Shown here: piece after piece, positions 1-64,000 of the stretch
Position numbering within the stretch: the stretch's first letter is position 1
How the letters are laid out: each line of letters opens with the position of its first letter
Source: Caulifigura coniformis
GTDB taxonomy: Bacteria > Planctomycetota > Planctomycetia > Planctomycetales > Planctomycetaceae
NCBI RefSeq assembly: GCF_007745175.1
Contig: NZ_CP036271.1
Location: 4,662,314-4,726,313, forward strand
Reading direction: 5' to 3'
DNA: 64,000 nucleotides
Translations under genes and position numbers: made by a program
The notes under the pieces: generated by a model
The model's database searches: none
Told to the model about the DNA's origin: nothing
Seen by the model: only the letters and a program-made list of their open reading frames with translations

Positions 1-1
1 G

Positions 2-2803
2 TCCGATGGCCACTGGACCGCCGATCTCTCCCAGCTGCGCTGGCAAAGGGGGCGTCGCCGAATTTCCGTCAAACTGAAGACAGGCCAGCGTGAAGTGACG
101 CAACTGGTCCGCGTGCAGTACACCCCCGCCGCTCCGAAGCTGCGTTGGCAACCGGCCTGGAGTCCTGCTGCCGAGATCCGTGAGAACGAAGTCGCAGTCG
201 AAGCCACGATTCAGCCGGCGACCGAACCGTTCGAAGCCCGGCTGCTCATCCACCGCCCGGGTACCGCCGAACCAACAGTTCTCAAAACGTGGTCCGGCGC
301 TGAGGAACTCGCCATCCGGGAACCGGTTTCCATCGCTCCCGGCGAGAACCGCCTGGAACTGGAGGTCTGGAACCAGGGAACGTCAGCTGCGGAACGCCCG
401 GCCGAAATGACGCGGCAGGCAGCCGTGGTGCGACGGGCAATTCCCGAGGCGCCACGCGTCCAGATCGATGCCGTCCTGGGCGGCGGAAAAGAAGGCATGC
501 TCCAGCCGATCGAACCGGTCGAATTGGTCCATCGGTCGGGCCAGCCGCAGTTCCGGATCCAGGGAAGTATCGAAGCCACCGACAACATCTCCACTGCCCT
601 CCTCGAGTTCGGCGGAACGCAGCGGCAGATGGCCGGTTTTCAGCCGGGCGCGAGCCGGATGTTCAAGTTTGACGAATTGCTGACCATTCCCCCCGGAACG
701 ACCTCCGTTGTCGTCCGTTCGGCCGTCGGCGGGCGGAGCGCGGACCGCACGGTGTCACTCTCCTATCAACCGCAAACGCCCACCATCGCCCGATTCCAAT
801 CCGACGTCGCTCCCCTCAAACCGCTGCCCGAATCAATCGCCGGGTATCTCGATGGAGTCCTCTTTGAAGGCTATCACGAACAGGTCGTTCTCCTGACGGC
901 AACACTGCAGGGGGACCTCAGCCAGCACTATTCCGTGGAATTCCTGGCCGACGACCAGAAAATCGAACCTGGCCAGATCCAGATCGACCGGAGCGCCCCC
1001 GCGGAACACGTCCTCACTGCCCGGCTCCCGCTGGCCGGCGGTCGACAGTCGTTCAGCCTCAGGGTGTCGAACGAATGGTCGACAGAGTCATCCTTCCGAC
1101 AGATCGATCTCGAACTGCGCCGGCCTCCGCGCATCGACGAACTCCTCGCTCCCGAACGACTTGCCGGAACGCCGCTTGACGTCGTCGCGAAAGTTCATTC
1201 GGTCCTTCCGTTGCGCTCCGCGCGGCTGATGCTCGATGAGTCGATCGAAGTCCCCAATCTGCGGATCGAGCAGGATGCCTCCGCGCCGGACCGCTGGGTG
1301 ATTTCCGCCGGGAACATTGGACTGGCCGAAGGGGAACACCAGTTTGAGCTCACCGTCGCCAATGATGACGGCGTCTCGCTGCTGCCGGCCCGCAGGGCCG
1401 TCCAGATGGACAAGCCTCCCGTTGCGCCCCCGACTCTGACGATCCTCAGTCCCGCCGCACGCGACGCCTCCCTCACGGTCGCTGCGCCACGCCTCGAAAT
1501 CGAATACCGCATCGATTCCGCCGCCCCCGCCGGCGTTCAGTTTGAAGTTCGCGGTGGGCCCCAGCAGCCCGTCGTCGAGCCCTTTGTCGTTCCTGACACC
1601 GATGTCCCGGCCGGTGGACTCGTGAAGCGGCAGCTCATCGAGCTGTTTGAAGGCGTCAACGAGATTTCCCTCCAGGCACATAACCGGGGAGGCTTCAGCG
1701 ACAAGGCCGTCCTGCGGATTGCTTATGTCCCCGCGGCCGCCACGGTGGAAATCGTCTCCGTCGGCGATCTCAAACCCCGCCTGCGGAACGATGGAACCGG
1801 GTATTTCGACCAGCCGGCCAGCCAGTCGTATCTCCCTTTGAAAGGGCGCGTCAAGCTCCACGACCCGGCCATGGCGAAGCGCCCTCTGTCCGCCCGCATC
1901 TGGGTCAATCTGTTCAAGCTCCCGACCGTGCCCGTCGTATTCGACGAGAAGGAGCCCGGCATCGGCACATTCTCGACGGACGTCGTTTTCAACCGGGACA
2001 ACAACCTGATCAGTGTCGAAATCTTCGGCAGCGAAGGCCGGGTCGCCTCGGAACTGGGCTGCACCAACGAGCTCGTCGTCCAATGCCAGGTGCCCGACCA
2101 GAAACAGGAGCTCTACCTGCTGCTTCTCGGGACGGGAAATGGCGAAGAACTCCGTACAAAGACGCGAGGCGCGCTCAAGGCGAAAGCCCTCACCTCTCAG
2201 CAGGCATCACAGGAGGTCTGGGCGTCCGACGCCTTCAGTCGGATCCATGTTCACGATGCGATGAACGTCCCCTCCGCCGCCGTTCAGAACCGGCTCCGCG
2301 AGCTCATCGGCAAGATGCACAACAACCTCCGCACCGGCACTCCGGGAAGCCTGCACTCCGTCGTGATGGTCGTCTTCCAGGGAAAGCTGACCCTCGTCCC
2401 GGACGACTTCTCGCTCGCCACGGCGGCCAGCACCGGACTTCAGTCGCGGCCCCTCACAGGCCGGATCCTCGAGGAGTATCTCAGCCGGGCCTACGGGGCA
2501 CACCTGATCTTTCTCGACCTGATCGATTCCGATCAGCAGCTCCAGGCGCGCGATATCTGGCCGCGGGCGCCGCACCTCGGAATCAAGATCTCGAGCTGGC
2601 ACGGCATGGGAGAAAAACCGGAAGACGCCCAGCTCACGACGATTCTCGAGCGGAGCATGCCCCAGGCGCGCTACGTCAAAGACCTCGCCGAGGGCATCGA
2701 ACGCCAGTATCAGCTCGTCGAGGACCGTTATCCCGGCCAGATCGAGAACGTCGACTTCCTCAAGGGAATCTACGACCTGCGGATCGGCGGCGGCGGTCAG
2801 TGA
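2..2803 (+). CDS. Large Ig-like repeat protein with C-terminal caspase-like (pseudo-protease) domain, 5' partial
   Basis: The reading frame is already open at base 2 with no stop, so the gene starts before the window; the GTG at 95 is internal. Residues before about 680 (counted from the GTG) are a series of beta-rich, Ig-like segments with alternating hydrophobic strands. The last ~220 residues follow the layout of a caspase/C14 fold: a beta strand (YLLLLGTG), a helix that looks like the usual subdivision helix, a strand reading VVMVVFQGK then LTLVPDD, and a strand reading LIFLDLIDSD. In active members these two strands carry the GHG histidine and the DxCHS cysteine; here they read QGK and LIDSD, so both catalytic residues are missing. 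I infer a non-catalytic scaffold or binding domain. The fold call rests on motif order only, without a profile search. No signal peptide can be assessed. Confidence 0.7.
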   Translation, partial: SDGHWTADLSQLRWQRGRRRISVKLKTGQREVTQLVRVQYTPAAPKLRWQPAWSPAAEIRENEVAVEATIQPATEPFEARLLIHRPGTAEPTVLKTWSGAEELAIREPVSIAPGENRLELEVWNQGTSAAERPAEMTRQAAVVRRAIPEAPRVQIDAVLGGGKEGMLQPIEPVELVHRSGQPQFRIQGSIEATDNISTALLEFGGTQRQMAGFQPGASRMFKFDELLTIPPGTTSVVVRSAVGGRSADRTVSLSYQPQTPTIARFQSDVAPLKPLPESIAGYLDGVLFEGYHEQVVLLTATLQGDLSQHYSVEFLADDQKIEPGQIQIDRSAPAEHVLTARLPLAGGRQSFSLRVSNEWSTESSFRQIDLELRRPPRIDELLAPERLAGTPLDVVAKVHSVLPLRSARLMLDESIEVPNLRIEQDASAPDRWVISAGNIGLAEGEHQFELTVANDDGVSLLPARRAVQMDKPPVAPPTLTILSPAARDASLTVAAPRLEIEYRIDSAAPAGVQFEVRGGPQQPVVEPFVVPDTDVPAGGLVKRQLIELFEGVNEISLQAHNRGGFSDKAVLRIAYVPAAATVEIVSVGDLKPRLRNDGTGYFDQPASQSYLPLKGRVKLHDPAMAKRPLSARIWVNLFKLPTVPVVFDEKEPGIGTFSTDVVFNRDNNLISVEIFGSEGRVASELGCTNELVVQCQVPDQKQELYLLLLGTGNGEELRTKTRGALKAKALTSQQASQEVWASDAFSRIHVHDAMNVPSAAVQNRLRELIGKMHNNLRTGTPGSLHSVVMVVFQGKLTLVPDDFSLATAASTGLQSRPLTGRILEEYLSRAYGAHLIFLDLIDSDQQLQARDIWPRAPHLGIKISSWHGMGEKPEDAQLTTILERSMPQARYVKDLAEGIERQYQLVEDRYPGQIENVDFLKGIYDLRIGGGGQ

Positions 2804-3227
2804 TCGTCACAACGCCACTGCCCACCGCGACGCTCGAAGCGGCGACGGGAGGGAGAGGCCTTGATACCGGACACGAAGTGACGGCGGTCAAACCCGACAA
2901 AAAGTTGAGTGACGGCCGCCCCCATTGGTCATGGCCCCTCCAGAATCTGGGCCCCGGCAGGTGCGGCACGTTTTGGCCACGGGAGTCAGCCACGGAGAAC
3001 ATCGCAGGCCGTCACACGACAAGCCCCGAAAGGGGCGATACGTCGCCGGACGCCACTGGCCTGCTCCTAGCCACTCCCAATCATTGCCGAGCCCGCCGTC
3101 CAGTTGACGCCACGCCCCCTGCATGGTGAAGTACGGGCGTCCGTGGTCACGGTGAGGGGCTCTCACCGCTGGCAGTGCGCCTGCTGAACGCGGAAGCGGC
3201 TATGCGGTCTCAGCGATGGAGCATGAG
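2804..3227. other. Intergenic stretch with REP-like element
   Basis: About 420 bases without a convincing gene. It contains one copy of the REP-like repeat listed separately. The short open frames crossing it have no ribosome binding site and no recognisable product. Confidence 0.5.
2949..3045. repeat. REP-like intergenic palindromic repeat, copy A
   Basis: A ~97-base element that aligns with the segment at 4579-4672. Both share, in the same order, a GCCCCG...GGGGC palindrome, a GCCACGGG...GTCAGCC block, and a second GCCCCGAAAGGGGC palindrome followed by GAYACGT. Copy A is the more degenerate; its central block has lost part of the symmetry. Such elements are usually dispersed at high copy number in intergenic DNA of planctomycetes; I infer this by resemblance. 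Confidence 0.7.
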
Positions 3228-3611
3228 ATGGCGGCGGCGTCCAACAGTCCAGCCGGCGACAATCGCCGTCCGTCGGCGTTTCGCCCGGGCGATTCCGTCT
3301 CACGCCGCGTCCTCGAAGACGTCATCAGGCAAACGGCCTCGCTCTACTCGTTCGAAACCCCCACCGATCCGGCCGACCTGGCCCCGCTTCGCGATGTGGC
3401 CACCAAGCTTAAGGGGGCCGACTTCGGCCTCGAGCCCGTCGTCATCGAACTCGTCACCGCCATGCTCCGGCGGCAGCTCAAGGGACTCTGGACCAGCGAA
3501 GAGCAGCTCTCCAGCGTCGCCGGCCGCGTCGCCGAAACGCTCTTCGAGAATCCCGAGACCAGCGAACGGCTGGAAAAGCTTTGGGCTCGCCTCAACGCGG
3601 AGGTCGCATGA
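3228..3611 (+). CDS. Small conserved-looking protein of unknown function, coupled to sigma factor
   Basis: A 127-aa soluble protein with no signal peptide or membrane segment. I chose the ATG at 3228 because GGAG lies 6 bases upstream; an ATG at 3216 in the same frame lacks one. The first ~30 residues are polar and probably disordered; the rest is predicted helical, with a core around KLKGADFGLEPVVIELVTAML and a Leu-rich C-terminal helix ending LEKLWARLNAEVA. Its stop overlaps the start of the downstream sigma factor (ATGA at 3608-3611), so the two are translationally coupled. Coupled small partners of FliA-like sigma factors are often regulators such as anti-sigma proteins, but I see no FlgM motif, so this role is only a guess. 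Confidence 0.7.
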   Translation: MAAASNSPAGDNRRPSAFRPGDSVSRRVLEDVIRQTASLYSFETPTDPADLAPLRDVATKLKGADFGLEPVVIELVTAMLRRQLKGLWTSEEQLSSVAGRVAETLFENPETSERLEKLWARLNAEVA

Positions 3612-4309
3612 CCGGACTCTCCGCCGAGAAAGACCGCCTCGTCGAAGAATGCCAGGGGCTCGTCCGGCATCTGGCGCAGCAGGTGCGAAAACGCATCCCG
3701 TCATGGGTCGAGATGGATGACCTGATCGGGTACGGCCAGGTCGGTTTGATGCAGGCCGCGCGCGACTTCGATCCCGGCCGGGGCAACAAGTTCTCGACGT
3801 TTGCCTTCTACCGCATCCGCGGCGCCATCTATGAGGGCGTCAACAAACTGATGTGGTTCCGCGCGGCCAGGTCGCCCGAATCCAAATATGGCCCGATGGC
3901 CGACGACCTTCTGGAAACGACCGCCGCCGAGAAATCGGCCGGCGCCCAGGACGATCTCGCTGCGGAGGCCAGCTGGCTCGGCCGGATGACCGCCTCCCTC
4001 GCGATGGTCTACCTCGTCAGCGCTGGATCAGAAGGCAGGCCGCTCGATCTCGTCGACACGAAGGCCGAAGACCCCTGGAGCGGCCTGTCCGACAACGAAT
4101 CGAAGAACAAGCTGGCCGAGGCACTCGAACAGCTCCCGCCCGACGCTGCCGCCCTCCTCCGGGCCGTCTACTACGAGGATCGGACTCTCCAGGAGGCCGC
4201 CAACCGCCTTGGAATCAGTAAGAGCTGGGCCAGCCGCATGCACGCCAAGGCGCTGGAACAACTCGCCCAGAAGCTCGGCGGCAGCGAACGCCGGGGCAGC
4301 GCCGCTTAA
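3608..4309 (+). CDS. RNA polymerase sigma factor, FliA/WhiG-like sigma-70 family
   Basis: A 233-aa alternative sigma factor that directs core RNA polymerase to its own promoter class. Region 2 is clear near residues 35-85: DLIGYGQVGLMQAARDFDP followed by FSTFAFYRIRGAIYEGV, the core- and -10-binding helices in the FliA/sigma-28 arrangement. Region 4 lies near residues 180-225 with a helix-turn-helix (TLQEAANRLGISKSWASRMH) for -35 recognition. Region 3 is short and poorly conserved. The ATG at 3608 is fixed by the ATGA overlap with the preceding gene. No flagellar gene is in the window, so the regulon is unknown; the adjacent T6SS locus is a possible target only by position. Confidence 0.88.
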   Translation: MTGLSAEKDRLVEECQGLVRHLAQQVRKRIPSWVEMDDLIGYGQVGLMQAARDFDPGRGNKFSTFAFYRIRGAIYEGVNKLMWFRAARSPESKYGPMADDLLETTAAEKSAGAQDDLAAEASWLGRMTASLAMVYLVSAGSEGRPLDLVDTKAEDPWSGLSDNESKNKLAEALEQLPPDAAALLRAVYYEDRTLQEAANRLGISKSWASRMHAKALEQLAQKLGGSERRGSAA

Positions 4310-4578
4310 GCCCGATTCGGGCACCGCCACGGCGGCCGACGCGCCCCTCCAGGCAAAGGCCGACCTCCCCAAACACTGAGCCCCTACAGCGGCCAGAACT
4401 CGCTCGCCGCGTCTCCCGGAGAGTTCTTCGCGATCGGCCAGGCGAGCGGGGGCATCAGCCCCCTGGTCCCGTCAACGAACAATGCTGCTGCCCGGTGCAC
4501 CCCGTCCGGACGAACGGATCACGCAGTCTCACGGGCACACCGCGACACACGCTTCGACGACAACCGCTCCCGAGTCCT

Positions 4579-4672
4579 GAGCCCCGACAGGGGCGGCACG
4601 TCGTAGCCACGGGCGTCAGCCCGTGGAAATGGCCTCCCGAGGCACAAAGCCCCGCAAGGGGCGACACGTTCG
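4579..4672. repeat. REP-like intergenic palindromic repeat, copy B
   Basis: The cleaner of two copies (other at 2949-3045). It reads as three linked palindromes: GCCCCGACAGGGGC, then a GCCACGGGC...GCCCGTGG stem, then GCCCCGCAAGGGGC followed by GACACGT. The two copies lie in the same orientation on either side of the sigma-factor pair. They could form stable RNA hairpins if transcribed. Confidence 0.75.
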
Positions 4673-4746
4673 ACCGTTCGCTGGCCCCGTCGCCATGTTC
4701 TCCTTCCTGAGAACCCTGCCCCGCGCGCAACCGCTCCCGGACTGGG

Positions 4747-4917
4747 AGAGAGTTCGTTCTTTGGCAATTCTGGACTGACAAGTGATCACCCTGCGGGACA
4801 GACGACCTCGAAAACTCGTCACACATGTCACTGCTGTCACAGGTCGAAAATCCCAAGGGTTCAGACCATTGTTTGCCTTCACAGGTCGTCACAGGTCGTC
4901 ACAGGTCGTCACACATG
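4747..4917 (+). repeat. Left boundary repeat element of the T6SS block (inverted partner at 15433-15608)
   Basis: Element of ~170 bases. It begins with a 21-base string (4747-4767, core GTTCGTTCTTTGGCAA) found exactly, inverted, at 15588-15608. It continues with GTGATCA, GTCACACATGTCAC and a single GTCACAGGTC, and ends with tandem GTCACAGGTC-type decamers at 4878-4907 followed by GTCACACATG. The right-hand element holds the same blocks in the same order on the opposite strand. Conserved blocks are separated by diverged spacers, so this is an older repeat pair, not a fresh duplication. Confidence 0.75.
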
Positions 4918-5248
4918 GCCGATCAGCCCGCTGCAAAGGGCCTTCACCAGGGGAGTCCGAAAGTCCTCTCTGGCTTTAAACCCCGCGCCCCACAGGGAGA
5001 CCCTGTTGCGCGTGCGACTCAAACGCCCCGGCTTGCCCGATCTTCCGCCGCCTGCGCGCAACCCCGCACGGAACGATGGAGGACCAATGAAAACCATCAC
5101 CAGCAGCCAGACAATCAGACGCATCCGGCCGCTACAGCGCCATCGCCACGCTCTTCGTCAGCGGGACCAAAGGGAAGAGAGCCACAAAAATGCCCCCCAC
5201 GTGCACGCATCCTTCGCAGGCCCGCCACCTGTCCCCGATTCACTCCCG

Positions 5249-6262
5249 TTACTGCACGTAGCATTTGTTCGGGTCGCGCCGCAGCTGCAGCCAGCCTGGA
5301 TCGACCCTGTAGCACACGTTCTTCGCTGGCGAGCTGTAGAGGTTCTTGGGCTGCGACATCTTCTTCGCCCAGGCGATCAGTTTGACCATGTCGATGCCGT
5401 CATACATCCACATTTCGTAACCACCTCCCCGGTCATGCTCTGAGATTTCGTGATCCGGGACGCCCAGATCGATCAGCCGCCTCCAGATCGGATTCATGGC
5501 CTTCCGCTCATGCCGGAACTTGTCTTTGACGGACTCCCAGCCTTGCACTCTTCGCCAGTACGCCTCATCACGGGCCACCGCCCACGAGACCCACATCGCC
5601 AGCTCGGCCTGCTTCTGGAAGTCCTTCTTGAATCCCTCGCCGGTGTCGTCCGGCACATCGGTGAGGAACGAACAGTTCGTGGTGAAGCCGGTGAACAGCG
5701 CCTTCGCAAACGACTCCGGAATGCTGTCGGCCCGTTCGACCAGTTCGTCCATCATCGCCATCAGCAGCTTGCCGCGAATGTGGATGCCTTCCTTCAGCCG
5801 CGAAGTGGCGACAACCGTCTCTTCGGCGGACGTCGCGAAGGCATCCTTCATCGTCTTGTTCTCACCCTTCAGCTTTTCAAGCGCTGTTCCCTTGATCGAC
5901 TTGAGCGCATCGCCCGCCGGTTCGTGCAGCCCCGACAACGCCTCCGAAGTCCACGCGGCCGAAAGATCGTCGATGATGTAGGTCTGTCCCTGGATGAAAG
6001 TCTTCACCTTGCCGGCCACGGGAGTCAGCAGCTTCTTCGCCCAGGGCCCGACGAAGGCCTCCATCATGAAACCGAACACTTCCCAGAGCTGGTTGGCCTT
6101 GACCGCCGTGGTCAGCTTCTCCGCGTCCTGCAGCGCCTTCTTGTGCAGCGACAGGGCGGCGTCGTATGGGGCGACGCATGCCTCGCCAAACGCCTGCCAG
6201 CCGACGTGGGCCGTTCCAATCCGATTCCGGATCGCCTGCAAAGTATCTCGTGAAGAAGCCAT
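5249..6262 (-). CDS. Unknown protein at distal end of leftward T6SS arm
   Basis: A 337-aa protein I do not recognise. The N-terminal half is helical, with a moderately hydrophobic stretch (LWEVFGFMMEAFVGPWAKKLL, residues ~60-80) and long charged helices (residues ~110-190) that could form a coiled bundle. The C-terminal third is richer in Trp, Tyr and charged residues (WMYDGIDMVKLIAWAKKM, then NVCYRVDPGWLQLRRDPNKC). No Sec signal is seen. It lies 295 bases downstream of tagJ/impE on the same strand, the position where T6SS arms often carry accessory genes or effectors. With no PAAR, Rhs or known toxin motif, effector status is only a hypothesis. Confidence 0.72.
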   Translation of the reverse strand: MASSRDTLQAIRNRIGTAHVGWQAFGEACVAPYDAALSLHKKALQDAEKLTTAVKANQLWEVFGFMMEAFVGPWAKKLLTPVAGKVKTFIQGQTYIIDDLSAAWTSEALSGLHEPAGDALKSIKGTALEKLKGENKTMKDAFATSAEETVVATSRLKEGIHIRGKLLMAMMDELVERADSIPESFAKALFTGFTTNCSFLTDVPDDTGEGFKKDFQKQAELAMWVSWAVARDEAYWRRVQGWESVKDKFRHERKAMNPIWRRLIDLGVPDHEISEHDRGGGYEMWMYDGIDMVKLIAWAKKMSQPKNLYSSPAKNVCYRVDPGWLQLRRDPNKCYVQ

Positions 6263-6557
6263 GTCAGAATTCCATTGGAGCCACGGGTGATTGAATGTCT
6301 TATCTCAGAGCGTGAACGGCGGAGTTCTGTTACAGACGCGCCGTCGGCCGGATCTCGACCGGAGAATGAACAGACCGGGATTCTTTTCGGACCCGGCTGC
6401 AGCATGCACTCGGGAAGCGCGCCGACCCTTTGCGCAGCAAGCTTCAGAAGATGCCACCTGGATCGCCGCGGCAGGAGGCAGTTCGTTCGGCCTTCGAAAC
6501 ACAGGCCGTCATGCCCGGGATCGTTTCAATCGGCCACGCGTCGAATGCTGCCCACGT

Positions 6558-7340
6558 TTACGCGAAAGTCAGGTCGCCCAGGTCAAAGACCGTCGGGTCT
6601 CCCTCGCCGGCGACAAACTGCTTCCGCCCGAATCCCGTATAGACCCCGCCATCATCTCGAAACGTCGTCTGAAGCCCCAGCTTGAGCTCGTCCGTGGACG
6701 ATTGCCACGAGTTGACGTACATCACCGGGGTGAAGCCGCGCTGGGTGGCGCCGCTTTTCAGAATGACCTGGCAGGGGGCCCAGTAAAGGTCGCGAGGCCG
6801 GATCGGCTCCGGCATGACGACCTGTACGTGGGCCAGCTGATCACACGGAATCCAGTAATAATCGCGTCCCTGCTGGAACTCGAAGATCGACCGCGTGACG
6901 TCGTTCGCGTCCGCGAAATCATCGAAGGGCGTTCCATTCAGTTCGCCCGAAAACTCGGGTCGCTCTTCTTCCGCCGCACGCAGGAGCGTCTCTGCTTCGC
7001 TGAATTGCCGGGCGGCCAGCTGGCCGATCGCCTGCAGATGCTTCTCGATCCGCGCCGGCGGCTCTTCGAAGAACTTGGGCCGGAGCCCTTCCGTCAGCAC
7101 CTTCCGGCGAAGCTCTTCTGCGGCCAGTAGAGAGTGGTAGATCGGAGCTTCTGAAAGCGCGGCCTGGTTTCCGACGACATCGATCTGCCGCCGGGCGCGC
7201 TCCAGGTCGCCGGAGAACGAGAGCAGGGCGAACAGCAACGTCCGCCGGGCCAGGTCCCCTGGCTGGTCTTTCACTTCGGCGATGGCCGCCTCAACAGCTT
7301 CCGACAGTTTTCCAATGTGAAACAGCTCGGCAGCGGTCAT
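6558..7340 (-). CDS. tagJ: T6SS accessory protein TagJ/ImpE
   Basis: A 260-aa cytoplasmic T6SS accessory protein of the ImpE/TagJ family. Family members bind the N-terminus of the sheath subunit TssB and are thought to assist sheath disassembly with ClpV. The diagnostic N-terminal region is a helical, TPR-like segment (ELFHIGKLSEAVEAAIAEV, then LARRTLLFALLSFSGDLERA). The C-terminal half carries the family's ImpE domain with DYYWIPCDQLAHVQV and RPRDLYWAPCQV. The ATG at 7340 gives the expected family length. It follows hcp on the same strand, after a hairpin. Confidence 0.9.
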   Translation of the reverse strand: MTAAELFHIGKLSEAVEAAIAEVKDQPGDLARRTLLFALLSFSGDLERARRQIDVVGNQAALSEAPIYHSLLAAEELRRKVLTEGLRPKFFEEPPARIEKHLQAIGQLAARQFSEAETLLRAAEEERPEFSGELNGTPFDDFADANDVTRSIFEFQQGRDYYWIPCDQLAHVQVVMPEPIRPRDLYWAPCQVILKSGATQRGFTPVMYVNSWQSSTDELKLGLQTTFRDDGGVYTGFGRKQFVAGEGDPTVFDLGDLTFA

Positions 7341-7470
7341 GGTGTCCTCGCTCAGGATTCCAGTTTTTGCAGCAGCCTTGTCAGGAATGATTCGCCCACC
7401 AGCGGCGGAGCCCCATCATTCACGAGCAAAACACCGAACAGCTCAAGAACCAGAAAAGGCGGCCGCTCGC

Positions 7471-7497
7471 GGGCACAGGAACTTTCGTCCTGTGCCC
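7471..7497. other. Hairpin downstream of hcp
   Basis: A perfect 10-base stem (GGGCACAGGA / TCCTGTGCCC) with a 7-base loop lies 22 bases past the hcp stop codon. There is no immediate T-run on the minus strand, so it may stabilise the 3' end of the hcp message or attenuate transcription into tagJ, rather than be a classic terminator. Confidence 0.55.
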
Positions 7498-7519
7498 GTT
7501 GCCTTGCCGCGTTTTCACC

Positions 7520-8005
7520 TTACGGCTTCTTGTTGGCCGCGATGTCCCATTCGGTCTCGACCGGTTCGGTCGCAGCGCCGGTGTCGTCCTGGCCGGTGAA
7601 CGTCACCTTCAGCTTCTCGAACGAGAACGACACGTTCTCCATCGCGAACTGATCGCCCCCGCCTGACTGCTGCCAGCTCGACACGAACACATGCGTCATC
7701 TCGTACTTCATGTACTCCACCGGGCCGCCGTCGCCGCCCGCCTTGCGGAACACCAGCGTGGCCGAGTCGTAGTGCGTTCCTTCGCACGTCTTCAGGAAGA
7801 ACGTCGGCGAGGCCTTGTCGGCCCGCTTCGTGATCACCAGGTCGTGCACATTCACCTTGGCCGTGCCGGCGCCGCCGCCATAAGCCCGGGAGGAGGGGTT
7901 CGTGGCCCCGAGCGAGGCGCTCAGCACGTCGATTTCCCCTTCGTGTCCATCAGTCTTCGAATCGCCTTCCACACCTTCGATCTTCAGCAGAATGTCGGCA
8001 GCCAT
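7520..8005 (-). CDS. hcp: T6SS inner tube protein Hcp (TssD)
   Basis: A 161-aa Hcp, whose hexamers stack into the T6SS inner tube propelled by the contractile sheath; it also carries small effectors in its lumen. The start MAADILLKIEGVEGDS and the body (VHDLVITKRADKASPTFF, EYMKYEMTHVFVSS, ENVSFSFEKLKVTF) match the family along its full length. ATG at 8005 is chosen because AAAGGA lies about 8 bases upstream; an in-frame ATG at 8014 would abut that site. The gene sits between two 10-base-stem hairpins, which may set its transcript level apart from tssABC. Confidence 0.96.
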   Translation of the reverse strand: MAADILLKIEGVEGDSKTDGHEGEIDVLSASLGATNPSSRAYGGGAGTAKVNVHDLVITKRADKASPTFFLKTCEGTHYDSATLVFRKAGGDGGPVEYMKYEMTHVFVSSWQQSGGGDQFAMENVSFSFEKLKVTFTGQDDTGAATEPVETEWDIAANKKP

Positions 8006-8163
8006 GATTGGCATCCTTTGAAACAGGATTTGTCCGGTGGACGCCGCGGGGTCGAACACCGACCATCGCTGCCACCGTCACTATGGTCTGTTGCCGCCTG
8101 GGGAAGTTGCGTGGATTTCCACGATTTTCCGCGGCATCCGCAGCCCCTGGCATTCCGCATCCA

Positions 8164-8195
8164 CAAAAGCGAAGGCCGGAAGAAACCGGCCTTCG
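8164..8195 (-). terminator. Rho-independent terminator or attenuator between tssC and hcp
   Basis: A perfect 10-base stem (CGAAGGCCGG / CCGGCCTTCG) at 8170-8195 with a 6-base loop. On the minus strand it is followed by GCTTTT. It falls 30 bases past the tssC stop, inside the 220-base gap before hcp. I infer partial termination, which would let hcp be transcribed at its own level from a promoter in the gap. Confidence 0.7.
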
Positions 8196-8225
8196 TCTGG
8201 ACCACAGCCCTCCGCATCCTGCGGG

Positions 8226-9716
8226 CTATTTCCCCTTGGCTTCCGGCAGCTTAGCCACCAGCGACAGCCCCACGCTCAGCTCTTCCATCTGAAAGTGCGG
8301 ACGCAGGAACGCGACGGCTTCGTAGCAGCCGGGCCGGCTCGGATCGTCACGCACATCAATCCGCGCTTCTCGAAGCGGCCGCTTCGCCTTGGAATCGAAG
8401 CTGGCCGTTTCCGGGTTCGCCAGCGTGTAGTTCTTGATCCACTTGTTCAGCCACACTTCGCACTCGTTTCGCTCCATGAACGAACCGATTTTGTCGCGGG
8501 CGATTGCCTTGAGGTAATGCGCGAAACGCGACACGCAGAGCAGGTACTGGAGCGCCGTGCCCAGTCGGGCGTTGGCGTTCGCGTCCGGCGAATCGTATTT
8601 CTTCGCCTTCTGGCACGACTGCGTTCCGAAGAACGCCGCGTAATCGGTGTTCTTGCAGTGCAGAAGCGGAATGAAGCCGAGGTCGCTCAGTTCCTTTTCG
8701 CGGCGGTCGCCGATCGCCACTTCGACCGGACATTTCATGGCGACTTCGCCATCGTCCGTCTCGAAGTTGTGAACAGGCAGCCCCTGCACCAGGCCGCCCC
8801 CTTCCACTCCGCGGATCGTCGCCAGCCAACCATACTTGGAGAACGACTCCGTCAGCCGCGTTCCAAGGGCGTAGGCCGCGTTGCCCCACAGGTACTTCTT
8901 GTGGTCCCGTCCGTCGACGTCTTCTTCGAAGTTGAACGCGTCGACGGGGACCGTTTCCTTGCCGTACGGCAGCCGCATGAGAGTGTGCGGCATGGTCAGG
9001 CCGACGTATCGCGAATCTTCCGATTCCCGGAAGCTCTTCCACTTCGCGTACTGGACACTGTCGAAGATCTTCGCCAGGTCGCGCGGTTTTCCGATGTCGG
9101 TGAACGTTTCCAGGCCGAACATCTGCGGCGCCGCCGCTGAGAGAAACGGGGCATGCGAAGCCGCGGCCACTTCGGCGACGCGATCGAGCAGGGCGATGTC
9201 CTGGGGATGACGGCCGAACTCGTAGTCGCCGATCAGGCAGCCGAACGGATGGCCACCAAAGACGTCGTATTCCTCGCCGTAAACCTTCTTGAACAAGGCG
9301 CTCTGATCAAACTCGGACGCCTGTTCCAGGTCTTTCAGCAGGTCCTTCTTGGAGACGTTCAGCACCTTGATCTTCAGCTCGGTGCCGGTCTCCGACTGGT
9401 GCACGAGATAGTGCAGGCCGCGCCAGCTCCCTTCGAGCTTCTGGAAGTCCTCACTGTGCATCACGAGGTTGAGCTGTTCCGAGATCTTCTTGTCGATCAC
9501 GGCCATCCACGCATCGATGCTCCGCTGGGCGTCCTTGGAGACGACCATGCCCGGCTGCATCTGTGTCTTGACGAAAGTCTCGATCAGGTTCGCCGCATAC
9601 GTCTTTTCCTGATCGTCCGCAGGCCGGATCCCTTCCCGGAAGATGGTCTCCAGAACGCTTTCGGAGGCTGATGCCGTGCCCCCTTGAGCCGCCGCGGCCT
9701 GTTGTGCCTGGTCCAT
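8226..9716 (-). CDS. tssC: T6SS contractile sheath large subunit TssC (VipB)
   Basis: A 496-aa sheath subunit that polymerises with TssB around the Hcp tube. Family signatures are plain: HSEDFQKLEGSWRGLHYLV near residues 100-120, FGCLIGDYEF and PFLSAAAPQMFG in the middle, and the C-terminal block with PGCYEAVAFLRPHFQMEEL. The ATG at 9716 is preferred over the longer open frame because AAGGA lies 8-10 bases upstream and the length then matches the family. It is transcribed with tssB (93-base gap) and is followed by a terminator-like hairpin. Confidence 0.97.
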   Translation of the reverse strand: MDQAQQAAAAQGGTASASESVLETIFREGIRPADDQEKTYAANLIETFVKTQMQPGMVVSKDAQRSIDAWMAVIDKKISEQLNLVMHSEDFQKLEGSWRGLHYLVHQSETGTELKIKVLNVSKKDLLKDLEQASEFDQSALFKKVYGEEYDVFGGHPFGCLIGDYEFGRHPQDIALLDRVAEVAAASHAPFLSAAAPQMFGLETFTDIGKPRDLAKIFDSVQYAKWKSFRESEDSRYVGLTMPHTLMRLPYGKETVPVDAFNFEEDVDGRDHKKYLWGNAAYALGTRLTESFSKYGWLATIRGVEGGGLVQGLPVHNFETDDGEVAMKCPVEVAIGDRREKELSDLGFIPLLHCKNTDYAAFFGTQSCQKAKKYDSPDANANARLGTALQYLLCVSRFAHYLKAIARDKIGSFMERNECEVWLNKWIKNYTLANPETASFDSKAKRPLREARIDVRDDPSRPGCYEAVAFLRPHFQMEELSVGLSLVAKLPEAKGK

Positions 9717-9809
9717 TGCAGTGTTCCTTCTGTGAATCGCGACTGAGGGTATGAGGTTGAGAGGCAGTGAACTCTGGTCAACCGGAACGGGCGGTCCCGG
9801 CAAGCGGCG

Positions 9810-10334
9810 TCAGCTGGCCGGGCTTTCCGGCGGCTTGGTCCCCAGTTCGCTCTCGAGAGACTTGCGCAGGTCGCTGTTCGACAGCACCTGCTGGAGCAGT
9901 TCATCGAGCTTGTCGTTGCCTTCCAGACGCGATGAGAGGTTCTTCAGGTTTTCACGCTGCTCAAGGAGAGCCCTCAGGATCGGAATCTGGCGAACGACGT
10001 TCTCCGGGCTGAAATCGTCGATGCCATTGAACTTCAGCTCGACGTTCAGCTTCTGGTCCGGCGTGCCGGTCACGGTGTCGTCCACCTGGAACGCCAGCCG
10101 GGGAGCCATCGCTGACAGGACCTTGTTGAAGTTGTCCCGGTCGATGTCGACGAATTTGCGGTCGCGGAGTGGAATGAGCGGCTTGGCCGGCTTGCCGGAG
10201 AAGTCGCCGAGCACGCCGACGACGAACGGCAGCTCCTTCATTTCCATCGCGTCCCCGACATACACCTCGTACTTGATCTGCACCCGCGGAGGGCGAACGC
10301 GGTCGAGTTTCTTCTGCAAGCTCTCTTTCGCCAT
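9810..10334 (-). CDS. tssB: T6SS contractile sheath small subunit TssB (VipA)
   Basis: A 174-aa sheath subunit and partner of TssC. It starts MAKESLQKKLDRVRPPRVQI and continues with KELPFVVGVLGDFSG, RKFVDIDRDNFNKVLSAM and a C-terminal Leu-rich helix (LLEQRENLKNLSSRLEGN), all typical of TssB. Usual family length. It lies between tssA (95-base gap) and tssC. The neighbouring tagJ gene fits, because TagJ binds the TssB N-terminus in characterised systems. Confidence 0.97.
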   Translation of the reverse strand: MAKESLQKKLDRVRPPRVQIKYEVYVGDAMEMKELPFVVGVLGDFSGKPAKPLIPLRDRKFVDIDRDNFNKVLSAMAPRLAFQVDDTVTGTPDQKLNVELKFNGIDDFSPENVVRQIPILRALLEQRENLKNLSSRLEGNDKLDELLQQVLSNSDLRKSLESELGTKPPESPAS

Positions 10335-10429
10335 GACACGGACTCCTGGGAGGTTTCACTGAATCGCGACAAGGCGATCGGAAGGGACTTCAAAGGACTC
10401 AAAACGTGGAAGTGACCGGGCGCAAACGG

Positions 10430-11518
10430 CTATTTCGATGGAATTCCGAGCGTTTCACCAATCTGCTTCACGAGCTTGTCATCTTTCACAAGCTCTCCAA
10501 GAACTTCCGCGAACGGCATATCGGCCCATCGGATCGCCCGGCGGACGAGGTAAGCCACCGGGCTGTGCGGCTCCGCGTCACTGAAATACTGCGCCGCCTC
10601 ACCGAGACGCGCAATCGCCTCCGCGCGGGTCCGGGGAGGGCCGGCGTGGTTGTTGGACGGGGAATCGCCAGCAGAGCCGTTCGCACTCATGGGTTGATCC
10701 ACTGAAGCCTCGGTCGCAGCGGCGACGCTCAGGCCGCCCCGACGTTTGAGGACGTCGTAGACAAACACGCGAATTTCGGAGATCGATTTCTTCAGTTCGG
10801 TCGCGCTTGGAGCCTGGTCGGCGAGGCGCTGGTCCAGAATCACCGTGAGAGCATCGAGTTCAGCGACTCCGGCATCCAGATCTGCGAGCAGCGTCTGGAA
10901 GTAGACGATCGGGGCGTTCTCGACAGACGTGTCGAACTGCACCCGCTTCTGCTCCGCGTCCTGCGTTCGCTTCTTGAAAGCTTCTTCTTTCTCATCTTTT
11001 CCCTGTGGGGCTGCGCGCCGCAGGTTCCAGAAGTACCAGTTCATCACTGTCCCGCCGGCCGCCGGGGCCACCGGCGCTTCGCGGATCACGGCGGGCAGCC
11101 GCGCCCCGCCGTCATGCGACATCAGCCACGCCAGGGGCGCCGCGCGGACCGCCAGGTCGCCATCTTCCGGCAACGGATGAAGCGGCTCCCAGTAAAGTTC
11201 ACAGAGCTGACGGATCAGCTTGAACCCATCGCGCATTCCCGAGAACCCCGCCGTTCTCAGGAGGGCTTCGGTCAGCCAGCCGGCGATCAGGAGGTCTTTC
11301 GACCGTGTGGACAAAAGCTCCGTTGCCAGACGGACGACGCCGTCCCAGTCAGGCTCCTTGTCGGCGCTGGAGTCGAGGGGATCCTTCCGCGTCTTGCGAA
11401 GGTTGCTGATCTCATCCCAGACGGGATCCCACCTGAGGCTCTCTCCGCACGGGGATTCGCCCGGAATCGGCGCCAGCAGCCCGTCAAAATCAAGATGCGC
11501 CGGAGACGGGGTCAGCAT
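10430..11518 (-). CDS. tssA: T6SS assembly protein TssA (ImpA N-terminal domain)
   Basis: A 362-aa TssA, which caps or primes the growing sheath and baseplate. The ImpA_N hallmark is at residues ~12-35 (APIPGESPCGESLRW, then DPVWDEI), followed by DWDGVVRLATELLSTRSKDL and AGWLTEALLRTAGFSGM. The C-terminus (ARLGEAAQYFSDAEPHSP, YLVRRAIRWADM) is the conserved TssA tail. The open frame extends far upstream, but the ATG at 11518 has a GGGGGG run 7 bases before it and starts the conserved region. It is the first gene of the leftward arm. Confidence 0.93.
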   Translation of the reverse strand: MLTPSPAHLDFDGLLAPIPGESPCGESLRWDPVWDEISNLRKTRKDPLDSSADKEPDWDGVVRLATELLSTRSKDLLIAGWLTEALLRTAGFSGMRDGFKLIRQLCELYWEPLHPLPEDGDLAVRAAPLAWLMSHDGGARLPAVIREAPVAPAAGGTVMNWYFWNLRRAAPQGKDEKEEAFKKRTQDAEQKRVQFDTSVENAPIVYFQTLLADLDAGVAELDALTVILDQRLADQAPSATELKKSISEIRVFVYDVLKRRGGLSVAAATEASVDQPMSANGSAGDSPSNNHAGPPRTRAEAIARLGEAAQYFSDAEPHSPVAYLVRRAIRWADMPFAEVLGELVKDDKLVKQIGETLGIPSK

Positions 11519-11867
11519 GAAAATGCCCCCCTGTTGCCCTGGCTCAGATACCGTCGACGACCGCCGCTCATAGAAGACGCACGTCCGATCGAACTTACTG
11601 ATTGTCTGGATCCCGCGGCCGAATCGTAAACCCGGAGCACACCGACCGCAGCGATCCGCGCGAATTGTATCGAGACGCCAGTCAGGAAAACACCGTGCGC
11701 CGGCGGATCGCTCATGGAACATACCTCGCGAAAAATCGACAGTGGCAGGTACGGGCGATTGTCTGCAGGACCGCCGCGTGGTTGCGTGAATTCCCTTTCT
11801 CCGACCCGATTTCCCGGATAAGGTTGCCGGGGCGTCTGGTCTGAATGTGCCGCTTTTGCGAAACCCC
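11519..11867. promoter_or_regulatory. Divergent control region between tssA and tssE
   Basis: A 349-base gap between the two divergent T6SS arms, so both promoters should lie here. I see no confident -35/-10 pair and no obvious palindromic operator. Open frames spanning it have no recognisable product. Confidence 0.5.
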
Positions 11868-12356
11868 ATGCCTCCGATCGCTCCGCAGCAACCCCTGCTT
11901 CCGTCGCTGCTGGACAGGCTCTTTGACGACGAGCCCGATCAGTCGACCGAGCCGCTCTGGCGGGGAAGTTATCGAGTCGACGAGCTCCGGGAGCATGTCC
12001 GCCGCGATCTCGAGTTCCTGCTCAATACCCGCCACGGGCGGGCCGATCTCCTCGAGCCCTCCCGTGAACTCTCCATCTCCAGCCTCGCCTATGGCCTGCC
12101 CGACTTCACCGGCGTGATCGGAGGCGGCCTCGAGTCACGCGAGCGGATCCGGGCGGCCGTGGAACGTTCCATCCGCGACTTCGAGCCACGCCTTCAGGGG
12201 GTGCAGGTCGTCGTCGTCGACTCGGAGAATGAGCACGACCGCAATGTCCGGCTCTCGATCCGGGCGCTCCTGTGCGTCAATCCCATCGAAGAACCCGTGC
12301 TGTTCGACACGACCGTCGAGTCCTCCAGCGGCACCTGCGAGGTCCGTCCGACCTGA
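11868..12356 (+). CDS. tssE: T6SS baseplate protein TssE (gp25-like)
   Basis: A 162-aa baseplate wedge component related to phage T4 gp25. Visible family features: LLPSLLDRLFDDEP at the N-terminus, RRDLEFLLNTRHG near residue 50, SISSLAYGLPDF, and the C-terminal GVQVVVVDSENEH strand region. Start chosen at ATG 11868 (MPPIAPQQP); an upstream in-frame GTG at 11847 is possible. The stop is two bases before the tssF start, so tssEFG form one operon. Confidence 0.93.
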   Translation: MPPIAPQQPLLPSLLDRLFDDEPDQSTEPLWRGSYRVDELREHVRRDLEFLLNTRHGRADLLEPSRELSISSLAYGLPDFTGVIGGGLESRERIRAAVERSIRDFEPRLQGVQVVVVDSENEHDRNVRLSIRALLCVNPIEEPVLFDTTVESSSGTCEVRPT

Positions 12357-12358
12357 CC

Positions 12359-14194
12359 ATGCGCGATCGCCTCGAACAGTTTTACGAACAGGAACTGCTG
12401 TTCATCCGGAAGATGGCCGCCGACTTCGCGCGGGATCGCCCGAAGATCGCCGACCGCCTGATGCTGACGCAGGACGCCCGGGAATCGGCCGATCCGCACA
12501 CCGAGCGGCTGATTGAATCGTTTGCGTTTCTTACGGCCCGCGTCCGCCTCAAGCTCGAGGATGAATTCCCGGAGCTCGTCAACGCGCTCATGGGGCTGCT
12601 CTATCCGCACTATCTGGCCCCCGTGCCATCGATGACGATCGCGCAGTTCACGCTCGATCCCAGCAGCGGATCATCGACGGACGGCTTCACGATCCCCCGG
12701 CACAGTCGGCTCTTTTCCCATTCGATCCAGGGCGTGCAGTGCAAGTTCCGCAACGCCTATCCCGTCACGCTCTGGCCGATTGAACTCAACACCGCGTATC
12801 TGACGGCCCCGTTCGGAACGCAGATCCGTCTCCCTCCCGGACTCGGCCGGTTCGAGGCCATGCTCCGTCTCGAATTGAGCCTGACGGGCAATCTCACCTG
12901 GGAGACGCTGAACCTCGACACGCTGCGGGTCTACCTGCACGGCGACGAGAAGACGACGCACCAGCTTTACGAATCGCTGTTCAACAACTGCGACGGCGTC
13001 TATGTCCGCGATCCGTCGAGTCAGGCGGCGGTGCTCCTCAAGGCCGATTCCATTCGCGAAGTCGGCTTCGGACGGGACGAAGGGATGCTCCCCAACGACG
13101 CCCGCACGTTCGAGGGCTACCGGCTCATCACCGAATACTTCGCTTTCCCGCAGAAGTTCCTGTTCGCCGATTTCACCGGGTTGAAATCGGTCATTTCGCA
13201 GGCGAAAGGGCCGAAGCTCGATGTGTGCGTCCTGTTCAAGCGGGCCGACCGCACTCTGGAACCGCGGGTCGATCGCTCGATGCTCCGCCTCGGATGCACG
13301 CCGATCGTCAACCTGTTCTCGCAACAGGCAGAGCCGATCCGCCTCACCCACACAACGACCGACTACCACGTCATCCCGGATATCCGAAACCGGCGGGCGT
13401 TCGAGATTTATTCGATCGATGAAGTCACGAGCACGAATCTCGAGACTGGCGTCATCACCGAATACCAGCCGTTCTTCGCCTGCCGGCACGGGGCCAGTGA
13501 AGACACGCCGGCCAGCTACTGGGCCTCGAAGCGATTGCCGTCGACGGTGAAGAACGACCGCGGCACAGAAGTCTGGCTGTCGCTGATCGATCTCAATTTC
13601 GATCCTTCGCTGCCGGATGCCGAGGTGCTCAGTCTGCGGACCACCTGCAGCAACCGTGACCTCCCGGGCGAACTGAGAACCCACGGAGGCGAAAGCTGGG
13701 TCTTCCAGCTCGAAGGGCAGGCGCCGATTCGACGCATCGAACCGCTCGTTCCGCCCAGTCTTCCGTCGCGGCTCCCGGCCGGCGAGCTGCGCTGGCGCCT
13801 GATCTCCCACCTGTCCCTGAATCACCTGTCGATCTCGGACGGCGTCGCCGGCGCGGCGGCCCTTCGTGAGATTCTTAAGCTGTACGACTACACCAACACC
13901 CGTGCGACAGCCCAGCAGATCGCAGGCATCGAGTCGGTCAGCAGTCGCCGGAAGACCGCTCGCATCATCGGCGACGCCGCGATCGGCTTCTGTCGCGGGC
14001 TGGAGATCGACCTCGCGTTCGATCCGCAGAAGTATCCCGGCGTCGGTACGTTTCTCCTGGCCAGCGTCCTCGACAAGTTCCTTGGTCTCTATGCCAACAT
14101 CAATTCCTTCACCCGGCTGAGCACGCGTTTCTCCAATCAGGCCGAGCCCTTCAAGGTGTGGCCCTATCGCGTAGGCGATCAGACGATCCTTTAG
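12359..14194 (+). CDS. tssF: T6SS baseplate protein TssF (ImpG/VasA)
   Basis: A 611-aa baseplate wedge protein that works with TssE, TssG and TssK. The N-terminus MRDRLEQFYEQELLFIRKMA and the following ERLIESFAFLTARVRLKLED, PELVNALMGLLYPHYLAPVP are diagnostic. The C-terminal GVGTFLLASVLDKFLGLYAN and SFTRLS end the family domain. The ATG at 12359 follows the tssE stop at 12356 directly; longer open-frame starts overlap tssE and lack support. Confidence 0.96.
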   Translation: MRDRLEQFYEQELLFIRKMAADFARDRPKIADRLMLTQDARESADPHTERLIESFAFLTARVRLKLEDEFPELVNALMGLLYPHYLAPVPSMTIAQFTLDPSSGSSTDGFTIPRHSRLFSHSIQGVQCKFRNAYPVTLWPIELNTAYLTAPFGTQIRLPPGLGRFEAMLRLELSLTGNLTWETLNLDTLRVYLHGDEKTTHQLYESLFNNCDGVYVRDPSSQAAVLLKADSIREVGFGRDEGMLPNDARTFEGYRLITEYFAFPQKFLFADFTGLKSVISQAKGPKLDVCVLFKRADRTLEPRVDRSMLRLGCTPIVNLFSQQAEPIRLTHTTTDYHVIPDIRNRRAFEIYSIDEVTSTNLETGVITEYQPFFACRHGASEDTPASYWASKRLPSTVKNDRGTEVWLSLIDLNFDPSLPDAEVLSLRTTCSNRDLPGELRTHGGESWVFQLEGQAPIRRIEPLVPPSLPSRLPAGELRWRLISHLSLNHLSISDGVAGAAALREILKLYDYTNTRATAQQIAGIESVSSRRKTARIIGDAAIGFCRGLEIDLAFDPQKYPGVGTFLLASVLDKFLGLYANINSFTRLSTRFSNQAEPFKVWPYRVGDQTIL

Positions 14195-14208
14195 CCCTCA
14201 CTCCGGCG

Positions 14209-15387
14209 ATGAGCACTGAACCGCAGCCAGCCGAAGTCGAGGAGGCTTCTTCCCCTCGCCCCGTTCGTGCCACGGGAGTCATCGGACAACTCCTGCGCGA
14301 GGGCTACCGCTTCAACTTCTTTCAGGCAGTGAGGCTGCTGGAAGCCTGGCGGCCGAAGCGGGCCGCCGTCGGGCAGGATGCAAGCCCCCGGAATGAGGCG
14401 GTCCATTTCGGCGCCCTCCCCTCCAACACCTTCCCTGCCAGCCAGCTGTACGACGTGAAGGTCGACGGCTCTTCCGAACGGCCGCCGCAGATGACGGTCA
14501 CCTTTTTCGGCCTGACGGGCCCGCTGGGAGCGCTGCCCAGACACTACACGGAGATGCTGCTCGAGCGACTCGCGAAAAAAGACCGCGCCCTTCGCGACTT
14601 TCTGGATCTCTTCAATCACCGTCTCATCTCCCTCTTCTATCGGGCCTGGGAGAAGTACCAGTTCTGGATCAGCGGCGAACGAACCCTGAGGCACGAGCGG
14701 CAGGCGGCCGCGGCCGGCCCCGAACACAAGCGAAGCTTCGTGGTCGACGAACGGGCCCATCTCGACCCGATCGGCGAGATTCTCCTGTCGCTGAACGGCC
14801 TCGCCAGTCCCGCGCTTCGCTACGTCCTCCCGGAACCGGACAGGCTCGAACCCAGGACCGCGATCTCCGACCAGACCTGGCGCTACTATGCGGGACTGTT
14901 CGCCCAGAGGCGAAGACCGGTCGTCAGCCTCGAGGCGCTCCTGGCCGATCACTTCGGCTGGTCCGTGCGTGTCCACAGCCTGTGCGGCCGATGGCTGCTG
15001 CTCGAACCGTCGGATCGGACCCGGCTGGTCGCCGGCGGCAACACCCGCCTCGGCGTCGACACCGTCGCCGGCCAGAAGGTGTGGGAAGTCCAGGGAAAAT
15101 TCCGCATCCAGCTCGGGCCGCTGAAGTATGCCGAGTTCTGTTCGCTCCTTCCGATCGGCGACGCCCACCGTCCGCTCGTTCAGATCACCCGTGTCTACGC
15201 GGGAATCCAGCTCGATTTCGATCTGCAGCTCAGCCTCCGTCCCGAAGAGGTCCCTTCGCTCCGCTGCGGTGATCGAAACGGCATCGGCGCCCGCCTTGGG
15301 TGGAACACGTGGCTCAAGTCTCGCTCGGCGCCTGACGCGCCGGCGGAAGTCGGACTGCGCCCGTACGACGCGCTATCAACGGACTAG
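14209..15387 (+). CDS. tssG: T6SS baseplate protein TssG (ImpH/VasB)
   Basis: A 392-aa baseplate wedge protein. The family start is seen in LLREGYRFNFFQAVRLLEAW (residues ~25-45), then AVHFGALPSNTFPASQL, MTVTFFGLTGPLGALP and DFLDLFNHRLISLFYRAWEK. ATG at 14209 lies 14 bases after the tssF stop. It is the last gene of the rightward arm; the next ~200 bases hold the inverted boundary element. No tssK-L-M genes follow, which is unusual for a complete locus. Confidence 0.95.
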   Translation: MSTEPQPAEVEEASSPRPVRATGVIGQLLREGYRFNFFQAVRLLEAWRPKRAAVGQDASPRNEAVHFGALPSNTFPASQLYDVKVDGSSERPPQMTVTFFGLTGPLGALPRHYTEMLLERLAKKDRALRDFLDLFNHRLISLFYRAWEKYQFWISGERTLRHERQAAAAGPEHKRSFVVDERAHLDPIGEILLSLNGLASPALRYVLPEPDRLEPRTAISDQTWRYYAGLFAQRRRPVVSLEALLADHFGWSVRVHSLCGRWLLLEPSDRTRLVAGGNTRLGVDTVAGQKVWEVQGKFRIQLGPLKYAEFCSLLPIGDAHRPLVQITRVYAGIQLDFDLQLSLRPEEVPSLRCGDRNGIGARLGWNTWLKSRSAPDAPAEVGLRPYDALSTD

Positions 15388-15432
15388 GTCACGTGAACAT
15401 TCGCTGTCGCGGAGGCCGGCCCCCCGGGGGGA

Positions 15433-15608
15433 GACCTGTGACGACCTGTGACGACCTGTGACGACCTGTGACAGCGAAAACCGTCTGAAACATTGGAGTT
15501 CTGGACCTGTGACATGTGTGACATGTGTGACAAGCAGTGGAGTCTTTTTTCACCCCCTCTCGCGGGGCTGATCACCCCTTGTTTGCGTTGCCAAAGAACG
15601 AACTCTCT
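15433..15608 (-). repeat. Right boundary repeat element of the T6SS block (inverted partner at 4747-4917)
   Basis: Read on the minus strand it repeats the left element block by block: the 21-base string at 15588-15608, GTGATCA, GTCACACATGTCAC, a GTCACAGGTC, then tandem GTCACAGGTC decamers. Here there are four perfect decamers (15433-15472), against two perfect and one imperfect at the left. Position directly after tssG and before the copA end makes it the right edge of the T6SS block. Confidence 0.78.
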
Positions 15609-15764
15609 ACCCTGACGGGAGGGGTTGCGCATTGGGAAGAGTCTTCGCCTGCCTGAAGGGGCTTTGGGCCTTAACCTTCCTTTGAGAAAGGGGTTGCGTC
15701 GCGTGCCGCAGCGAGACTCTGACAGCGGGCCGGGAAGTTTTCGCCAGCGCGGAGGGCAGGCTGA

Positions 15765-15917
15765 ATGTCCGGACGGCCAAGTCGAATCGGCCGGATCACC
15801 TTCGACGATGTCGAGCAACGCCGTGAAAGGGTGCTCCCGCAAGATCCGCTCAAGATCACATTCCGCACGGGAAGGACCTCCAGTCGGTTGTCGCGTTCGG
15901 AAATGCGAGAGTACTGA
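15765..15917 (+). CDS. Possible small protein, low support
   Basis: A 50-aa frame from ATG 15765 (MSGRPSRIGRITFDDVEQ), charged and with no known motif. It lies in the ~565-base gap between tssG and copA. No clear ribosome binding site is seen and the frame may be fortuitous; the rest of the gap beyond the repeat element shows nothing I can name. Confidence 0.15.
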   Translation: MSGRPSRIGRITFDDVEQRRERVLPQDPLKITFRTGRTSSRLSRSEMREY

Positions 15918-15952
15918 TCCTCCGCCGGCACGCCACCGCGCGATTCGGACCA

Positions 15953-18574
15953 TCATTCGAGGCGTACGGACCGCAACCTGAGCGCGTTGGCAATGACCGA
16001 GACCGAGCTGAGGCTCATCGCCGCCGCCGCAACCATCGGCGACAGCAGCAATCCGAACACCGGATACAGGACACCTGCTGCGACCGGGACCCCCAGCACG
16101 TTGTACACGAACGCGAAGAACAGGTTCTGGCGGATGTTCCGCATCACCGCGCGGCTGAGCCTGACCGCCCGGGTGATGCCCCGCAGATCCCCCTTCAACA
16201 GGGTGATCCCCGCGCTTTCGATCGCCACATCCGTCCCCGTTCCCATCGCGATTCCCACATCGGCGGCCGCGAGCGCCGGGGCATCGTTCACGCCATCCCC
16301 CGCCATCGCCACGATCGAACCGCTCGTTCGCAGCGTTTCCACGAACCGCTGCTTGTCGTCAGGGCGCACTCCGGCATGAAACTCATCGAGCCCCAACGCG
16401 CTGGCGACGGCCCGCGCTGTCGCCTCGTGGTCTCCCGTCAGCATGACGATCCGCAGGCCCAGCTCGTGCAGGTCACGCAGGGCTTCGGGCGTGGTTGTCT
16501 TGACGGGGTCGGCCACGGCCAGGACGCCGGCCAGCTGGTCGTCCACGGCCACGAACATCGCCGTCTGCCCCTGTTCCCGGAACGGGCGGACGCGCTCCTC
16601 AGCCCCCTCAATCCCTCCCACATTCCGTTCCCTCATCAGGACGAGAGTCCCGATCAACAGCTTTCGCGAGTCGACAACTCCCTCCAGCCCCCCGCCTGGA
16701 ATGGATGCGAAGCTCCCGCCTTCCGACAGCCGGATTCCCCTGCCTTTCGCCCCCTCGACGATCGCCCGCGCGAGAGGATGCTCGCTCGACTGTTCGAGCG
16801 AGGCGGCCAGCCGCAGGAGTTCGTCGCCATCATGGCCGCCGAGGCCGATGACTTCCGTGAGTCGCGGCCGGCCTTCCGTGAGCGTCCCCGTCTTGTCGAC
16901 AACGATCGTCGTCGCCCGCTGCAGGTGTTCGAGTGATTCGGCGCTCTTGATCAGAACACCCTCTCGAGCTCCGCGGCCCACTCCCACCATGATCGACATC
17001 GGGGTCGCCAGCCCCAGCGCGCACGGGCAGGCAATGATCAGCACGGCGACCGCATTCACGAGCGCGTACGCCAAACGTGGTTCCGGCCCCCACATGGCCC
17101 AGGCCACGAACGTGAAGACCGAGATCGCGACCACCGCCGGCACAAAATAGCCGGCCACCTGATCGGCCACGCGCTGGATCGGCGCCCGGCTCCGTCGGGC
17201 CTCCGCGACCATCGCGACGATTCGCGAAAGGACGGTGTCCGCCCCGACGCCTTCCGCCCGCATCACGAATGTCCCCGTCGAATTGATCGTCCCTCCAATG
17301 ACCTTGTCGCCAGTCCCCTTCTCGATCGGCAGCGGCTCCCCCGTGACCATCGACTCATCGACCGCGCTGCGACCTTCACTCACCACGCCGTCGACCGGGA
17401 CCTTCTCGCCCGGACGGACCCGGAGCAAATCCCCTGCCTTCACGCGGTCGAGCGAGACCTCTTTCTCCACACCGTTCTGCAGAAGGTGCGCGCTCGTCGG
17501 CGCCAGAGACATCAGTTCGCGGATCGCACTCCCCGTTTGCTGCCGCGCGCGCAGTTCCAGGACCTGGCCCAGCAGGACCAGCGTGGTAATCACGGCCGCC
17601 GCCTCGAAATAGAGTTCGACGACGCCGTGCATCTTGAAGGATTCGGGAAACGCATTCGGAGCAAGGAGCGCGGCGAGGCTGTAGACATAGGCCGCTCCCG
17701 TGCCGATCGCGATCAGCGTAAACATGTTCAGCCGCCGGGTGACGAGCGACCGCCAGCCCCGGACAAGAAAGGGCCAACCGCCCCACAGTACGACCGGCGT
17801 CGCCAGAAGGAACTGCAGCCATTGGGAGCGCCCGGGCGATAGCCACTGATGAGTGTCGACGCCGACCATCGGCGCCATCGCCAGGACGAACAACGGCAGG
17901 CTCAGCACGGCCGAGACCAGGAACCGTCGCGACATGGAACGCCGTTCGGCATCATCCTCCGCCGCCGCTGAGGGATCGGTGACCGGTTCGAGCGCCATCC
18001 CGCAGATGGGACAGTCGCCCGGATGATCCTGTCGCACCTCAGGATGCATCGGGCAGGTCCAGACCGTCGCGGACTCGCCGACGTGGGCGCGCTCCAGGGC
18101 CATCCCGCATTCCGGGCAGTCGCCCGGCAGGTCACTCTCCACTCCCGGGCACATCGGGCAGAACCAGGCCTTGCCGCGCGGCCTGTTCCCCGTCTGCGTA
18201 GGACGAGTCCCGCCGCAGCAGGAATGGCCTGGTGCCGCAGTTCCCAGAAACACCTGCCGGCAATGCTCGCTGCAGAAGTACTCGGTCTGTCCATCCTTCT
18301 CGGCTCGGAGGGCCCGCGCCGGATCGACGACCATCTGACAGATCGGATCGACGCGTCCCGACGTCGCGACGGGCGGGTCCAGCACCGGCAGGAGCGCCCC
18401 GGAGAAGTCCACCGATTCTCTCTGCGGACGGGCCGGGACGGCATGCGGATGCGACGCCGCGAACTTCCGGGCACACGAGGCGCTGCAGAAATACGTTGTA
18501 ACGCCCCCCTGCTCGAGGTGATGCGGCGTCGATTCCTCGACTTCCATCCCACAGACGGGGTCGATGTGTTTCAC
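15953..18574 (-). CDS. copA: Copper(I)-exporting P1B-type ATPase with two YHS and two heavy-metal-binding modules
   Basis: An 873-aa inner-membrane Cu(I) efflux ATPase. In order: two YHS-type Cys motifs (DPVCGMEV, then [10 protein letters not shown]), two zinc-ribbon-like heavy-metal-binding motifs ([40 protein letters not shown]), eight expected membrane helices, TGEP actuator, the CPC metal site ([13 protein letters not shown]), DKTGTLTE phosphorylation site, HP (SSEHPLARA) and [10 protein letters not shown] hinge. The last helices carry NX6YNX4P and MX2SS, the class 1B-1 signature for Cu(I). GTG at 18574 is chosen because AAAGGA lies 8 bases upstream and it overlaps the merR stop (GTGA), implying coupling. 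Confidence 0.94.
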
Positions 18575-19044
18575 GGCATTGGTCCTTTCGTGTCGCATGC
18601 GGTTCGAAGACCGTGCTCCATGGCGTCGACGATCGGGCATTCGCTCAGCGGGCCCTGACCGCGGCACTGCGTGACGAGGTGGAGCAGCGCATCCCGGATT
18701 TCCTGCAGGCTGCGGATCCGCCTTTCAACGTCATCAATCTTCAGCCGGGCCTGCCGCTTCACGTCGGCGGCCGTCGCGGAGGGATCCTGCCTCAGGTCGA
18801 GCAGCGATTTGATTTCGCCGAGAGTGAATCCCAGATCCTTGGCCCGGCGAATGAACTGCAGCCGCACAACCACACCCGGGTCGTAACTGCGGTATCCCGA
18901 ACGGCGGCGGGACGGTGCAGGCAGCAGCCCTTCCCGTTCATAGAACCGGATGGTTTCCACTCCCAGGCCGGCCGCCTTCGCCACCCGCCCGATGGTGAGC
19001 GTTTGAGGTGCCGGGCCGGCGGCCGTGCGTGCTGAGGCGTTCAT
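18571..19044 (-). CDS. MerR-family metal-responsive regulator (CueR/ZntR-like)
   Basis: A 157-aa dimeric activator. The winged helix is at residues ~17-75 ([20 protein letters not shown], then [20 protein letters not shown]), followed by the dimerisation helix and a C-terminal metal loop [10 protein letters not shown] (two Cys, eight residues apart), the arrangement of monovalent/divalent metal sensors. With CopA next to it, copper is the likely ligand. Unusually it is upstream of and co-transcribed with its target, not divergent; its TGA overlaps the copA GTG. The start at 19044 lies only six bases past the -10 hexamer, so the message may be leaderless. Confidence 0.92.
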
Positions 19045-19050
19045 GCCTCA

Positions 19051-19082
19051 AGTATAAACCCCGTAGTGCACTACAGGGTCAA
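19051..19082 (-). promoter_or_regulatory. MerR-type promoter/operator of the merR-copA operon
   Basis: Minus strand reads TTGACC (-35, 19082-19077), a 20-base spacer, then TATACT (-10, 19056-19051). The spacer contains the perfect palindrome GTAGTGCACTAC (19063-19074), nearly symmetric out to 18 bases. An over-long spacer with a central dyad is the hallmark of promoters that MerR proteins activate by DNA distortion. Confidence 0.9.
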
Positions 19083-19121
19083 CAGCGGGGGCACCGGAAT
19101 CTCTCGCTGAGCGCCGAATCC

Positions 19122-19436
19122 TTACGGCGACGTCGGCCGCCCGGTCGCCGAAGCGCCGCTCCGTGCCGGAAGATTCTTGGTGACGATCGCGCCCAGGATC
19201 AGCAGATAGGCGAAGAACCGCACCCAGTACAGGTAATGCTGTTCCATCGGGTCGGCGACGAAAATCATCGCGACGCGAATCGAACCGAGGGCCCAGAACG
19301 CGATGCTGAACATCAGGAAGAACGAGTCACGCGAACGCACAAAATAGCGCAGGAAGAACAGCCCGGCGACTGAGTGTCCCATGGCGATCGCGCCGCGGAG
19401 AAAGGCATTTGCGTCTGGAGGGATGAGGTCGCTCAT
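19122..19436 (-). CDS. DUF5985 family membrane protein (104 aa)
   Basis: A small integral membrane protein of the DUF5985 family with three predicted transmembrane helices: AIAMGHSVAGLFFLRYF, FFLMFSIAFWALGSIRVAMI and YLYWVRFFAYLLILGAIV. Function of the family is unknown. The ATG at 19436 directly follows the TGA of the upstream gene with no gap, so expression is coupled. It is the last gene of a three-gene operon. The gap of 39 bases to the merR-copA promoter is very short. Confidence 0.85.
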   Translation of the reverse strand: MSDLIPPDANAFLRGAIAMGHSVAGLFFLRYFVRSRDSFFLMFSIAFWALGSIRVAMIFVADPMEQHYLYWVRFFAYLLILGAIVTKNLPARSGASATGRPTSP

Positions 19437-19694
19437 TCAGGTGGCTTCCCAGATGAGGGCATACAACAGGGCAAACACACTGATCAGGGCGACGATGTTC
19501 GCCGGCATGGTCAGGTCAGTCTGCGGACCCACGATCACGTCGCCGAAGAGGATGGCGTTATTCACCGCCATTCCGAAAAAAAACACGGCGCTCCAGCTCA
19601 GAAGCCGGCGCGACGGCCCATGAGCGGCCCGCCACAACAGCGTTCCGCTCGCCAGGCTCGTGAGCATGCACAGGAGAAAAACCACACCAGGCAT
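19437..19694 (-). CDS. DUF5985 family membrane protein (85 aa)
   Basis: A small protein with three predicted membrane helices (VVFLLCMLTSLASGTLLW, LLSWSAVFFFGMAVNNAILF, IVALISVFALLYALIWE). It pairs with the following DUF5985 gene; paired DUF5985 genes may form a hetero-oligomeric membrane complex, which is inference. ATG 19694 follows the upstream stop by 11 bases with a GGGAG-type binding site in the gap. Confidence 0.85.
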   Translation of the reverse strand: MPGVVFLLCMLTSLASGTLLWRAAHGPSRRLLSWSAVFFFGMAVNNAILFGDVIVGPQTDLTMPANIVALISVFALLYALIWEAT

Positions 19695-19705
19695 GTCTGG
19701 CTCCC

Positions 19706-20083
19706 CTATTCCTTTCTGCGCAGACGGAATGCGTCTGCAAAGCTCTGGTACTTGTCCGCCGGTCCGGCGTAGATCATCTCGACGACTTTGAGACGGCGTC
19801 TGGCATACAGCTCCTTCAGGGCCTCGACGGTCGTCACCAGTTCCGGATTCCGCGGCGCAAAGCGATATCCGTCCACATGGTGGGTCAGCAACCCCCGGGA
19901 GGTCATGGCGGTGAGTAGAGCTTCCGCCGCAGCGGGCGTCACATACAGCTCGCGCGAGACACCTTCCACGGTCCAGGCCTTCGACGGGTCGCCCGCAAGA
20001 AGCAACAGCAGCTCAAGCTCGGCGATCGAGCCGATGCAGTCGCCCACGAAGGTCTCGACCTGGGGCGGAATCTGATCCGACAT
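19706..20083 (-). CDS. Winged-helix-like small protein, first gene of DUF5985 operon
   Basis: A 125-aa cytoplasmic protein starting MSDQIPPQVETFVGDCIGSI at ATG 20083. Residues ~35-75 look like a winged helix (WTVEGVSRELYVTPAAAEAL, then MTSRGLLTHHVDGYRFAP), followed by a basic helix (ALKELYARRRLKVVEMIY). It is the first gene of an operon with two DUF5985 membrane proteins and is divergent from the poly-HAMP kinase gene. It may be a local regulator, or a cytoplasmic adaptor for the membrane pair; I cannot tell which. Confidence 0.8.
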   Translation of the reverse strand: MSDQIPPQVETFVGDCIGSIAELELLLLLAGDPSKAWTVEGVSRELYVTPAAAEALLTAMTSRGLLTHHVDGYRFAPRNPELVTTVEALKELYARRRLKVVEMIYAGPADKYQSFADAFRLRRKE

Positions 20084-20464
20084 GCCACCGGGAGAGGATG
20101 CCTGAATGCAACACGGGCGAATCACTTCGCATGGAGAGCCGCTCCTCGTCGTGCGGAGCGGACGCTGCAACTCTTCAGCAAGAGTCACTTCCCCTTTTAG
20201 TCCCGTCGGCCATGTCGATCAATTCTCATCGGCACGGTTTGCCAACCTTTCGCGAATTGGGACTCGTCCGGGACCTCCGAAACAGGCCTCGAATGTTTTC
20301 GGGAAGAGACTTCTGCGCGTTCCGGGACCGCGTTACGATGCCACGTGACTGTCCCCGAATGAATGCTGCGGAAATGACTTCGGCAGCGATGCTCGGGCTA
20401 CCGAGAAGGCCCTGCGGCGCTTTGACGGCGACGCACTGGCGTACTGAATTGCCTTGGATGATCC
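20084..20464. promoter_or_regulatory. Divergent intergenic region between winged-helix operon and poly-HAMP kinase
   Basis: About 380 bases between two divergent start codons, so it should contain both promoters. I see no confident promoter hexamers or operator symmetry and no supportable gene. Confidence 0.4.
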
Positions 20465-23400
20465 ATGAGCATGGCGCCCTCTCCCTCCACTCCTTCGGAA
20501 GTGGAGTCCAAGCGCACACGCGTGAAAAAGTCCCGGGCGGCAAAGGCCCTCGCGAACGGCAAGCCGGAGAATGGCGAATCCGCCCCTCGTGAGTCTCCGG
20601 CCAAATCTGACGGCATTGACGAACGTCAGTTGCTCACCGCCATTCTGGCCCTGAAAAAGGGGGATTTCTCCGCCCGTCTGCCGGTGGAGTGGACGGGCGT
20701 CGCCGGGAAGGTCGCCGACGCGTTCAACGAATTCGTCGACCTGATGGTCCGCCACACGAGTGAAGTCGAGCGGATCAGTAACGTCGTCGGGAAGCAGGGG
20801 CGCATTGCGCAGCGGATTCCCATGGCCGGCGCGACGGGCGCCTGGGCCCAGCGTCTTTTGGCCATCAACGGGCTCATCGACGATCTCGTCCATCCCATCA
20901 CGGAGACCGCCCGGGTGATCGGGGCCGTCGCCAAGGGGGACCTTTCGCAGTCGATGGAACTGGGAACCGATGAAGGCCCACTCGAAGGTGAGTTTCTCCG
21001 GACCGCAAAAACCGTCAACACGATGGTGGGTCAGCTCACGTCATTCGCCTCGGAAGTGACTCGCGTGGCCCGCGAGGTGTCGACGGAAGGCAAGCTCGGC
21101 GGACAGGCACAGGTGAAAGGCCTTGCCGGAACCTGGCGCGACCTGACCGACAACGTCAACCTGATGGCTTCGAACCTGACCAATCAGGTGCGAAACATCG
21201 CCCAGGTGACCACGGCCGTCGCGAACGGCGACCTGACCAAGAAAATCACCGTCGACGTCCGCGGCGAGTTCCTCGAGCTCAAAGACACCATCAACACGAT
21301 GGTCGATCAGCTCCGTTCATTCGCTTCGGAAGTGACCCGCGTCGCCCGCGAAGTGGGCTCGGAAGGAAAACTCGGCGGACAGGCGCGCGTGGAAGGCGTG
21401 TCGGGAACCTGGAAGGACCTGACGGACAACGTCAATTCGATGGCCTCGAACCTCACGGCCCAGGTGCGAAATATCGCCGCCGTGACGACCGCCGTCGCCA
21501 CGGGAGATCTCACCAAGAAGATCACCGTCGACGTGAAGGGCGAAATCCTCGAACTGAAGAACACCATCAACACGATGGTCGACCAGCTCTCGTCGTTCGC
21601 CTCCGAAGTGACCCGCGTGGCCCGCGAAGTGGGCACCGAAGGAAAGCTCGGTGGACAGGCCCAGGTGAAGGGGGTGGCCGGCACATGGAAGGATCTCACG
21701 GACAACGTGAACTCCATGGGCTCCAACCTGACCATTCAGCTTCGCGACGTCTCCAAGGTCGCGACGGCGATTGCGTCCGGCGATCTCGGTCAGAAGGTGA
21801 CCGTGGACGTGAAGGGCGAAATTCTGCAGATCAAAAACACCATCAATACGATGGTCGATCAGCTTGGCTCGTTCGCGTCGGAAGTGACCCGCGTCGCCCG
21901 CGAGGTGGGCACCGAAGGCCGCCTCGGTGGTCAGGCCAACGTGAAAGGCGTCGCCGGCACCTGGAAAGACCTCACGGATAACGTGAACTACATGGCCGGC
22001 AACCTGACGAACCAGGTCCGGAACATCGCGGAAGTGACGACTGCCGTCGCCAGCGGCGACCTTTCCAAGAAGATCACTGTCGATGTGAAGGGAGAAATCC
22101 TCGAGCTGAAGAACACCATCAATACGATGGTCGATCAGCTTCGCTCCTTTGCTTCGGAAGTGACCCGCGTGGCCCGCGAAGTGGGAACGGAAGGAAAGCT
22201 CGGCGGACAGGCCGACGTGAAAGGCGTGGCGGGGACGTGGAAGGATCTCACGGACTCCGTGAATTACATGGCCGGCAACCTGACGGCCCAGGTGCGAAAC
22301 ATCGCCGAAGTGACGACGGCTGTCGCCAAGGGAGATCTCTCCAAGAAGATCACCGTCGACGTCAAGGGCGAAATCCTTGAGCTGAAGAACACCGTCAACA
22401 TCATGGTGGATCAGCTCCGCTCGTTCGCGTCGGAAGTGACCCGCGTGGCCCGCGAGGTCGGGTCCGAAGGAAAGCTGGGAGGACAGGCCGAAGTCCAGGG
22501 AATGGCCGGCACGTGGAAGGATCTCACTGACAACGTCAACTACATGGCCGGCAACCTGACGAACCAGGTCCGCAACATCGCCGAGGTGACGACGGCCGTC
22601 GCCAAGGGAGATCTCTCGAAGAAGATCACCGTCGATGTGAAGGGCGAAATTCTGGAACTCAAGGTGACCATCAACACGATGGTGGACCAGCTGAGTTCGT
22701 TCGCGTCGGAAGTGACGCGCGTCGCCCGCGAAGTGGGCTCTGAAGGAAAACTCGGCGGGCAGGCCGACGTCCGCGGCGTGGCCGGAACCTGGAAGGATCT
22801 CACCGATTCCGTGAACTCGATGGCGTCGAACCTGACGAACCAGGTCCGCAACATCGCCGACGTGACGACCGCCGTCGCCAAGGGTGACCTGTCGCGCAAG
22901 ATCACCGTGGCGCCCAAGGGCGAAATTCTGGAGCTCAAGAACACCATCAACACGATGGTCGATCAGCTGAGTTCGTTCGCGGCCGAGGTGACCCGCGTGG
23001 CCCGCGAAGTGGGCTCCGAAGGCAAGCTCGGCGGGCAGGCCGACGTGAAGGGCGTCGCCGGCACCTGGAAGGATCTCACTGACAATGTGAACTACATGGC
23101 CGGCAACCTCACGGCCCAGGTGCGAAACATTGCCGATGTCACGACCGCCGTCGCCAAGGGCGATCTGTCGAAAAAAATCACCGTCGATGTGAAGGGCGAA
23201 ATCCTCGAGCTGAAGAACACCATCAACACGATGGTCGACCAGCTCGGCTCGTTCGCCTCGGAAGTGACCCGCGTCGCCCGCGAAGTGGGCTCGGAAGGAA
23301 AGCTCGGCGGACAGGCTGATGTGAAGGGGGTCGCCGGCACGTGGAAAGACCTCACGGACAACGTGAACTACATGGCCGGCAACTTGACGGCCCAGGTGCG

Positions 23401-26400
23401 AAACATCGCCGAAGTGACGACCGCCGTGGCCAACGGCGACCTGTCGAAAAAGATCACTGTCGACGTGAAGGGGGAAATCCTCGAGCTGAAGAACACCGTC
23501 AACATCATGGTGGATCAGCTTCGCTCCTTCGCGTCAGAAGTGACCCGCGTGGCCCGCGAGGTGGGGACCGAAGGCAAGCTGGGAGGCCAGGCTGATGTGA
23601 AGGGCGTGTCGGGAACGTGGAAAGACCTGACCGACAACGTCAACTACATGGCCGGCAACCTCACCGGTCAGGTCCGCGGCATCGCCCGCGTCGTGACGGC
23701 CGTCGCCAACGGCGACCTGCGCCAGAAACTCACGGTGGAAGCCAAGGGGGAAATCGCGGCCCTCTCGGAAACGATCAACAGCATGATCGACACCCTCGCA
23801 ACCTTCGCCGATCAGGTGACGTCGGTGGCCCGCGAGGTGGGTGTCGAAGGCCGCCTCGGCGGCCAGGCGAGCGTCCCCGGCGCGGCCGGAACCTGGAAGG
23901 ATCTGACCGACAACGTGAACCAGCTGGCGGCCAACCTGACCGGCCAGGTGCGGGCCATCGCCGAAGTGGCGACGGCTGTGACCAAAGGCGACCTCACGCG
24001 GTTCATCACGGTGGAAGCCCGCGGCGAAGTGGCGGCTCTCAAAGACAACATCAATGAGATGATCCGCAACCTGAAGGACACGACGCACAAGAACAGCGAG
24101 CAGGACTGGCTGAAAACCAACCTCGCCAAGTTCAGCCGCATGCTCCAGGGGCAGAAAGACCTGCTCACGGTCGGCCGCCTGATCCTCTCGGAGCTGGCCC
24201 CCGTCGTCTCGGCTCAGCACGGCGTCTTCTACATCTTCGACAACTCCGGCGAGCCGCAACTGCGGCTCCTGGCCAGCTACGCCTATCGCGAGCGGCGGCA
24301 CATCGGCAATTCGTTCAGGCTCGGCGAAGGGCTCGTCGGACAGTGCGCGTTCGAGAAGCAGAAAATCCTGCTGGGCCACGTGCCGCCCGACTATGTCCAG
24401 ATCTCCTCGGGCCTCGGTGAAGCCACTCCGCTGAACGTCATCGTGCTTCCGGTGATCTTCGAAGGCCAGGTCAAGGCGGTCATCGAACTGGCCTCGTTCG
24501 AACGCTTCAGCCTCGCGCACCATGCCTTCCTCGATCAGCTCACCGAATCGATCGGCATCGTGCTGAATACGATCGAAGCCAACATGCGGACCGAAGACCT
24601 GCTCAAGCAGTCTCAGTCGCTGGCCCGCGAGCTTCAGAGCCAGCAGCAGGAACTCAAGAGCACCAATGAGCAGCTCGAAGAGAAGGCCCGCCTGCTCGCG
24701 GAGCAGAACGTGGAGGTCGAACGCAAGAACGAGGAAGTCGAACAGGCACGGCAGGCCCTGGAGGAGAAGGCGACACAGCTCGCCCTCACCTCCAAGTACA
24801 AATCAGAGTTCCTCGCGAACATGTCGCACGAACTCCGGACTCCCCTCAACAGCCTGTTGATCCTTTCCGACCAGCTCCGCCGGAACCGCGAAGGAAACCT
24901 GCAGGCCAAGCAGCTCGAATTCGCGCAGACCATTCACGCCGCCGGCAACGATCTGCTCAACCTCATCAATGACATTCTCGACCTGTCGAAGATCGAATCG
25001 GGTACGGTTGTACTCGATATCGGCGAACTCCAGTTCGGCGACCTCCGCGACTACGTCGAACGCACGTTCCGGCACGTCGCCGATTCCAAGCGGCTCGAGT
25101 TCGCCATCGATCTCGACGAACGGCTTCCCCGTTCGCTCTACACCGATTCCAAGCGTCTCCAGCAGGTCATCAAGAATCTGCTCTCCAATGCGTTCAAGTT
25201 CACGCACACCGGGCACGTCTCGCTCTCGATCCAGGTGGTTGAAGGCGGCTGGTCCACCGATCATGACACCTTGAACAAGGCACGTACGGTCCTCGCCTTC
25301 AGCGTCGAAGATACCGGCATCGGAATTCCGTCCGACAAGCAGCGGATCATCTTCGAAGCGTTTCAGCAGGCGGACGGCAGCACGAACCGCAAATACGGCG
25401 GAACGGGCCTGGGCCTCGCGATCAGCCGCGAGCTCTCCAATATCCTGGGCGGCGAACTCCGGCTCGTCAGCCACATCGGCACCGGCAGCCAGTTCACGCT
25501 CTATCTGCCCGTCAGTTATGCCCCGGTCAAATCCCACCGTCGGATCGTCGCCGAGACGCAGCCGTCCGGCATGCCGGGCCTGCCCGCGCCGTCCGGGTCT
25601 GACGACGAAGGCGCCTACCTCGTCGAGGCCATCGATCCGGTCATCTCCAGCAACGTCTTTGCAGATGATCGTGAACAACTGGGCGTCGGCGAGCGGGTCC
25701 TGCTCGCCGTCGACAACGACGAAGCATTTGTCCGCATCCTCCTCGATGCTTGCCGCGATATCGGCTGGAAGGGAATCGCGACAACCAGCGGCGCGGCGGC
25801 CCTCGCGATGGCCCGCGATCTCCGGCCCGATGCCATCACCCTCGACCTGCGCCTCCCGGATATCGACGGCTGGCGCGTTCTCGACCGGCTGAAAAACGAC
25901 GCCGAAACCCGCCACATCCCCGTCTACATCATCACGACCGAAGACGAGCAGCGCGAACGAGGCCGCCAGCGCGGAGCGCTTGGCGTCCTGGCCAAGCCCT
26001 TCCAAAGCAAGGAACTGCTGGAAGAAGCGCTCCTCTCCCTCAAGAGCTATGTCGAGCGTGAAGCGCGACGGCTGCTCGTGCTCGAGTCCGAGCCGGCGCA
26101 CCCGTCGTCCCTCAGTCATCTCCTGTCTCACGAAGGAGCGATGCTGACAACCACCACCAGCGCCGACGACGCCCTCGAGCGGATCGCCTCCGAGCGCTTC
26201 GACTGCGTGGTCGTCGGTCCGGATATCCCAGAGATGGCCTTCCGCGAGATCCTCGATGCCGCGGAGCGGAGCCCTGTCCTGAACGACACTCCGCTCATCG
26301 TCTACCACTCGCGAAGCCTCTCCAAGCGGGACGAATCCCGCATGAACCGTCTCCGGAGCAGCCTCGTCCTCAAGGAGGTGCGTTCGCCCGAACGTCTCCT

Positions 26401-26869
26401 CGACCAGGCCTCGCTGTACCTGCATTCGCCCATTTCGAGGCTCGGGGAATCGCAGCAGACGCTCTTCCGACAGCTGCATGAATCGGACACCGTGCTGGAC
26501 GGGAAGACGGTGCTCATCGTCGACGACGACGTCCGGAACATCTTCGCGATGACAAGCATCCTCGAGCAGCATCGGATGAACGTGATCCCGTCCGAAAGTG
26601 GCAAGGATGCCATTCAGCTCCTCAAGGAGCGCAGCGATATCGATATCGTCCTGATGGACATCATGATGCCCGACATGGACGGCTATGAAACGATACGCAC
26701 GATCCGTCGCGTGTCGACTCTGAAGTCGCTCCCCATCGTCGCCGTCACGGCGAAGGCCATGAAAGGGGACCGGGAAAAGTGCCTGCAGGCCGGGGCCTGG
26801 GACTACCTGTCGAAGCCGGTCGACCCCGACTACATGCTCGGCGTCCTCAGGGCCTGGCTTCACCGCTGA
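20465..26869 (+). CDS. Giant soluble hybrid histidine kinase with 11 tandem HAMP units, GAF and three receiver domains
   Basis: A 2134-aa sensor kinase without membrane helices, resembling the poly-HAMP group III (Nik1-like) hybrid kinases. Order: Lys/Arg-rich tail (1-50); degenerate HAMP region (55-190); eleven near-identical 92-residue HAMP units starting at 193 and each marked by [16 protein letters not shown] domain (~1237-1370); coiled coil; HisKA with [11 protein letters not shown] (His1455); HATPase with DTGIGIP and [10 protein letters not shown]; receiver 1 (Asp1794 in LDLRLPD); receiver 2, where the acceptor position reads [10 protein letters not shown] and the Asp is replaced by Gly; receiver 3 (Asp2065 in [11 protein letters not shown]). 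Start is ATG 20465 or the ATG two codons later. The signal sensed is unknown. Confidence 0.95.
21041..24076 (+). repeat. Eleven tandem 276-bp repeats encoding HAMP units
   Basis: Each unit is exactly 92 codons; the first and last SFASEV-type motifs are at 21041 and 23801, ten periods of 276 bases apart. Units 2-10 are very alike in protein sequence but carry scattered synonymous differences. Unit 11 is the most diverged ([20 protein letters not shown]). The array is a likely site of unequal recombination. Confidence 0.93.
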
Positions 26870-26953
26870 TCCGGCTCCGGAGTGAAGCCATCCCTGAAAC
26901 GACTCAGGCCATCCTGAGCCAAGACGTTCGCGACCCTGACTGGAACCTGACCC

Positions 26954-28705
26954 GTGGGCGACACCGTGTCCGCCATTGACGACGCCACTCCGCCCCGCCC
27001 GGCGGCCCCGATCGCGCCGCGCGTCAAGCTGCTGCTCGTCGATGATCATCCCGACCAGCTCCTCGTCCTGGAAACGCTCCTCGCGGAACTCGGACAGGAG
27101 CTGATCCGGGCCAACTCGGGCCGTGAGGCGCTGCGCCAGTGCCTCCAGCATGATTTCGCCCTCATCCTGATGGACGTCAACATGCCCGGGATGGACGGGT
27201 TCGAGACCGCCTCCCTCATTCGCAGCCGTCCGAAATCCCGCCAGACGCCCATCATCTTCGTCACGGCCTACGACGAAACCGAAACCCACGTCGCCCGCGG
27301 CTACTCCCTGGGCGCGGTCGACTACATCCACACCCCCGTCCTGCCGGAGGTCCTGCTGGCCAAGGCCTCGGTGTTTGTCGACCTCGCTCTGAGGACGGCC
27401 GAAGTCAAATGCCAGGCCGAAGAACTCGAGGAACGAGTCGCCGAGCGGACCCGCGAGCTTCAGGAACTCAATGCCACGCTGGCGGCCGAAATCGCGCAGC
27501 GCGAATCCGTCGCGCAGGATCGCATCCGTCTCCTGGCGGCCGCGGAAGAGGGCGTCCGCCGACGCGACGACTTCCTCGCCATCCTGGCCCATGAGCTGAG
27601 AAACCCCCTGGCCTCCATCGTCAGCGGCGCCGAACTCCTTCAGCTGTGCGACGACGGGGATCCCGCCTCGGAACAGGCCCGCGAAGTCATCGCCCGGCAG
27701 GCGCAGCACATGACCTCCCTGCTCCGCGACCTCCTCGACGTCTCCCGCATCACCCGCGGCAAGATCGAGCTGCACCTCGAGATGGTCGATGTCGGCCGGG
27801 CCATCAAGGAAGCGGTTCAGAACGCCGCGTCCGACCTCACCCGCGACGGACGCGAGGTCACGGTCCGTCTTCCGGAGACTCCCATCGCCATCGACGCGGA
27901 TCCGACGCGTCTGCACCAGGTCCTGATCAACCTCCTCGGAAATGCGGCCAAGTTCACGCCCCCTCGCGGCCGGATCGAGATTGCCGCCGATCGGGACGAG
28001 GGCCACGCCCGGATCCAGGTCCGCGACTCGGGCATCGGGATTCCCGAAGAACGGCTGGACGACGTCTTCGAACCCTTTGTGCAGCTCAAGGCGAACCATT
28101 CCCGCCCCTCCAGCGGGCTGGGAATCGGCCTCACGATGGTCAGGAACCTGGTGGAACTCCATCGCGGCCGGGTCGCCGTCAACAGCCGGGGCGAAAACCA
28201 GGGGACCGAGTTCACGGTCCACATCCCATTGGCCGCCCCGCGGGTCTCGGCCGAGTCGCCCGTCAAACTGTTCAGCGCACAGTCCTCCGATGGTCCCGGT
28301 CCCCGGGCCCTGCGTTTCGTGGTCATCGAAGACAACGACGACATCCGCAGCACGGTCGTCGAACTGATCCGCAAGCTCGGTCACGACGTCTGGATCGCTT
28401 CTGACGGACCGTCGGGAATCGAGATCATCGAACGCGCCCGTCCCGATGTCGCCCTCGTCGACATTGGTCTGCCTGGACTCGATGGCTACGAACTGGCCCG
28501 CCGGATCTCCGCCATCCCGGCGCTCAAAGCGACCCGGCTCGTCGCGATGACGGGCTACGGCCAGCCCGAGGACCGGCGGCGTGCGATCGAAGCCGGCTTC
28601 CAGTCGCATCTCGTGAAGCCCGTCTCTCTTGATGACTTCCGGCAGCTGACCCGGGAAATCGCTTCTGACCACGAGAAGCCTGCATCCCGCGCGGCGGTCA
28701 GCTGA
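26954..28705 (+). CDS. Hybrid histidine kinase: receiver - kinase - receiver
   Basis: A 583-aa cytoplasmic signalling protein. Residues ~24-140 form an N-terminal receiver (LLLVDDHPDQ, acceptor Asp74 in LMDVNMPGMDG). A coiled coil (residues ~150-200) leads to HisKA (AHELRNPLAS, His213), then HATPase (NLLGNAAKF, DSGIGIPEERLDDVFEPFVQ, GLGIGL). A C-terminal receiver follows (VVIEDNDD, Asp503 in LVDIGLPGLDG). Both receivers keep their acidic pocket. It follows the poly-HAMP kinase by 84 bases and is probably co-transcribed; the two may form one phosphorelay. The start is a GTG at 26954 or 26966, both with weak binding sites. Confidence 0.93.
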   Translation: MGDTVSAIDDATPPRPAAPIAPRVKLLLVDDHPDQLLVLETLLAELGQELIRANSGREALRQCLQHDFALILMDVNMPGMDGFETASLIRSRPKSRQTPIIFVTAYDETETHVARGYSLGAVDYIHTPVLPEVLLAKASVFVDLALRTAEVKCQAEELEERVAERTRELQELNATLAAEIAQRESVAQDRIRLLAAAEEGVRRRDDFLAILAHELRNPLASIVSGAELLQLCDDGDPASEQAREVIARQAQHMTSLLRDLLDVSRITRGKIELHLEMVDVGRAIKEAVQNAASDLTRDGREVTVRLPETPIAIDADPTRLHQVLINLLGNAAKFTPPRGRIEIAADRDEGHARIQVRDSGIGIPEERLDDVFEPFVQLKANHSRPSSGLGIGLTMVRNLVELHRGRVAVNSRGENQGTEFTVHIPLAAPRVSAESPVKLFSAQSSDGPGPRALRFVVIEDNDDIRSTVVELIRKLGHDVWIASDGPSGIEIIERARPDVALVDIGLPGLDGYELARRISAIPALKATRLVAMTGYGQPEDRRRAIEAGFQSHLVKPVSLDDFRQLTREIASDHEKPASRAAVS

Positions 28706-29710
28706 GGCGCCGCGAGACGAACGCCCGGGCTGCCCCGCATTTGGACTTTGAGAGCCAGCGGCGTGAGGGCGTTCCCATCGAGGCCACGTCGTCGGCCGCG
28801 AGCGCGCCAAAAGCCCCACCTCCATCCCCATCAGACGGCATCACGCGGGCCACTGCGCGGCTCAACAGGCAGGGGCGTCCTCCGCCGACGGGTTGTCGAC
28901 AACGAGATTCGTGAACCGATCGCGATTGAGAAAACGCCAAACGCGGCCCGGCGATCCGGGAGCCGAAGCGGCAGCTCTTGGCGGCTCAAAGTGCTCCGCT
29001 GACTGTCATCACCGGCACTCACAAGCAGCTCACCACCAGCGCGACAGTGATGACTCCCAGTGACAGACTGCCAAAAAGGAGATCCCAACACGGCAAAATG
29101 GGATAAATAGGGGCACGACGGAGGCGCCAAAGCTGCGTACAGCATCGACACGAATCTCGTCGCACCCAACAAGGAGTCTCGCCATCTTCCCCATTCATCC
29201 GTGATTCTCTCTCAATGTCCTGTGCAGGGTGGCGCGAGGCCGAGTGATCGACGGATGACTGCAAAACGTCGGTGATTCGATCACGCCCGATGACAGTCGT
29301 CCCGCATACAAGACGTCCATTCCCGGAATGGCTCGGAACGCGCCGCGCGATGTGGATTGAGGACCGCAGCGCAGACGATGAATCGCGGCCAGACGCCGCA
29401 GCGCCCTGCGGGGACGTCCCACCATCAGCAGCGTCCCGGCTCAGCCGGGGAACGTCCCTCCGATCGAGAACCTGCGGCACGCCGCGAGGTCGGGGGACGT
29501 TCATCTCACTCCGGGGGAGCGCTGGAAGTGAAAAGAGTCTCGCGAATCGGACGCGAAGTTCAGACCGCGACCCTTCCGTCTGCTTCATGTCCAAAGCGCG
29601 CGCCGATGCCGCGTTCATCCGGGACGACTTCACGGCGCATCGATGCGTGCGACGCCGGGCTTCGCCGTTCCGTCGCGTCCTTGTTGCAGGTCGCCCCGCG
29701 GGAGCGGAAT
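28706..29710. other. One-kilobase stretch with no convincing gene
   Basis: Between the second hybrid kinase and the 1009-aa unknown gene. Open frames here disagree between strands and have no recognisable product. It includes a compact dyad CCCGGCTCAGCCGGG near 29436-29450, and one weak candidate for a small membrane protein listed separately. It may be decayed sequence. Confidence 0.5.
29019..29198 (-). CDS. Possible small membrane protein, low support
   Basis: A 59-aa frame from the ATG at 29198 (MNGEDGETPCWVRRD) ending with one predicted membrane helix (LLFGSLSLGVITVALVVSCL). No clear ribosome binding site. It lies in an otherwise empty kilobase, so it could be chance or a remnant. Confidence 0.2.
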   Translation of the reverse strand: MNGEDGETPCWVRRDSCRCCTQLWRLRRAPIYPILPCWDLLFGSLSLGVITVALVVSCL

Positions 29711-32700
29711 TCAGGAACTGTACCTCTTTAGCGGGCGCGAATCCCCGGGCTGGCACGGAGCACTGGCCCCGGCCGATTTCTCTTTGCCCTGAGCTGGCCC
29801 TTTGCGATCGAACGTCGCCTCCAGCATCGCGGCGGCGGCATCCAGATCCGGACCTGGGCCGGCCGTCATCCTGGAATCTCGTTGCTTCAGACGCCGCTTG
29901 TGCTGGTAACGTTCAAGCCGTTCGCGCTGGCGGACCACAAATCTCGCGTTCTCTTCAGTGGGCCTCAGCCAGCAACTCTGGAAAAAGATCTCGTAGTTGG
30001 CCAGTTCCGCGCGCCCGAGCATCGGACACGGGATCTGAAAACGCTGCCTGCCGCGCAAATGTCCCAGTCGGACAAGCGCCGCGGCAAACCGTTCCAGCCG
30101 CTCGGGGCCCTGCCCTGCGACATTGAGCAGGAGGTGCCGCAGACTCTCGAATGGCGTCAGCCCCGCCGCAGCGATTTGGGACACATCGATGACGGCCGGA
30201 GGAATCGAGAACAGAAGAACACGGTAGGTGTCGAACCAGGCCGCGGGATAGCCGAGCGCGGTTTCCAGGATGGACGAAGGCTGTCCCGCCAGAATCCGCG
30301 CTTCGGTGAGCAGCGTCTCAACGGAACCCAGTCCGCGAAGCCAGAGCGCGCCTCCCAGCGGACAGGCAAACGCGATTTGCCCACGGTCGTACGACTGCAG
30401 CGCGCGGACGGCATCCCGCACCATCAAGGCATGGGGGCCGACGCTGCCCGGAATCGGAGCACCACGGTCATGGCAGTCGAGGGCCACCTGCAACAGGAAA
30501 TCGGGCTCGGCTATTCTCAGGAAGTCCGGCCATTGGCTCCGGCGAATGTGCTGCAGGCCTTCCCGGGCCCACGTGTCGAGATTGGCTGGGGTCGGCGCAG
30601 GACGGGGATCGGAACCGGGACTCGAGATGAGCACCTGCCAGTCGTCCTCGGGCACGCGAGGCCCGCCCATTCCGGAGTGCATGCCCGCAGGCTCGTCGAC
30701 TGCATCAAGAATCTGGCCCCGCTTTGGGTCGGGCCGATGCTCAGGAAGATCGAGATCCGGATCGTCGCAGCCGGTGATCGCCGCGGCGAAGCGTGGCGGG
30801 GCCAGGTGCAGCAGTGGCTCACTGCCGTTCAGAACATCCGACACCATCGTTTGAATGTGCTTTCGGCGTGCCTGGTCACCTCGCTCCGTCCGGGAGTCGT
30901 TCGCCATCGCAAAACCGTGATCCCGTGAGTGGCGCTCCACGAGGCGGGCCGCATGCTGGGCGTCAATCTGACGCCGGCGTTCAGCAAGCGGGGTTGCGGC
31001 GGGATTCTCCGGAGGGGCGCGATCCAGCACGCCTGCGACAAGGGCCTGCGACACACCCAGGGCGTCCGCAACCTGGCGCTGAGTCATTTGCCCCTGGAAC
31101 AGGTCGACGATTCGCTGCTGGAGGCGTTCGCTCAACGCGGGACGATCAAGCGGGACGGTCCGGGGATCGTCGATCCAACTCGCGCCGCGCATGCCGGCGG
31201 TCATGCCCCGGGGCTCGATCAGCATCGCGAGTTGGCCCAGATTCAGACGCACTTCGGCAATCCACGCGCCGCCAGGCCTTCGATCGTCAGGCGCGCTGCG
31301 GAACACGATCGACTCGATGATCCGCGACAACCGGTCGGGGGGCAGCTGGTCGCGCTCGATGACATCCGATAACGCCGCGGCGTTCCGGATGAACTCCGAG
31401 CAGACGGGCATGCGCTCCATCCGGCGTTTGAGAATCGCGCTCCCCTGAGCCCGCTCCAGCAGCTTGCTGCGCATGCGACGCAGCGCAGGGTTGGCTTCTT
31501 CGGCGAACACCGCCTCCAGTTCCTTCACCCACGTCTGAAAGATCGGCGCCGTGAACGGCTCCCCAGAGGCAGCTCCGGGCGGCGGCGGCGGCGGCGAAGG
31601 ATTGCCCTCATCCGGAAGGGCGAGGAAATCCTCGGGGAGGACCCGGCTGCGGAAACGTTCGTAGTCAAAGTCGGCTGGCAGAGACGGCTTCAGGCCGAGG
31701 ATCGCGGTCTGGAACAGGCCGTCTACCCAGGAACGATCTCTTAAGAGGCCGATGATCCACAACGTCAGGGCGCGATTGATGCCGATCACGTTCCGGGTCG
31801 AGCTGTTTACGCAGGGCGTCGTGACCCGGCGGTGTCCGCAGGTGACGCGGAAACCCGTGCCGCTCGACTCGATTCGGGTTTTGCCGCCGCAGTGACCGCA
31901 GTGCTGGGGGACCTGATCGTGAAAGAGCCTGATCGGCTGCCGTGGCCCGGCCCTCCAGCCTCCGTCCGGCGAAAGGTAGGCCAGCCCGGCGCATTTCCGG
32001 CGGATGGCTCGCAGGATCGACATCTGCGCAAATCGCAAGCGGGCGATTCGGAAGACTCGGGGCCCTTGCGGCTCCGTCATCGAGGCCGGGAGTCGATACA
32101 CACCCGCGCCCGACTTTCGGAAGAGGAGACTGACGGCGCGGCGCCGTTGGCGTTCGGGCCGTCCCTCAAGGCGGGCCGATTCTCGCGCGGCAAGTTCCGA
32201 CAGCGGGGCGCCGCACAGGAAGCCATGCTGCAGATTCGCGATCACCACTTCGGGGAAGCGCGGGTGGATCAGTACGCCTGGCCGGAACTGCAGGTCCTCC
32301 AGGACGCGCCATTCAACGGCCTTCCCTGGAACGCCGAACAATCGAAGGATCAGCTCGTGCCGACAGACCGGACAACGAAACGGGCGTCCGATCGCGAGGA
32401 CCGCGGGCTGAGTGACGCTGTCTTCGGGGACCGGGCGATCGTTGAGGCACGTCCTGCACCGGGGACAGCGCAGTTCGGGCTCGTCAGGGCCGTAAGGCCG
32501 CGACAGATCGACAAAGTCCCGCGGGAGCCCCCGCAGGCGCCCACGCCTGATGAGTTCCGACGACGGAAGAGAATTAACGTGTTGATCCGTCGACGGGCTC
32601 TCGAAGCCTGGCCCGACTTCCGTAAAGGCGGCACCGGTCCGGACGCCCACACGGGGCAGTTCGGGGAGTGGCTGGAACAGTTGCCCATGAGTCAGGCCGC

Positions 32701-32740
32701 GGTGACCCCACATCCCCGTCTGTTCGACGGAATCCTCCAT
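29711..32740 (-). CDS. Very large unrecognised protein with Cys clusters and helix-turn-helix (1009 aa)
   Basis: I do not recognise this protein. Visible features: zinc-ribbon-like Cys clusters at residues 92-126 (CPRCRTC, then CPVC) and 281-301 (CGHCGGK, then TCGH); a Pro-rich linker near 382-388; a helix-turn-helix at ~549-575 (MTQRQVADALGVSQALVAGV); a motif at 812-845 (TEARILAGQPSSILETAL, then YRVLLFSI) that is also found in the upstream protein; and a basic tail (QHKRRLKQRDSRM). No signal peptide or membrane helix. ATG 32740 has GGGAG 8-10 bases upstream. It starts 21 bases after the stop of the 821-aa gene, so the two form an operon. A nucleic-acid-binding role is inferred from the clusters and helix-turn-helix. 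Confidence 0.8.
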   Translation of the reverse strand: MEDSVEQTGMWGHRGLTHGQLFQPLPELPRVGVRTGAAFTEVGPGFESPSTDQHVNSLPSSELIRRGRLRGLPRDFVDLSRPYGPDEPELRCPRCRTCLNDRPVPEDSVTQPAVLAIGRPFRCPVCRHELILRLFGVPGKAVEWRVLEDLQFRPGVLIHPRFPEVVIANLQHGFLCGAPLSELAARESARLEGRPERQRRRAVSLLFRKSGAGVYRLPASMTEPQGPRVFRIARLRFAQMSILRAIRRKCAGLAYLSPDGGWRAGPRQPIRLFHDQVPQHCGHCGGKTRIESSGTGFRVTCGHRRVTTPCVNSSTRNVIGINRALTLWIIGLLRDRSWVDGLFQTAILGLKPSLPADFDYERFRSRVLPEDFLALPDEGNPSPPPPPPGAASGEPFTAPIFQTWVKELEAVFAEEANPALRRMRSKLLERAQGSAILKRRMERMPVCSEFIRNAAALSDVIERDQLPPDRLSRIIESIVFRSAPDDRRPGGAWIAEVRLNLGQLAMLIEPRGMTAGMRGASWIDDPRTVPLDRPALSERLQQRIVDLFQGQMTQRQVADALGVSQALVAGVLDRAPPENPAATPLAERRRQIDAQHAARLVERHSRDHGFAMANDSRTERGDQARRKHIQTMVSDVLNGSEPLLHLAPPRFAAAITGCDDPDLDLPEHRPDPKRGQILDAVDEPAGMHSGMGGPRVPEDDWQVLISSPGSDPRPAPTPANLDTWAREGLQHIRRSQWPDFLRIAEPDFLLQVALDCHDRGAPIPGSVGPHALMVRDAVRALQSYDRGQIAFACPLGGALWLRGLGSVETLLTEARILAGQPSSILETALGYPAAWFDTYRVLLFSIPPAVIDVSQIAAAGLTPFESLRHLLLNVAGQGPERLERFAAALVRLGHLRGRQRFQIPCPMLGRAELANYEIFFQSCWLRPTEENARFVVRQRERLERYQHKRRLKQRDSRMTAGPGPDLDAAAAMLEATFDRKGPAQGKEKSAGASAPCQPGDSRPLKRYSS

Positions 32741-32761
32741 GATGATGCTCCCAAGGAGTGC

Positions 32762-35227
32762 TCAATGGTGTTCGGACGAGACGGATTTGCGGCGACCTGA
32801 CTGGGCCGTTCGAGCGAGACTTTTCTGCTTTTGAACAGCAAACCGCTGGTACAGCGTTTTCACCTGCCGGACGGCGGCCGCATCGCTCCCGAGACGATGC
32901 AGGACCCAGCGGAACTCACGTTCCAGGTGATGTTCCCGCGTCAACGGTGTCTCGAACGACTGGAACGGGACGATCGTCGGCGCGGCGAGATGCAGGTGCT
33001 GCAGAGCCTCATGCAGCCCTGCTCGGCCCTCGGAGGTGACGATCTCGCTCAAGTAAGTTTTGATGCGGAACGGGCTTTGATCAGCCTCTGCATAGGCAGG
33101 TGGCGCGTCCGCGTATCCACCTGGGGAAGCCGGATCCAGAAACAGGAACTGGTAGATTTCGATCACGTCGGCCGAAAGGCCGATCGACGTTGCCAGTGCG
33201 CCGGGAGAATCCCTGACAGTCAGTCGAGCATCCACGATGACGCGCAGCACAGGGTGCGAGCGAAGCTGGAGCGCCCGGTATTCGGGCCAGTGACGATCAG
33301 CTCGCCCGCACTCAATGGCCCTCAGCACAGACGCGACGCGACGCAGGACGACAGCATCTGCGGACGAAGGCAGCCACTCGCCGTCATCGACCGCCCTGAG
33401 GACAGTACGAAAGCGCCGGTCAACATGACGACGAATTCCGCCATGACTGGTCTCGCCGGTCAACAGAGATTGCCGTGGCGTCAGCGGCAGTTCCGTCTCT
33501 GCCAGCCAGGACGCCGCCAGCTTCGTTGGGCCTGGCGGCTCACGCTGACTGGGCTGGGCGGCCGTGTGCGGCCGTTTCGGTATTAGCGGTGGCAACCGGA
33601 ATCCCAACTCTGGCTCGGTTGCGTGAAGGGGCAGCCCTCGGCAGTAATTCGTGACCAGGTCTTTGAGCGCCGCAAGGATCGGCCTCGACTCCAGCCCGGG
33701 TGACGATCTCGCAGGGCCTTTTGATTGACGGTCCGCATTGGCCAGCGGACCGCCTGCTGCAAAGCCCGAGAATGTCCGTTCGGTCTCGCACTGGGCATCT
33801 GTCCCGTGCAGGGCTGCGACGACAGCTGATGGCGACGCGCCCAGTTCGGTAGCGATCTCGTCGGGGCCTCGGCCCATAGCCGACAGCCGATCGACGTTCA
33901 TCGCGACAACGTTGGACAGACGGTCGCCGTCGAGAGTGGCCCAGATCCGGCATGGCACACTGACGAGCCGCCGACGCAGTCCCGAGGCACACTGAACATC
34001 GACGCCGACCAGCCTGCAGATCCCGACGGGATCGATCTCAAGCGGGATGGGCCCGAACCGCCCCCCTTTCCCATCGGGTGACACGGTCAAGGTGACCTTT
34101 TGGCGACCCAGGACGGCGGCAAGGAGCGAACGATCACTTAAGTTCCTGTCCAAGCGGCTGGCGAGATGACTGATCCTCTTGACAAAGTCGGCCAGCGACG
34201 GGGCCAGCGCTCGCCGATGGCGTGAGACCGCCTCGGCCAACCGATTTTCGCAGGCGCGGACCATGTTTCGCTCGGGATCGGTGGATAGATTCTGGCGGCA
34301 GTCCTTCAGCGATTGCCAGAGCGCCTGTCGCGCCCGCGGCAGTGCCAGTTCTCGGGACGTGGACTCCGCCGGTAAGGATTCGGAGCCATCGTCAGGATTG
34401 GGAAAGACCGCGCGGTAGAACGCGACCAAGTCGCCGCCACGAAGCGCCTCCGCGATCGCGAACTCGAGACACACCTCAGCCGCGGTCATTGACGAGGCCG
34501 GCTTCAGGGACGACTTCCGGAGCCAGGATTCGCAGTGGGGACAGCTGTCGGGCAGGCGCCGCGGACTGGGAATGGCCAGCGTCGCCCCGCAGCACGCGAA
34601 TCTGATCGCAAGAGGATGGTCACCCGTCAGTTTTGCCTCGCGCAGACTGTGCCGCAGTACCGACCATTCAGCCTGGCTGACTTGCTGCCTGCCGGATCGA
34701 AAAGTCCACTCCCAAGCGGCGTCAGGTTGGTCACCGGCTCGCTCGCGGCCGATTCCGAGACTGCGCCGACTCCCCCACAAGACCTGGACCCTGGCGGCAG
34801 TCCAGGCACTCTCCCGGGGAACAAGCCGGTTCAGACAGGTGATGGTTTCGGGCAACGTTCGCCCGTTCAGCGCCGCGGCGACCGCCAGCAGGCGGGCGCG
34901 CTCAATGGTTGATGACTGCCGAGCATCGAGAAGTTCTAGTTGCTCGGGTTCACTGACGGATCGCAGCTGGGCAATCACAGTAGCTTCACGGGCGTTCTCG
35001 AACGGCGCTGCCAGCGCCCGGCGGACTTTCGGCCACCGGTACGGAACTGCCGAGATCGATGCCGCTGGCGGGTAAGCTGCCGAATGATCGCCATGCTTTG
35101 GACGATGCTGCTGCGAGCATTCAGCCCGTTTAAGCAGGTCGCCGTCGCCATCTGCGGGCAACGATGTGCCATCGATCCCCGTCTCGGCCGAGTGCGGGAT
35201 CGCGTCCCCAGGTCCGTCATTACACAC
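32762..35227 (-). CDS. Very large unrecognised protein with Cys cluster and helix-turn-helix (821 aa)
   Basis: Unrecognised, and the first gene of a two-gene operon with the 1009-aa protein. The GTG at 35227 is preceded by AGGAGG at six bases, strong support for a start in this rare-codon position. Features: a likely disordered N-terminus (residues 1-65); a CC...CxxC cluster at 212-232 (FACCGATL, SCPHCESWL); a helix-turn-helix at ~452-475 (GPDEIATELGASPSAVVAAL); and a motif at 664-698 (VDARLTVRDSPGALATSIGL, then YQFLFLD) that matches the 812-845 motif of its partner. The shared motif and overall architecture suggest the two proteins are distant paralogues acting together. No transposase or nuclease motif is visible. 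Confidence 0.8.
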   Translation of the reverse strand: MCNDGPGDAIPHSAETGIDGTSLPADGDGDLLKRAECSQQHRPKHGDHSAAYPPAASISAVPYRWPKVRRALAAPFENAREATVIAQLRSVSEPEQLELLDARQSSTIERARLLAVAAALNGRTLPETITCLNRLVPRESAWTAARVQVLWGSRRSLGIGRERAGDQPDAAWEWTFRSGRQQVSQAEWSVLRHSLREAKLTGDHPLAIRFACCGATLAIPSPRRLPDSCPHCESWLRKSSLKPASSMTAAEVCLEFAIAEALRGGDLVAFYRAVFPNPDDGSESLPAESTSRELALPRARQALWQSLKDCRQNLSTDPERNMVRACENRLAEAVSRHRRALAPSLADFVKRISHLASRLDRNLSDRSLLAAVLGRQKVTLTVSPDGKGGRFGPIPLEIDPVGICRLVGVDVQCASGLRRRLVSVPCRIWATLDGDRLSNVVAMNVDRLSAMGRGPDEIATELGASPSAVVAALHGTDAQCETERTFSGFAAGGPLANADRQSKGPARSSPGLESRPILAALKDLVTNYCRGLPLHATEPELGFRLPPLIPKRPHTAAQPSQREPPGPTKLAASWLAETELPLTPRQSLLTGETSHGGIRRHVDRRFRTVLRAVDDGEWLPSSADAVVLRRVASVLRAIECGRADRHWPEYRALQLRSHPVLRVIVDARLTVRDSPGALATSIGLSADVIEIYQFLFLDPASPGGYADAPPAYAEADQSPFRIKTYLSEIVTSEGRAGLHEALQHLHLAAPTIVPFQSFETPLTREHHLEREFRWVLHRLGSDAAAVRQVKTLYQRFAVQKQKSLARTAQSGRRKSVSSEHH

Positions 35228-35564
35228 AGGCTGCCTCCTGCGGCCCTTACCAAGCGATCAAATTCGATATCATGCTCGCGAACATCCTGCGAAAGTCAAA
35301 GCGGAATTACGAATTGTCGAACTCCTCTTATAAAGCCCGTTGCGTCAATCGGCGACGGAACTGCTCTCCAAAACGAACCACTCACAGCACAACACGTTTC
35401 TAAATCAAGACTTACAGACCCCAGAGCCTATGCACTAGCGAGCCACAGGCCTCCCTGCATTTAATCGCTTCAAGTCTTCATATTAAAGTTCCACTTCTAT
35501 TGGAGTCGCTGTTTTTTTGACCATCCCCTGTCCGGAGAACAGGGGATCCGCAGGGATGGTTTGA
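35228..35564. other. AT-rich upstream region with hairpin
   Basis: A ~330-base gap clearly richer in A+T than its surroundings (35461-35520 is about one-third GC). It lies upstream of the 821-aa gene and should hold its promoter. It ends with a 9-base-stem hairpin at 35523-35547 (ATCCCCTGT / ACAGGGGAT) preceded by a T-run. This may be part of the end of the adjacent transposase remnant. Confidence 0.5.
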
Positions 35565-35965
35565 GCACAGGCTGTCGCCGACTGGGACGAGGAACTGGCC
35601 GCGGTGACGAACCGGATCAATGCACGATTCCAACGCCCGAAAGTTCGAGTGCGAACGGCCCTCTCTCTCAAGGGCTTCCCTGCCGCCGCTCCACGCAAGA
35701 ATGACTGGCAGGTCGCCGAATTCGCCGGCGACGAATCGCCCAGGAATGTCCAGCAGTTTATCGCCCGCGCCACCTGGAGAGTCGATGCCGTTCGTGACGA
35801 CCGCTGATCGATTGGGACCTGCATCTCCCAAGAGAATGGGCCGAGGACGCTCACCTCCGACGCGTCGCGTACATCCCCGAGGACGTGGTCTTCGCCACCA
35901 AACCAGAACTCGGACGTCAGATGGTTCAAACGGCTCTGGATGCTCAAGCTCCTGTCCGGTGGGCC
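35565..35965 (+). pseudogene. IS701-family transposase remnant with internal deletion
   Basis: Two conserved IS701-type blocks are joined out of frame. Block 1 (35565-35803) reads AVADWDEELAAV, then RKNDWQVAEFAGDESPRNVQ and TWRVDAVRDD before a stop. Block 2, in another frame from 35804, reads LIDWDLHLPREWAED and VVFATKPELGRQMVQTALDA. In intact family members these are separated by roughly 75-80 residues that include the first catalytic Asp region (the VDETGF type motif), which is missing here. The C-terminal half is also absent. Block 2 ends inside the oppositely oriented PEP-CTERM gene. Confidence 0.85.
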
Positions 35966-36597
35966 GCCCGGCGCCGTCGGCACATGCATCTGAATCCGGC
36001 TGCGAGGGGAATGAAGGTCAAGAGCATCGACGATGGCTCGGGAACGGCGCTGATCTCACTCACCGTCCCGCTGAACGCGAAGTCCATCAGCGCATAACCG
36101 CCGGTGGTTTGGGCCCCGCCATGGGCATAGAACCGGAATTCAATTGGAGCGACGACGTCCTGAAACTCTGGCAGATCGAGGTGAATGACTCCCCCTTGCC
36201 AGGGAGCTGTCCCAATGTCGGCGCCAAAGCTGTCCAGGCTGGAACGAAACGTCACGGCATCCGGACCAAACCTGAAGCGGTCGCCCGTGAATGAAAAGCT
36301 GCTGTAATCAACCTTACACCCGTCGTTGGGCGCGATCGTGAAGGCGAAATAATCATCGGGCGAAATGTCGCGGCTCCATCCGGTCACTGCATAGCTGTTT
36401 TGAGGATTCCCCGTCGGCGAAAGGCCTGGACCGCGACCGATCCCGGAAACGACGAGACCGGTGTGAACGACCTGCCCGCTCGTAAAGGAGTTCTGATCGG
36501 CAGGCGAAATGCCGACGATGTCGTTCATGAAGATGACATCCGCCCTCGCCGCACCGCACCAAGCCAGGGCAATCCCCAGCGCGTAGACCTTGAACAT
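35944..36597 (-). CDS. PEP-CTERM sorting-domain protein
   Basis: A 217-aa exported protein. It starts with a Sec signal (MFKVYALGIALAWCGAARA), has a beta-rich body without known domain, and ends in a PEP-CTERM tail: AVPEPSSMLLTFIPLAAGF then a basic run (CRRRRAAHR). PEP-CTERM proteins are processed by exosortase and are linked to exopolysaccharide in other bacteria. ATG 36597 is chosen; a GTG one codon upstream is possible. The last ~8 codons and stop overlap the IS701 remnant on the other strand, so the extreme C-terminus is probably derived from the insertion. Confidence 0.87.
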   Translation of the reverse strand: MFKVYALGIALAWCGAARADVIFMNDIVGISPADQNSFTSGQVVHTGLVVSGIGRGPGLSPTGNPQNSYAVTGWSRDISPDDYFAFTIAPNDGCKVDYSSFSFTGDRFRFGPDAVTFRSSLDSFGADIGTAPWQGGVIHLDLPEFQDVVAPIEFRFYAHGGAQTTGGYALMDFAFSGTVSEISAVPEPSSMLLTFIPLAAGFRCMCRRRRAAHRTGA

Positions 36598-36775
36598 CAC
36601 TCGATGCCCTTCTCAAGAAAGTCAAGCCCCATCGAAACCAAGATCGCATGCCCTTGTGGACCGACTGGGAGTCAGCCCCGCCCAGTAGCTCTCCTTGAGA
36701 AGATTCCCGCCCTCCTGCCCAACATCGAATATCCCAATCCACCCCACCGAACGCCATGCTCAACTTGTGGGTCTG

Positions 36776-37579
36776 TTAAGGAATAATGAAGACCAGTCCA
36801 CTCCCAAGCGGGGCGGCTGGTATGTCTGGCTGACCTTCACCCCGTTTCCTAAATGCACAGCGGGTGTTCGATTTTTGACCGATCTCGCACCGAAGAAGGA
36901 GCAGGATCTCATCGGGAAGAAGCAATTCGCTGAAGAGCCGATCACGCATGTCGGGGGGAAGCAGGAAGCGGGCACGTCCGTCGTCGAGCTGAAACGTAAG
37001 CTCGGCACCAGCGAGCAGACGTTCGATCGCTGGAAGAAGTAGCTTGTGTTCCGCGCTCGTCTGCAACAGGGCCTTGAACTGCGAGAACATCTTCTCGATC
37101 GGGTTGAGATTCGGTGAGCACGGGGGCAGGTAGTACACCTCGGCTCCGGCCGATCGAATCGCGTTTCCCACCCCGCTCTGCTTGTGGCTGCTGAGGTTGT
37201 CCATCACCACCAGGTCTCCCGGCTCCAGCGCCGGGATCAGGAACTGACGGACGTAAGCCAGAAAGCATTCCCCATCCATCGGACCATCCAGCACGAAGGG
37301 AGCAATCACTCCGCCGGCCCGGAGAGCCGCTGCGAACGTCGTCGTTTTCCAATGCCCTTGAGGGACGCGGTCCACAACACGGCTTGATTTGGGTCCCCAG
37401 CCATAGCGCCGTGTCATCTTCGTGTCGGCCCCGGTTTCGTCGAAGAACACCAGACGGCGACAGGCTTTCGACTGCACCAGGATGTTCCACCAGCGGCGCT
37501 TCTGAGCCACATCCGGCCGCTGTTGTTCAGCAGCTTTGAGCACTTTTTTTGAGAGTGATTCCCCAGCGCCGAAGCGCAT
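36776..37579 (-). CDS. IS630-family transposase, catalytic frame (orfB)
   Basis: The catalytic part of an IS630-type DDE transposase. Motifs seen: LVFFDETGADTKM (first Asp), GDLVVMDNLSSHK (second Asp) and LPPCSPNLNPIEKMFSQFK (Glu). The frame overlaps orfA by 53 bases and needs a +1 (or -2) shift to be fused; the overlap contains a run of seven A on the coding strand (37544-37550). The last ~55 residues (after ERLLAGAEL) do not look like the usual family end, so the 3' end may be altered. Confidence 0.85.
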   Translation of the reverse strand: MRFGAGESLSKKVLKAAEQQRPDVAQKRRWWNILVQSKACRRLVFFDETGADTKMTRRYGWGPKSSRVVDRVPQGHWKTTTFAAALRAGGVIAPFVLDGPMDGECFLAYVRQFLIPALEPGDLVVMDNLSSHKQSGVGNAIRSAGAEVYYLPPCSPNLNPIEKMFSQFKALLQTSAEHKLLLPAIERLLAGAELTFQLDDGRARFLLPPDMRDRLFSELLLPDEILLLLRCEIGQKSNTRCAFRKRGEGQPDIPAAPLGSGLVFIIP

Positions 37580-37877
37580 TCCACAGAGTGGTCGCGCAGC
37601 CCGGCAGACCGAGTTGGCGTTGCCTTTGGGCGAGCGTCAGGCCGGGGGCGTCCTGGACGCTTTTGAAAATCCGCTCCCGATGCGGTTCCAGAACGCACTC
37701 CGGGCCGACATCTCCCTGCCGGGGAGTGATCTGGCCAGTCTCTTTGCGAAGCGCGAGCCAGTTCCAGATGGTTCGTTCAGTGACCTGAAATCGCCGGGCG
37801 ACTTCGGCCGGCGGAGAGCCGCGGTCGACTTCGGCCACGACGCGGCGCCTCAAATCCATTGAGTAGGGGGTAGGCAT
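37527..37877 (-). CDS. IS630-family transposase, DNA-binding frame (orfA)
   Basis: A 116-aa N-terminal half: MPTPYSMDLRRRVVAEVDRG, then a helix-turn-helix (PPAEVARRFQVTERTIWNWL) and a second helical domain (LTLAQRQRQLGLPGCATTLW). It supplies DNA binding for the transposase. The C-terminus LKKSAQSC is read across the A7 run where frame change to orfB would occur. Confidence 0.85.
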   Translation of the reverse strand: MPTPYSMDLRRRVVAEVDRGSPPAEVARRFQVTERTIWNWLALRKETGQITPRQGDVGPECVLEPHRERIFKSVQDAPGLTLAQRQRQLGLPGCATTLWNALRRWGITLKKSAQSC

Positions 37878-38361
37878 GACTCTTCCTTGATGGAGCCAAC
37901 CACTTGAGAATGCCTTTCCCCAGTCATCCCTCTGAAAAGCAACTGTGGAAGTGCGTTAGTTCGCTTCTGCACTCCCGCGATTGACGCGGCGACCGTGCAC
38001 CGGGCCACCAGCGATGTTCGATTTCGCCCCGGTCGCGAGTGCCCCGAAGCCTCTTGGCTCAGCGTCCCGGCCTGTCGTTTCGAGAGCACAGACAGGCCGT
38101 CTTTCGACGACTTTTGAGGCCAGAACTTTTCCGCAGTCTCCGCGTATTTCCACCGACCGCCGACTGGACAGCGGTCCGGGCGTGCACAAGACTGCGGCAA
38201 TCTGCATCACTTGTTCACGTCGTCGTGGGGTCACACGGCGCGCGAATGTGCATGTTTTCTGATGTCAACCGGGCCCGGCGGGCATCGATGCGCTTTTGAG
38301 TTGACCGCTTCGTTTCTGCAATTCGGCACTTCGTCTCCGACCACTATCGGTTTGCACGCCC
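37878..38361. other. Upstream region of the giant surface-protein gene
   Basis: About 480 bases between the IS630 element and the giant gene. It should contain that gene's promoter; I see no confident hexamers. Short open frames here have no recognisable product. Confidence 0.4.
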
Positions 38362-41300
38362 ATGCTCCGCACTTGGCTGACTTCCATCCGTTCGTATTTT
38401 CGTCGGAAACTTCTGCGGACGGGAACGTCAGTCTGGAGACGAGGTCGGTTTCTGAAGGTCAGGCCTCAGTTTGTGCGCCGCCGCAGGGCTCGTCGGCTCC
38501 CGCGGGGACTTCTTCACTGCCCGCCGCAAATGCTTGAGGCGAGGACGCTTCTGTCCGCATCCGTGCCTGAGGTGACGGGTAACGTCATTAACGGTAGCTC
38601 ATCAAATGCGAACCGGTCGGCAATTCACACAATTACGATCAATTTTGATCAGAATGTGACGATTTCCTCCGCGGCGTCTCTGAAGCTGACGAATCGCACG
38701 ACGGGAAATGTCGTCGACATTTCCACGGCGACTCTGACCGGAAACGGCACATCCTCCGTCACGTGGAATCTCGCGGGGATCACGCTCCCCAACGGTCACT
38801 ACACGGCCGAACTTTCGGCCTCCGGCGTTGCGCCGAACCTCGGCCGGATCCATGCCTTTGAATTCCACAAGCTGACGGGTGACGTCGACGGCAGCGGGGC
38901 CGTCACGTTCAACGACTACACCACCGTTCAGAGCCACTTCAACACGTTCCCCGGGGTCTATGGACCCGGCGATGCGACCGGTGACGGGCTGGTCACGTTC
39001 GCGGACTACACCGCCATTCAATCGGTCTTCAACACGTTGTTGCCACCGAATGGCAATGATGCGCCGCTCGACATCGGCCTGTCGAATGCGTTGATTCCCG
39101 AAAATTCGGCCAGCGGCGCCGCAGTCGGCACACTCAGCGCAAGTGATCCGGACGTCGGTCAGACGTTCACGTACACACTCCCTGCTGGTGTCGGCGATAA
39201 CGCCCTCTTCACAGTCGACGGGACGACTCTGAAGACCGCCGCGAGCTTCGATTTCGAATCCGCGGCCAGCTACACGGTGCAGGTCCAGGTCGCCGACCAG
39301 GATGGCCTGACCTTCCTCAAGACGTTCACCATCACCGTCGAGAACGTCAACGAAGCTCCGACGGACATCGCCCTGTCCAATAACTCGGTCGCAGAGAACG
39401 CGGCCAATGCCCTCGTCGGCACCCTCACCGGAACCGATCCCGACGCTGCTCCCACCCTGACCTTCACGCTCACCGACGACGCGGGAGGCCGATTCCAGGT
39501 CGTAGGCAACCAGTTGCGCACGGTCGCAGCCCTCGATTTCGAGGCCGGATCCAGCTACGACGTCACCGTCCAGGTCGCCGACCAGGATGGCCTGACCTTC
39601 CTCAAGACGTTCACCGTCACCGTCGAGAACGTCAACGAAGCTCCGACGGACATCGCCCTGTCCAATAACTCGGTCGCAGAGAACGCGGCCAATGCCCTCG
39701 TCGGCACCCTCACCGGAACCGATCCCGACGCTGCTCCCACCCTGACCTTCACGCTCACCGACGACGCGGGAGGCCGATTCCAGGTCGTAGGCAACCAGTT
39801 GCGCACGGTCGCAGCCCTCGATTTCGAGGCCGGATCCAGCTACGACGTCACCGTCCAGGTCGCCGACCAGGATGGCCTGACCTTCCTCAAGACGTTCACC
39901 GTCACCGTCGAGAACGTCAACGAAGCTCCGACGGACATCGCCCTGTCCAATAACTCGGTCGCAGAGAACGCGGCCAATGCCCTCGTCGGCACCCTCACCG
40001 GAACCGATCCCGACGCTGCTCCCACCCTGACCTTCACGCTCACCGACGACGCGGGAGGCCGATTCCAGGTCGTAGGCAACCAGTTGCGCACGGTCGCAGC
40101 CCTCGATTTCGAGGCCGGATCCAGCTACGACGTCACCGTCCAGGTCGCCGACCAGGGTGGCCTGACCTTCCTCAAGACGTTCACCGTCACCATCGAGAAC
40201 GTCAACGACGCCCCGGTGGCAGCCGATGACTCCTACTCGCTTCTCGAGGAAGGCTCTCTCTCCGCGAACGTGCTGTCGAATGACAGTGATCAGGATCTCG
40301 ATTCGCTGACGGTCACGGGCTTCACGTTTGACGGTGTGGCCTACGCGCCTGGCGACAGTGCGACGATCACGGGAGTCGGCACACTGAGTGTGAGTGATTC
40401 GGGCGATTTGACGTTCGCACCCGCCACGAACTTCAGCGGAGCGGTTCCATCCATCACTTATACGGTGTCGGATGGCAGCCTGAGCGACATCGCTGAGGTC
40501 ACGATCAACGTGACGCCGGTGAACGATGGCCCCGTGCAGACGGTTCCAGGGCCACTGTCCACCGTAGAGGACACCCCGCTCTCAATCTCCGGTCTCTCGA
40601 TCGTTGACGTCGATAGCGCCACCCTGACAACGACAGTCTCGATTCCCGTGGGCGCTGGCGCCTTGACCGCCACCGGCGCTCCCGGCGTCGTTGCAGGGAA
40701 CGGCACGGCCACGCTGACACTGACCGGAACCGCTGCTCAGATCAACGCGGCCCTGGCGACGCTGGTTTATGGTCCGGCCGCCAACTTCAATTCCGTGTCA
40801 TTCAATCTGACAATGACGACCACGGACTCCGAATTGTCAGACTCGGATACCGTCGCCATCACGGTCGCACCGGTGAACGATGCGCCGCTGGGAGTGGACG
40901 ATTCGTTTAACGGCCTGGAAGACGGGCTGCCCGTAACCGGCAATGTCCTGTCAAACGACACCGATGTCGACGCGGGCGACGTTCTGTCCGTGACAGCAAT
41001 CGAGATCAACAGCGTCTCATTCAGCCCGAACACGCCGATCAGCATTATTGGAGCTGGAACCATCTTCATCGCCACAAACGGCGATCTGACGTTCACTCCG
41101 AATCCGAATTTCCACGGGACCGTTCCGGCCATCACTTACACGGTGTCGGATGGGCACGGCGGAAGCGATACGGCCGTCGTCAACATCACCATTACATCGG
41201 TGAACGACAATCCCGTTGCAGTCCCCGACTCCTTCACAGTTGCTGAAGAGGGTTCGGTCTCGATTCCGGTGCTGGCGAACGACACTGATGTCGATGGGAA

Positions 41301-44300
41301 CACGCTGACAGTCACTCACATCAGCGGCTTGCCAGCCGTCTTCAATGTCCCGGTCACACTCCCGGGTGGCATTGGCACGGCGACGCTGAACATCAGCGGC
41401 GGCATCACGTTCGCCCCGGCACTCAACTTCAACGGCCCCGTCTCGTTCACGTACACCGTCTCGGACGGCAGCGGTGGAGTGGCAACCGGCACTGTGACCG
41501 GCACGGTCACGCCCGTAAACGACGCGCCAGTGGCAGGGGCGGACACGGCCACGGTTGTCGAAGACTTGTCGACGGCCGGCAATGTGCTGATCAATGACAG
41601 CGATGTGGACACGGGCGACAGCCTGCTGGCTTCAGGCGCGAAGGCCGGGACTGGAGCCGGTCCGTTCGCGGCGGCCGGCGCATCGGTCACGGGGACATAC
41701 GGCACGCTGACCCTCCAGGCGGACGGCAATTACGTCTATGCGGCCGATCTGGCTCTGGCCGACACGCTGGCAGTGGGCCAGACGGCCGAGGACGTGTTCA
41801 CCTACCAGATCGTGGACGAGTCAGGGGCAACGGCCACAGCCACTCTCACCGTGACGATCACCGGTTCGAACGACGCTCCGGTGGCCGTCAATGACACGGC
41901 CACAGCGGTCGAGGACGGTCCGTCCGTCCCGGGCGATGTGCTGACCAATGACAGTGATGTGGACACGGGCGACAGTCTGGCGGTCTCGGGCGTGAAGGCC
42001 GGGACCGGAGCCGGTCCGTTCACGGCGGCCGGGACGTCCGTGGAGGGCGAGTATGGCACGCTGACCCTGAATGCCGACGGCACGTACACGTATGCGGCCG
42101 ACCTGGCCGACACGCTGGCCCAGGATGAACCGGCGACCGACATCTTCACCTACCAGATCGTGGATGAGTCGGGCGCGGTCACCACGGCCACACTGACGGT
42201 CTCCATCACCGGCACGAACGACGCGCCGGTGATCAGCACCGGTCCGGTGGCCGTCACGCTGTTCGAGAATGGCGTCGTGGACGCGGTGGAGGCCGATGAG
42301 TCGACGCCTCCCAACCACTTCGAGCCGCACGTCAACATCGACGCGTTCCTGCTGGCGAACCTGGTGAGCGGCGTGGACATGGCCGCGCTGCTGCCGCTGG
42401 TGCAGGCCGAGATCGGTCCGCAGGCCAGCCTGGCCGATGCGATCGCCACGGTGTGGGACTATGTCGACGACAACTACAGCTACAACAACAACCTGATCAA
42501 CGAGATGGGCGCCCGCCTCGGCGTGGAATACGCGCTCTACCTCCGGACGGGCGGCAAGCCGCTCCTGGACGTGGTGGCCAAGTACGAGGCGGACGGCGCC
42601 GATCCGGACACGCTGCCGCAGCGTCTGCAGTCGCTGCACGACAACCTCCTGGGGAACCTGAACGACGTCGGTCTCAGGGACAAGATGCTGCCCAGCGGCC
42701 AGGCGGCGTATGACGACCTGCGGGATCTGATGGACGTCCATGATCTGCTGGACCTCTCCGACAATCGCCCGTGGTTCGGCGGTTACCAGGGGGACGTGAA
42801 CACGTCGCTGGCCTGGGATCAGGCGGAGGGGCTGGTCCCGGTGGCGGGCGGCGACCTGGACGCGACCGACGTCGACACGGGCGCGGTGCTGACCTGGTCG
42901 ATCGCCAAGACGGACGCCACGCCGGTCTATGGCGTGATCGACATCGACGAGGTGACGGGCGAGTGGACCTACACGCTGGATCAGGTGGCGGCCAACACGC
43001 TGACCGAGGGCCAGACGGCGACCGAGGTCTTCACGGCCACGGTGACCGACGAGCATGGCGAGAGCGACACGGTGACGGTGACCGTCACGATCAGGGGCGC
43101 CAACGACCGGCCGGTGGCCGTCAATGACACGGCCACAGCGGTCGAGGACGGTCCGTCCGTCCCGGGCGATGTGCTGACCAATGACAGTGATGTGGACACG
43201 GGCGACAGTCTGGCGGTCTCGGGCGTGAAGGCCGGGACCGGAGCCGGTCCGTTCACGGCGGCCGGGACGTCCGTGGAGGGCGAGTATGGCACGCTGACCC
43301 TGAATGCCGACGGCACGTACACGTATGCGGCCGACCTGGCCGACACGCTGGCCCAGGATGAACCGGCGACCGACATCTTCACCTACCAGATCGTGGATGA
43401 GTCGGGCGCGGTCACCACGGCCACACTGACGGTCTCCATCACCGGCACGAACGACGCGCCGGTGATCAGCACCGGTCCGGTGGCCGTCACGCTGTTCGAG
43501 AATGGCGTCGTGGACGCGGTGGAGGCCGATGAGTCGACGCCTCCCAACCACTTCGAGCCGCACGTCAACATCGACGCGTTCCTGCTGGCGAACCTGGTGA
43601 GCGGCGTGGACATGGCCGCGCTGCTGCCGCTGGTGCAGGCCGAGATCGGTCCGCAGGCCAGCCTGGCCGATGCGATCGCCACGGTGTGGGACTATGTCGA
43701 CGACAACTACAGCTACAACAACAACCTGATCAACGAGATGGGCGCCCGCCTCGGCGTGGAATACGCGCTCTACCTCCGGACGGGCGGCAAGCCGCTCCTG
43801 GACGTGGTGGCCAAGTACGAGGCGGACGGCGCCGATCCGGACACGCTGCCGCAGCGTCTGCAGTCGCTGCACGACAACCTCCTGGGGAACCTGAACGACG
43901 TCGGTCTCAGGGACAAGATGCTGCCCAGCGGCCAGGCGGCGTATGACGACCTGCGGGATCTGATGGACGTCCATGATCTGCTGGACCTCTCCGACAATCG
44001 CCCGTGGTTCGGCGGTTACCAGGGGGACGTGAACACGTCGCTGGCCTGGGATCAGGCGGAGGGGCTGGTCCCGGTGGCGGGCGGCGACCTGGACGCGACC
44101 GACGTCGACACGGGCGCGGTGCTGACCTGGTCGATCGCCAAGACGGACGCCACGCCGGTCTATGGCGTGATCGACATCGACGAGGTGACGGGCGAGTGGA
44201 CCTACACGCTGGATCAGGTGGCGGCCAACACGCTGACCGAGGGCCAGACGGCGACCGAGGTCTTCACGGCCACGGTGACCGACGAGCATGGCGAGAGCGA

Positions 44301-45585
44301 CACGGTGACGGTGACCGTCACGATCAGGGGCGCCAACGACCGGCCGGTGGCCGTCAATGACACGGCCACAGCGGTCGAAGAAGATGGCCCGGCGATTGCC
44401 AACGGCAACGTGCTCACGAACGATAGTGATGTCGATGCAGGGCACGTTCTCACCACGACGGGTGGCGGCGCAGGAAACTACGGCACGCTCGTGCTGAATT
44501 CAGACGGCTCTTACACCTACACACTCAACAACTCATCGGCCGCCGTGCAGGCATTGACGGCCGGGCAGGTCGTCAGCGATGTCTTCACCTATACGGTCAC
44601 CGATGAGTTCGGGGCCAGGACGACGGCCACACTGACGGTCTCCATCACCGGCAAGAACGACGCCCCCATCGCGGTCGCCGATTCTTACACCGTCCTCGAG
44701 GACGGCTCGGTGACGGGCAACGTGTTGACCAACGATACCGACGCCGACGCAGGTGCGACCAAGGTCGTCACGAACGTCACGGTCAATTCGTCCTCGTTTG
44801 CTCCCGGTAGCGTCGTCAACATCGGCGGAGTCGGCGCGTTCATCCTCACGGCGACCGGCGATTTCACCTTCGAACCCGCGTTGAACTACAACGGCCCGGT
44901 TCCTCCCATCACTTACACCATCTCGGATGGCCAGGGAGGTACCGCAACGGGGACGATCACGGTGACGATCACCTCGGTCAACGACGCCCCGGTGGCGGGA
45001 GACGACAACTTCACCGTCGCCGAGGAAGGATCCGTCGCGATCAACGTCCTGGCCAACGACACCGACGTCGATGGAAACACCTTCTCCATCACCCAGGTCA
45101 ACGGACAACCGATCGCGTTCGGCTCCCCGGTGATGATTCCGGGCAAGGGAACGGTCAGCCTGAACCTCAACAGCACGTTGACGTTCACGCCAATCCTCAA
45201 CTTCAACGGCCCGGTGTCGTTCACCTACGTCCTCCAGGACGGCCAGGGCGGCACCGCGACGGGAACTGTCAACGGCACGGTCACGCCAGTGAACGACGCT
45301 CCGACCGACATCGTGCTCTCTGAAACTTCAGTGCCCGAGAATCTCCCTCCCGGAGCGATCGTTGGCATGTTGAGCGCCAACGATCCTGATATCGGTGACG
45401 CATTCACTTACTCCTTGATGCCCGGGCCTGGCGACGGCGACAACGCAGCTTTTTCCATCGACGGAAACGAGCTCAAAACGGCCTCACCGCTTGCGGCAGG
45501 CACCTATGAGATCCGGATTCGTGCGACGGACCAGAACGGCCTGGGGCTCTGGAAGGAACAGACGTTTGAAATCGTCGTCGCATAG
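38362..45585 (+). CDS. Giant cadherin/VCBS-type surface protein with planctomycete export motif and dockerin-like pair
   Basis: A 2407-aa secreted protein, probably an adhesin or matrix component. The N-terminus is long and Arg-rich, ending in LEARTLLSA (residues 58-66), the planctomycete-type motif that precedes mature secreted proteins. Residues ~172-230 are a dockerin-like pair of Ca-binding loops (DVDGSGAVTFNDY, DATGDGLVTFADY). Then cadherin-like repeats (ENxxxGTL...DxD...; ~234-615), followed by VCBS/Ig-like repeats marked by NDAPVA and VLxNDSDVD to the end. Two copies of a VCBS unit carry a ~170-residue helical insert. No C-terminal anchor or sorting signal is seen. The ATG lacks a good binding site. 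Confidence 0.9.
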   Translation: MLRTWLTSIRSYFRRKLLRTGTSVWRRGRFLKVRPQFVRRRRARRLPRGLLHCPPQMLEARTLLSASVPEVTGNVINGSSSNANRSAIHTITINFDQNVTISSAASLKLTNRTTGNVVDISTATLTGNGTSSVTWNLAGITLPNGHYTAELSASGVAPNLGRIHAFEFHKLTGDVDGSGAVTFNDYTTVQSHFNTFPGVYGPGDATGDGLVTFADYTAIQSVFNTLLPPNGNDAPLDIGLSNALIPENSASGAAVGTLSASDPDVGQTFTYTLPAGVGDNALFTVDGTTLKTAASFDFESAASYTVQVQVADQDGLTFLKTFTITVENVNEAPTDIALSNNSVAENAANALVGTLTGTDPDAAPTLTFTLTDDAGGRFQVVGNQLRTVAALDFEAGSSYDVTVQVADQDGLTFLKTFTVTVENVNEAPTDIALSNNSVAENAANALVGTLTGTDPDAAPTLTFTLTDDAGGRFQVVGNQLRTVAALDFEAGSSYDVTVQVADQDGLTFLKTFTVTVENVNEAPTDIALSNNSVAENAANALVGTLTGTDPDAAPTLTFTLTDDAGGRFQVVGNQLRTVAALDFEAGSSYDVTVQVADQGGLTFLKTFTVTIENVNDAPVAADDSYSLLEEGSLSANVLSNDSDQDLDSLTVTGFTFDGVAYAPGDSATITGVGTLSVSDSGDLTFAPATNFSGAVPSITYTVSDGSLSDIAEVTINVTPVNDGPVQTVPGPLSTVEDTPLSISGLSIVDVDSATLTTTVSIPVGAGALTATGAPGVVAGNGTATLTLTGTAAQINAALATLVYGPAANFNSVSFNLTMTTTDSELSDSDTVAITVAPVNDAPLGVDDSFNGLEDGLPVTGNVLSNDTDVDAGDVLSVTAIEINSVSFSPNTPISIIGAGTIFIATNGDLTFTPNPNFHGTVPAITYTVSDGHGGSDTAVVNITITSVNDNPVAVPDSFTVAEEGSVSIPVLANDTDVDGNTLTVTHISGLPAVFNVPVTLPGGIGTATLNISGGITFAPALNFNGPVSFTYTVSDGSGGVATGTVTGTVTPVNDAPVAGADTATVVEDLSTAGNVLINDSDVDTGDSLLASGAKAGTGAGPFAAAGASVTGTYGTLTLQADGNYVYAADLALADTLAVGQTAEDVFTYQIVDESGATATATLTVTITGSNDAPVAVNDTATAVEDGPSVPGDVLTNDSDVDTGDSLAVSGVKAGTGAGPFTAAGTSVEGEYGTLTLNADGTYTYAADLADTLAQDEPATDIFTYQIVDESGAVTTATLTVSITGTNDAPVISTGPVAVTLFENGVVDAVEADESTPPNHFEPHVNIDAFLLANLVSGVDMAALLPLVQAEIGPQASLADAIATVWDYVDDNYSYNNNLINEMGARLGVEYALYLRTGGKPLLDVVAKYEADGADPDTLPQRLQSLHDNLLGNLNDVGLRDKMLPSGQAAYDDLRDLMDVHDLLDLSDNRPWFGGYQGDVNTSLAWDQAEGLVPVAGGDLDATDVDTGAVLTWSIAKTDATPVYGVIDIDEVTGEWTYTLDQVAANTLTEGQTATEVFTATVTDEHGESDTVTVTVTIRGANDRPVAVNDTATAVEDGPSVPGDVLTNDSDVDTGDSLAVSGVKAGTGAGPFTAAGTSVEGEYGTLTLNADGTYTYAADLADTLAQDEPATDIFTYQIVDESGAVTTATLTVSITGTNDAPVISTGPVAVTLFENGVVDAVEADESTPPNHFEPHVNIDAFLLANLVSGVDMAALLPLVQAEIGPQASLADAIATVWDYVDDNYSYNNNLINEMGARLGVEYALYLRTGGKPLLDVVAKYEADGADPDTLPQRLQSLHDNLLGNLNDVGLRDKMLPSGQAAYDDLRDLMDVHDLLDLSDNRPWFGGYQGDVNTSLAWDQAEGLVPVAGGDLDATDVDTGAVLTWSIAKTDATPVYGVIDIDEVTGEWTYTLDQVAANTLTEGQTATEVFTATVTDEHGESDTVTVTVTIRGANDRPVAVNDTATAVEEDGPAIANGNVLTNDSDVDAGHVLTTTGGGAGNYGTLVLNSDGSYTYTLNNSSAAVQALTAGQVVSDVFTYTVTDEFGARTTATLTVSITGKNDAPIAVADSYTVLEDGSVTGNVLTNDTDADAGATKVVTNVTVNSSSFAPGSVVNIGGVGAFILTATGDFTFEPALNYNGPVPPITYTISDGQGGTATGTITVTITSVNDAPVAGDDNFTVAEEGSVAINVLANDTDVDGNTFSITQVNGQPIAFGSPVMIPGKGTVSLNLNSTLTFTPILNFNGPVSFTYVLQDGQGGTATGTVNGTVTPVNDAPTDIVLSETSVPENLPPGAIVGMLSANDPDIGDAFTYSLMPGPGDGDNAAFSIDGNELKTASPLAAGTYEIRIRATDQNGLGLWKEQTFEIVVA
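39352..40206 (+). repeat. Three tandem 285-bp repeats (cadherin-like units)
   Basis: Copies start at 39352, 39637 and 39922, each beginning GAAGCTCCGACGGACATCGC. They appear identical at the nucleotide level apart from a few bases in the last copy (for example CAGGGTGGC for CAGGATGGC and a changed end). Near identity including third codon positions points to recent duplication or gene conversion. Confidence 0.95.
41881..44346 (+). repeat. Tandem 1,233-bp duplication inside the giant gene
   Basis: Copies at 41881-43113 and 43114-44346 begin with GTGGCCGTCAATGACACGGC; a third, partial copy of the first ~35 bases follows at 44347. Protein sequences of the two copies are identical and sampled nucleotide stretches match base for base. 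Each copy spans one VCBS repeat, the helical insert and a second VCBS repeat. Confidence 0.95.
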
Positions 45586-45630
45586 TTGTCGGCCGCAGTC
45601 CATTTGTAGGCCGCTTTTCCGATGCTCAAA

Positions 45631-45664
45631 CCTGCTGACGAGCTTCATGACGCTCGTCAGCAGG
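45631..45664 (+). terminator. Strong hairpin downstream of the giant gene
   Basis: A perfect 13-base stem (CCTGCTGACGAGC / GCTCGTCAGCAGG) with an 8-base loop, 45 bases past the stop. No long T-run follows, but position and stability suit a terminator or 3' end stabiliser. Confidence 0.7.
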
Positions 45665-45839
45665 TCTTGACCAGTCGCCAACTGAGGCCGGATAAAAAAG
45701 TCATGAGCCCATTTCGGGCAAAAGAAATTTGACAACGACTTGGAACTTGTTGCAGGTCCTCCCAACCACTACTTTCCAATTCACACCGAATGTTTTCGCT
45801 CAACTGCGTAGCATTCCCAGATTCATAAGGGCCATTGCG

Positions 45840-46490
45840 ATGAAAGCTGCTGCTACTAGGCTCGCGTTGTGCGCGCTCTTGCTGATGCCCGCGTCCGCAT
45901 CGGCCGACCTCATCCTCAGCTATGACGTTAACATCGTTCAAACGCAGGTGAACGTCGGCGATACGATCGACTGGCAGATCTTCGCAACGGTCAGCGGAAC
46001 GTCGAACGTCGGCGGCAACTTCGGGCTCGCCCGCGCTTCCGTCAGCCTGCAGGACTCCTTCTCGGAAACGATCGCGCCCGGCACGATTGCCTCGGCTTTC
46101 AGCTTTCCTGGCGGCTATTCGTTCCCGAACGGCGGAGCGACAATGCCTTCCGGCCTCTATAACCTCGGCACGCTGGCGATCGAACAAAACGCACTGAACG
46201 CCGCCACCTCGCCAGGTTCTTACCTACTCGCCTCGGGACAGTATGTCGTCACTCAGTTGGGCGTACACACGTTGACGGCCCTCGCCGGCCCGGATCCCAG
46301 CACCTATTTCACCGCCGCTGGACAGGGGAACGGCGATGCCCTGATCTACAATCAAACGAACTTCGGCTTCGACACGGTGAACGCCGTTCCGGAGCCATCG
46401 AGCCTCGTGATGTGCGGCCTCGCGGCCTTCGGCGGCTGGCGGTTGCGTCGTCGCCGCGCGGCTCAGCGTGAAGCTTCCAACACGCTTTAG
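45840..46490 (+). CDS. PEP-CTERM sorting-domain protein
   Basis: A 216-aa exported protein. ATG 45840 has AAGGG nine bases upstream; a longer frame starting at 45729 is not needed. Signal peptide KAAATRLALCALLLMPASASA, then a beta-rich body (SYDVNIVQTQVNVGDTIDWQ) and a PEP-CTERM tail AVPEPSSLVMCGLAAFGGW followed by RLRRRRAAQ. The predicted role is an exosortase-sorted surface or matrix protein. It lies between the giant adhesin and the exopolysaccharide cluster and ends at a good terminator. Confidence 0.9.
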   Translation: MKAAATRLALCALLLMPASASADLILSYDVNIVQTQVNVGDTIDWQIFATVSGTSNVGGNFGLARASVSLQDSFSETIAPGTIASAFSFPGGYSFPNGGATMPSGLYNLGTLAIEQNALNAATSPGSYLLASGQYVVTQLGVHTLTALAGPDPSTYFTAAGQGNGDALIYNQTNFGFDTVNAVPEPSSLVMCGLAAFGGWRLRRRRAAQREASNTL

Positions 46491-46575
46491 AAGACGGCTC
46501 TGTGAAGAGCGTCATCGCCGATCGACGGGACCCCTGAGATTCCCGCTCCATCGCGATTCAGATCGACCAGAACTG

Positions 46576-46611
46576 GGGCTGGGAACCGCATCGGTTTCCA
46601 GCCCTTTCTCA
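46576..46611 (+). terminator. Rho-independent terminator of the PEP-CTERM gene
   Basis: A 13-base stem GGGCTGGGAACCG / CGGTTTCCAGCCC with one G-T pair and a 3-base loop, followed by TTTCTCATT. It lies 86 bases after the stop codon of the PEP-CTERM gene. Confidence 0.85.
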
Positions 46612-47000
46612 TTGCGCGGCGCTCACCTCATCGAAGGGAGCGATGCCGCATGCCTGAAGCTGCGCCTTCAACGAGTTTCCAGAGGAGGCCGAAGCCGCGG
46701 CCAGTCCTCCGCACGGAAGCACCGCCCCGGATTTTAGGCGTCAGGCGCGCGCCGCTTGAAGTGGCGCCGCGATCGTGCAGCATGCACAAAGAAGAGAAAG
46801 AGAACTGGCGGCCAGCCCGGCCGTCAAAACGCTCGCCTCTCAGCACTCTTCGCCGGCGACCGGCAAGTTCAGAGCCTCACACGAACAGCAGGAGACCAGG
46901 AGCCGCTCCCGCTGGCTGCCCCTGCCCGGTCGAACTCAAGCATCCCGAGCGCATCTCAGAGAAGCAGTCGCCCGGTGCGACCGTTGAACCGGGAGAAACT
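46612..47000. other. Intergenic stretch, nothing recognised
   Basis: About 390 bases between the PEP-CTERM terminator and the convergent end of the exopolysaccharide cluster. No gene, repeat or further hairpin that I can support. Confidence 0.5.
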
Positions 47001-47777
47001 TCAGCTCTGCTTCACTCGATTGTTGACGACGATGACATTCTCGTGCGCCACGGACACACTCAGGTCCCCCATCCGCGACATCGTCCGCAGAAACGCATCG
47101 CCGCACCCCGGCCGGAACCAGTCATGAAGCTCGATCACAAGCACGCGGGTCCGTTCCAGCCAGTGCAGGCACCCCTCGTCTTCGAAGATCTCCTTCTCCG
47201 CCCCCTCGATGTCCATCTTCACGAGGTCAATCGCAGGCCAGCCCCGGCGCTGCATGATCTCCGAGATGGAAACCCCTTCCACCGCCATCGCGGATTTCCC
47301 GCGGTCGGAGACAGACTGCACCTGGAAACCCAGGCTTCCCGCCTCTGCGGCGTTCGAAATCTCGACCGGCTCCGAGTGTGGCCAGACGGCGGCCTGCATC
47401 ATCGTCACCTGCGGATAGGGACGCGTGTTCCGGCACGCGGCTGCGAAGTTCTCGGATTCAGGCTCAATGGCGACGATCTCGCACTCGCCCAGTTGCTGGG
47501 CGAAATAAACCGACGCCAGTCCGATATTGGCGCCGGCATCCACGATCCTCACCGGCCGGTGAGGGAGAATCGCCCCGTAGGCGAGGTTGATGAAGATCTG
47601 CTCGAAGACCAGCCAGTCTCCATGATTCGGCCGGAGGTGCAGTTCCTTGTAGAAGGAGGTCGGCCGCAGAATCACTTCCTTCCCACCAGCCTGCAATTGA
47701 TCGAGCCGGATCGCGTTGCGTGGTCCCACGCGGGGATTCTTGCTGAGTTTGGCGACTTCAATCAACCTGCGAAGCAT
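47001..47777 (-). CDS. FkbM-family SAM-dependent methyltransferase
   Basis: A 258-aa FkbM-type O-methyltransferase, likely acting on a sugar of the exopolysaccharide. SAM-binding motif VRIVDAGANIGLASVYFA with the acidic strand end IVAIEPESENF; catalytic-region motif DLVKMDIEGAEKEIF. The ATG at 47777 has GGAGG nine bases upstream; the longer GTG start at 47822 has none. It is the last gene of the leftward cluster, 209 bases after the previous one. Confidence 0.9.
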   Translation of the reverse strand: MLRRLIEVAKLSKNPRVGPRNAIRLDQLQAGGKEVILRPTSFYKELHLRPNHGDWLVFEQIFINLAYGAILPHRPVRIVDAGANIGLASVYFAQQLGECEIVAIEPESENFAAACRNTRPYPQVTMMQAAVWPHSEPVEISNAAEAGSLGFQVQSVSDRGKSAMAVEGVSISEIMQRRGWPAIDLVKMDIEGAEKEIFEDEGCLHWLERTRVLVIELHDWFRPGCGDAFLRTMSRMGDLSVSVAHENVIVVNNRVKQS

Positions 47778-47986
47778 CGCTCGGAACCTCCGGCCTTCCC
47801 AGTTGCTCAACCCTCTCGTCACGGCCGCGCCCGTCGACCACCGTCGCGGCCGCGCGCCGTTCGGAAGTCCGGCCCGTCAGGGCCGCCGCCTCATCATCCT
47901 CATCCACCTGTTCATTCGGCGCCGGCCACCGACGTCCGGCCTGTTCCTCTCGCACACCACAACGAGGCGCTCGGCCCCTTCGGAGA

Positions 47987-48715
47987 CTATCGCCTCGTGT
48001 CTTTGAAGATCCCGTTCACGCCGCAGGTCGCGATGCGTGCATAGCCGGCGCTGCCCATCAGCGATTCGATTCTCTGGTCCACATCGGAGGTGTTCGCCTC
48101 CACCACGGTCAGAACCGGCCGGAATCGATCCCAGTCGTTGCTCTTCAGAATCTCCTCATCCCATCCTTCGGCATCGACGCTCAGCAGGGCGAACTGCTCC
48201 CTATTCTCCGGGATACACTCGCTCAGGATCGTTCGCAGCGTGAAAATCGGCTTGTAGGCGATGCGGGTCAGTGGAATGCCCCCCGCGATCCGCATGTCCG
48301 CGTCCTCTTTCGAGAACGTCGAAAACTGGTGGGACGCCAGCTCGTAGAACTTCGCCAGCCCGTCGCGGGGTCCAATCGCGGTATTGAGCACAATGTCCCG
48401 CGGACGATACCGCAGATGCATGGCACACAGGCGATCGGTCGGCTCCACCAGCACTCCGCTCATGCCGTTGGCGTACAGGCGGAATGTGTTCGACAGCCGT
48501 GCCGGATGATTCGCGCCGACATCCACGTAGTACCCGTTCTTGAACCACGGCGAGAGTTCCCTCATCAGCACCTCATCTTCGCCGTGCTGAGACCACGTTC
48601 GCCTGCCGCACCATTCCTGCCCCATGGCGGTCGGAAGCGCCATCTCGGCGTTCAGTTTGGCGGATGCCGCCAGCGAGGAGGAGCGGGTAATCGCCCTGGC
48701 CATTCGTCTTAACAT
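47987..48715 (-). CDS. FkbM-family methyltransferase
   Basis: A 242-aa FkbM-type protein. WSQHGEDEVLMRELSPWF leads into the SAM motif YYVDVGANHPARLSNT; VLVEPTDRLCAMH and LLSVDAEGWDEEIL follow. This SQ-x-GED type differs in detail from the other two FkbM proteins in the cluster and may act on another substrate. ATG 48715 overlaps the stop of the upstream glycosyltransferase gene by seven bases, indicating coupling. Confidence 0.88.
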   Translation of the reverse strand: MLRRMARAITRSSSLAASAKLNAEMALPTAMGQEWCGRRTWSQHGEDEVLMRELSPWFKNGYYVDVGANHPARLSNTFRLYANGMSGVLVEPTDRLCAMHLRYRPRDIVLNTAIGPRDGLAKFYELASHQFSTFSKEDADMRIAGGIPLTRIAYKPIFTLRTILSECIPENREQFALLSVDAEGWDEEILKSNDWDRFRPVLTVVEANTSDVDQRIESLMGSAGYARIATCGVNGIFKDTRR

Positions 48716-49926
48716 GAATCCCTCGAGTGATGATCCGGTTGGCAGTTCGACGCGGCCAGCACCGCTCGCCACGCTGCCACGCCGGCGGATTGACTGAAGT
48801 CCTTCAAATATGCTTCCCGTGCCCGTTCGCCCATCGCGAGCCGGGCTTCCCGATCCGAGACAAGCAGTCGCAGTTGATGGCACAGGTCCTCCGCCGTCTC
48901 CGCGGCGATGCCCCCGCCCGTCCTCTGAACATCCATTGCCGCCTGGCTCGCCAGGGGGCCGAGAAACGCGACCGGCCTCCCCAGAACCATCACGGGATAG
49001 ATCTTTGATGGACTGCAGGTGCCCAGCATCTCCCGAGCGAGCGAGGCGAGGTGGACATCCCCGCAGGCAAGAAAGGTCGGGAGGTCTCGGCGGTCAACGC
49101 GGTCGTGAAGCACGACATTCTTGGCGGATGTCTCCTCCACCAGGCGTTGCACTTCGCCAAGGCCCGGTCCGGAGACGGCGAACACGAACTGCACGGTTTC
49201 ATCTTGGAGGAATGGACGAATCGCTTCACACAGCGTGCGGAAGTCATGCCACTGGCCGGCATAGCCCGAGTACATGATCGTCACCCGTTCCCGCAGCCCG
49301 AACTTTCGCCTCGCCGCTTCGGAATCGATTCTCAGGGCCGACCATTCGTCATCCGCCCATGTCCTGATGAGATGCACCTTCTCACGCGCCGCGCCCCCGC
49401 GAACGAGCACATCCGCCATGCATCGCCCTAACGTCACCAGCGCATCCATTCGGCGCAGTAACTTCATATTGAGGCCATGCATCAGTCCAGAGATCCGGCT
49501 TGCAATCGCACGTCCAGCCTGATGGCGGCTCACCTGTTCAGACGGGAGATCCATTACCCAGGCGACGCATCGCGCTCCGGTTCTCCGGCGGATGATGAGC
49601 GCGGCCAGGGCACAGAAACGCGGGCTGTCGAGGCAGATCACCGCGTCGAATCTGGCCCTGCATTTCAGCGCCCATCCGCAGAAGTACATCAGCAGGCACA
49701 ATTCTCGAAGATGACGTTGCAGCCGCCCCGAGTTCATGAACGAATTGCACTTGTGAACGGTGACCGTTCCGCCGTTGTTCCGGACCTCGTGCTGGGCCGT
49801 GGCGTTGCTCGAGAGCACTTCCACGGCATCGCCGCCGTCGGCCAGGCCCTCCGCCAGTTCGGCCGCCAGGTGGGCCGTCGCCGCCCAGCCTTTGCCAAAG
49901 GAATTACAGAGAAGAAGGACTCGCAT
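48709..49926 (-). CDS. Glycosyltransferase family 4 (GT-B)
   Basis: A 405-aa cytoplasmic GT-B enzyme of the WbuB/WcaI-like type. Rossmann start MRVLLLCNSFGKGWAATAHL, acceptor domain with FDAVICLDSPRFCALAAL, and donor domain with VTIMYSGYAGQWHDFRTL and CSPSKIYPVMVLGRPVAF; the S-K-x-Y/E part matches the usual donor-binding motif region. ATG 49926 is at a normal family start. Specific sugar unknown. Confidence 0.9.
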   Translation of the reverse strand: MRVLLLCNSFGKGWAATAHLAAELAEGLADGGDAVEVLSSNATAQHEVRNNGGTVTVHKCNSFMNSGRLQRHLRELCLLMYFCGWALKCRARFDAVICLDSPRFCALAALIIRRRTGARCVAWVMDLPSEQVSRHQAGRAIASRISGLMHGLNMKLLRRMDALVTLGRCMADVLVRGGAAREKVHLIRTWADDEWSALRIDSEAARRKFGLRERVTIMYSGYAGQWHDFRTLCEAIRPFLQDETVQFVFAVSGPGLGEVQRLVEETSAKNVVLHDRVDRRDLPTFLACGDVHLASLAREMLGTCSPSKIYPVMVLGRPVAFLGPLASQAAMDVQRTGGGIAAETAEDLCHQLRLLVSDREARLAMGERAREAYLKDFSQSAGVAAWRAVLAASNCQPDHHSRDSC

Positions 49927-49989
49927 CAGGCTTCCGCTGTCGCTGCGATCGTTTTCAGGGGGCCGGTCCGACGTGGATGTGTTGCGCCG

Positions 49990-51207
49990 TCAGGCCCGTG
50001 TTTTCGCAACGATCTGGCCCGAGCTCGACATCTGCCAGTAGGCCGCTTCCAGGCGTTCCGCGATGCTGTCCCAGGTGCAGTTTTGCTTCACCCATGTCGC
50101 CCCGCGGGCACCCATTTCTTTCCGCTCCTCACCGGTCAGTGACAGCAATCGGCGCAGCCCCTCTGCAACCCCCTCCTCCGTCGGATCAACGATCACTCCG
50201 CAGCCGATTTCCTCGACGATCGGCATGTGGCACGGACCGCTGATCAGGACCGGCAACCCCTTCAGCATCGCCTCGATGATCGCCATCGAGAAGCCTTCTT
50301 CAAACGACGTCAGCGCGAAGATCTCCACTCCGGCGAATGGATCGAAACTGTGAGCCCCGGACGATGTTGCTTCGATCACCACCGAGCCGGAGACATCCGG
50401 CTCCGCGGCCCGATCCCGCACGACTTTTTCGTACGCCAGATCCTGTTTGATGGAAGCAACCAGCAGCCGCGCGCCGGGAAACTGTGGGCGAACGCGGGCA
50501 AAGCCTTCGAGCAGCTTCACAATCCCCTTCTTCGGATGCAGCCGGCTGTGAAACAGGATGATCTCTCCTCCTCCGGCGAGCTGCGGATGCATCGTTCGCT
50601 GTTCCGCCCGCCCCCCCGAGCCCTTGTCGGCCGTTTCGAGAAAGACGCCGTTTCCAATCACGAACGGCGTCCCCGACAGGGACATGTCCGATGTCTCTCC
50701 TCGTTCCAGTTCGTTCAGGAAGTGCACTCCATTCGCCCGGGAGAACGTCGCGAGCGTCCTGAAGACCAGTGATGCGATCCGCTTTTTCCATTTCGAGCGT
50801 CGCCGAGACCACCGGTCGAGCATCCCATGCGGGGTAAAGAGCCAGGGAATGCCCGCGGCCGCCGCTTTACGACCCGCATACGCCAGGCAGTGCTCCCACA
50901 CGCCGTGAACATGCAGCACGTCGAATTCACGAACGTGTTGATCGATGAATCGATTGAAGTCAGGACTGAATCCGGCCGCTCTCGGACGGACTCGCTTGAA
51001 TAATTTTAGCGGGAGGTCGCTGCCGCCCGCCCGGCGGACACTCTCGGACCAGAACTGCCGGACTTCCTGTTCTTCCTCCCCGTCAATCATCGCCACGACA
51101 GTCGGAGAATGACCGCGGCCTGCCAGGGCCACGGCATGTCCGATCACCACGCGCGGGGGCCCGCCGGTTCTCGGATGCATGTCGGGAGCAACGATCAGAA
51201 TCTGCAT
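49990..51207 (-). CDS. Glycosyltransferase family 4 (GT-B)
   Basis: A 405-aa enzyme. The start at ATG 51207 gives MQILIVAPDMHPRTGGPPRV, the expected acceptor-domain beginning; the longer frame upstream is not conserved in type. Further motifs: DVLHVHGVWEHCLAYAGR, FTPHGMLDRWSRR, HSRLHPKKGIVKLLEGFA, and FEEGFSMAIIEAMLKGLPV (the E-x7-E donor motif). It likely adds one sugar of the repeat unit on the cytoplasmic side. Confidence 0.93.
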   Translation of the reverse strand: MQILIVAPDMHPRTGGPPRVVIGHAVALAGRGHSPTVVAMIDGEEEQEVRQFWSESVRRAGGSDLPLKLFKRVRPRAAGFSPDFNRFIDQHVREFDVLHVHGVWEHCLAYAGRKAAAAGIPWLFTPHGMLDRWSRRRSKWKKRIASLVFRTLATFSRANGVHFLNELERGETSDMSLSGTPFVIGNGVFLETADKGSGGRAEQRTMHPQLAGGGEIILFHSRLHPKKGIVKLLEGFARVRPQFPGARLLVASIKQDLAYEKVVRDRAAEPDVSGSVVIEATSSGAHSFDPFAGVEIFALTSFEEGFSMAIIEAMLKGLPVLISGPCHMPIVEEIGCGVIVDPTEEGVAEGLRRLLSLTGEERKEMGARGATWVKQNCTWDSIAERLEAAYWQMSSSGQIVAKTRA

Positions 51208-51324
51208 TGGTTTCTCGGAACTCCAGCCATCTCCGGGAATAGCCGGCTGCACCAGGTCGTCGATTTGACTGGCCGCGATGTCACCGCGTGTCGCTGAACG
51301 ACCGACCGCTGGGGATGTCATGAG

Positions 51325-52488
51325 TTAAACGGCCTTTGACCGAGTGCTGCGGAGCGCCGTCTGAACGGCGTCGACGAGCCCCTCGCCGAAACGCGACACC
51401 GGCAACCCCTCATTCAAATGCCGCCGCGCCTCGAGCCCCATGGCGCTTCGCCGGTCGCCAAGATCACTCAGCCTGCAAAGGCTGTCGGCCATCTCGCTCA
51501 CCGATTCCGGATCAAAGCCGAATCCGGTCACGCCTTCAACAACCAGTTCTGGAAAGCAGCCGCAGTTGCGGGACACCGCCACGGGAACGGCTGCCGCCAT
51601 CGCTTCATTCACGACGAGCCCCCACTGCTCATGCAGGGCCGGATGGACGAAGGCATCCGCGAATCCAAGCCAGGGGATGATTTCCTGCCGCGTCAGGAAT
51701 CCCGGCAGATGAACGACCTCCTTCAACCCGCCCCGCTCAATCTGCGACTCGAGTTCCCGCCGGAGCGGGCCGTCTCCCAGGATCACCAGTTGATGGCGAA
51801 ACTGGTCTCCCTGGCGTTCGCGCGCCATCTGGAACGCGTCGATCAGGCGTCCCAGGTTCTTCCGGGCCATGAAGCGGCTCGACGCCAGAAAATAGGGGGA
51901 GGACACCGCGGTGGGCCGCAGGTTCCCGCCACGCGCGGCATCGACGTCGGCCGCGAACCCCTCGTTGTCGACGAGATCGTATCCGAAAAAGATCTTCTCT
52001 CCCGGCATTCCGAGCGACTGCAGATACTCCGAATGAAGCACTCCGCCCACCAGCGCCGAGTCGAACTTGCTGATCCACAGGACGGACTTGATGCGCTCTT
52101 TCCACCATGCGCGCGGCGCGTCGTCCCGGTGGCTCTCGCTCATCAGCACCCGTGCAACGTCGTTTTTGCGGCACCATTTCAATGCCTGACGCGCAAAGTC
52201 GAATCCCCATCCCGGGACGGCGACCGCATCAGGCCGCAGCCGATCGAGAGCTTCGGTCAGGAGGCGCGGAGAACTGAGTCGCGGCTGGTTTCCGGCCTGG
52301 AATTCCTCGAGCGTCGTCACATAGTCGGGAACGTCAACGGCTCCCCACGGATGCTCCGACGTCGTCGCGACAATCTGGATCGCCGCCAGCTTTCCCCCGA
52401 TCGCCTCCAGCGCCCTGCGGGCGCTCTCCAACCTGGCGATGTGGTAAGGACCGATGTTGTAGAACAGGACGACGACGTTCACAGCCAC
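51325..52488 (-). CDS. Glycosyltransferase family 4 (GT-B)
   Basis: A 387-aa enzyme starting at a GTG (52488) with AAGG seven bases upstream. Motifs: VVVLFYNIGPYHIARL at the N-terminus, FLASSRFMARKNLGRLIDAF at the domain linker, HQLVILGDGPLRRELES, and HPALHEQWGLVVNEAMAAAV (E-x7-E type). Acceptor and donor unknown. Confidence 0.93.
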   Translation of the reverse strand: MAVNVVVLFYNIGPYHIARLESARRALEAIGGKLAAIQIVATTSEHPWGAVDVPDYVTTLEEFQAGNQPRLSSPRLLTEALDRLRPDAVAVPGWGFDFARQALKWCRKNDVARVLMSESHRDDAPRAWWKERIKSVLWISKFDSALVGGVLHSEYLQSLGMPGEKIFFGYDLVDNEGFAADVDAARGGNLRPTAVSSPYFLASSRFMARKNLGRLIDAFQMARERQGDQFRHQLVILGDGPLRRELESQIERGGLKEVVHLPGFLTRQEIIPWLGFADAFVHPALHEQWGLVVNEAMAAAVPVAVSRNCGCFPELVVEGVTGFGFDPESVSEMADSLCRLSDLGDRRSAMGLEARRHLNEGLPVSRFGEGLVDAVQTALRSTRSKAV

Positions 52489-52521
52489 AAGCAGCCTTCA
52501 GATTCGACTTCGCGTCCGGAA

Positions 52522-53289
52522 TCAGACGCGACTGAACACCATGGTGGGACACTGGGAGTTCATCCGGTATCCGCACGTCTCCAGGAATTGAACAATGTCC
52601 GCCGAAGAGCGGCCGCGTCGTTCAAGCATGTCGTCGTGCAGTTCCAGCGCGATGTGTTCGACCACGCCGCTGATGAACACGTCCTTCGATCCCAGGATGG
52701 CCTCATACTCGAAGCCCTCGACGTCAATCTTGATCAGACGCACCTTGTTAATCCGTAACGCCCCGAAAAGATTCTTCAGCGTCGATTGCAGCACCACCTG
52801 TTCTTCCCCGGAATACCGCGTCGCCCGCAATAGCCCTGAGCTGCCGGTATTGACGTCAGGGCTCAGTGCCAGTGTCGCCAACCCATCCGAGTCCGAAATC
52901 GCCCTTTGAACAACGAGCACGTTGCGCAACCCGTTTGACGTGATGTTGCGATGCAAGACCCCCTGAAGCCGCGTCTGGGGTTCGATGCAGACCACCTCTC
53001 CTGATGGCCCAACTCTCTTCGCGGCGATGATCGTGAAGTAACCCTCGTTTGCCCCGAGGTCGACAAACGTGTCACCTTCGGAAAGCAGTGACGTCACTGT
53101 TTCCGCCATCTGTGGTTCATACTCGCCGTCTCGAAGCAGGGAATCTCCGAAGTTCGACGCGGGGTCGATGAAAAACTCGCCCGCCGCCGTGCTCACGCCC
53201 CGCCGCTGGACACGCAGCACCCGCTTGAGAAAGGAACCTAGGAACGCCGGCCGAACCCGCGTCAGCCAGTGATATCGTTGTGCGCTCAT
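52522..53289 (-). CDS. FkbM-family methyltransferase
   Basis: A 255-aa protein. ATG 53289 (MSAQRYHWLTRVRP) is preferred to an upstream frame start. SAM motif TFVDLGANEGYFTIIAAKRV, acidic VVCIEPQTRLQ, and RLIKIDVEGFEYEAILGSKD. It lies 33 bases upstream of the next glycosyltransferase and is one of three FkbM paralogues in this cluster. Confidence 0.92.
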   Translation of the reverse strand: MSAQRYHWLTRVRPAFLGSFLKRVLRVQRRGVSTAAGEFFIDPASNFGDSLLRDGEYEPQMAETVTSLLSEGDTFVDLGANEGYFTIIAAKRVGPSGEVVCIEPQTRLQGVLHRNITSNGLRNVLVVQRAISDSDGLATLALSPDVNTGSSGLLRATRYSGEEQVVLQSTLKNLFGALRINKVRLIKIDVEGFEYEAILGSKDVFISGVVEHIALELHDDMLERRGRSSADIVQFLETCGYRMNSQCPTMVFSRV

Positions 53290-53413
53290 CGTCGCTGCCC
53301 GCTCCACATGCCCCACCGCAATCGACCTCGATTGCGAACTTACTAACTGTGTCTCCGGACGATACCGGCCCGTCTGGCGCGTCGCCAGAACTTTGTCGAC
53401 ACTCCAGGTCGTC

Positions 53414-54769
53414 CTAAGCAGCCTTCTTTGTATCGCGCATTGTCACCATCCGCTCGTAGAACTTGATCCCCACCGCCAGGAACACAATCGGCCACAGATC
53501 GAACAACGTCATCCCGCGGCCCAGGTGTGGGATCTTGCCAAGCGCGGCCAGTACCAGTCCGATCCGAAGCATGCGGTGACCACCGGAGGTCAGCTGCTTG
53601 CACAGCCACCAAAAATACAGCACCAGCAAGACAGCCGGCGCAACCGGACCGGCGTACAGGCCGAAATTGTCCACTCCCTGGCCGATCAACCCGGTGGAGA
53701 TGGTCGCCACCGCCTGCCCTTTGAACGGACCGCTGGTGTATTTGCCCACGCGAAGTTCAGAGAACTGCTGCCCCGGGAATGGCTTGTTCTTCCAGATCGA
53801 TCGCGGAACGAAATTGAGCGCGCACTCGAGGTATTCTGCCCCCCACCGGACATGCATCTTCCCGGAGTTCATGTAGCGGTTGAGATAGATCAGTTCCTCC
53901 GCCATGTTCCGGCCCAAGTGTCGCTTCTCGACAACCTGCCCCAGCGCCCGCTCTTCTCTCCCAATCTCGTCAATGCCTCGATCGCGGTATTCGAGCATCA
54001 CGATCATCGTCAGATTGATCAACAGACCGACGACGCCGACGAAGACCGCTTTCTGGAACAACGTCCATTTCTTGATGAGTAGCACCGCCAGGATTGCCGG
54101 CACGCAAACCGAAAGCAGGACACTCCGCGTCCCGGTACAGACAAACATTGGCCATGTCAGCAGCATCATGAACAGCATCACGCGCCGTCGCGTGGTGTTT
54201 CGACTCACCACATAAAAGAACCCGAACAGGCTGCAGACAGCACGGTAGAGATAGTCGCCGCTCGAAACGAGAAAATCGAAACTCCCACCGAATCGGCCGC
54301 GATGCCACATATATGACGAGTAGTTGGACCGCGCCTCGACCGGATACAACGCCGTCACAATGTTCCATTCGACTCGGCTCAGTCCGTACACAAACAGCAC
54401 CGCCCAGGTCACGAGCAGAACTCTTTGCAGGGCTCCGTGGTCAAGGTCCTCCACCGAGAACTGTCGAAGCGCTTCCGTCTTCGTTCGAGGAACGAAATTG
54501 AGCAGCGCTCTCAGCGCCAGGAGGAACACCGTGGTCTGCAAGAAGGCGAACGACACGCTTTCCGGAGGAAAGCGTGCGTAATCCTTCGGATACATGAACG
54601 GGTCCATGAGATACCAAAGGGCCACCGTCAGGTAGACGACGGAAGCCATCACGTTTCTCAGCAGGTGCATTGCGGCGAAGGCGTTCGCCAGCAGTAGCCC
54701 CAGCACGCCGCACGTCATCCAATAGGTGAACGGAAGCTCGAATCCGCTGATTTGAAACGGGTTGTTCAT
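53414..54769 (-). CDS. Wzy-like O-antigen/exopolysaccharide polymerase
   Basis: A 451-aa multi-pass inner-membrane protein with about ten hydrophobic helices and a large loop (residues ~255-345) that includes MAEELIYLNRYMNSGKMHVR and WGAEYLECALNFVPRSIW, the EpsG/Wzy-type pattern. It would link lipid-carried repeat units in the periplasm. ATG 54769 is chosen (MNNPFQISGFELPF); an upstream TTG would add a non-hydrophobic stretch. A flippase (Wzx) is not in the window. Confidence 0.8.
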   Translation of the reverse strand: MNNPFQISGFELPFTYWMTCGVLGLLLANAFAAMHLLRNVMASVVYLTVALWYLMDPFMYPKDYARFPPESVSFAFLQTTVFLLALRALLNFVPRTKTEALRQFSVEDLDHGALQRVLLVTWAVLFVYGLSRVEWNIVTALYPVEARSNYSSYMWHRGRFGGSFDFLVSSGDYLYRAVCSLFGFFYVVSRNTTRRRVMLFMMLLTWPMFVCTGTRSVLLSVCVPAILAVLLIKKWTLFQKAVFVGVVGLLINLTMIVMLEYRDRGIDEIGREERALGQVVEKRHLGRNMAEELIYLNRYMNSGKMHVRWGAEYLECALNFVPRSIWKNKPFPGQQFSELRVGKYTSGPFKGQAVATISTGLIGQGVDNFGLYAGPVAPAVLLVLYFWWLCKQLTSGGHRMLRIGLVLAALGKIPHLGRGMTLFDLWPIVFLAVGIKFYERMVTMRDTKKAA

Positions 54770-54950
54770 GAAGGAAGAAATGCCGCAGACGCGAAATCCC
54801 CGCGCCGACAATGTCGTGAGAGTTCGATCAACATGCAGATCGTGAATTCAATCGAGTGATTGCCCATCGGCTCGCCGGACAGGGACGGGTGTCGGCGACC
54901 CGGTCGGTCGCTGCAGGCGCCCAGCCGTCTCGCACGACAGTCGGGGGCGA

Positions 54951-56135
54951 TCAACGTGTCACCCGTTGCGGGGACACGGACGAAGTCAGTCGCTCGCCCA
55001 GGTCCGCGATTCGCAGCTGTCGCCGGTTCCGCATTTGCTCGCCCATTTCGTACAACAGGGCCGGCTGGTCCAGGATGCGTTTCACCGTCTGAACAATCGC
55101 TTCAGGAGACACCTCTCCGAGCGTCAGGCCATTCACTCCGTCGACGACGACGTCGCCGCAGTGCCGGGAAACGATCAGGGGAAGGCCGAAGGCCGCGGCT
55201 TCCAGCTGGGTCAGGGCGAATCCGTCCGAATGCGTCGGGAGAATGAAGACATCGGAGCGACGGTAGAACTGTTCGGTCGTGCTCCGGGCAACTGGTCCGA
55301 CAACGTCAATCGAAGGTTCAGCCGCCATCTGTTCCAGAAGTGTCGAATCGCCGCCTCCCACAACCAGCCATTTCACGGGTTCATTGCGCAAGCTCCGGGC
55401 TGCCTGCAGTAGCTCGATGACCCCTTTCCGCGCAATCACCTGCCCGAGAAACAGGATTTGAAGCGGCGACGCCTGGGTGAATCGCGTTGGGGCATCCCGT
55501 GGCGGCGATGTTAGTGTCTTGCTTTCAAATGCCAGCGGGATCACCGCGATCTTGTCGGAGGATACGCCGCGCTGGACAAGCGCGGTCCGGCTCCATTCCG
55601 AGTTGACGACGATCACATCCGCCAGTTCATGTTCGACGTTCCACCGCTCCCAGTACTCCGGGCTGGGCCGTGGCGGACGCGCAAGCCCATGCCGGTCATG
55701 GATCTGCTCGACAAGGTCCTGCTCAAATGGCCCCGGATCAATCTGTCCCAGGACCAGCCTGGAACTCCCTCGCGCCTTCTCGAACACGTCGAGCGCCGCG
55801 TAGCTGTAGGAGAACACGATCTCGCCCATGTCGATCGTTGAGGCCAGCCGCCCGAATCTCTTGTTCCTCGCTTCGATCAATGGCCAGCCACGGATCCCTT
55901 GCCAGCGGCTCATCGCCTCGAAGGCCAGCATCGGACCGTTGAAGCTGCGCACCGTGCGGGAGGAGATTTCGGGATGCGAACGGTCACCCAGGCTGCGAGG
56001 CAGGAATCGCCGGCCGGCCCCCTGGAACCACAAATCCGTCACCAGCCGCGTCGACACCCCGCGCGCGAGGAGCGCGCGTGGAATGGCGTAGTGCTCGCGT
56101 GCCCCGAGTTGAAACACCGACCAGGCAGGACGCAT
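54951..56135 (-). CDS. Glycosyltransferase family 4 (GT-B)
   Basis: A 394-aa enzyme. ATG 56135 (MRPAWSVFQLGAREHYAIPR) is chosen; a GTG at 56144 overlaps the upstream stop (GTGA) and is a real alternative. Motifs: VVNSEWSRTALVQRGV, LQILFLGQVIARKGVIELLQ, WLVVGGGDSTLLEQMA and PTHSDGFALTQLEAAAFGLP (E-x7-E type, here with Gln before the Glu). Cytoplasmic, one step of repeat-unit assembly. Confidence 0.92.
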   Translation of the reverse strand: MRPAWSVFQLGAREHYAIPRALLARGVSTRLVTDLWFQGAGRRFLPRSLGDRSHPEISSRTVRSFNGPMLAFEAMSRWQGIRGWPLIEARNKRFGRLASTIDMGEIVFSYSYAALDVFEKARGSSRLVLGQIDPGPFEQDLVEQIHDRHGLARPPRPSPEYWERWNVEHELADVIVVNSEWSRTALVQRGVSSDKIAVIPLAFESKTLTSPPRDAPTRFTQASPLQILFLGQVIARKGVIELLQAARSLRNEPVKWLVVGGGDSTLLEQMAAEPSIDVVGPVARSTTEQFYRRSDVFILPTHSDGFALTQLEAAAFGLPLIVSRHCGDVVVDGVNGLTLGEVSPEAIVQTVKRILDQPALLYEMGEQMRNRRQLRIADLGERLTSSVSPQRVTR

Positions 56136-56140
56136 GCTCT

Positions 56141-56728
56141 TCACGGCCCCGCCGGCCTCACGTCGCCCAGGTCGCGAACCGGACTCCCGACGACGAGGTG
56201 ATTTCCCGGCACGTTCTTGTTCACGATCGCCCCGGCCCCCACGACGGCGTTGTCTTCGACGGTCACTCCCCCGAGGACAACCGCATGCGCGCCGATCCAG
56301 GCGCCATTCCCGATCACGATTGGTCGAGTTATCAGCGGGAAGGATCGCTGCCGGGGATCGTGACTGCCGGTGCACAGATATGCCCCTTGAGAGACGCAGC
56401 TGTTCGGGCCGATCGTCACCGCGTCGAGGTTGTCGATCCACACTTCTTCACCAATCCAGCAATAGTCCCCGATCGACAGCCTCCAGGGAAACTTGATGTT
56501 CACATGCGGCTTGATGACGACGCGCTTCCCGATGGAAGCGCCGAACTGCCTCAGCAACACGCGCTTGAGCGACGACAATGGAAAATAGCCGCTGTGAAAA
56601 ATGAACTCGTTGACCAAGTACCACAGCACTCGGCGCGGCAGCCCGGCGCCGGGTGTATAGCTCCCCTTCTCGTACGTCCCGAGGCGGAGGAAACTCTCCG
56701 GGTGAGCGTCGCGGTGAGGCGCAGACAC
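56141..56728 (-). CDS. WcaF-like sugar O-acetyltransferase (left-handed beta-helix)
   Basis: A 195-aa acetyl-CoA-dependent acetyltransferase of the hexapeptide-repeat type. Repeats are visible (GKRVVIKPHVNI, IGDYCWIGEEVWI, VTIGPNSCVSQGAYL, IVIGNGAWIGAHAVV, VTVEDNAVVGAGAIV) with CTGSHDPRQRSFPL carrying the catalytic His. The GTG at 56728, one base after the upstream TAA, has a G-rich site before it and gives the WcaF length; the longer frame overlaps the upstream gene with low-complexity Arg/Ser sequence. Confidence 0.88.
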   Translation of the reverse strand: MSAPHRDAHPESFLRLGTYEKGSYTPGAGLPRRVLWYLVNEFIFHSGYFPLSSLKRVLLRQFGASIGKRVVIKPHVNIKFPWRLSIGDYCWIGEEVWIDNLDAVTIGPNSCVSQGAYLCTGSHDPRQRSFPLITRPIVIGNGAWIGAHAVVLGGVTVEDNAVVGAGAIVNKNVPGNHLVVGSPVRDLGDVRPAGP

Positions 56729-56729
56729 C

Positions 56730-57884
56730 TTACACCACCCCCAACTCGGCCAGACACGTCTGCGCGTTCGCTTCCCAGGAATGGTCGCGGCGATATCGCT
56801 CCCACTGCGGCTGAGACGGGTTCTCGAGTTCTGAACGGATGGCGACCGCCAGCGCCTTTTCGCAGTCCGGCTCGCAGAACGTCCCGAGGTGGTACTCCTC
56901 CACGTCGGGCTGCAGCGGACCTCCGCCGGCCGACGCGACGACCCGTCGCTCAAAGCGCACGGCCGCGCTGAGAACGCCGCTCGCCGAGCAGAACTCCCGG
57001 CTGTACGTGATCATCGCGATGTCGGACGCATCGAAGTAACTGAAAACGTCTTCGTCCGGCACGAAATCATGCACCCAATGGCATCGCCCGGCGACGCCAA
57101 CTTCCTCGGCCAGTGCGTGATACTCGGCAATGGGACGCTGTGCTCCCGACTGCTCCCGTCCCACCACAAGCAGATGTGCTTCCGGGAACTGCGCCAGCGC
57201 GCGAATGATCAGGTCCAGATTCTTCCCGTCGCGAATATGACCGAACGACAACAGCACGGGCGCCTCGGACGGCAAGCCGAATTCCGCCCGGTGCTTTCCC
57301 CGATCGGCCTTTCCAAGTTGATCAGAAGTATCGAGCAGGCCGTGCCGGATGGTCACCCGGTGCAATTGCCGCGACGGCCGCCCCGTATCGATCGGCCCCT
57401 CGCCATGTACGAACGCGACGTCGATGAACGAATAGGCCTGTGACACGGAGAACTCGTGCCAGAGTCGCGGCCCCACCACGAAATCGCGCTGCGGATCGTG
57501 GACGATGACGCCAAACCGCGTCCCCTGGCGATGAAGCCGTCGCAGCGACCCCGCCCACATCGGCGAAAAGTACTCCGAATAGGCCGAGATCAGCACAGCG
57601 GGCGCGTTCACTCGCCGGACCGACGCCACCAGTTCCTTCACTTGGCTAACCGCCTGTCGGACAAACGCCAGTCCCCTTGAAACGCGTGACTTCCCTGGCT
57701 CCGACTCGGGAAGTTCCTGCACCTCAATGAGCGGAGAACTCGGAAGTCGACGGACGACGGACTTCGAACCGATCACATGCACGCGGACGCCACACGCGGC
57801 AATCGCCGCCACCTGCTGCGCCGCATAGATGCTCAGCCCACCTTCACCGACGGGCGCGAAATAAACGAGCGTCTTCTGACTCAT
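56730..57884 (-). CDS. Glycosyltransferase family 4 (GT-B)
   Basis: A 384-aa enzyme starting MSQKTLVYFAPVGEGGLSIY (ATG 57884). Motifs: GVIVHDPQRDFVVGPRLW, PVLLSFGHIRDGKNLDLIIR, HLLVVGREQSGAQRP and ITYSREFCSASGVLSAAVRF near the donor site. Its stop is one base from the acetyltransferase start, so the two are coupled. Confidence 0.9.
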   Translation of the reverse strand: MSQKTLVYFAPVGEGGLSIYAAQQVAAIAACGVRVHVIGSKSVVRRLPSSPLIEVQELPESEPGKSRVSRGLAFVRQAVSQVKELVASVRRVNAPAVLISAYSEYFSPMWAGSLRRLHRQGTRFGVIVHDPQRDFVVGPRLWHEFSVSQAYSFIDVAFVHGEGPIDTGRPSRQLHRVTIRHGLLDTSDQLGKADRGKHRAEFGLPSEAPVLLSFGHIRDGKNLDLIIRALAQFPEAHLLVVGREQSGAQRPIAEYHALAEEVGVAGRCHWVHDFVPDEDVFSYFDASDIAMITYSREFCSASGVLSAAVRFERRVVASAGGGPLQPDVEEYHLGTFCEPDCEKALAVAIRSELENPSQPQWERYRRDHSWEANAQTCLAELGVV

Positions 57885-57959
57885 GGATTCAAAACCAGGA
57901 CCGGGAGGATGATGGTCCTCCCGATTCGCTACCGAGGGTGACGACATCGTGGAGTCGGC

Positions 57960-58976
57960 TTACAGACCGGTCAGGTCGTCCAGCCAGGCATCGACGAGCA
58001 CGAGTTCCTTCTCCGGGAAAATCTCCGCCTCGACCAGCCGTGCATAGCAGCTCCGCATGTTCTTACCCACATTCTCCACTCCATCCGACAGCGGCAGTTC
58101 GGCCAGCATGTCGGTGATGCGACGGTTCAGCTGGTAGCCAGGGACTTCGTCATTGAAGTCCCGAGTCAGGTCATGCATGTTCCGGTCCTGGAACACCTCG
58201 GACGCGTGAAACACGACTCCCAGCTTCAAGGCCCACAGGCATCGCTGTGCGACGAAGCTCTTCCAGATGTCGCACATCCGGAACGAGCAGTAGCTCGGGA
58301 TATATAGGAGTGGGAATGCCGTCGGCCACCACCATGTCGACTGCGTATTGAACGGACACCAGTTTCCAGGGGGCAGATGGACGCTCCGTCCACGATCAAA
58401 TTCGAATGCGTGGTCGAGCACGAGCCGCCAGATCGCATCGACGTCCGGAGAGCCGTCGACCAGTCCCTGCTGGATGGGCGCCCTCACCGGGGACGTCACG
58501 GGGATGAGTTCCGGAACGCCTTTCCGGATCTCATCGAGAGGCAGGCCCCGTGGCCAGATATTTTCCTTCGAGAAATACCGGTAAACGTTCACCCAGCGTG
58601 CGGGAGAGATCTCTCCCACGCTGACGACGTCGCTGAGCTGTTCCGTTCGCGGCTGCCAGCTTGGAAGGGGCGCATTGTCATCGTCGGTCTCGTAAACGCA
58701 GCTCGCCCCGGAAGCGATGGCCTGCAGATACCCGATGTTCTTTCGCGCGTAGTGACCGACAGGCAGGGCATTTCCCAACTTGAACGGGCCCGCCTGCTGA
58801 GCGGCGAGGTCCAGAAAATCGACTGGCCATTCCGAGGCCGAGCCTCCGTCGAAGCGCTTCGGCCCCTTCTTGTCGCCGATCACAACAAGACGGCCAGCCG
58901 CCTCAGGCAGCCGCTTCGCGAGCTTCCGGACGCAATCCGTCGGTTCCTGGATCGTCGTAATGACTGCATATAGCAT
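57960..58976 (-). CDS. STELLO/DUF288-type glycosyltransferase-like protein
   Basis: A 338-aa protein matching the STELLO (DUF288) pattern: MLYAVITTIQEPTDCVRKLA, VVIGDKKGPKRF, ARKNIGYLQAIASGASCVYE followed by the acidic TDDDN, and NTQSTWWWPTAFPLLYIPS. In plants STELLO proteins support cellulose synthase assembly; in bacteria the role is not defined. The TDDD is consistent with a metal-binding GT-A site. It lies within a run of glycosyltransferases. Confidence 0.85.
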   Translation of the reverse strand: MLYAVITTIQEPTDCVRKLAKRLPEAAGRLVVIGDKKGPKRFDGGSASEWPVDFLDLAAQQAGPFKLGNALPVGHYARKNIGYLQAIASGASCVYETDDDNAPLPSWQPRTEQLSDVVSVGEISPARWVNVYRYFSKENIWPRGLPLDEIRKGVPELIPVTSPVRAPIQQGLVDGSPDVDAIWRLVLDHAFEFDRGRSVHLPPGNWCPFNTQSTWWWPTAFPLLYIPSYCSFRMCDIWKSFVAQRCLWALKLGVVFHASEVFQDRNMHDLTRDFNDEVPGYQLNRRITDMLAELPLSDGVENVGKNMRSCYARLVEAEIFPEKELVLVDAWLDDLTGL

Positions 58977-59024
58977 CTGTCAGCATCCAATCGAAACTGA
59001 AATGAAAGGCGCGGGCGGGCGAGG

Positions 59025-60140
59025 TCACGATGTCGCGAACGAGTTCGGCGACCTGTCGCCCGAGACGATCGCTGCCCGGCGTTCGGAGTAAAGTTGTGGA
59101 GTCATTTCCCGGAGTCGTTGCCGACACGATCGACACGCGGTCCCGCCACGCAGCAGGCCCTTCAGGTAGCCAACCGACGAATTGAACTTCGTCCCATAGA
59201 CGAAGGCGAGGAGCCGGAACATTGGCCAGTCGATTCCCTCGCGTTTGAGAGCTCCCCTTGCCTTCTGCAGGCGGGCGATCCGTGCCACGATGCTCAGCAC
59301 CGCGACAGTCAGCAGGACCAGGCAAACCGCTCGGGGCCAGCCGACCAGGAACAGCGCTCCCAGGCCCCCGCCGACCAGACCAATCACCTCGAGCAACAGC
59401 CGTCCGGCGATCAGGCTGTGATCCTTCATCCGGATCGCCGCCTCGCCATCGCCCAGACCGTATCGCGACGCCTCTCGCAGAAACGACTTCAGACGCTTGT
59501 GACGATGCCAGTAGCAGCGAATGGTCGGCGCACTGCTGCGCGGGACTTCCGCCTGTTCGATCAGGTAGTGGAACACCGCATCGTCAGCGGCCAGTGTCAG
59601 GTCTTGCGGATACTTTCCGAGCGATTCCCACGCGGCCCGCCGATAGGCAATCGAGCGTGAGGAGCTGTAAGAATCGGGAGTCGCCTCGAGGAATTGGTCT
59701 CCCTTGAGCCCCCATTCAGTCATCGCCCACGGACCTTCGAGCCCTTCACGTTTTACCCCCCAGCTGCCGATCACCAGGTCGCACCCGGCATCGTTCCGCA
59801 GCGGAGCACTCAGCTCTTCAATCCACTCCGAGTCCCACTCGCACCCGATATCCGTCGAAACGATCAACTCGCAGCCGGCCATTTCGATCGCGAGGTCACG
59901 CCCTCGCGCAACATTACAGCCAGTCTCTTGGTGAATCTTCAGCTGAAATCCATAACCCTGGGCGTCGGACGCTTCAGAAAGTAGCTCCCAGGTCCCGTCG
60001 CGTGAACCACCGTCGACAATGATGACTTCCGAAGGCTGGAGAGTTTGTTCCCGCATCGATTGAAGGAACTCCGCCACCCCTTTGCGGTCGTTAAAGACAG
60101 TCGTCACAACAGCAATCATCGCTGATCCAGTCTCGCTCAT
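59025..60140 (-). CDS. Glycosyltransferase family 2 (GT-A) with membrane segments
   Basis: A 371-aa enzyme. GT-A start IAVVTTVFNDRKGVAEFLQS, EVIIVDGGSRDGTWELL, STDIGCEWDSEWIEEL (DxD position) and LTLAADDAVFHYLIEQA. After the catalytic part two hydrophobic segments (GGGLGALFLVGWPRAVCLVL, and LTVAVLSIVARIA) suggest membrane attachment. ATG 60140 shares one base with the upstream TGA (TGATG); a GTG at 60143 is the alternative. Confidence 0.92.
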   Translation of the reverse strand: MSETGSAMIAVVTTVFNDRKGVAEFLQSMREQTLQPSEVIIVDGGSRDGTWELLSEASDAQGYGFQLKIHQETGCNVARGRDLAIEMAGCELIVSTDIGCEWDSEWIEELSAPLRNDAGCDLVIGSWGVKREGLEGPWAMTEWGLKGDQFLEATPDSYSSSRSIAYRRAAWESLGKYPQDLTLAADDAVFHYLIEQAEVPRSSAPTIRCYWHRHKRLKSFLREASRYGLGDGEAAIRMKDHSLIAGRLLLEVIGLVGGGLGALFLVGWPRAVCLVLLTVAVLSIVARIARLQKARGALKREGIDWPMFRLLAFVYGTKFNSSVGYLKGLLRGGTACRSCRQRLREMTPQLYSERRAAIVSGDRSPNSFATS

Positions 60141-61045
60141 CACTTCACCAGTCGCAGTCGGCGCGAGGCGCGGTACGTGAAGTCCAACAACTCGGCCGAC
60201 ATCCGCTGGAATGCGGTCACCGATCCCAGCCGCCTCGCATTGTCCTTCAGCAGCGTCTTCGCATGTCCCTGGTGATGCAGGGTCGCCAAAGTCACGCTCT
60301 GCCCGTCCGACATCGTCGCGCTCGGCGTCCTGCCGTTCCAGCCGAGCTTCTTGAAACCCTTTTCGTCCGCTTCGAACCCCACGAACTCGAACAGCGAGCC
60401 ATCGAATGGGTTCACGCCGAATACCTCGTCATAGGTCCCCAGCACGTCGGGATGCTTCTCCCGGAACCATTGGAACATGGTCATGTCCGAAACCCCGCCA
60501 CCTCCGTACTCAGCCATCTTCCCGGCGAACACCGCTTCCATGCGTGGTTCCCACTCCCGGTCCCGATACACCTCCTCGACAAAATCGCAAAGCTGCCTCA
60601 AAGCCTCCCGACGATTGACGAAGCACAGATGGGCCGACACTCCGTCAAACATCAGGCCGAAAGACGCCGTCTTCTGCACATAGGGCGGCAGGTTGTCAAC
60701 GACCAGGATATCCGTATCCGCATAGACGAAACGCTCGAAGCCATGGGCCGCGGCCACTTCGTGCAGTGTGAACCAACGCTCGATACAGATCCGTTCGAAC
60801 GACACTCCCAGCGAACTGTGATGTCGGTAAATCTTCCCGAACTCCGTCGCACGCCGGCTGTACTCGCCGGCCAGGTATGTCCGGGCCCCAAGGGCTTTCG
60901 CGACCTGACAGGCAAACCTGTCGCCGACGAAATGCACCCGCATGCCGCTGTTTCGAATCGCGGTCTCGATCGCATACGGGATGTACCACGAATATCCCGA
61001 ATGCACGAAAAACAGGTCACCGCCTGAGTCGGTCGTGTCGGTCAT
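60140..61045 (-). CDS. Putative GT-A type glycosyltransferase
   Basis: A 301-aa protein. MTDTTDSGGDLFFVHSGYSW at ATG 61045, coupled by an ATGA overlap to the upstream GT2. The line FERFVYADTDILVVDNLPPY looks like a GT8/GT77-style DxD region, and TLATLHHQGHAKTLL may hold the family's late His. Exact family not certain. Likely acts in the same polysaccharide pathway. Confidence 0.75.
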   Translation of the reverse strand: MTDTTDSGGDLFFVHSGYSWYIPYAIETAIRNSGMRVHFVGDRFACQVAKALGARTYLAGEYSRRATEFGKIYRHHSSLGVSFERICIERWFTLHEVAAAHGFERFVYADTDILVVDNLPPYVQKTASFGLMFDGVSAHLCFVNRREALRQLCDFVEEVYRDREWEPRMEAVFAGKMAEYGGGGVSDMTMFQWFREKHPDVLGTYDEVFGVNPFDGSLFEFVGFEADEKGFKKLGWNGRTPSATMSDGQSVTLATLHHQGHAKTLLKDNARRLGSVTAFQRMSAELLDFTYRASRRLRLVK

Positions 61046-62094
61046 CGCCCCTCTCCAGACCGGCTGCGGCCACCCAGGAACTTCAACGGCGCCCGCACAA
61101 ACCCCTGGAGTCGCTTCAACCGGTTGACGCGCCGAATCCCAAGAAAGTTTCGAACCGCCAGGCCGGCGCCAGCTCCACCGTTCAGCGCGACGCATTTCGC
61201 CAGCCACACTTCCGCTCGCTCGAACGCTGCGTCCGCCTGAACGCGATCCCCCGCGTCGAGAGCCCGGTTGCCGATCGATTCCCACAGCCGGCAGAGCGCT
61301 TCACACTGCCCGGCCGTCGGCTCCAGTCCTGATTTCTCCAGATGCGCCAGATTGCTGGCAATCACCTGCTCCATCGCCGCGGACCACTTGGGCAGGTCAC
61401 GGAAGCAATCGCGGGCATTCACCGTTTCCGCCCGATAAATCGCCGTGCATTTCTTGGAGAACGCGATTCTTCGACCGCGGAGCACCCGAAACCAGAACGC
61501 CGTGTCCTCGCCCGCATACCGGTCCAGTTCGACAGGCCAGATCTGCTCTCCAAGCACGGCTCTCCGGACCAGCCCGCAGTGAGGAGGCCACGGGGCGAAC
61601 GCGATCGACGTTTCGTTCAACCCGAACCCGCCAGTCCCACACACGCTCGTATCGACGACGCGCCCTGCCTCGAGTTGGATCTTCTCGGGTTCAGCACGGT
61701 CGGCCTGCACGTGCAGGAAATTGCTGACGGCGATGTCGGCCCGATCCGAATCCGCAAGTGCGACGAGCGACTCCAGGTGGTCTCGTTCCAGGAGGTCATC
61801 CGCATCCAGGAACAGGGCGAACTCGCTTTGCGACTCGTTGAGTCCCAGCTGTCGGGCCGCCGCCGGACCGCGCACCTCTGCGGGGGCCTGCAGGAGTCGA
61901 ATCCGATGATCTGTCGCGCCGAACTGTTCCACGATCTTCGGGCCATCGTCGACGGAATGGTTCTCCACAACCACTGCCGTCCAGTCCGTGAACGTTTGCG
62001 CCTGCAGCGAACGGAGCGTCTGCGCAACGTACGGTCCCTTGTTGTGAAGTGGCATCACAACAGCAACACGGCAATTCGGCGCGACGGCATTCAC
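61042..62094 (-). CDS. Glycosyltransferase family 2 (GT-A)
   Basis: A 350-aa enzyme. The GTG at 62094 is preferred because AGGA lies nine bases upstream and it starts 11 bases after the preceding stop; an ATG at 62145 would overlap that gene by 40 bases. Motifs: VAVVMPLHNKGPYVAQTLRS, AVVVENHSVDDGPKIVEQF, FALFLDADDLLERDHL (DxD) and DRYAGEDTAFWFRVLRGRRI. Cytoplasmic sugar transferase of the cluster. Confidence 0.92.
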   Translation of the reverse strand: MNAVAPNCRVAVVMPLHNKGPYVAQTLRSLQAQTFTDWTAVVVENHSVDDGPKIVEQFGATDHRIRLLQAPAEVRGPAAARQLGLNESQSEFALFLDADDLLERDHLESLVALADSDRADIAVSNFLHVQADRAEPEKIQLEAGRVVDTSVCGTGGFGLNETSIAFAPWPPHCGLVRRAVLGEQIWPVELDRYAGEDTAFWFRVLRGRRIAFSKKCTAIYRAETVNARDCFRDLPKWSAAMEQVIASNLAHLEKSGLEPTAGQCEALCRLWESIGNRALDAGDRVQADAAFERAEVWLAKCVALNGGAGAGLAVRNFLGIRRVNRLKRLQGFVRAPLKFLGGRSRSGEGR

Positions 62095-62105
62095 GTCTCG
62101 AAGTC

Positions 62106-62807
62106 CTACTGCAGTCCGCAAAGCTTCTTCGCCACTCCGATGCATTTATCAACCACCCGCTGATCCCAGCTCTTCGGCGGATTCACATACGGAGGGGGAA
62201 CCCGGTCGTCGTAACTCCAGGTCCGCTCTGCCGAAACGTGGTAGTGGCACACGCGGAGCCGCCGGAACGGATCACTGATCCGGTATCCCACTTCCTGCAG
62301 CTCATGCGCCAAACGGCTGTCGCATCCCGGCTTCCCCAGTGGAAACTCCAGCCACATCCCCGGCCGCGGCGGACCACGAAACACCCATGCGTCCTGCATC
62401 GCATACCGCACAGGACGCTTCGCCCGCTCTTCCGCCCAGTTGATCCGATAGGGAACCAGCGATTTCATGTCCCGGCGCGAAAGGCAGTACGCCTCGCCGG
62501 CCGGCGTCTTCTTGAGCTTCGCCGTCGTCGAAGGACAGATGAAGCAGTCCGAATTGATAATCACATTCACGTCATCAGCGCCGGAATGAAACGCCGCGGC
62601 CGCGAAGTAATCAGCGACCAGCGGACGCCGTTCCACCTTCCAGTAAACGAGCTCCGACGGCTCGTGAATCTCTGACGGCTCCGCCAGGACGATCATCCGA
62701 GTGATGTTGGGATCATCCAGCATCACGCCCATGCACGACAGAACCTCGCACGCCCGCCGCGGGTTCTTCGGCACGTAGTAGTTGTAGTAAACGTTGACCT
62801 GCGACAT
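62106..62807 (-). CDS. Unknown glycosyltransferase-like protein
   Basis: A 233-aa protein from ATG 62807 (MSQVNVYYNYYVPKNPRRAC). It has no family I can name with certainty. The stretch DDVNVIINSDCFICPSTTAK resembles a GT-A acidic region, and WVFRGPPRPGMWLEFPLGKP with CDSRLAHELQEVGYRISDP resembles surface-sugar enzymes that use a late acidic residue. Placement between glycosyltransferases supports a role in the same pathway. Confidence 0.7.
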   Translation of the reverse strand: MSQVNVYYNYYVPKNPRRACEVLSCMGVMLDDPNITRMIVLAEPSEIHEPSELVYWKVERRPLVADYFAAAAFHSGADDVNVIINSDCFICPSTTAKLKKTPAGEAYCLSRRDMKSLVPYRINWAEERAKRPVRYAMQDAWVFRGPPRPGMWLEFPLGKPGCDSRLAHELQEVGYRISDPFRRLRVCHYHVSAERTWSYDDRVPPPYVNPPKSWDQRVVDKCIGVAKKLCGLQ

Positions 62808-62950
62808 ATTCTGTTTCGACTGCCGAATCGTTCGTCTCACTCCACTGGAAGGTAGGGCTCATACCTCGGCCGCCACCGTTCCCATCGTCGGCCGGCCCGT
62901 GATCGGAAGCCCCTGCGGGCCAGCGAGCCGCCGCTGTCGCCACGGCCTCC

Positions 62951-64000
62951 TCAGGCCACGCCAAGTCCACTCAACCCCAGAAACTCTTTGCCGTACTCAA
63001 CCACCAGCCGCCGATATGCGTCCACCGCCGCTTGCTCCCCCTCGACCGACAGCGGCGCCTGCGAATCAAAAACCCGGAGAAGCTGGTCCGCGAAGTCCTG
63101 CGGCAACGACGGATCGAAATACACACACTCCGGCGCCGCCTGTTCACGATGCACCGCAATGTCCGATGCCACGATCACCTTGCCGAGCGCCCGCGCCTCT
63201 TCCACGCCCGTATTCCAACCCTCGAACAGCGACGGCTGAACCAGTCCGCAGCAACCCCGCAGGAGCTGCAACTGGTCGCTCTTCGGAATCAGCCCCAGCA
63301 ACCGCACGTTCGCATGCAGCCCCAGCCGCTGCACGGCCGAAAGCACCTCGTCCCCATAGGCCGGCCGGCGAGCATCATGCAGACGCCCCGTCATCGCCAC
63401 GCAGATCCCCGGCCTCCGCTCCACCGCGATCTTCAGCGCCTCGAGCAGTCCCAGATGGTTCTTGTGCACCCAGAACTGGTTCGACACCAGCAGGAACCGC
63501 TCCGGAAGGTGATACTTCGCCACCGTTTCGGCCGGTGATCGCGAAAACGTCTCTTTCGGGACACTCACCCGGAACCGCACCACGCGCACCTTCGGGGCCA
63601 CCCCCGGCGAAAACGCTTCGAGGTCCTTCTTCACCGCTTCGCTCGAAACAATGATCATCGGAGCGTTGTCCGCGATCCGCTTCATTCCCCAGTCCCGCAG
63701 TCGCAGTTCATGAGCTTCGAAGTATTGCGGGAGACGGAAATGCTGCAGGTCCGGAATCCACGCTGCCGAGTCCGTTCCCGCGTCGTCGCGAGTTCCGTCG
63801 AACGGAAACACGAACCGGAATCCCTCCCGCTTCGAGACCGCCGCCAGCCCCTTGTTTCGGACGCGCAAGCCCAGCTTCCTCGCGATCCGCACGCTTAACA
63901 GGTGATCGACCGACAGGTCTTCCGGCATCAGGCTCACGTCGGGAATCGACTTGAACGCCTCGACGTTTCCCGTCTCCCCCGGCCTGTGCAGCAGCGACAT
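62951..64000 (-). CDS. Glycosyltransferase family 4 (GT-B), probably 5' partial
   Basis: Catalytic half of a GT4 enzyme: IIVSSEAVKKDLEAFSPGV, FLLVSNQFWVHKNHLGLLEA, ANVRLLGLIPKSDQLQLLRG and PSLFEGWNTGVEEARALGKV (E-x7-E type). The only ATG falls exactly at the window edge and the usual acceptor-domain start is not seen, so the gene probably continues beyond base 64000. It heads the visible part of the leftward exopolysaccharide cluster, 143 bases before the next gene. Confidence 0.88.
   Translation of the reverse strand: MSLLHRPGETGNVEAFKSIPDVSLMPEDLSVDHLLSVRIARKLGLRVRNKGLAAVSKREGFRFVFPFDGTRDDAGTDSAAWIPDLQHFRLPQYFEAHELRLRDWGMKRIADNAPMIIVSSEAVKKDLEAFSPGVAPKVRVVRFRVSVPKETFSRSPAETVAKYHLPERFLLVSNQFWVHKNHLGLLEALKIAVERRPGICVAMTGRLHDARRPAYGDEVLSAVQRLGLHANVRLLGLIPKSDQLQLLRGCCGLVQPSLFEGWNTGVEEARALGKVIVASDIAVHREQAAPECVYFDPSLPQDFADQLLRVFDSQAPLSVEGEQAAVDAYRRLVVEYGKEFLGLSGLGVA

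Follow-up and report, generated by a model that had tools for sequence, protein, structure and literature searches.

Large operon proteins of Caulifigura coniformis share a diverged C-terminal domain with an unnamed, probably mobile-element-borne protein family

Two adjacent and very large reading frames that resemble nothing named raise the question of whether they form an undescribed system, as a first-pass annotation of this DNA had proposed, or belong to something more widespread. The frames, designated here P1 and P2, lie within a window of 64,000 nucleotides, i.e. the whole stretch of DNA analyzed, in the single, complete 6.76-Mb chromosome of C. coniformis, where the operon was found at one place. 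They proved to be arranged as first described: both are open on the minus strand, with lengths of 821 and 1009 codons, a gap of 21 nt from the stop of P1 to P2, and a strong ribosome-binding-like site before the first gene, to which a similar site before P2 can be added (Table 1).

Table 1. Positions of the operon, of the regions recognized in its products and of the neighboring repeats, numbered along the window
Feature	Residues	Position	Strand	Remarks
P1, first operon gene		32762..35227	-	821 aa; GTG start; AGGAGG 6 nt upstream
P2, second operon gene		29711..32740	-	1009 aa; ATG start; GGGAG 7 nt upstream
P1 Cys cluster, CC...CPHC	212-232	34532..34594	-	Cys 212/213/229/232; zinc-ribbon-like by eye
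P2 first Cys cluster	92-126	32363..32467	-	Cys 92/95/98/123/126
P2 second Cys cluster	281-310	31811..31900	-	Cys 281/284/301/310
P1 central HTH-like stretch	448-472	33812..33886	-	By eye only
P2 central HTH	536-573	31022..31135	-	HTH_23 at 536-572, sub-threshold
P1 family-A domain	600-698 (motif 666-696)	33134..33430	-	Profile match
P2 family-A domain	745-848 (motif 813-844)	30197..30508	-	Profile match
Repeated sequence upstream of operon		35488-35894	.	Recurs at a further place in the chromosome, at 82-83%
Repeated element		37048-37962		At least 9 further copies at ~95% in the chromosome (40 of 190 candidates scored)

Curated collections were searched with both proteins. Neither P1 nor P2 reached any cut-off in Pfam or NCBIfam, enzyme domains included, and no PADLOC family was matched by either at E ≤ 1. 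PHROGs returned nothing for P1 and, for P2, weak matches near the central helix-turn-helix (HTH), the best at E 0.0016 (labelled RNase E) and the following one, an HTH, at 0.0019. Among sigma-70 profiles, P2 matched Sigma70_r4 at E 0.045 and TIGR02980 at E 0.0042, both far below cut-off, and P1 matched none. A sequence search of the PDB gave nothing for P2; the best match of P1, LILRB2 at E 0.091, was taken as chance, as was a match to Luteo_PO at E 0.008, below cut-off. The earlier statement that no family could be named was thus upheld, no curated family of Pfam, NCBIfam, PADLOC, PHROGs or the PDB fitting P1 or P2, and profile searches, suggested at that time as a check, reached no Pfam or NCBIfam cut-off for either protein.

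Relatives were also sought in genomes. P1 had none in 59 genomes (its own included), viral contigs or plasmids, and P2 none in 59 genomes (its own included), 392 genomes of the phylum, genome contigs, viral contigs, phages or plasmids, the contig scans being sensitive to close relatives only. The scan of the 392 genomes, in which two candidates per genome were scored, gave P2 matches at E ≤ 1 in 23 of them, the own genome included; the 22 others were short, some with internal stops, and were read as noise, and in L005, the only one of the 22 whose ORFs were read, the match falls over an ATPase-like gene. The planctomycete survey that had been suggested alongside the profile searches likewise found the P1–P2 pair in no other genome searched. 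Because nothing related to the first three-quarters of P1 or of P2 rose above noise in these searches, the operon is known from the C. coniformis genome only, and any function assigned to those parts would be a guess.

What P1 and P2 have in common lies towards their C-termini. BLASTP of full P1 against P2 gave E 1.7 only, with its best alignment, like that of phmmer, over both C-terminal parts; in shuffling tests, the score of the P1–P2 alignment was reached 0 times in 300 when the chosen C-terminal region was used, 12 times in 300 with the full proteins and once in 1000 with just the domain. The first-pass annotation had noticed a shared motif at residues 664-698 and 812-845, and with slightly narrower limits (Table 1) profile tests identified it as truly homologous in both proteins. 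The motif resembles one that occurs in planctomycete proteins. It is the HTH-like core of an unnamed family, labelled family A here, in which the motif reads LEARxLAGQxxxEIAxxLGxxxxxVxxYExLFFDVR.

The place of P1 and P2 with respect to family A was assessed with a profile of 48 sequences from which both had been left out. P1 and P2 scored 20.2 and 19.2 bits, as against a maximum of 7.0 among 1000 shuffled sequences, 500 from either protein, and in the six-frame translation of the window they ranked first and second, with the third at 5.9 bits. Removal of one near-identical row changed these values to 22.1 and 16.5 bits, with 6.4 for the best shuffle and 7.6 for the third frame of the window; an earlier profile of eight sequences had given 10.3 and 4.2 bits, and 3.3 for the best shuffle. 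In the reverse direction, an alignment built from just P1 and P2 matched 24 of 297 genomes of the class at E ≤ 0.05, the own genome included; the three best foreign matches were family-A genes (E 1.2e-4 to 0.0039), and family-A places made up 9 of the 23 foreign matches, all weak, the other 14 being something else. As single queries at E ≤ 0.5 among 1409 ORFs, residues 590-821 of P1 and 735-1009 of P2 matched family-A ORFs in 13 of 16 and 6 of 11 cases, respectively, in a set that is enriched in family A because it was drawn from family-A loci. By these sequence comparisons, the shared motif of P1 and P2 is real homology and marks a shared domain. Both proteins match only positions 8-116 of the 189 of the profile (with ends at 113-117) and have retained few of the conserved residues farther on; what they contain is thus a diverged version of the first part of the domain. 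The second half, the W..A..GG region, was not matched in P1 or P2, so a homologous domain is claimed here and not full membership of family A.

Family A itself is widespread. A degenerate DNA pattern for the motif led to one 208-kb IMG/VR contig, in which the motif stands in a 177-residue stretch, and with this viral stretch as query relatives were found in 6 of 294 genomes of the phylum. At E ≤ 0.01, an eight-row alignment had matches in 48 of the 347 genomes of the class, two of them doubtful (E 0.0016 and 0.004). When P1 and P2 were part of the alignment, in a second version, 22 of 170 genomes of the taxonomic family were matched, the own genome included. Ten genome and three viral stretches from a pattern scan contained family-A ORFs in two (both from Planctomycetota MAGs) and three cases, respectively. 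The motif pattern also gave one match in the own genome and five places in 4 of 149 genomes of the phylum, none of them family-like by eye. Family-A genes occur on three IMG/VR contigs (L032, L142 and L143, of 208, 211 and 65 kb), so some large phages probably carry family A; the proteins of the 211-kb and 65-kb contigs are identical across the stretch available from both. A search with P0003, a viral relative, gave nothing in phages and a single plasmid match, at E 1.

The matched frames were mostly ~220–400 aa and at most ~530 aa long, and the length of P1 or P2 was attained in one doubtful match only (E 0.004), which lies within a kinase-like frame of 1528 aa. Of 20 members scanned, no two had a listed Pfam, NCBIfam or PHROGs family in common, the best Pfam match being to HrpB7, at E 1.9e-5, in a single member. 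In the titles and abstract openings covered by a literature search no paper on family A was found, which is not proof of absence. One locus (L077:8913-10499) carries, directly after another family-A gene, a piece of the domain fused to what, judging from a motif, looks like a patatin-like enzyme.

Such a fusion would suit an anti-phage or other conflict system, as would the size and narrow distribution of the operon. That P1 and P2 belong to one is nevertheless judged very unlikely, since neither gave a PADLOC match at E ≤ 1 nor showed an enzyme domain at cut-off.

To obtain a view of the fold, the relative at L141 was modelled with AlphaFold from an input of six sequences, the C-termini of P1 and P2 among them. 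Mean pLDDT was 60.2, and 160 of 330 residues were below 50; residues 61-160, however, were all helical, with pLDDT of 85-96 in nine of ten blocks of ten residues, and helices at 116-126, 132-138 and 143-152 were predicted over the motif. In one of ten relatives scanned, residues 129-167, where the motif lies, matched Pfam Sigma70_r4_2 at E 0.0017, short of the cut-off. Foldseek with the model gave nothing significant, the best matches being at E 1.2 in the PDB and 0.24 in BFVD, and some of the insignificant ones were LuxR-type or other HTH regulators. The core of family A would thus probably adopt an HTH, the likeliest fold by this model, of the sigma-70 region 4 or LuxR kind.

Outside the shared domain, the annotation had assigned a Cys cluster and an HTH to each protein. 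Cys clusters are indeed present, one in P1, which looks zinc-ribbon-like by eye, and two in P2; by the spacing of their cysteines they are candidates for zinc binding. HTH-like stretches are present too, as claimed; their assignment, however, was by eye only in P1 and below threshold in P2, where the Pfam HTH_23 match (E 0.0044, 17.2 bits) did not reach the cut-off of 24.6. A single-sequence model of P2 residues 80-600 had a pLDDT of 37.9 and was unusable. As to paralogy outside the C-terminal domain, the global score of one segment pair was reached by 2 of 1000 shuffles and the local score by 10 of 1000; a wider pair, aligned without penalty for end gaps, was not significant (83 of 2000 shuffles for local and 1627 of 2000 for global scores), and the score of the central HTH stretches alone was reached by 190 of 1000 shuffles.

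The genomic context of family A was examined at 61 distinct places on 57 contigs. A partner gene, B and/or C, was counted if it followed A on the same strand at a distance of at most 2.5 kb, and was present at 27 of the 46 places that have at least 1200 nt downstream, with both partners at 22; at three of the 27, A is the leading gene of a tandem, and its B and C are also those of the second copy. B is ~115 and C ~180 aa long, and the two are fused in several loci. The resulting three-gene cassette A-B-C is found in planctomycete genomes (at L041, L043, L120, L123 and others) and has no curated name in the scans run; any Pfam family matched at most one of 10 B-C fusion proteins, the best E being 0.004. 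Tandem family-A genes were seen on 4 of the 57 contigs (of G278, G422, G745 and G580), the second copy of G580 being a short piece of the domain within a 528-aa ORF. Neighbors were represented by 91 proteins hand-chosen from 136 that had been picked by size and composition: among the matches listed, covering the first 25 of 67 families, DNA polymerase A occurred at least four times and phage integrase, reverse transcriptase and DDE transposase at least twice each, PHROGs adding matches to a primase and a processivity factor; the other matches were unrelated (sulfatase, ABC transporter etc.), and most of the 91 match no replication or integration gene among the matches listed. Neither a B nor a C gene was found in the window, an alignment of fused B-C proteins had no match in the own genome (7 of 40 genomes searched had one), and the scores of P1 and P2 against the B and C profiles did not exceed those of shuffled sequences.

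The DNA around the operon was scrutinized for traces of mobility. Upstream of the operon, GC content falls to 0.54–0.56, as compared with ~0.65, in agreement with the AT-rich stretch described before. The transposase remains that had been said to adjoin it can be retained as a repeated sequence beside the operon that is transposase-like by its translations. This repeat looks like a transposase remnant, perhaps of the IS701 kind, and the multicopy element farther upstream is presumably IS630-like. Scans around the operon found no tRNA and no obvious attachment repeat, scans for promoters and terminators gave no sites beyond those in shuffles, and synteny with the only other member of the genus amounted to three short matches. 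Elsewhere, positions 38362-45585 of the window encode a 2407-aa cadherin-like protein in which a long internal segment occurs twice, near-identical by eye, and positions 20465-26869 a 2134-aa sensor-kinase-like protein with many tandem repeats, very similar by eye.

Proximity to such elements, with transposase-like ORFs within 3 kb, and an architecture of Cys cluster plus HTH would be compatible with P1 and P2 serving a transposon as accessory or target-selecting proteins, in a role like that of TnsD/TniQ, in which the target site would be read by the Cys and HTH regions. TnsD/TniQ families were, however, absent from the Pfam and NCBIfam matches of both proteins, and the nearby element has its further copies elsewhere whereas the operon is present at one place only; we regard such a role as very improbable indeed.

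Whether P1 and P2 are genes at all was considered next. Codon bias was weak, at 0.036 bits per codon for P1 and 0.146 for P2, with the antisense frames close behind at 0.011 and 0.104; of 15 ORFs picked as training genes for reference, 14 ranged from 0.166 to 0.574 and one stood at -0.053. ORF length is weak coding evidence in this GC-rich window because a 1342-aa ORF (24803-28831) runs antisense to two kinase-like genes. Long antisense ORFs and weak bias are what spurious frames would show; that the same domain occurs independently in both frames and at the same relative place makes this explanation extremely unlikely. It is mainly the domain homology that speaks for coding.

The main rival, which we consider unlikely, is that the operon is the decaying remnant of a mobile element, held open by chance and high GC and without present function. 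The weak bias is compatible with decay and with recent arrival alike, and decay would also agree with the degenerate state of the family-A domains, with the transposase-like repeat adjoining the operon and with the presence of the operon in its own genome only in the searches run. Against it stand 821 and 1009 stop-free codons in two frames that both have ribosome-binding-like sites and Cys clusters.

On balance, we lean towards P1 and P2 being large, divergent DNA-binding proteins that derive from a planctomycete mobile element and would bind adjacent sites together. Their ancestor may have been a tandem of short family-A proteins on such an element, from which P1 and P2 would have arisen by extension of, or fusion of new N-termini onto, the family-A domain. 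Encoded in one operon, and each with two HTH-type regions and at least one Cys cluster, they would work as a pair, for which a hetero-oligomer on neighboring DNA sites is the likeliest form, and would regulate or organize the DNA of the element. DNA binding, partnership, expression and target are what we infer from the domain homology, the tandems elsewhere and the mobile-element genes near some relatives, which are the observed basis. The role in handling nucleic acid envisaged by the first-pass annotation is likely. Its undescribed system, on the other hand, was not supported: the pair occurs in no other genome searched and only the C-terminal domain recurs, as a mobile-element protein. Because that domain belongs to a family of mobile elements and viral contigs, the pair is probably remodelled mobile DNA and not a new system. 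A bolder version is distinctly unlikely, namely that P1 and P2 are halves of an undescribed complex for DNA organization or replication control, taken over by the host from an element in which A-B-C is an uncharacterized replication or packaging module, with family A in some large phages.

Taken alone, the operon is an orphan; the wider and more useful result is the unnamed mobile-element family with its cassette. Present in a single genome, the operon offers little comparison, but the C-terminal domain connects it with a widespread unnamed family and a conserved cassette. These may aid the annotation of mobile DNA in the planctomycetes, much of which lacks names.

Among known systems, TnsD/TniQ target selectors resemble P1 and P2 in combining a Cys cluster and an HTH in a large protein, but P1 and P2 have no profile match to them and no Tn7-like core gene was seen by eye among the ORFs at 26–39 kb of the window. 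Sigma-70 region 4 and the LuxR HTH share the helix-turn-helix layout predicted for the motif in the L141 model, and one family-A member weakly matches Sigma70_r4_2 at the motif; this match, however, is below cut-off, and neither a full sigma factor match nor a significant fold match accompanies it. The third comparison is family A. Its members are mostly ~220–400 aa long, whereas P1 and P2 are longer and have lost most of what characterizes the domain in its second half, and B/C partners lie downstream at 27 of 46 of the relatives' places, in contrast to none for P1 and P2 in the window; the C-terminal domain of both proteins nonetheless presents the family-A motif residues, and in the same order.
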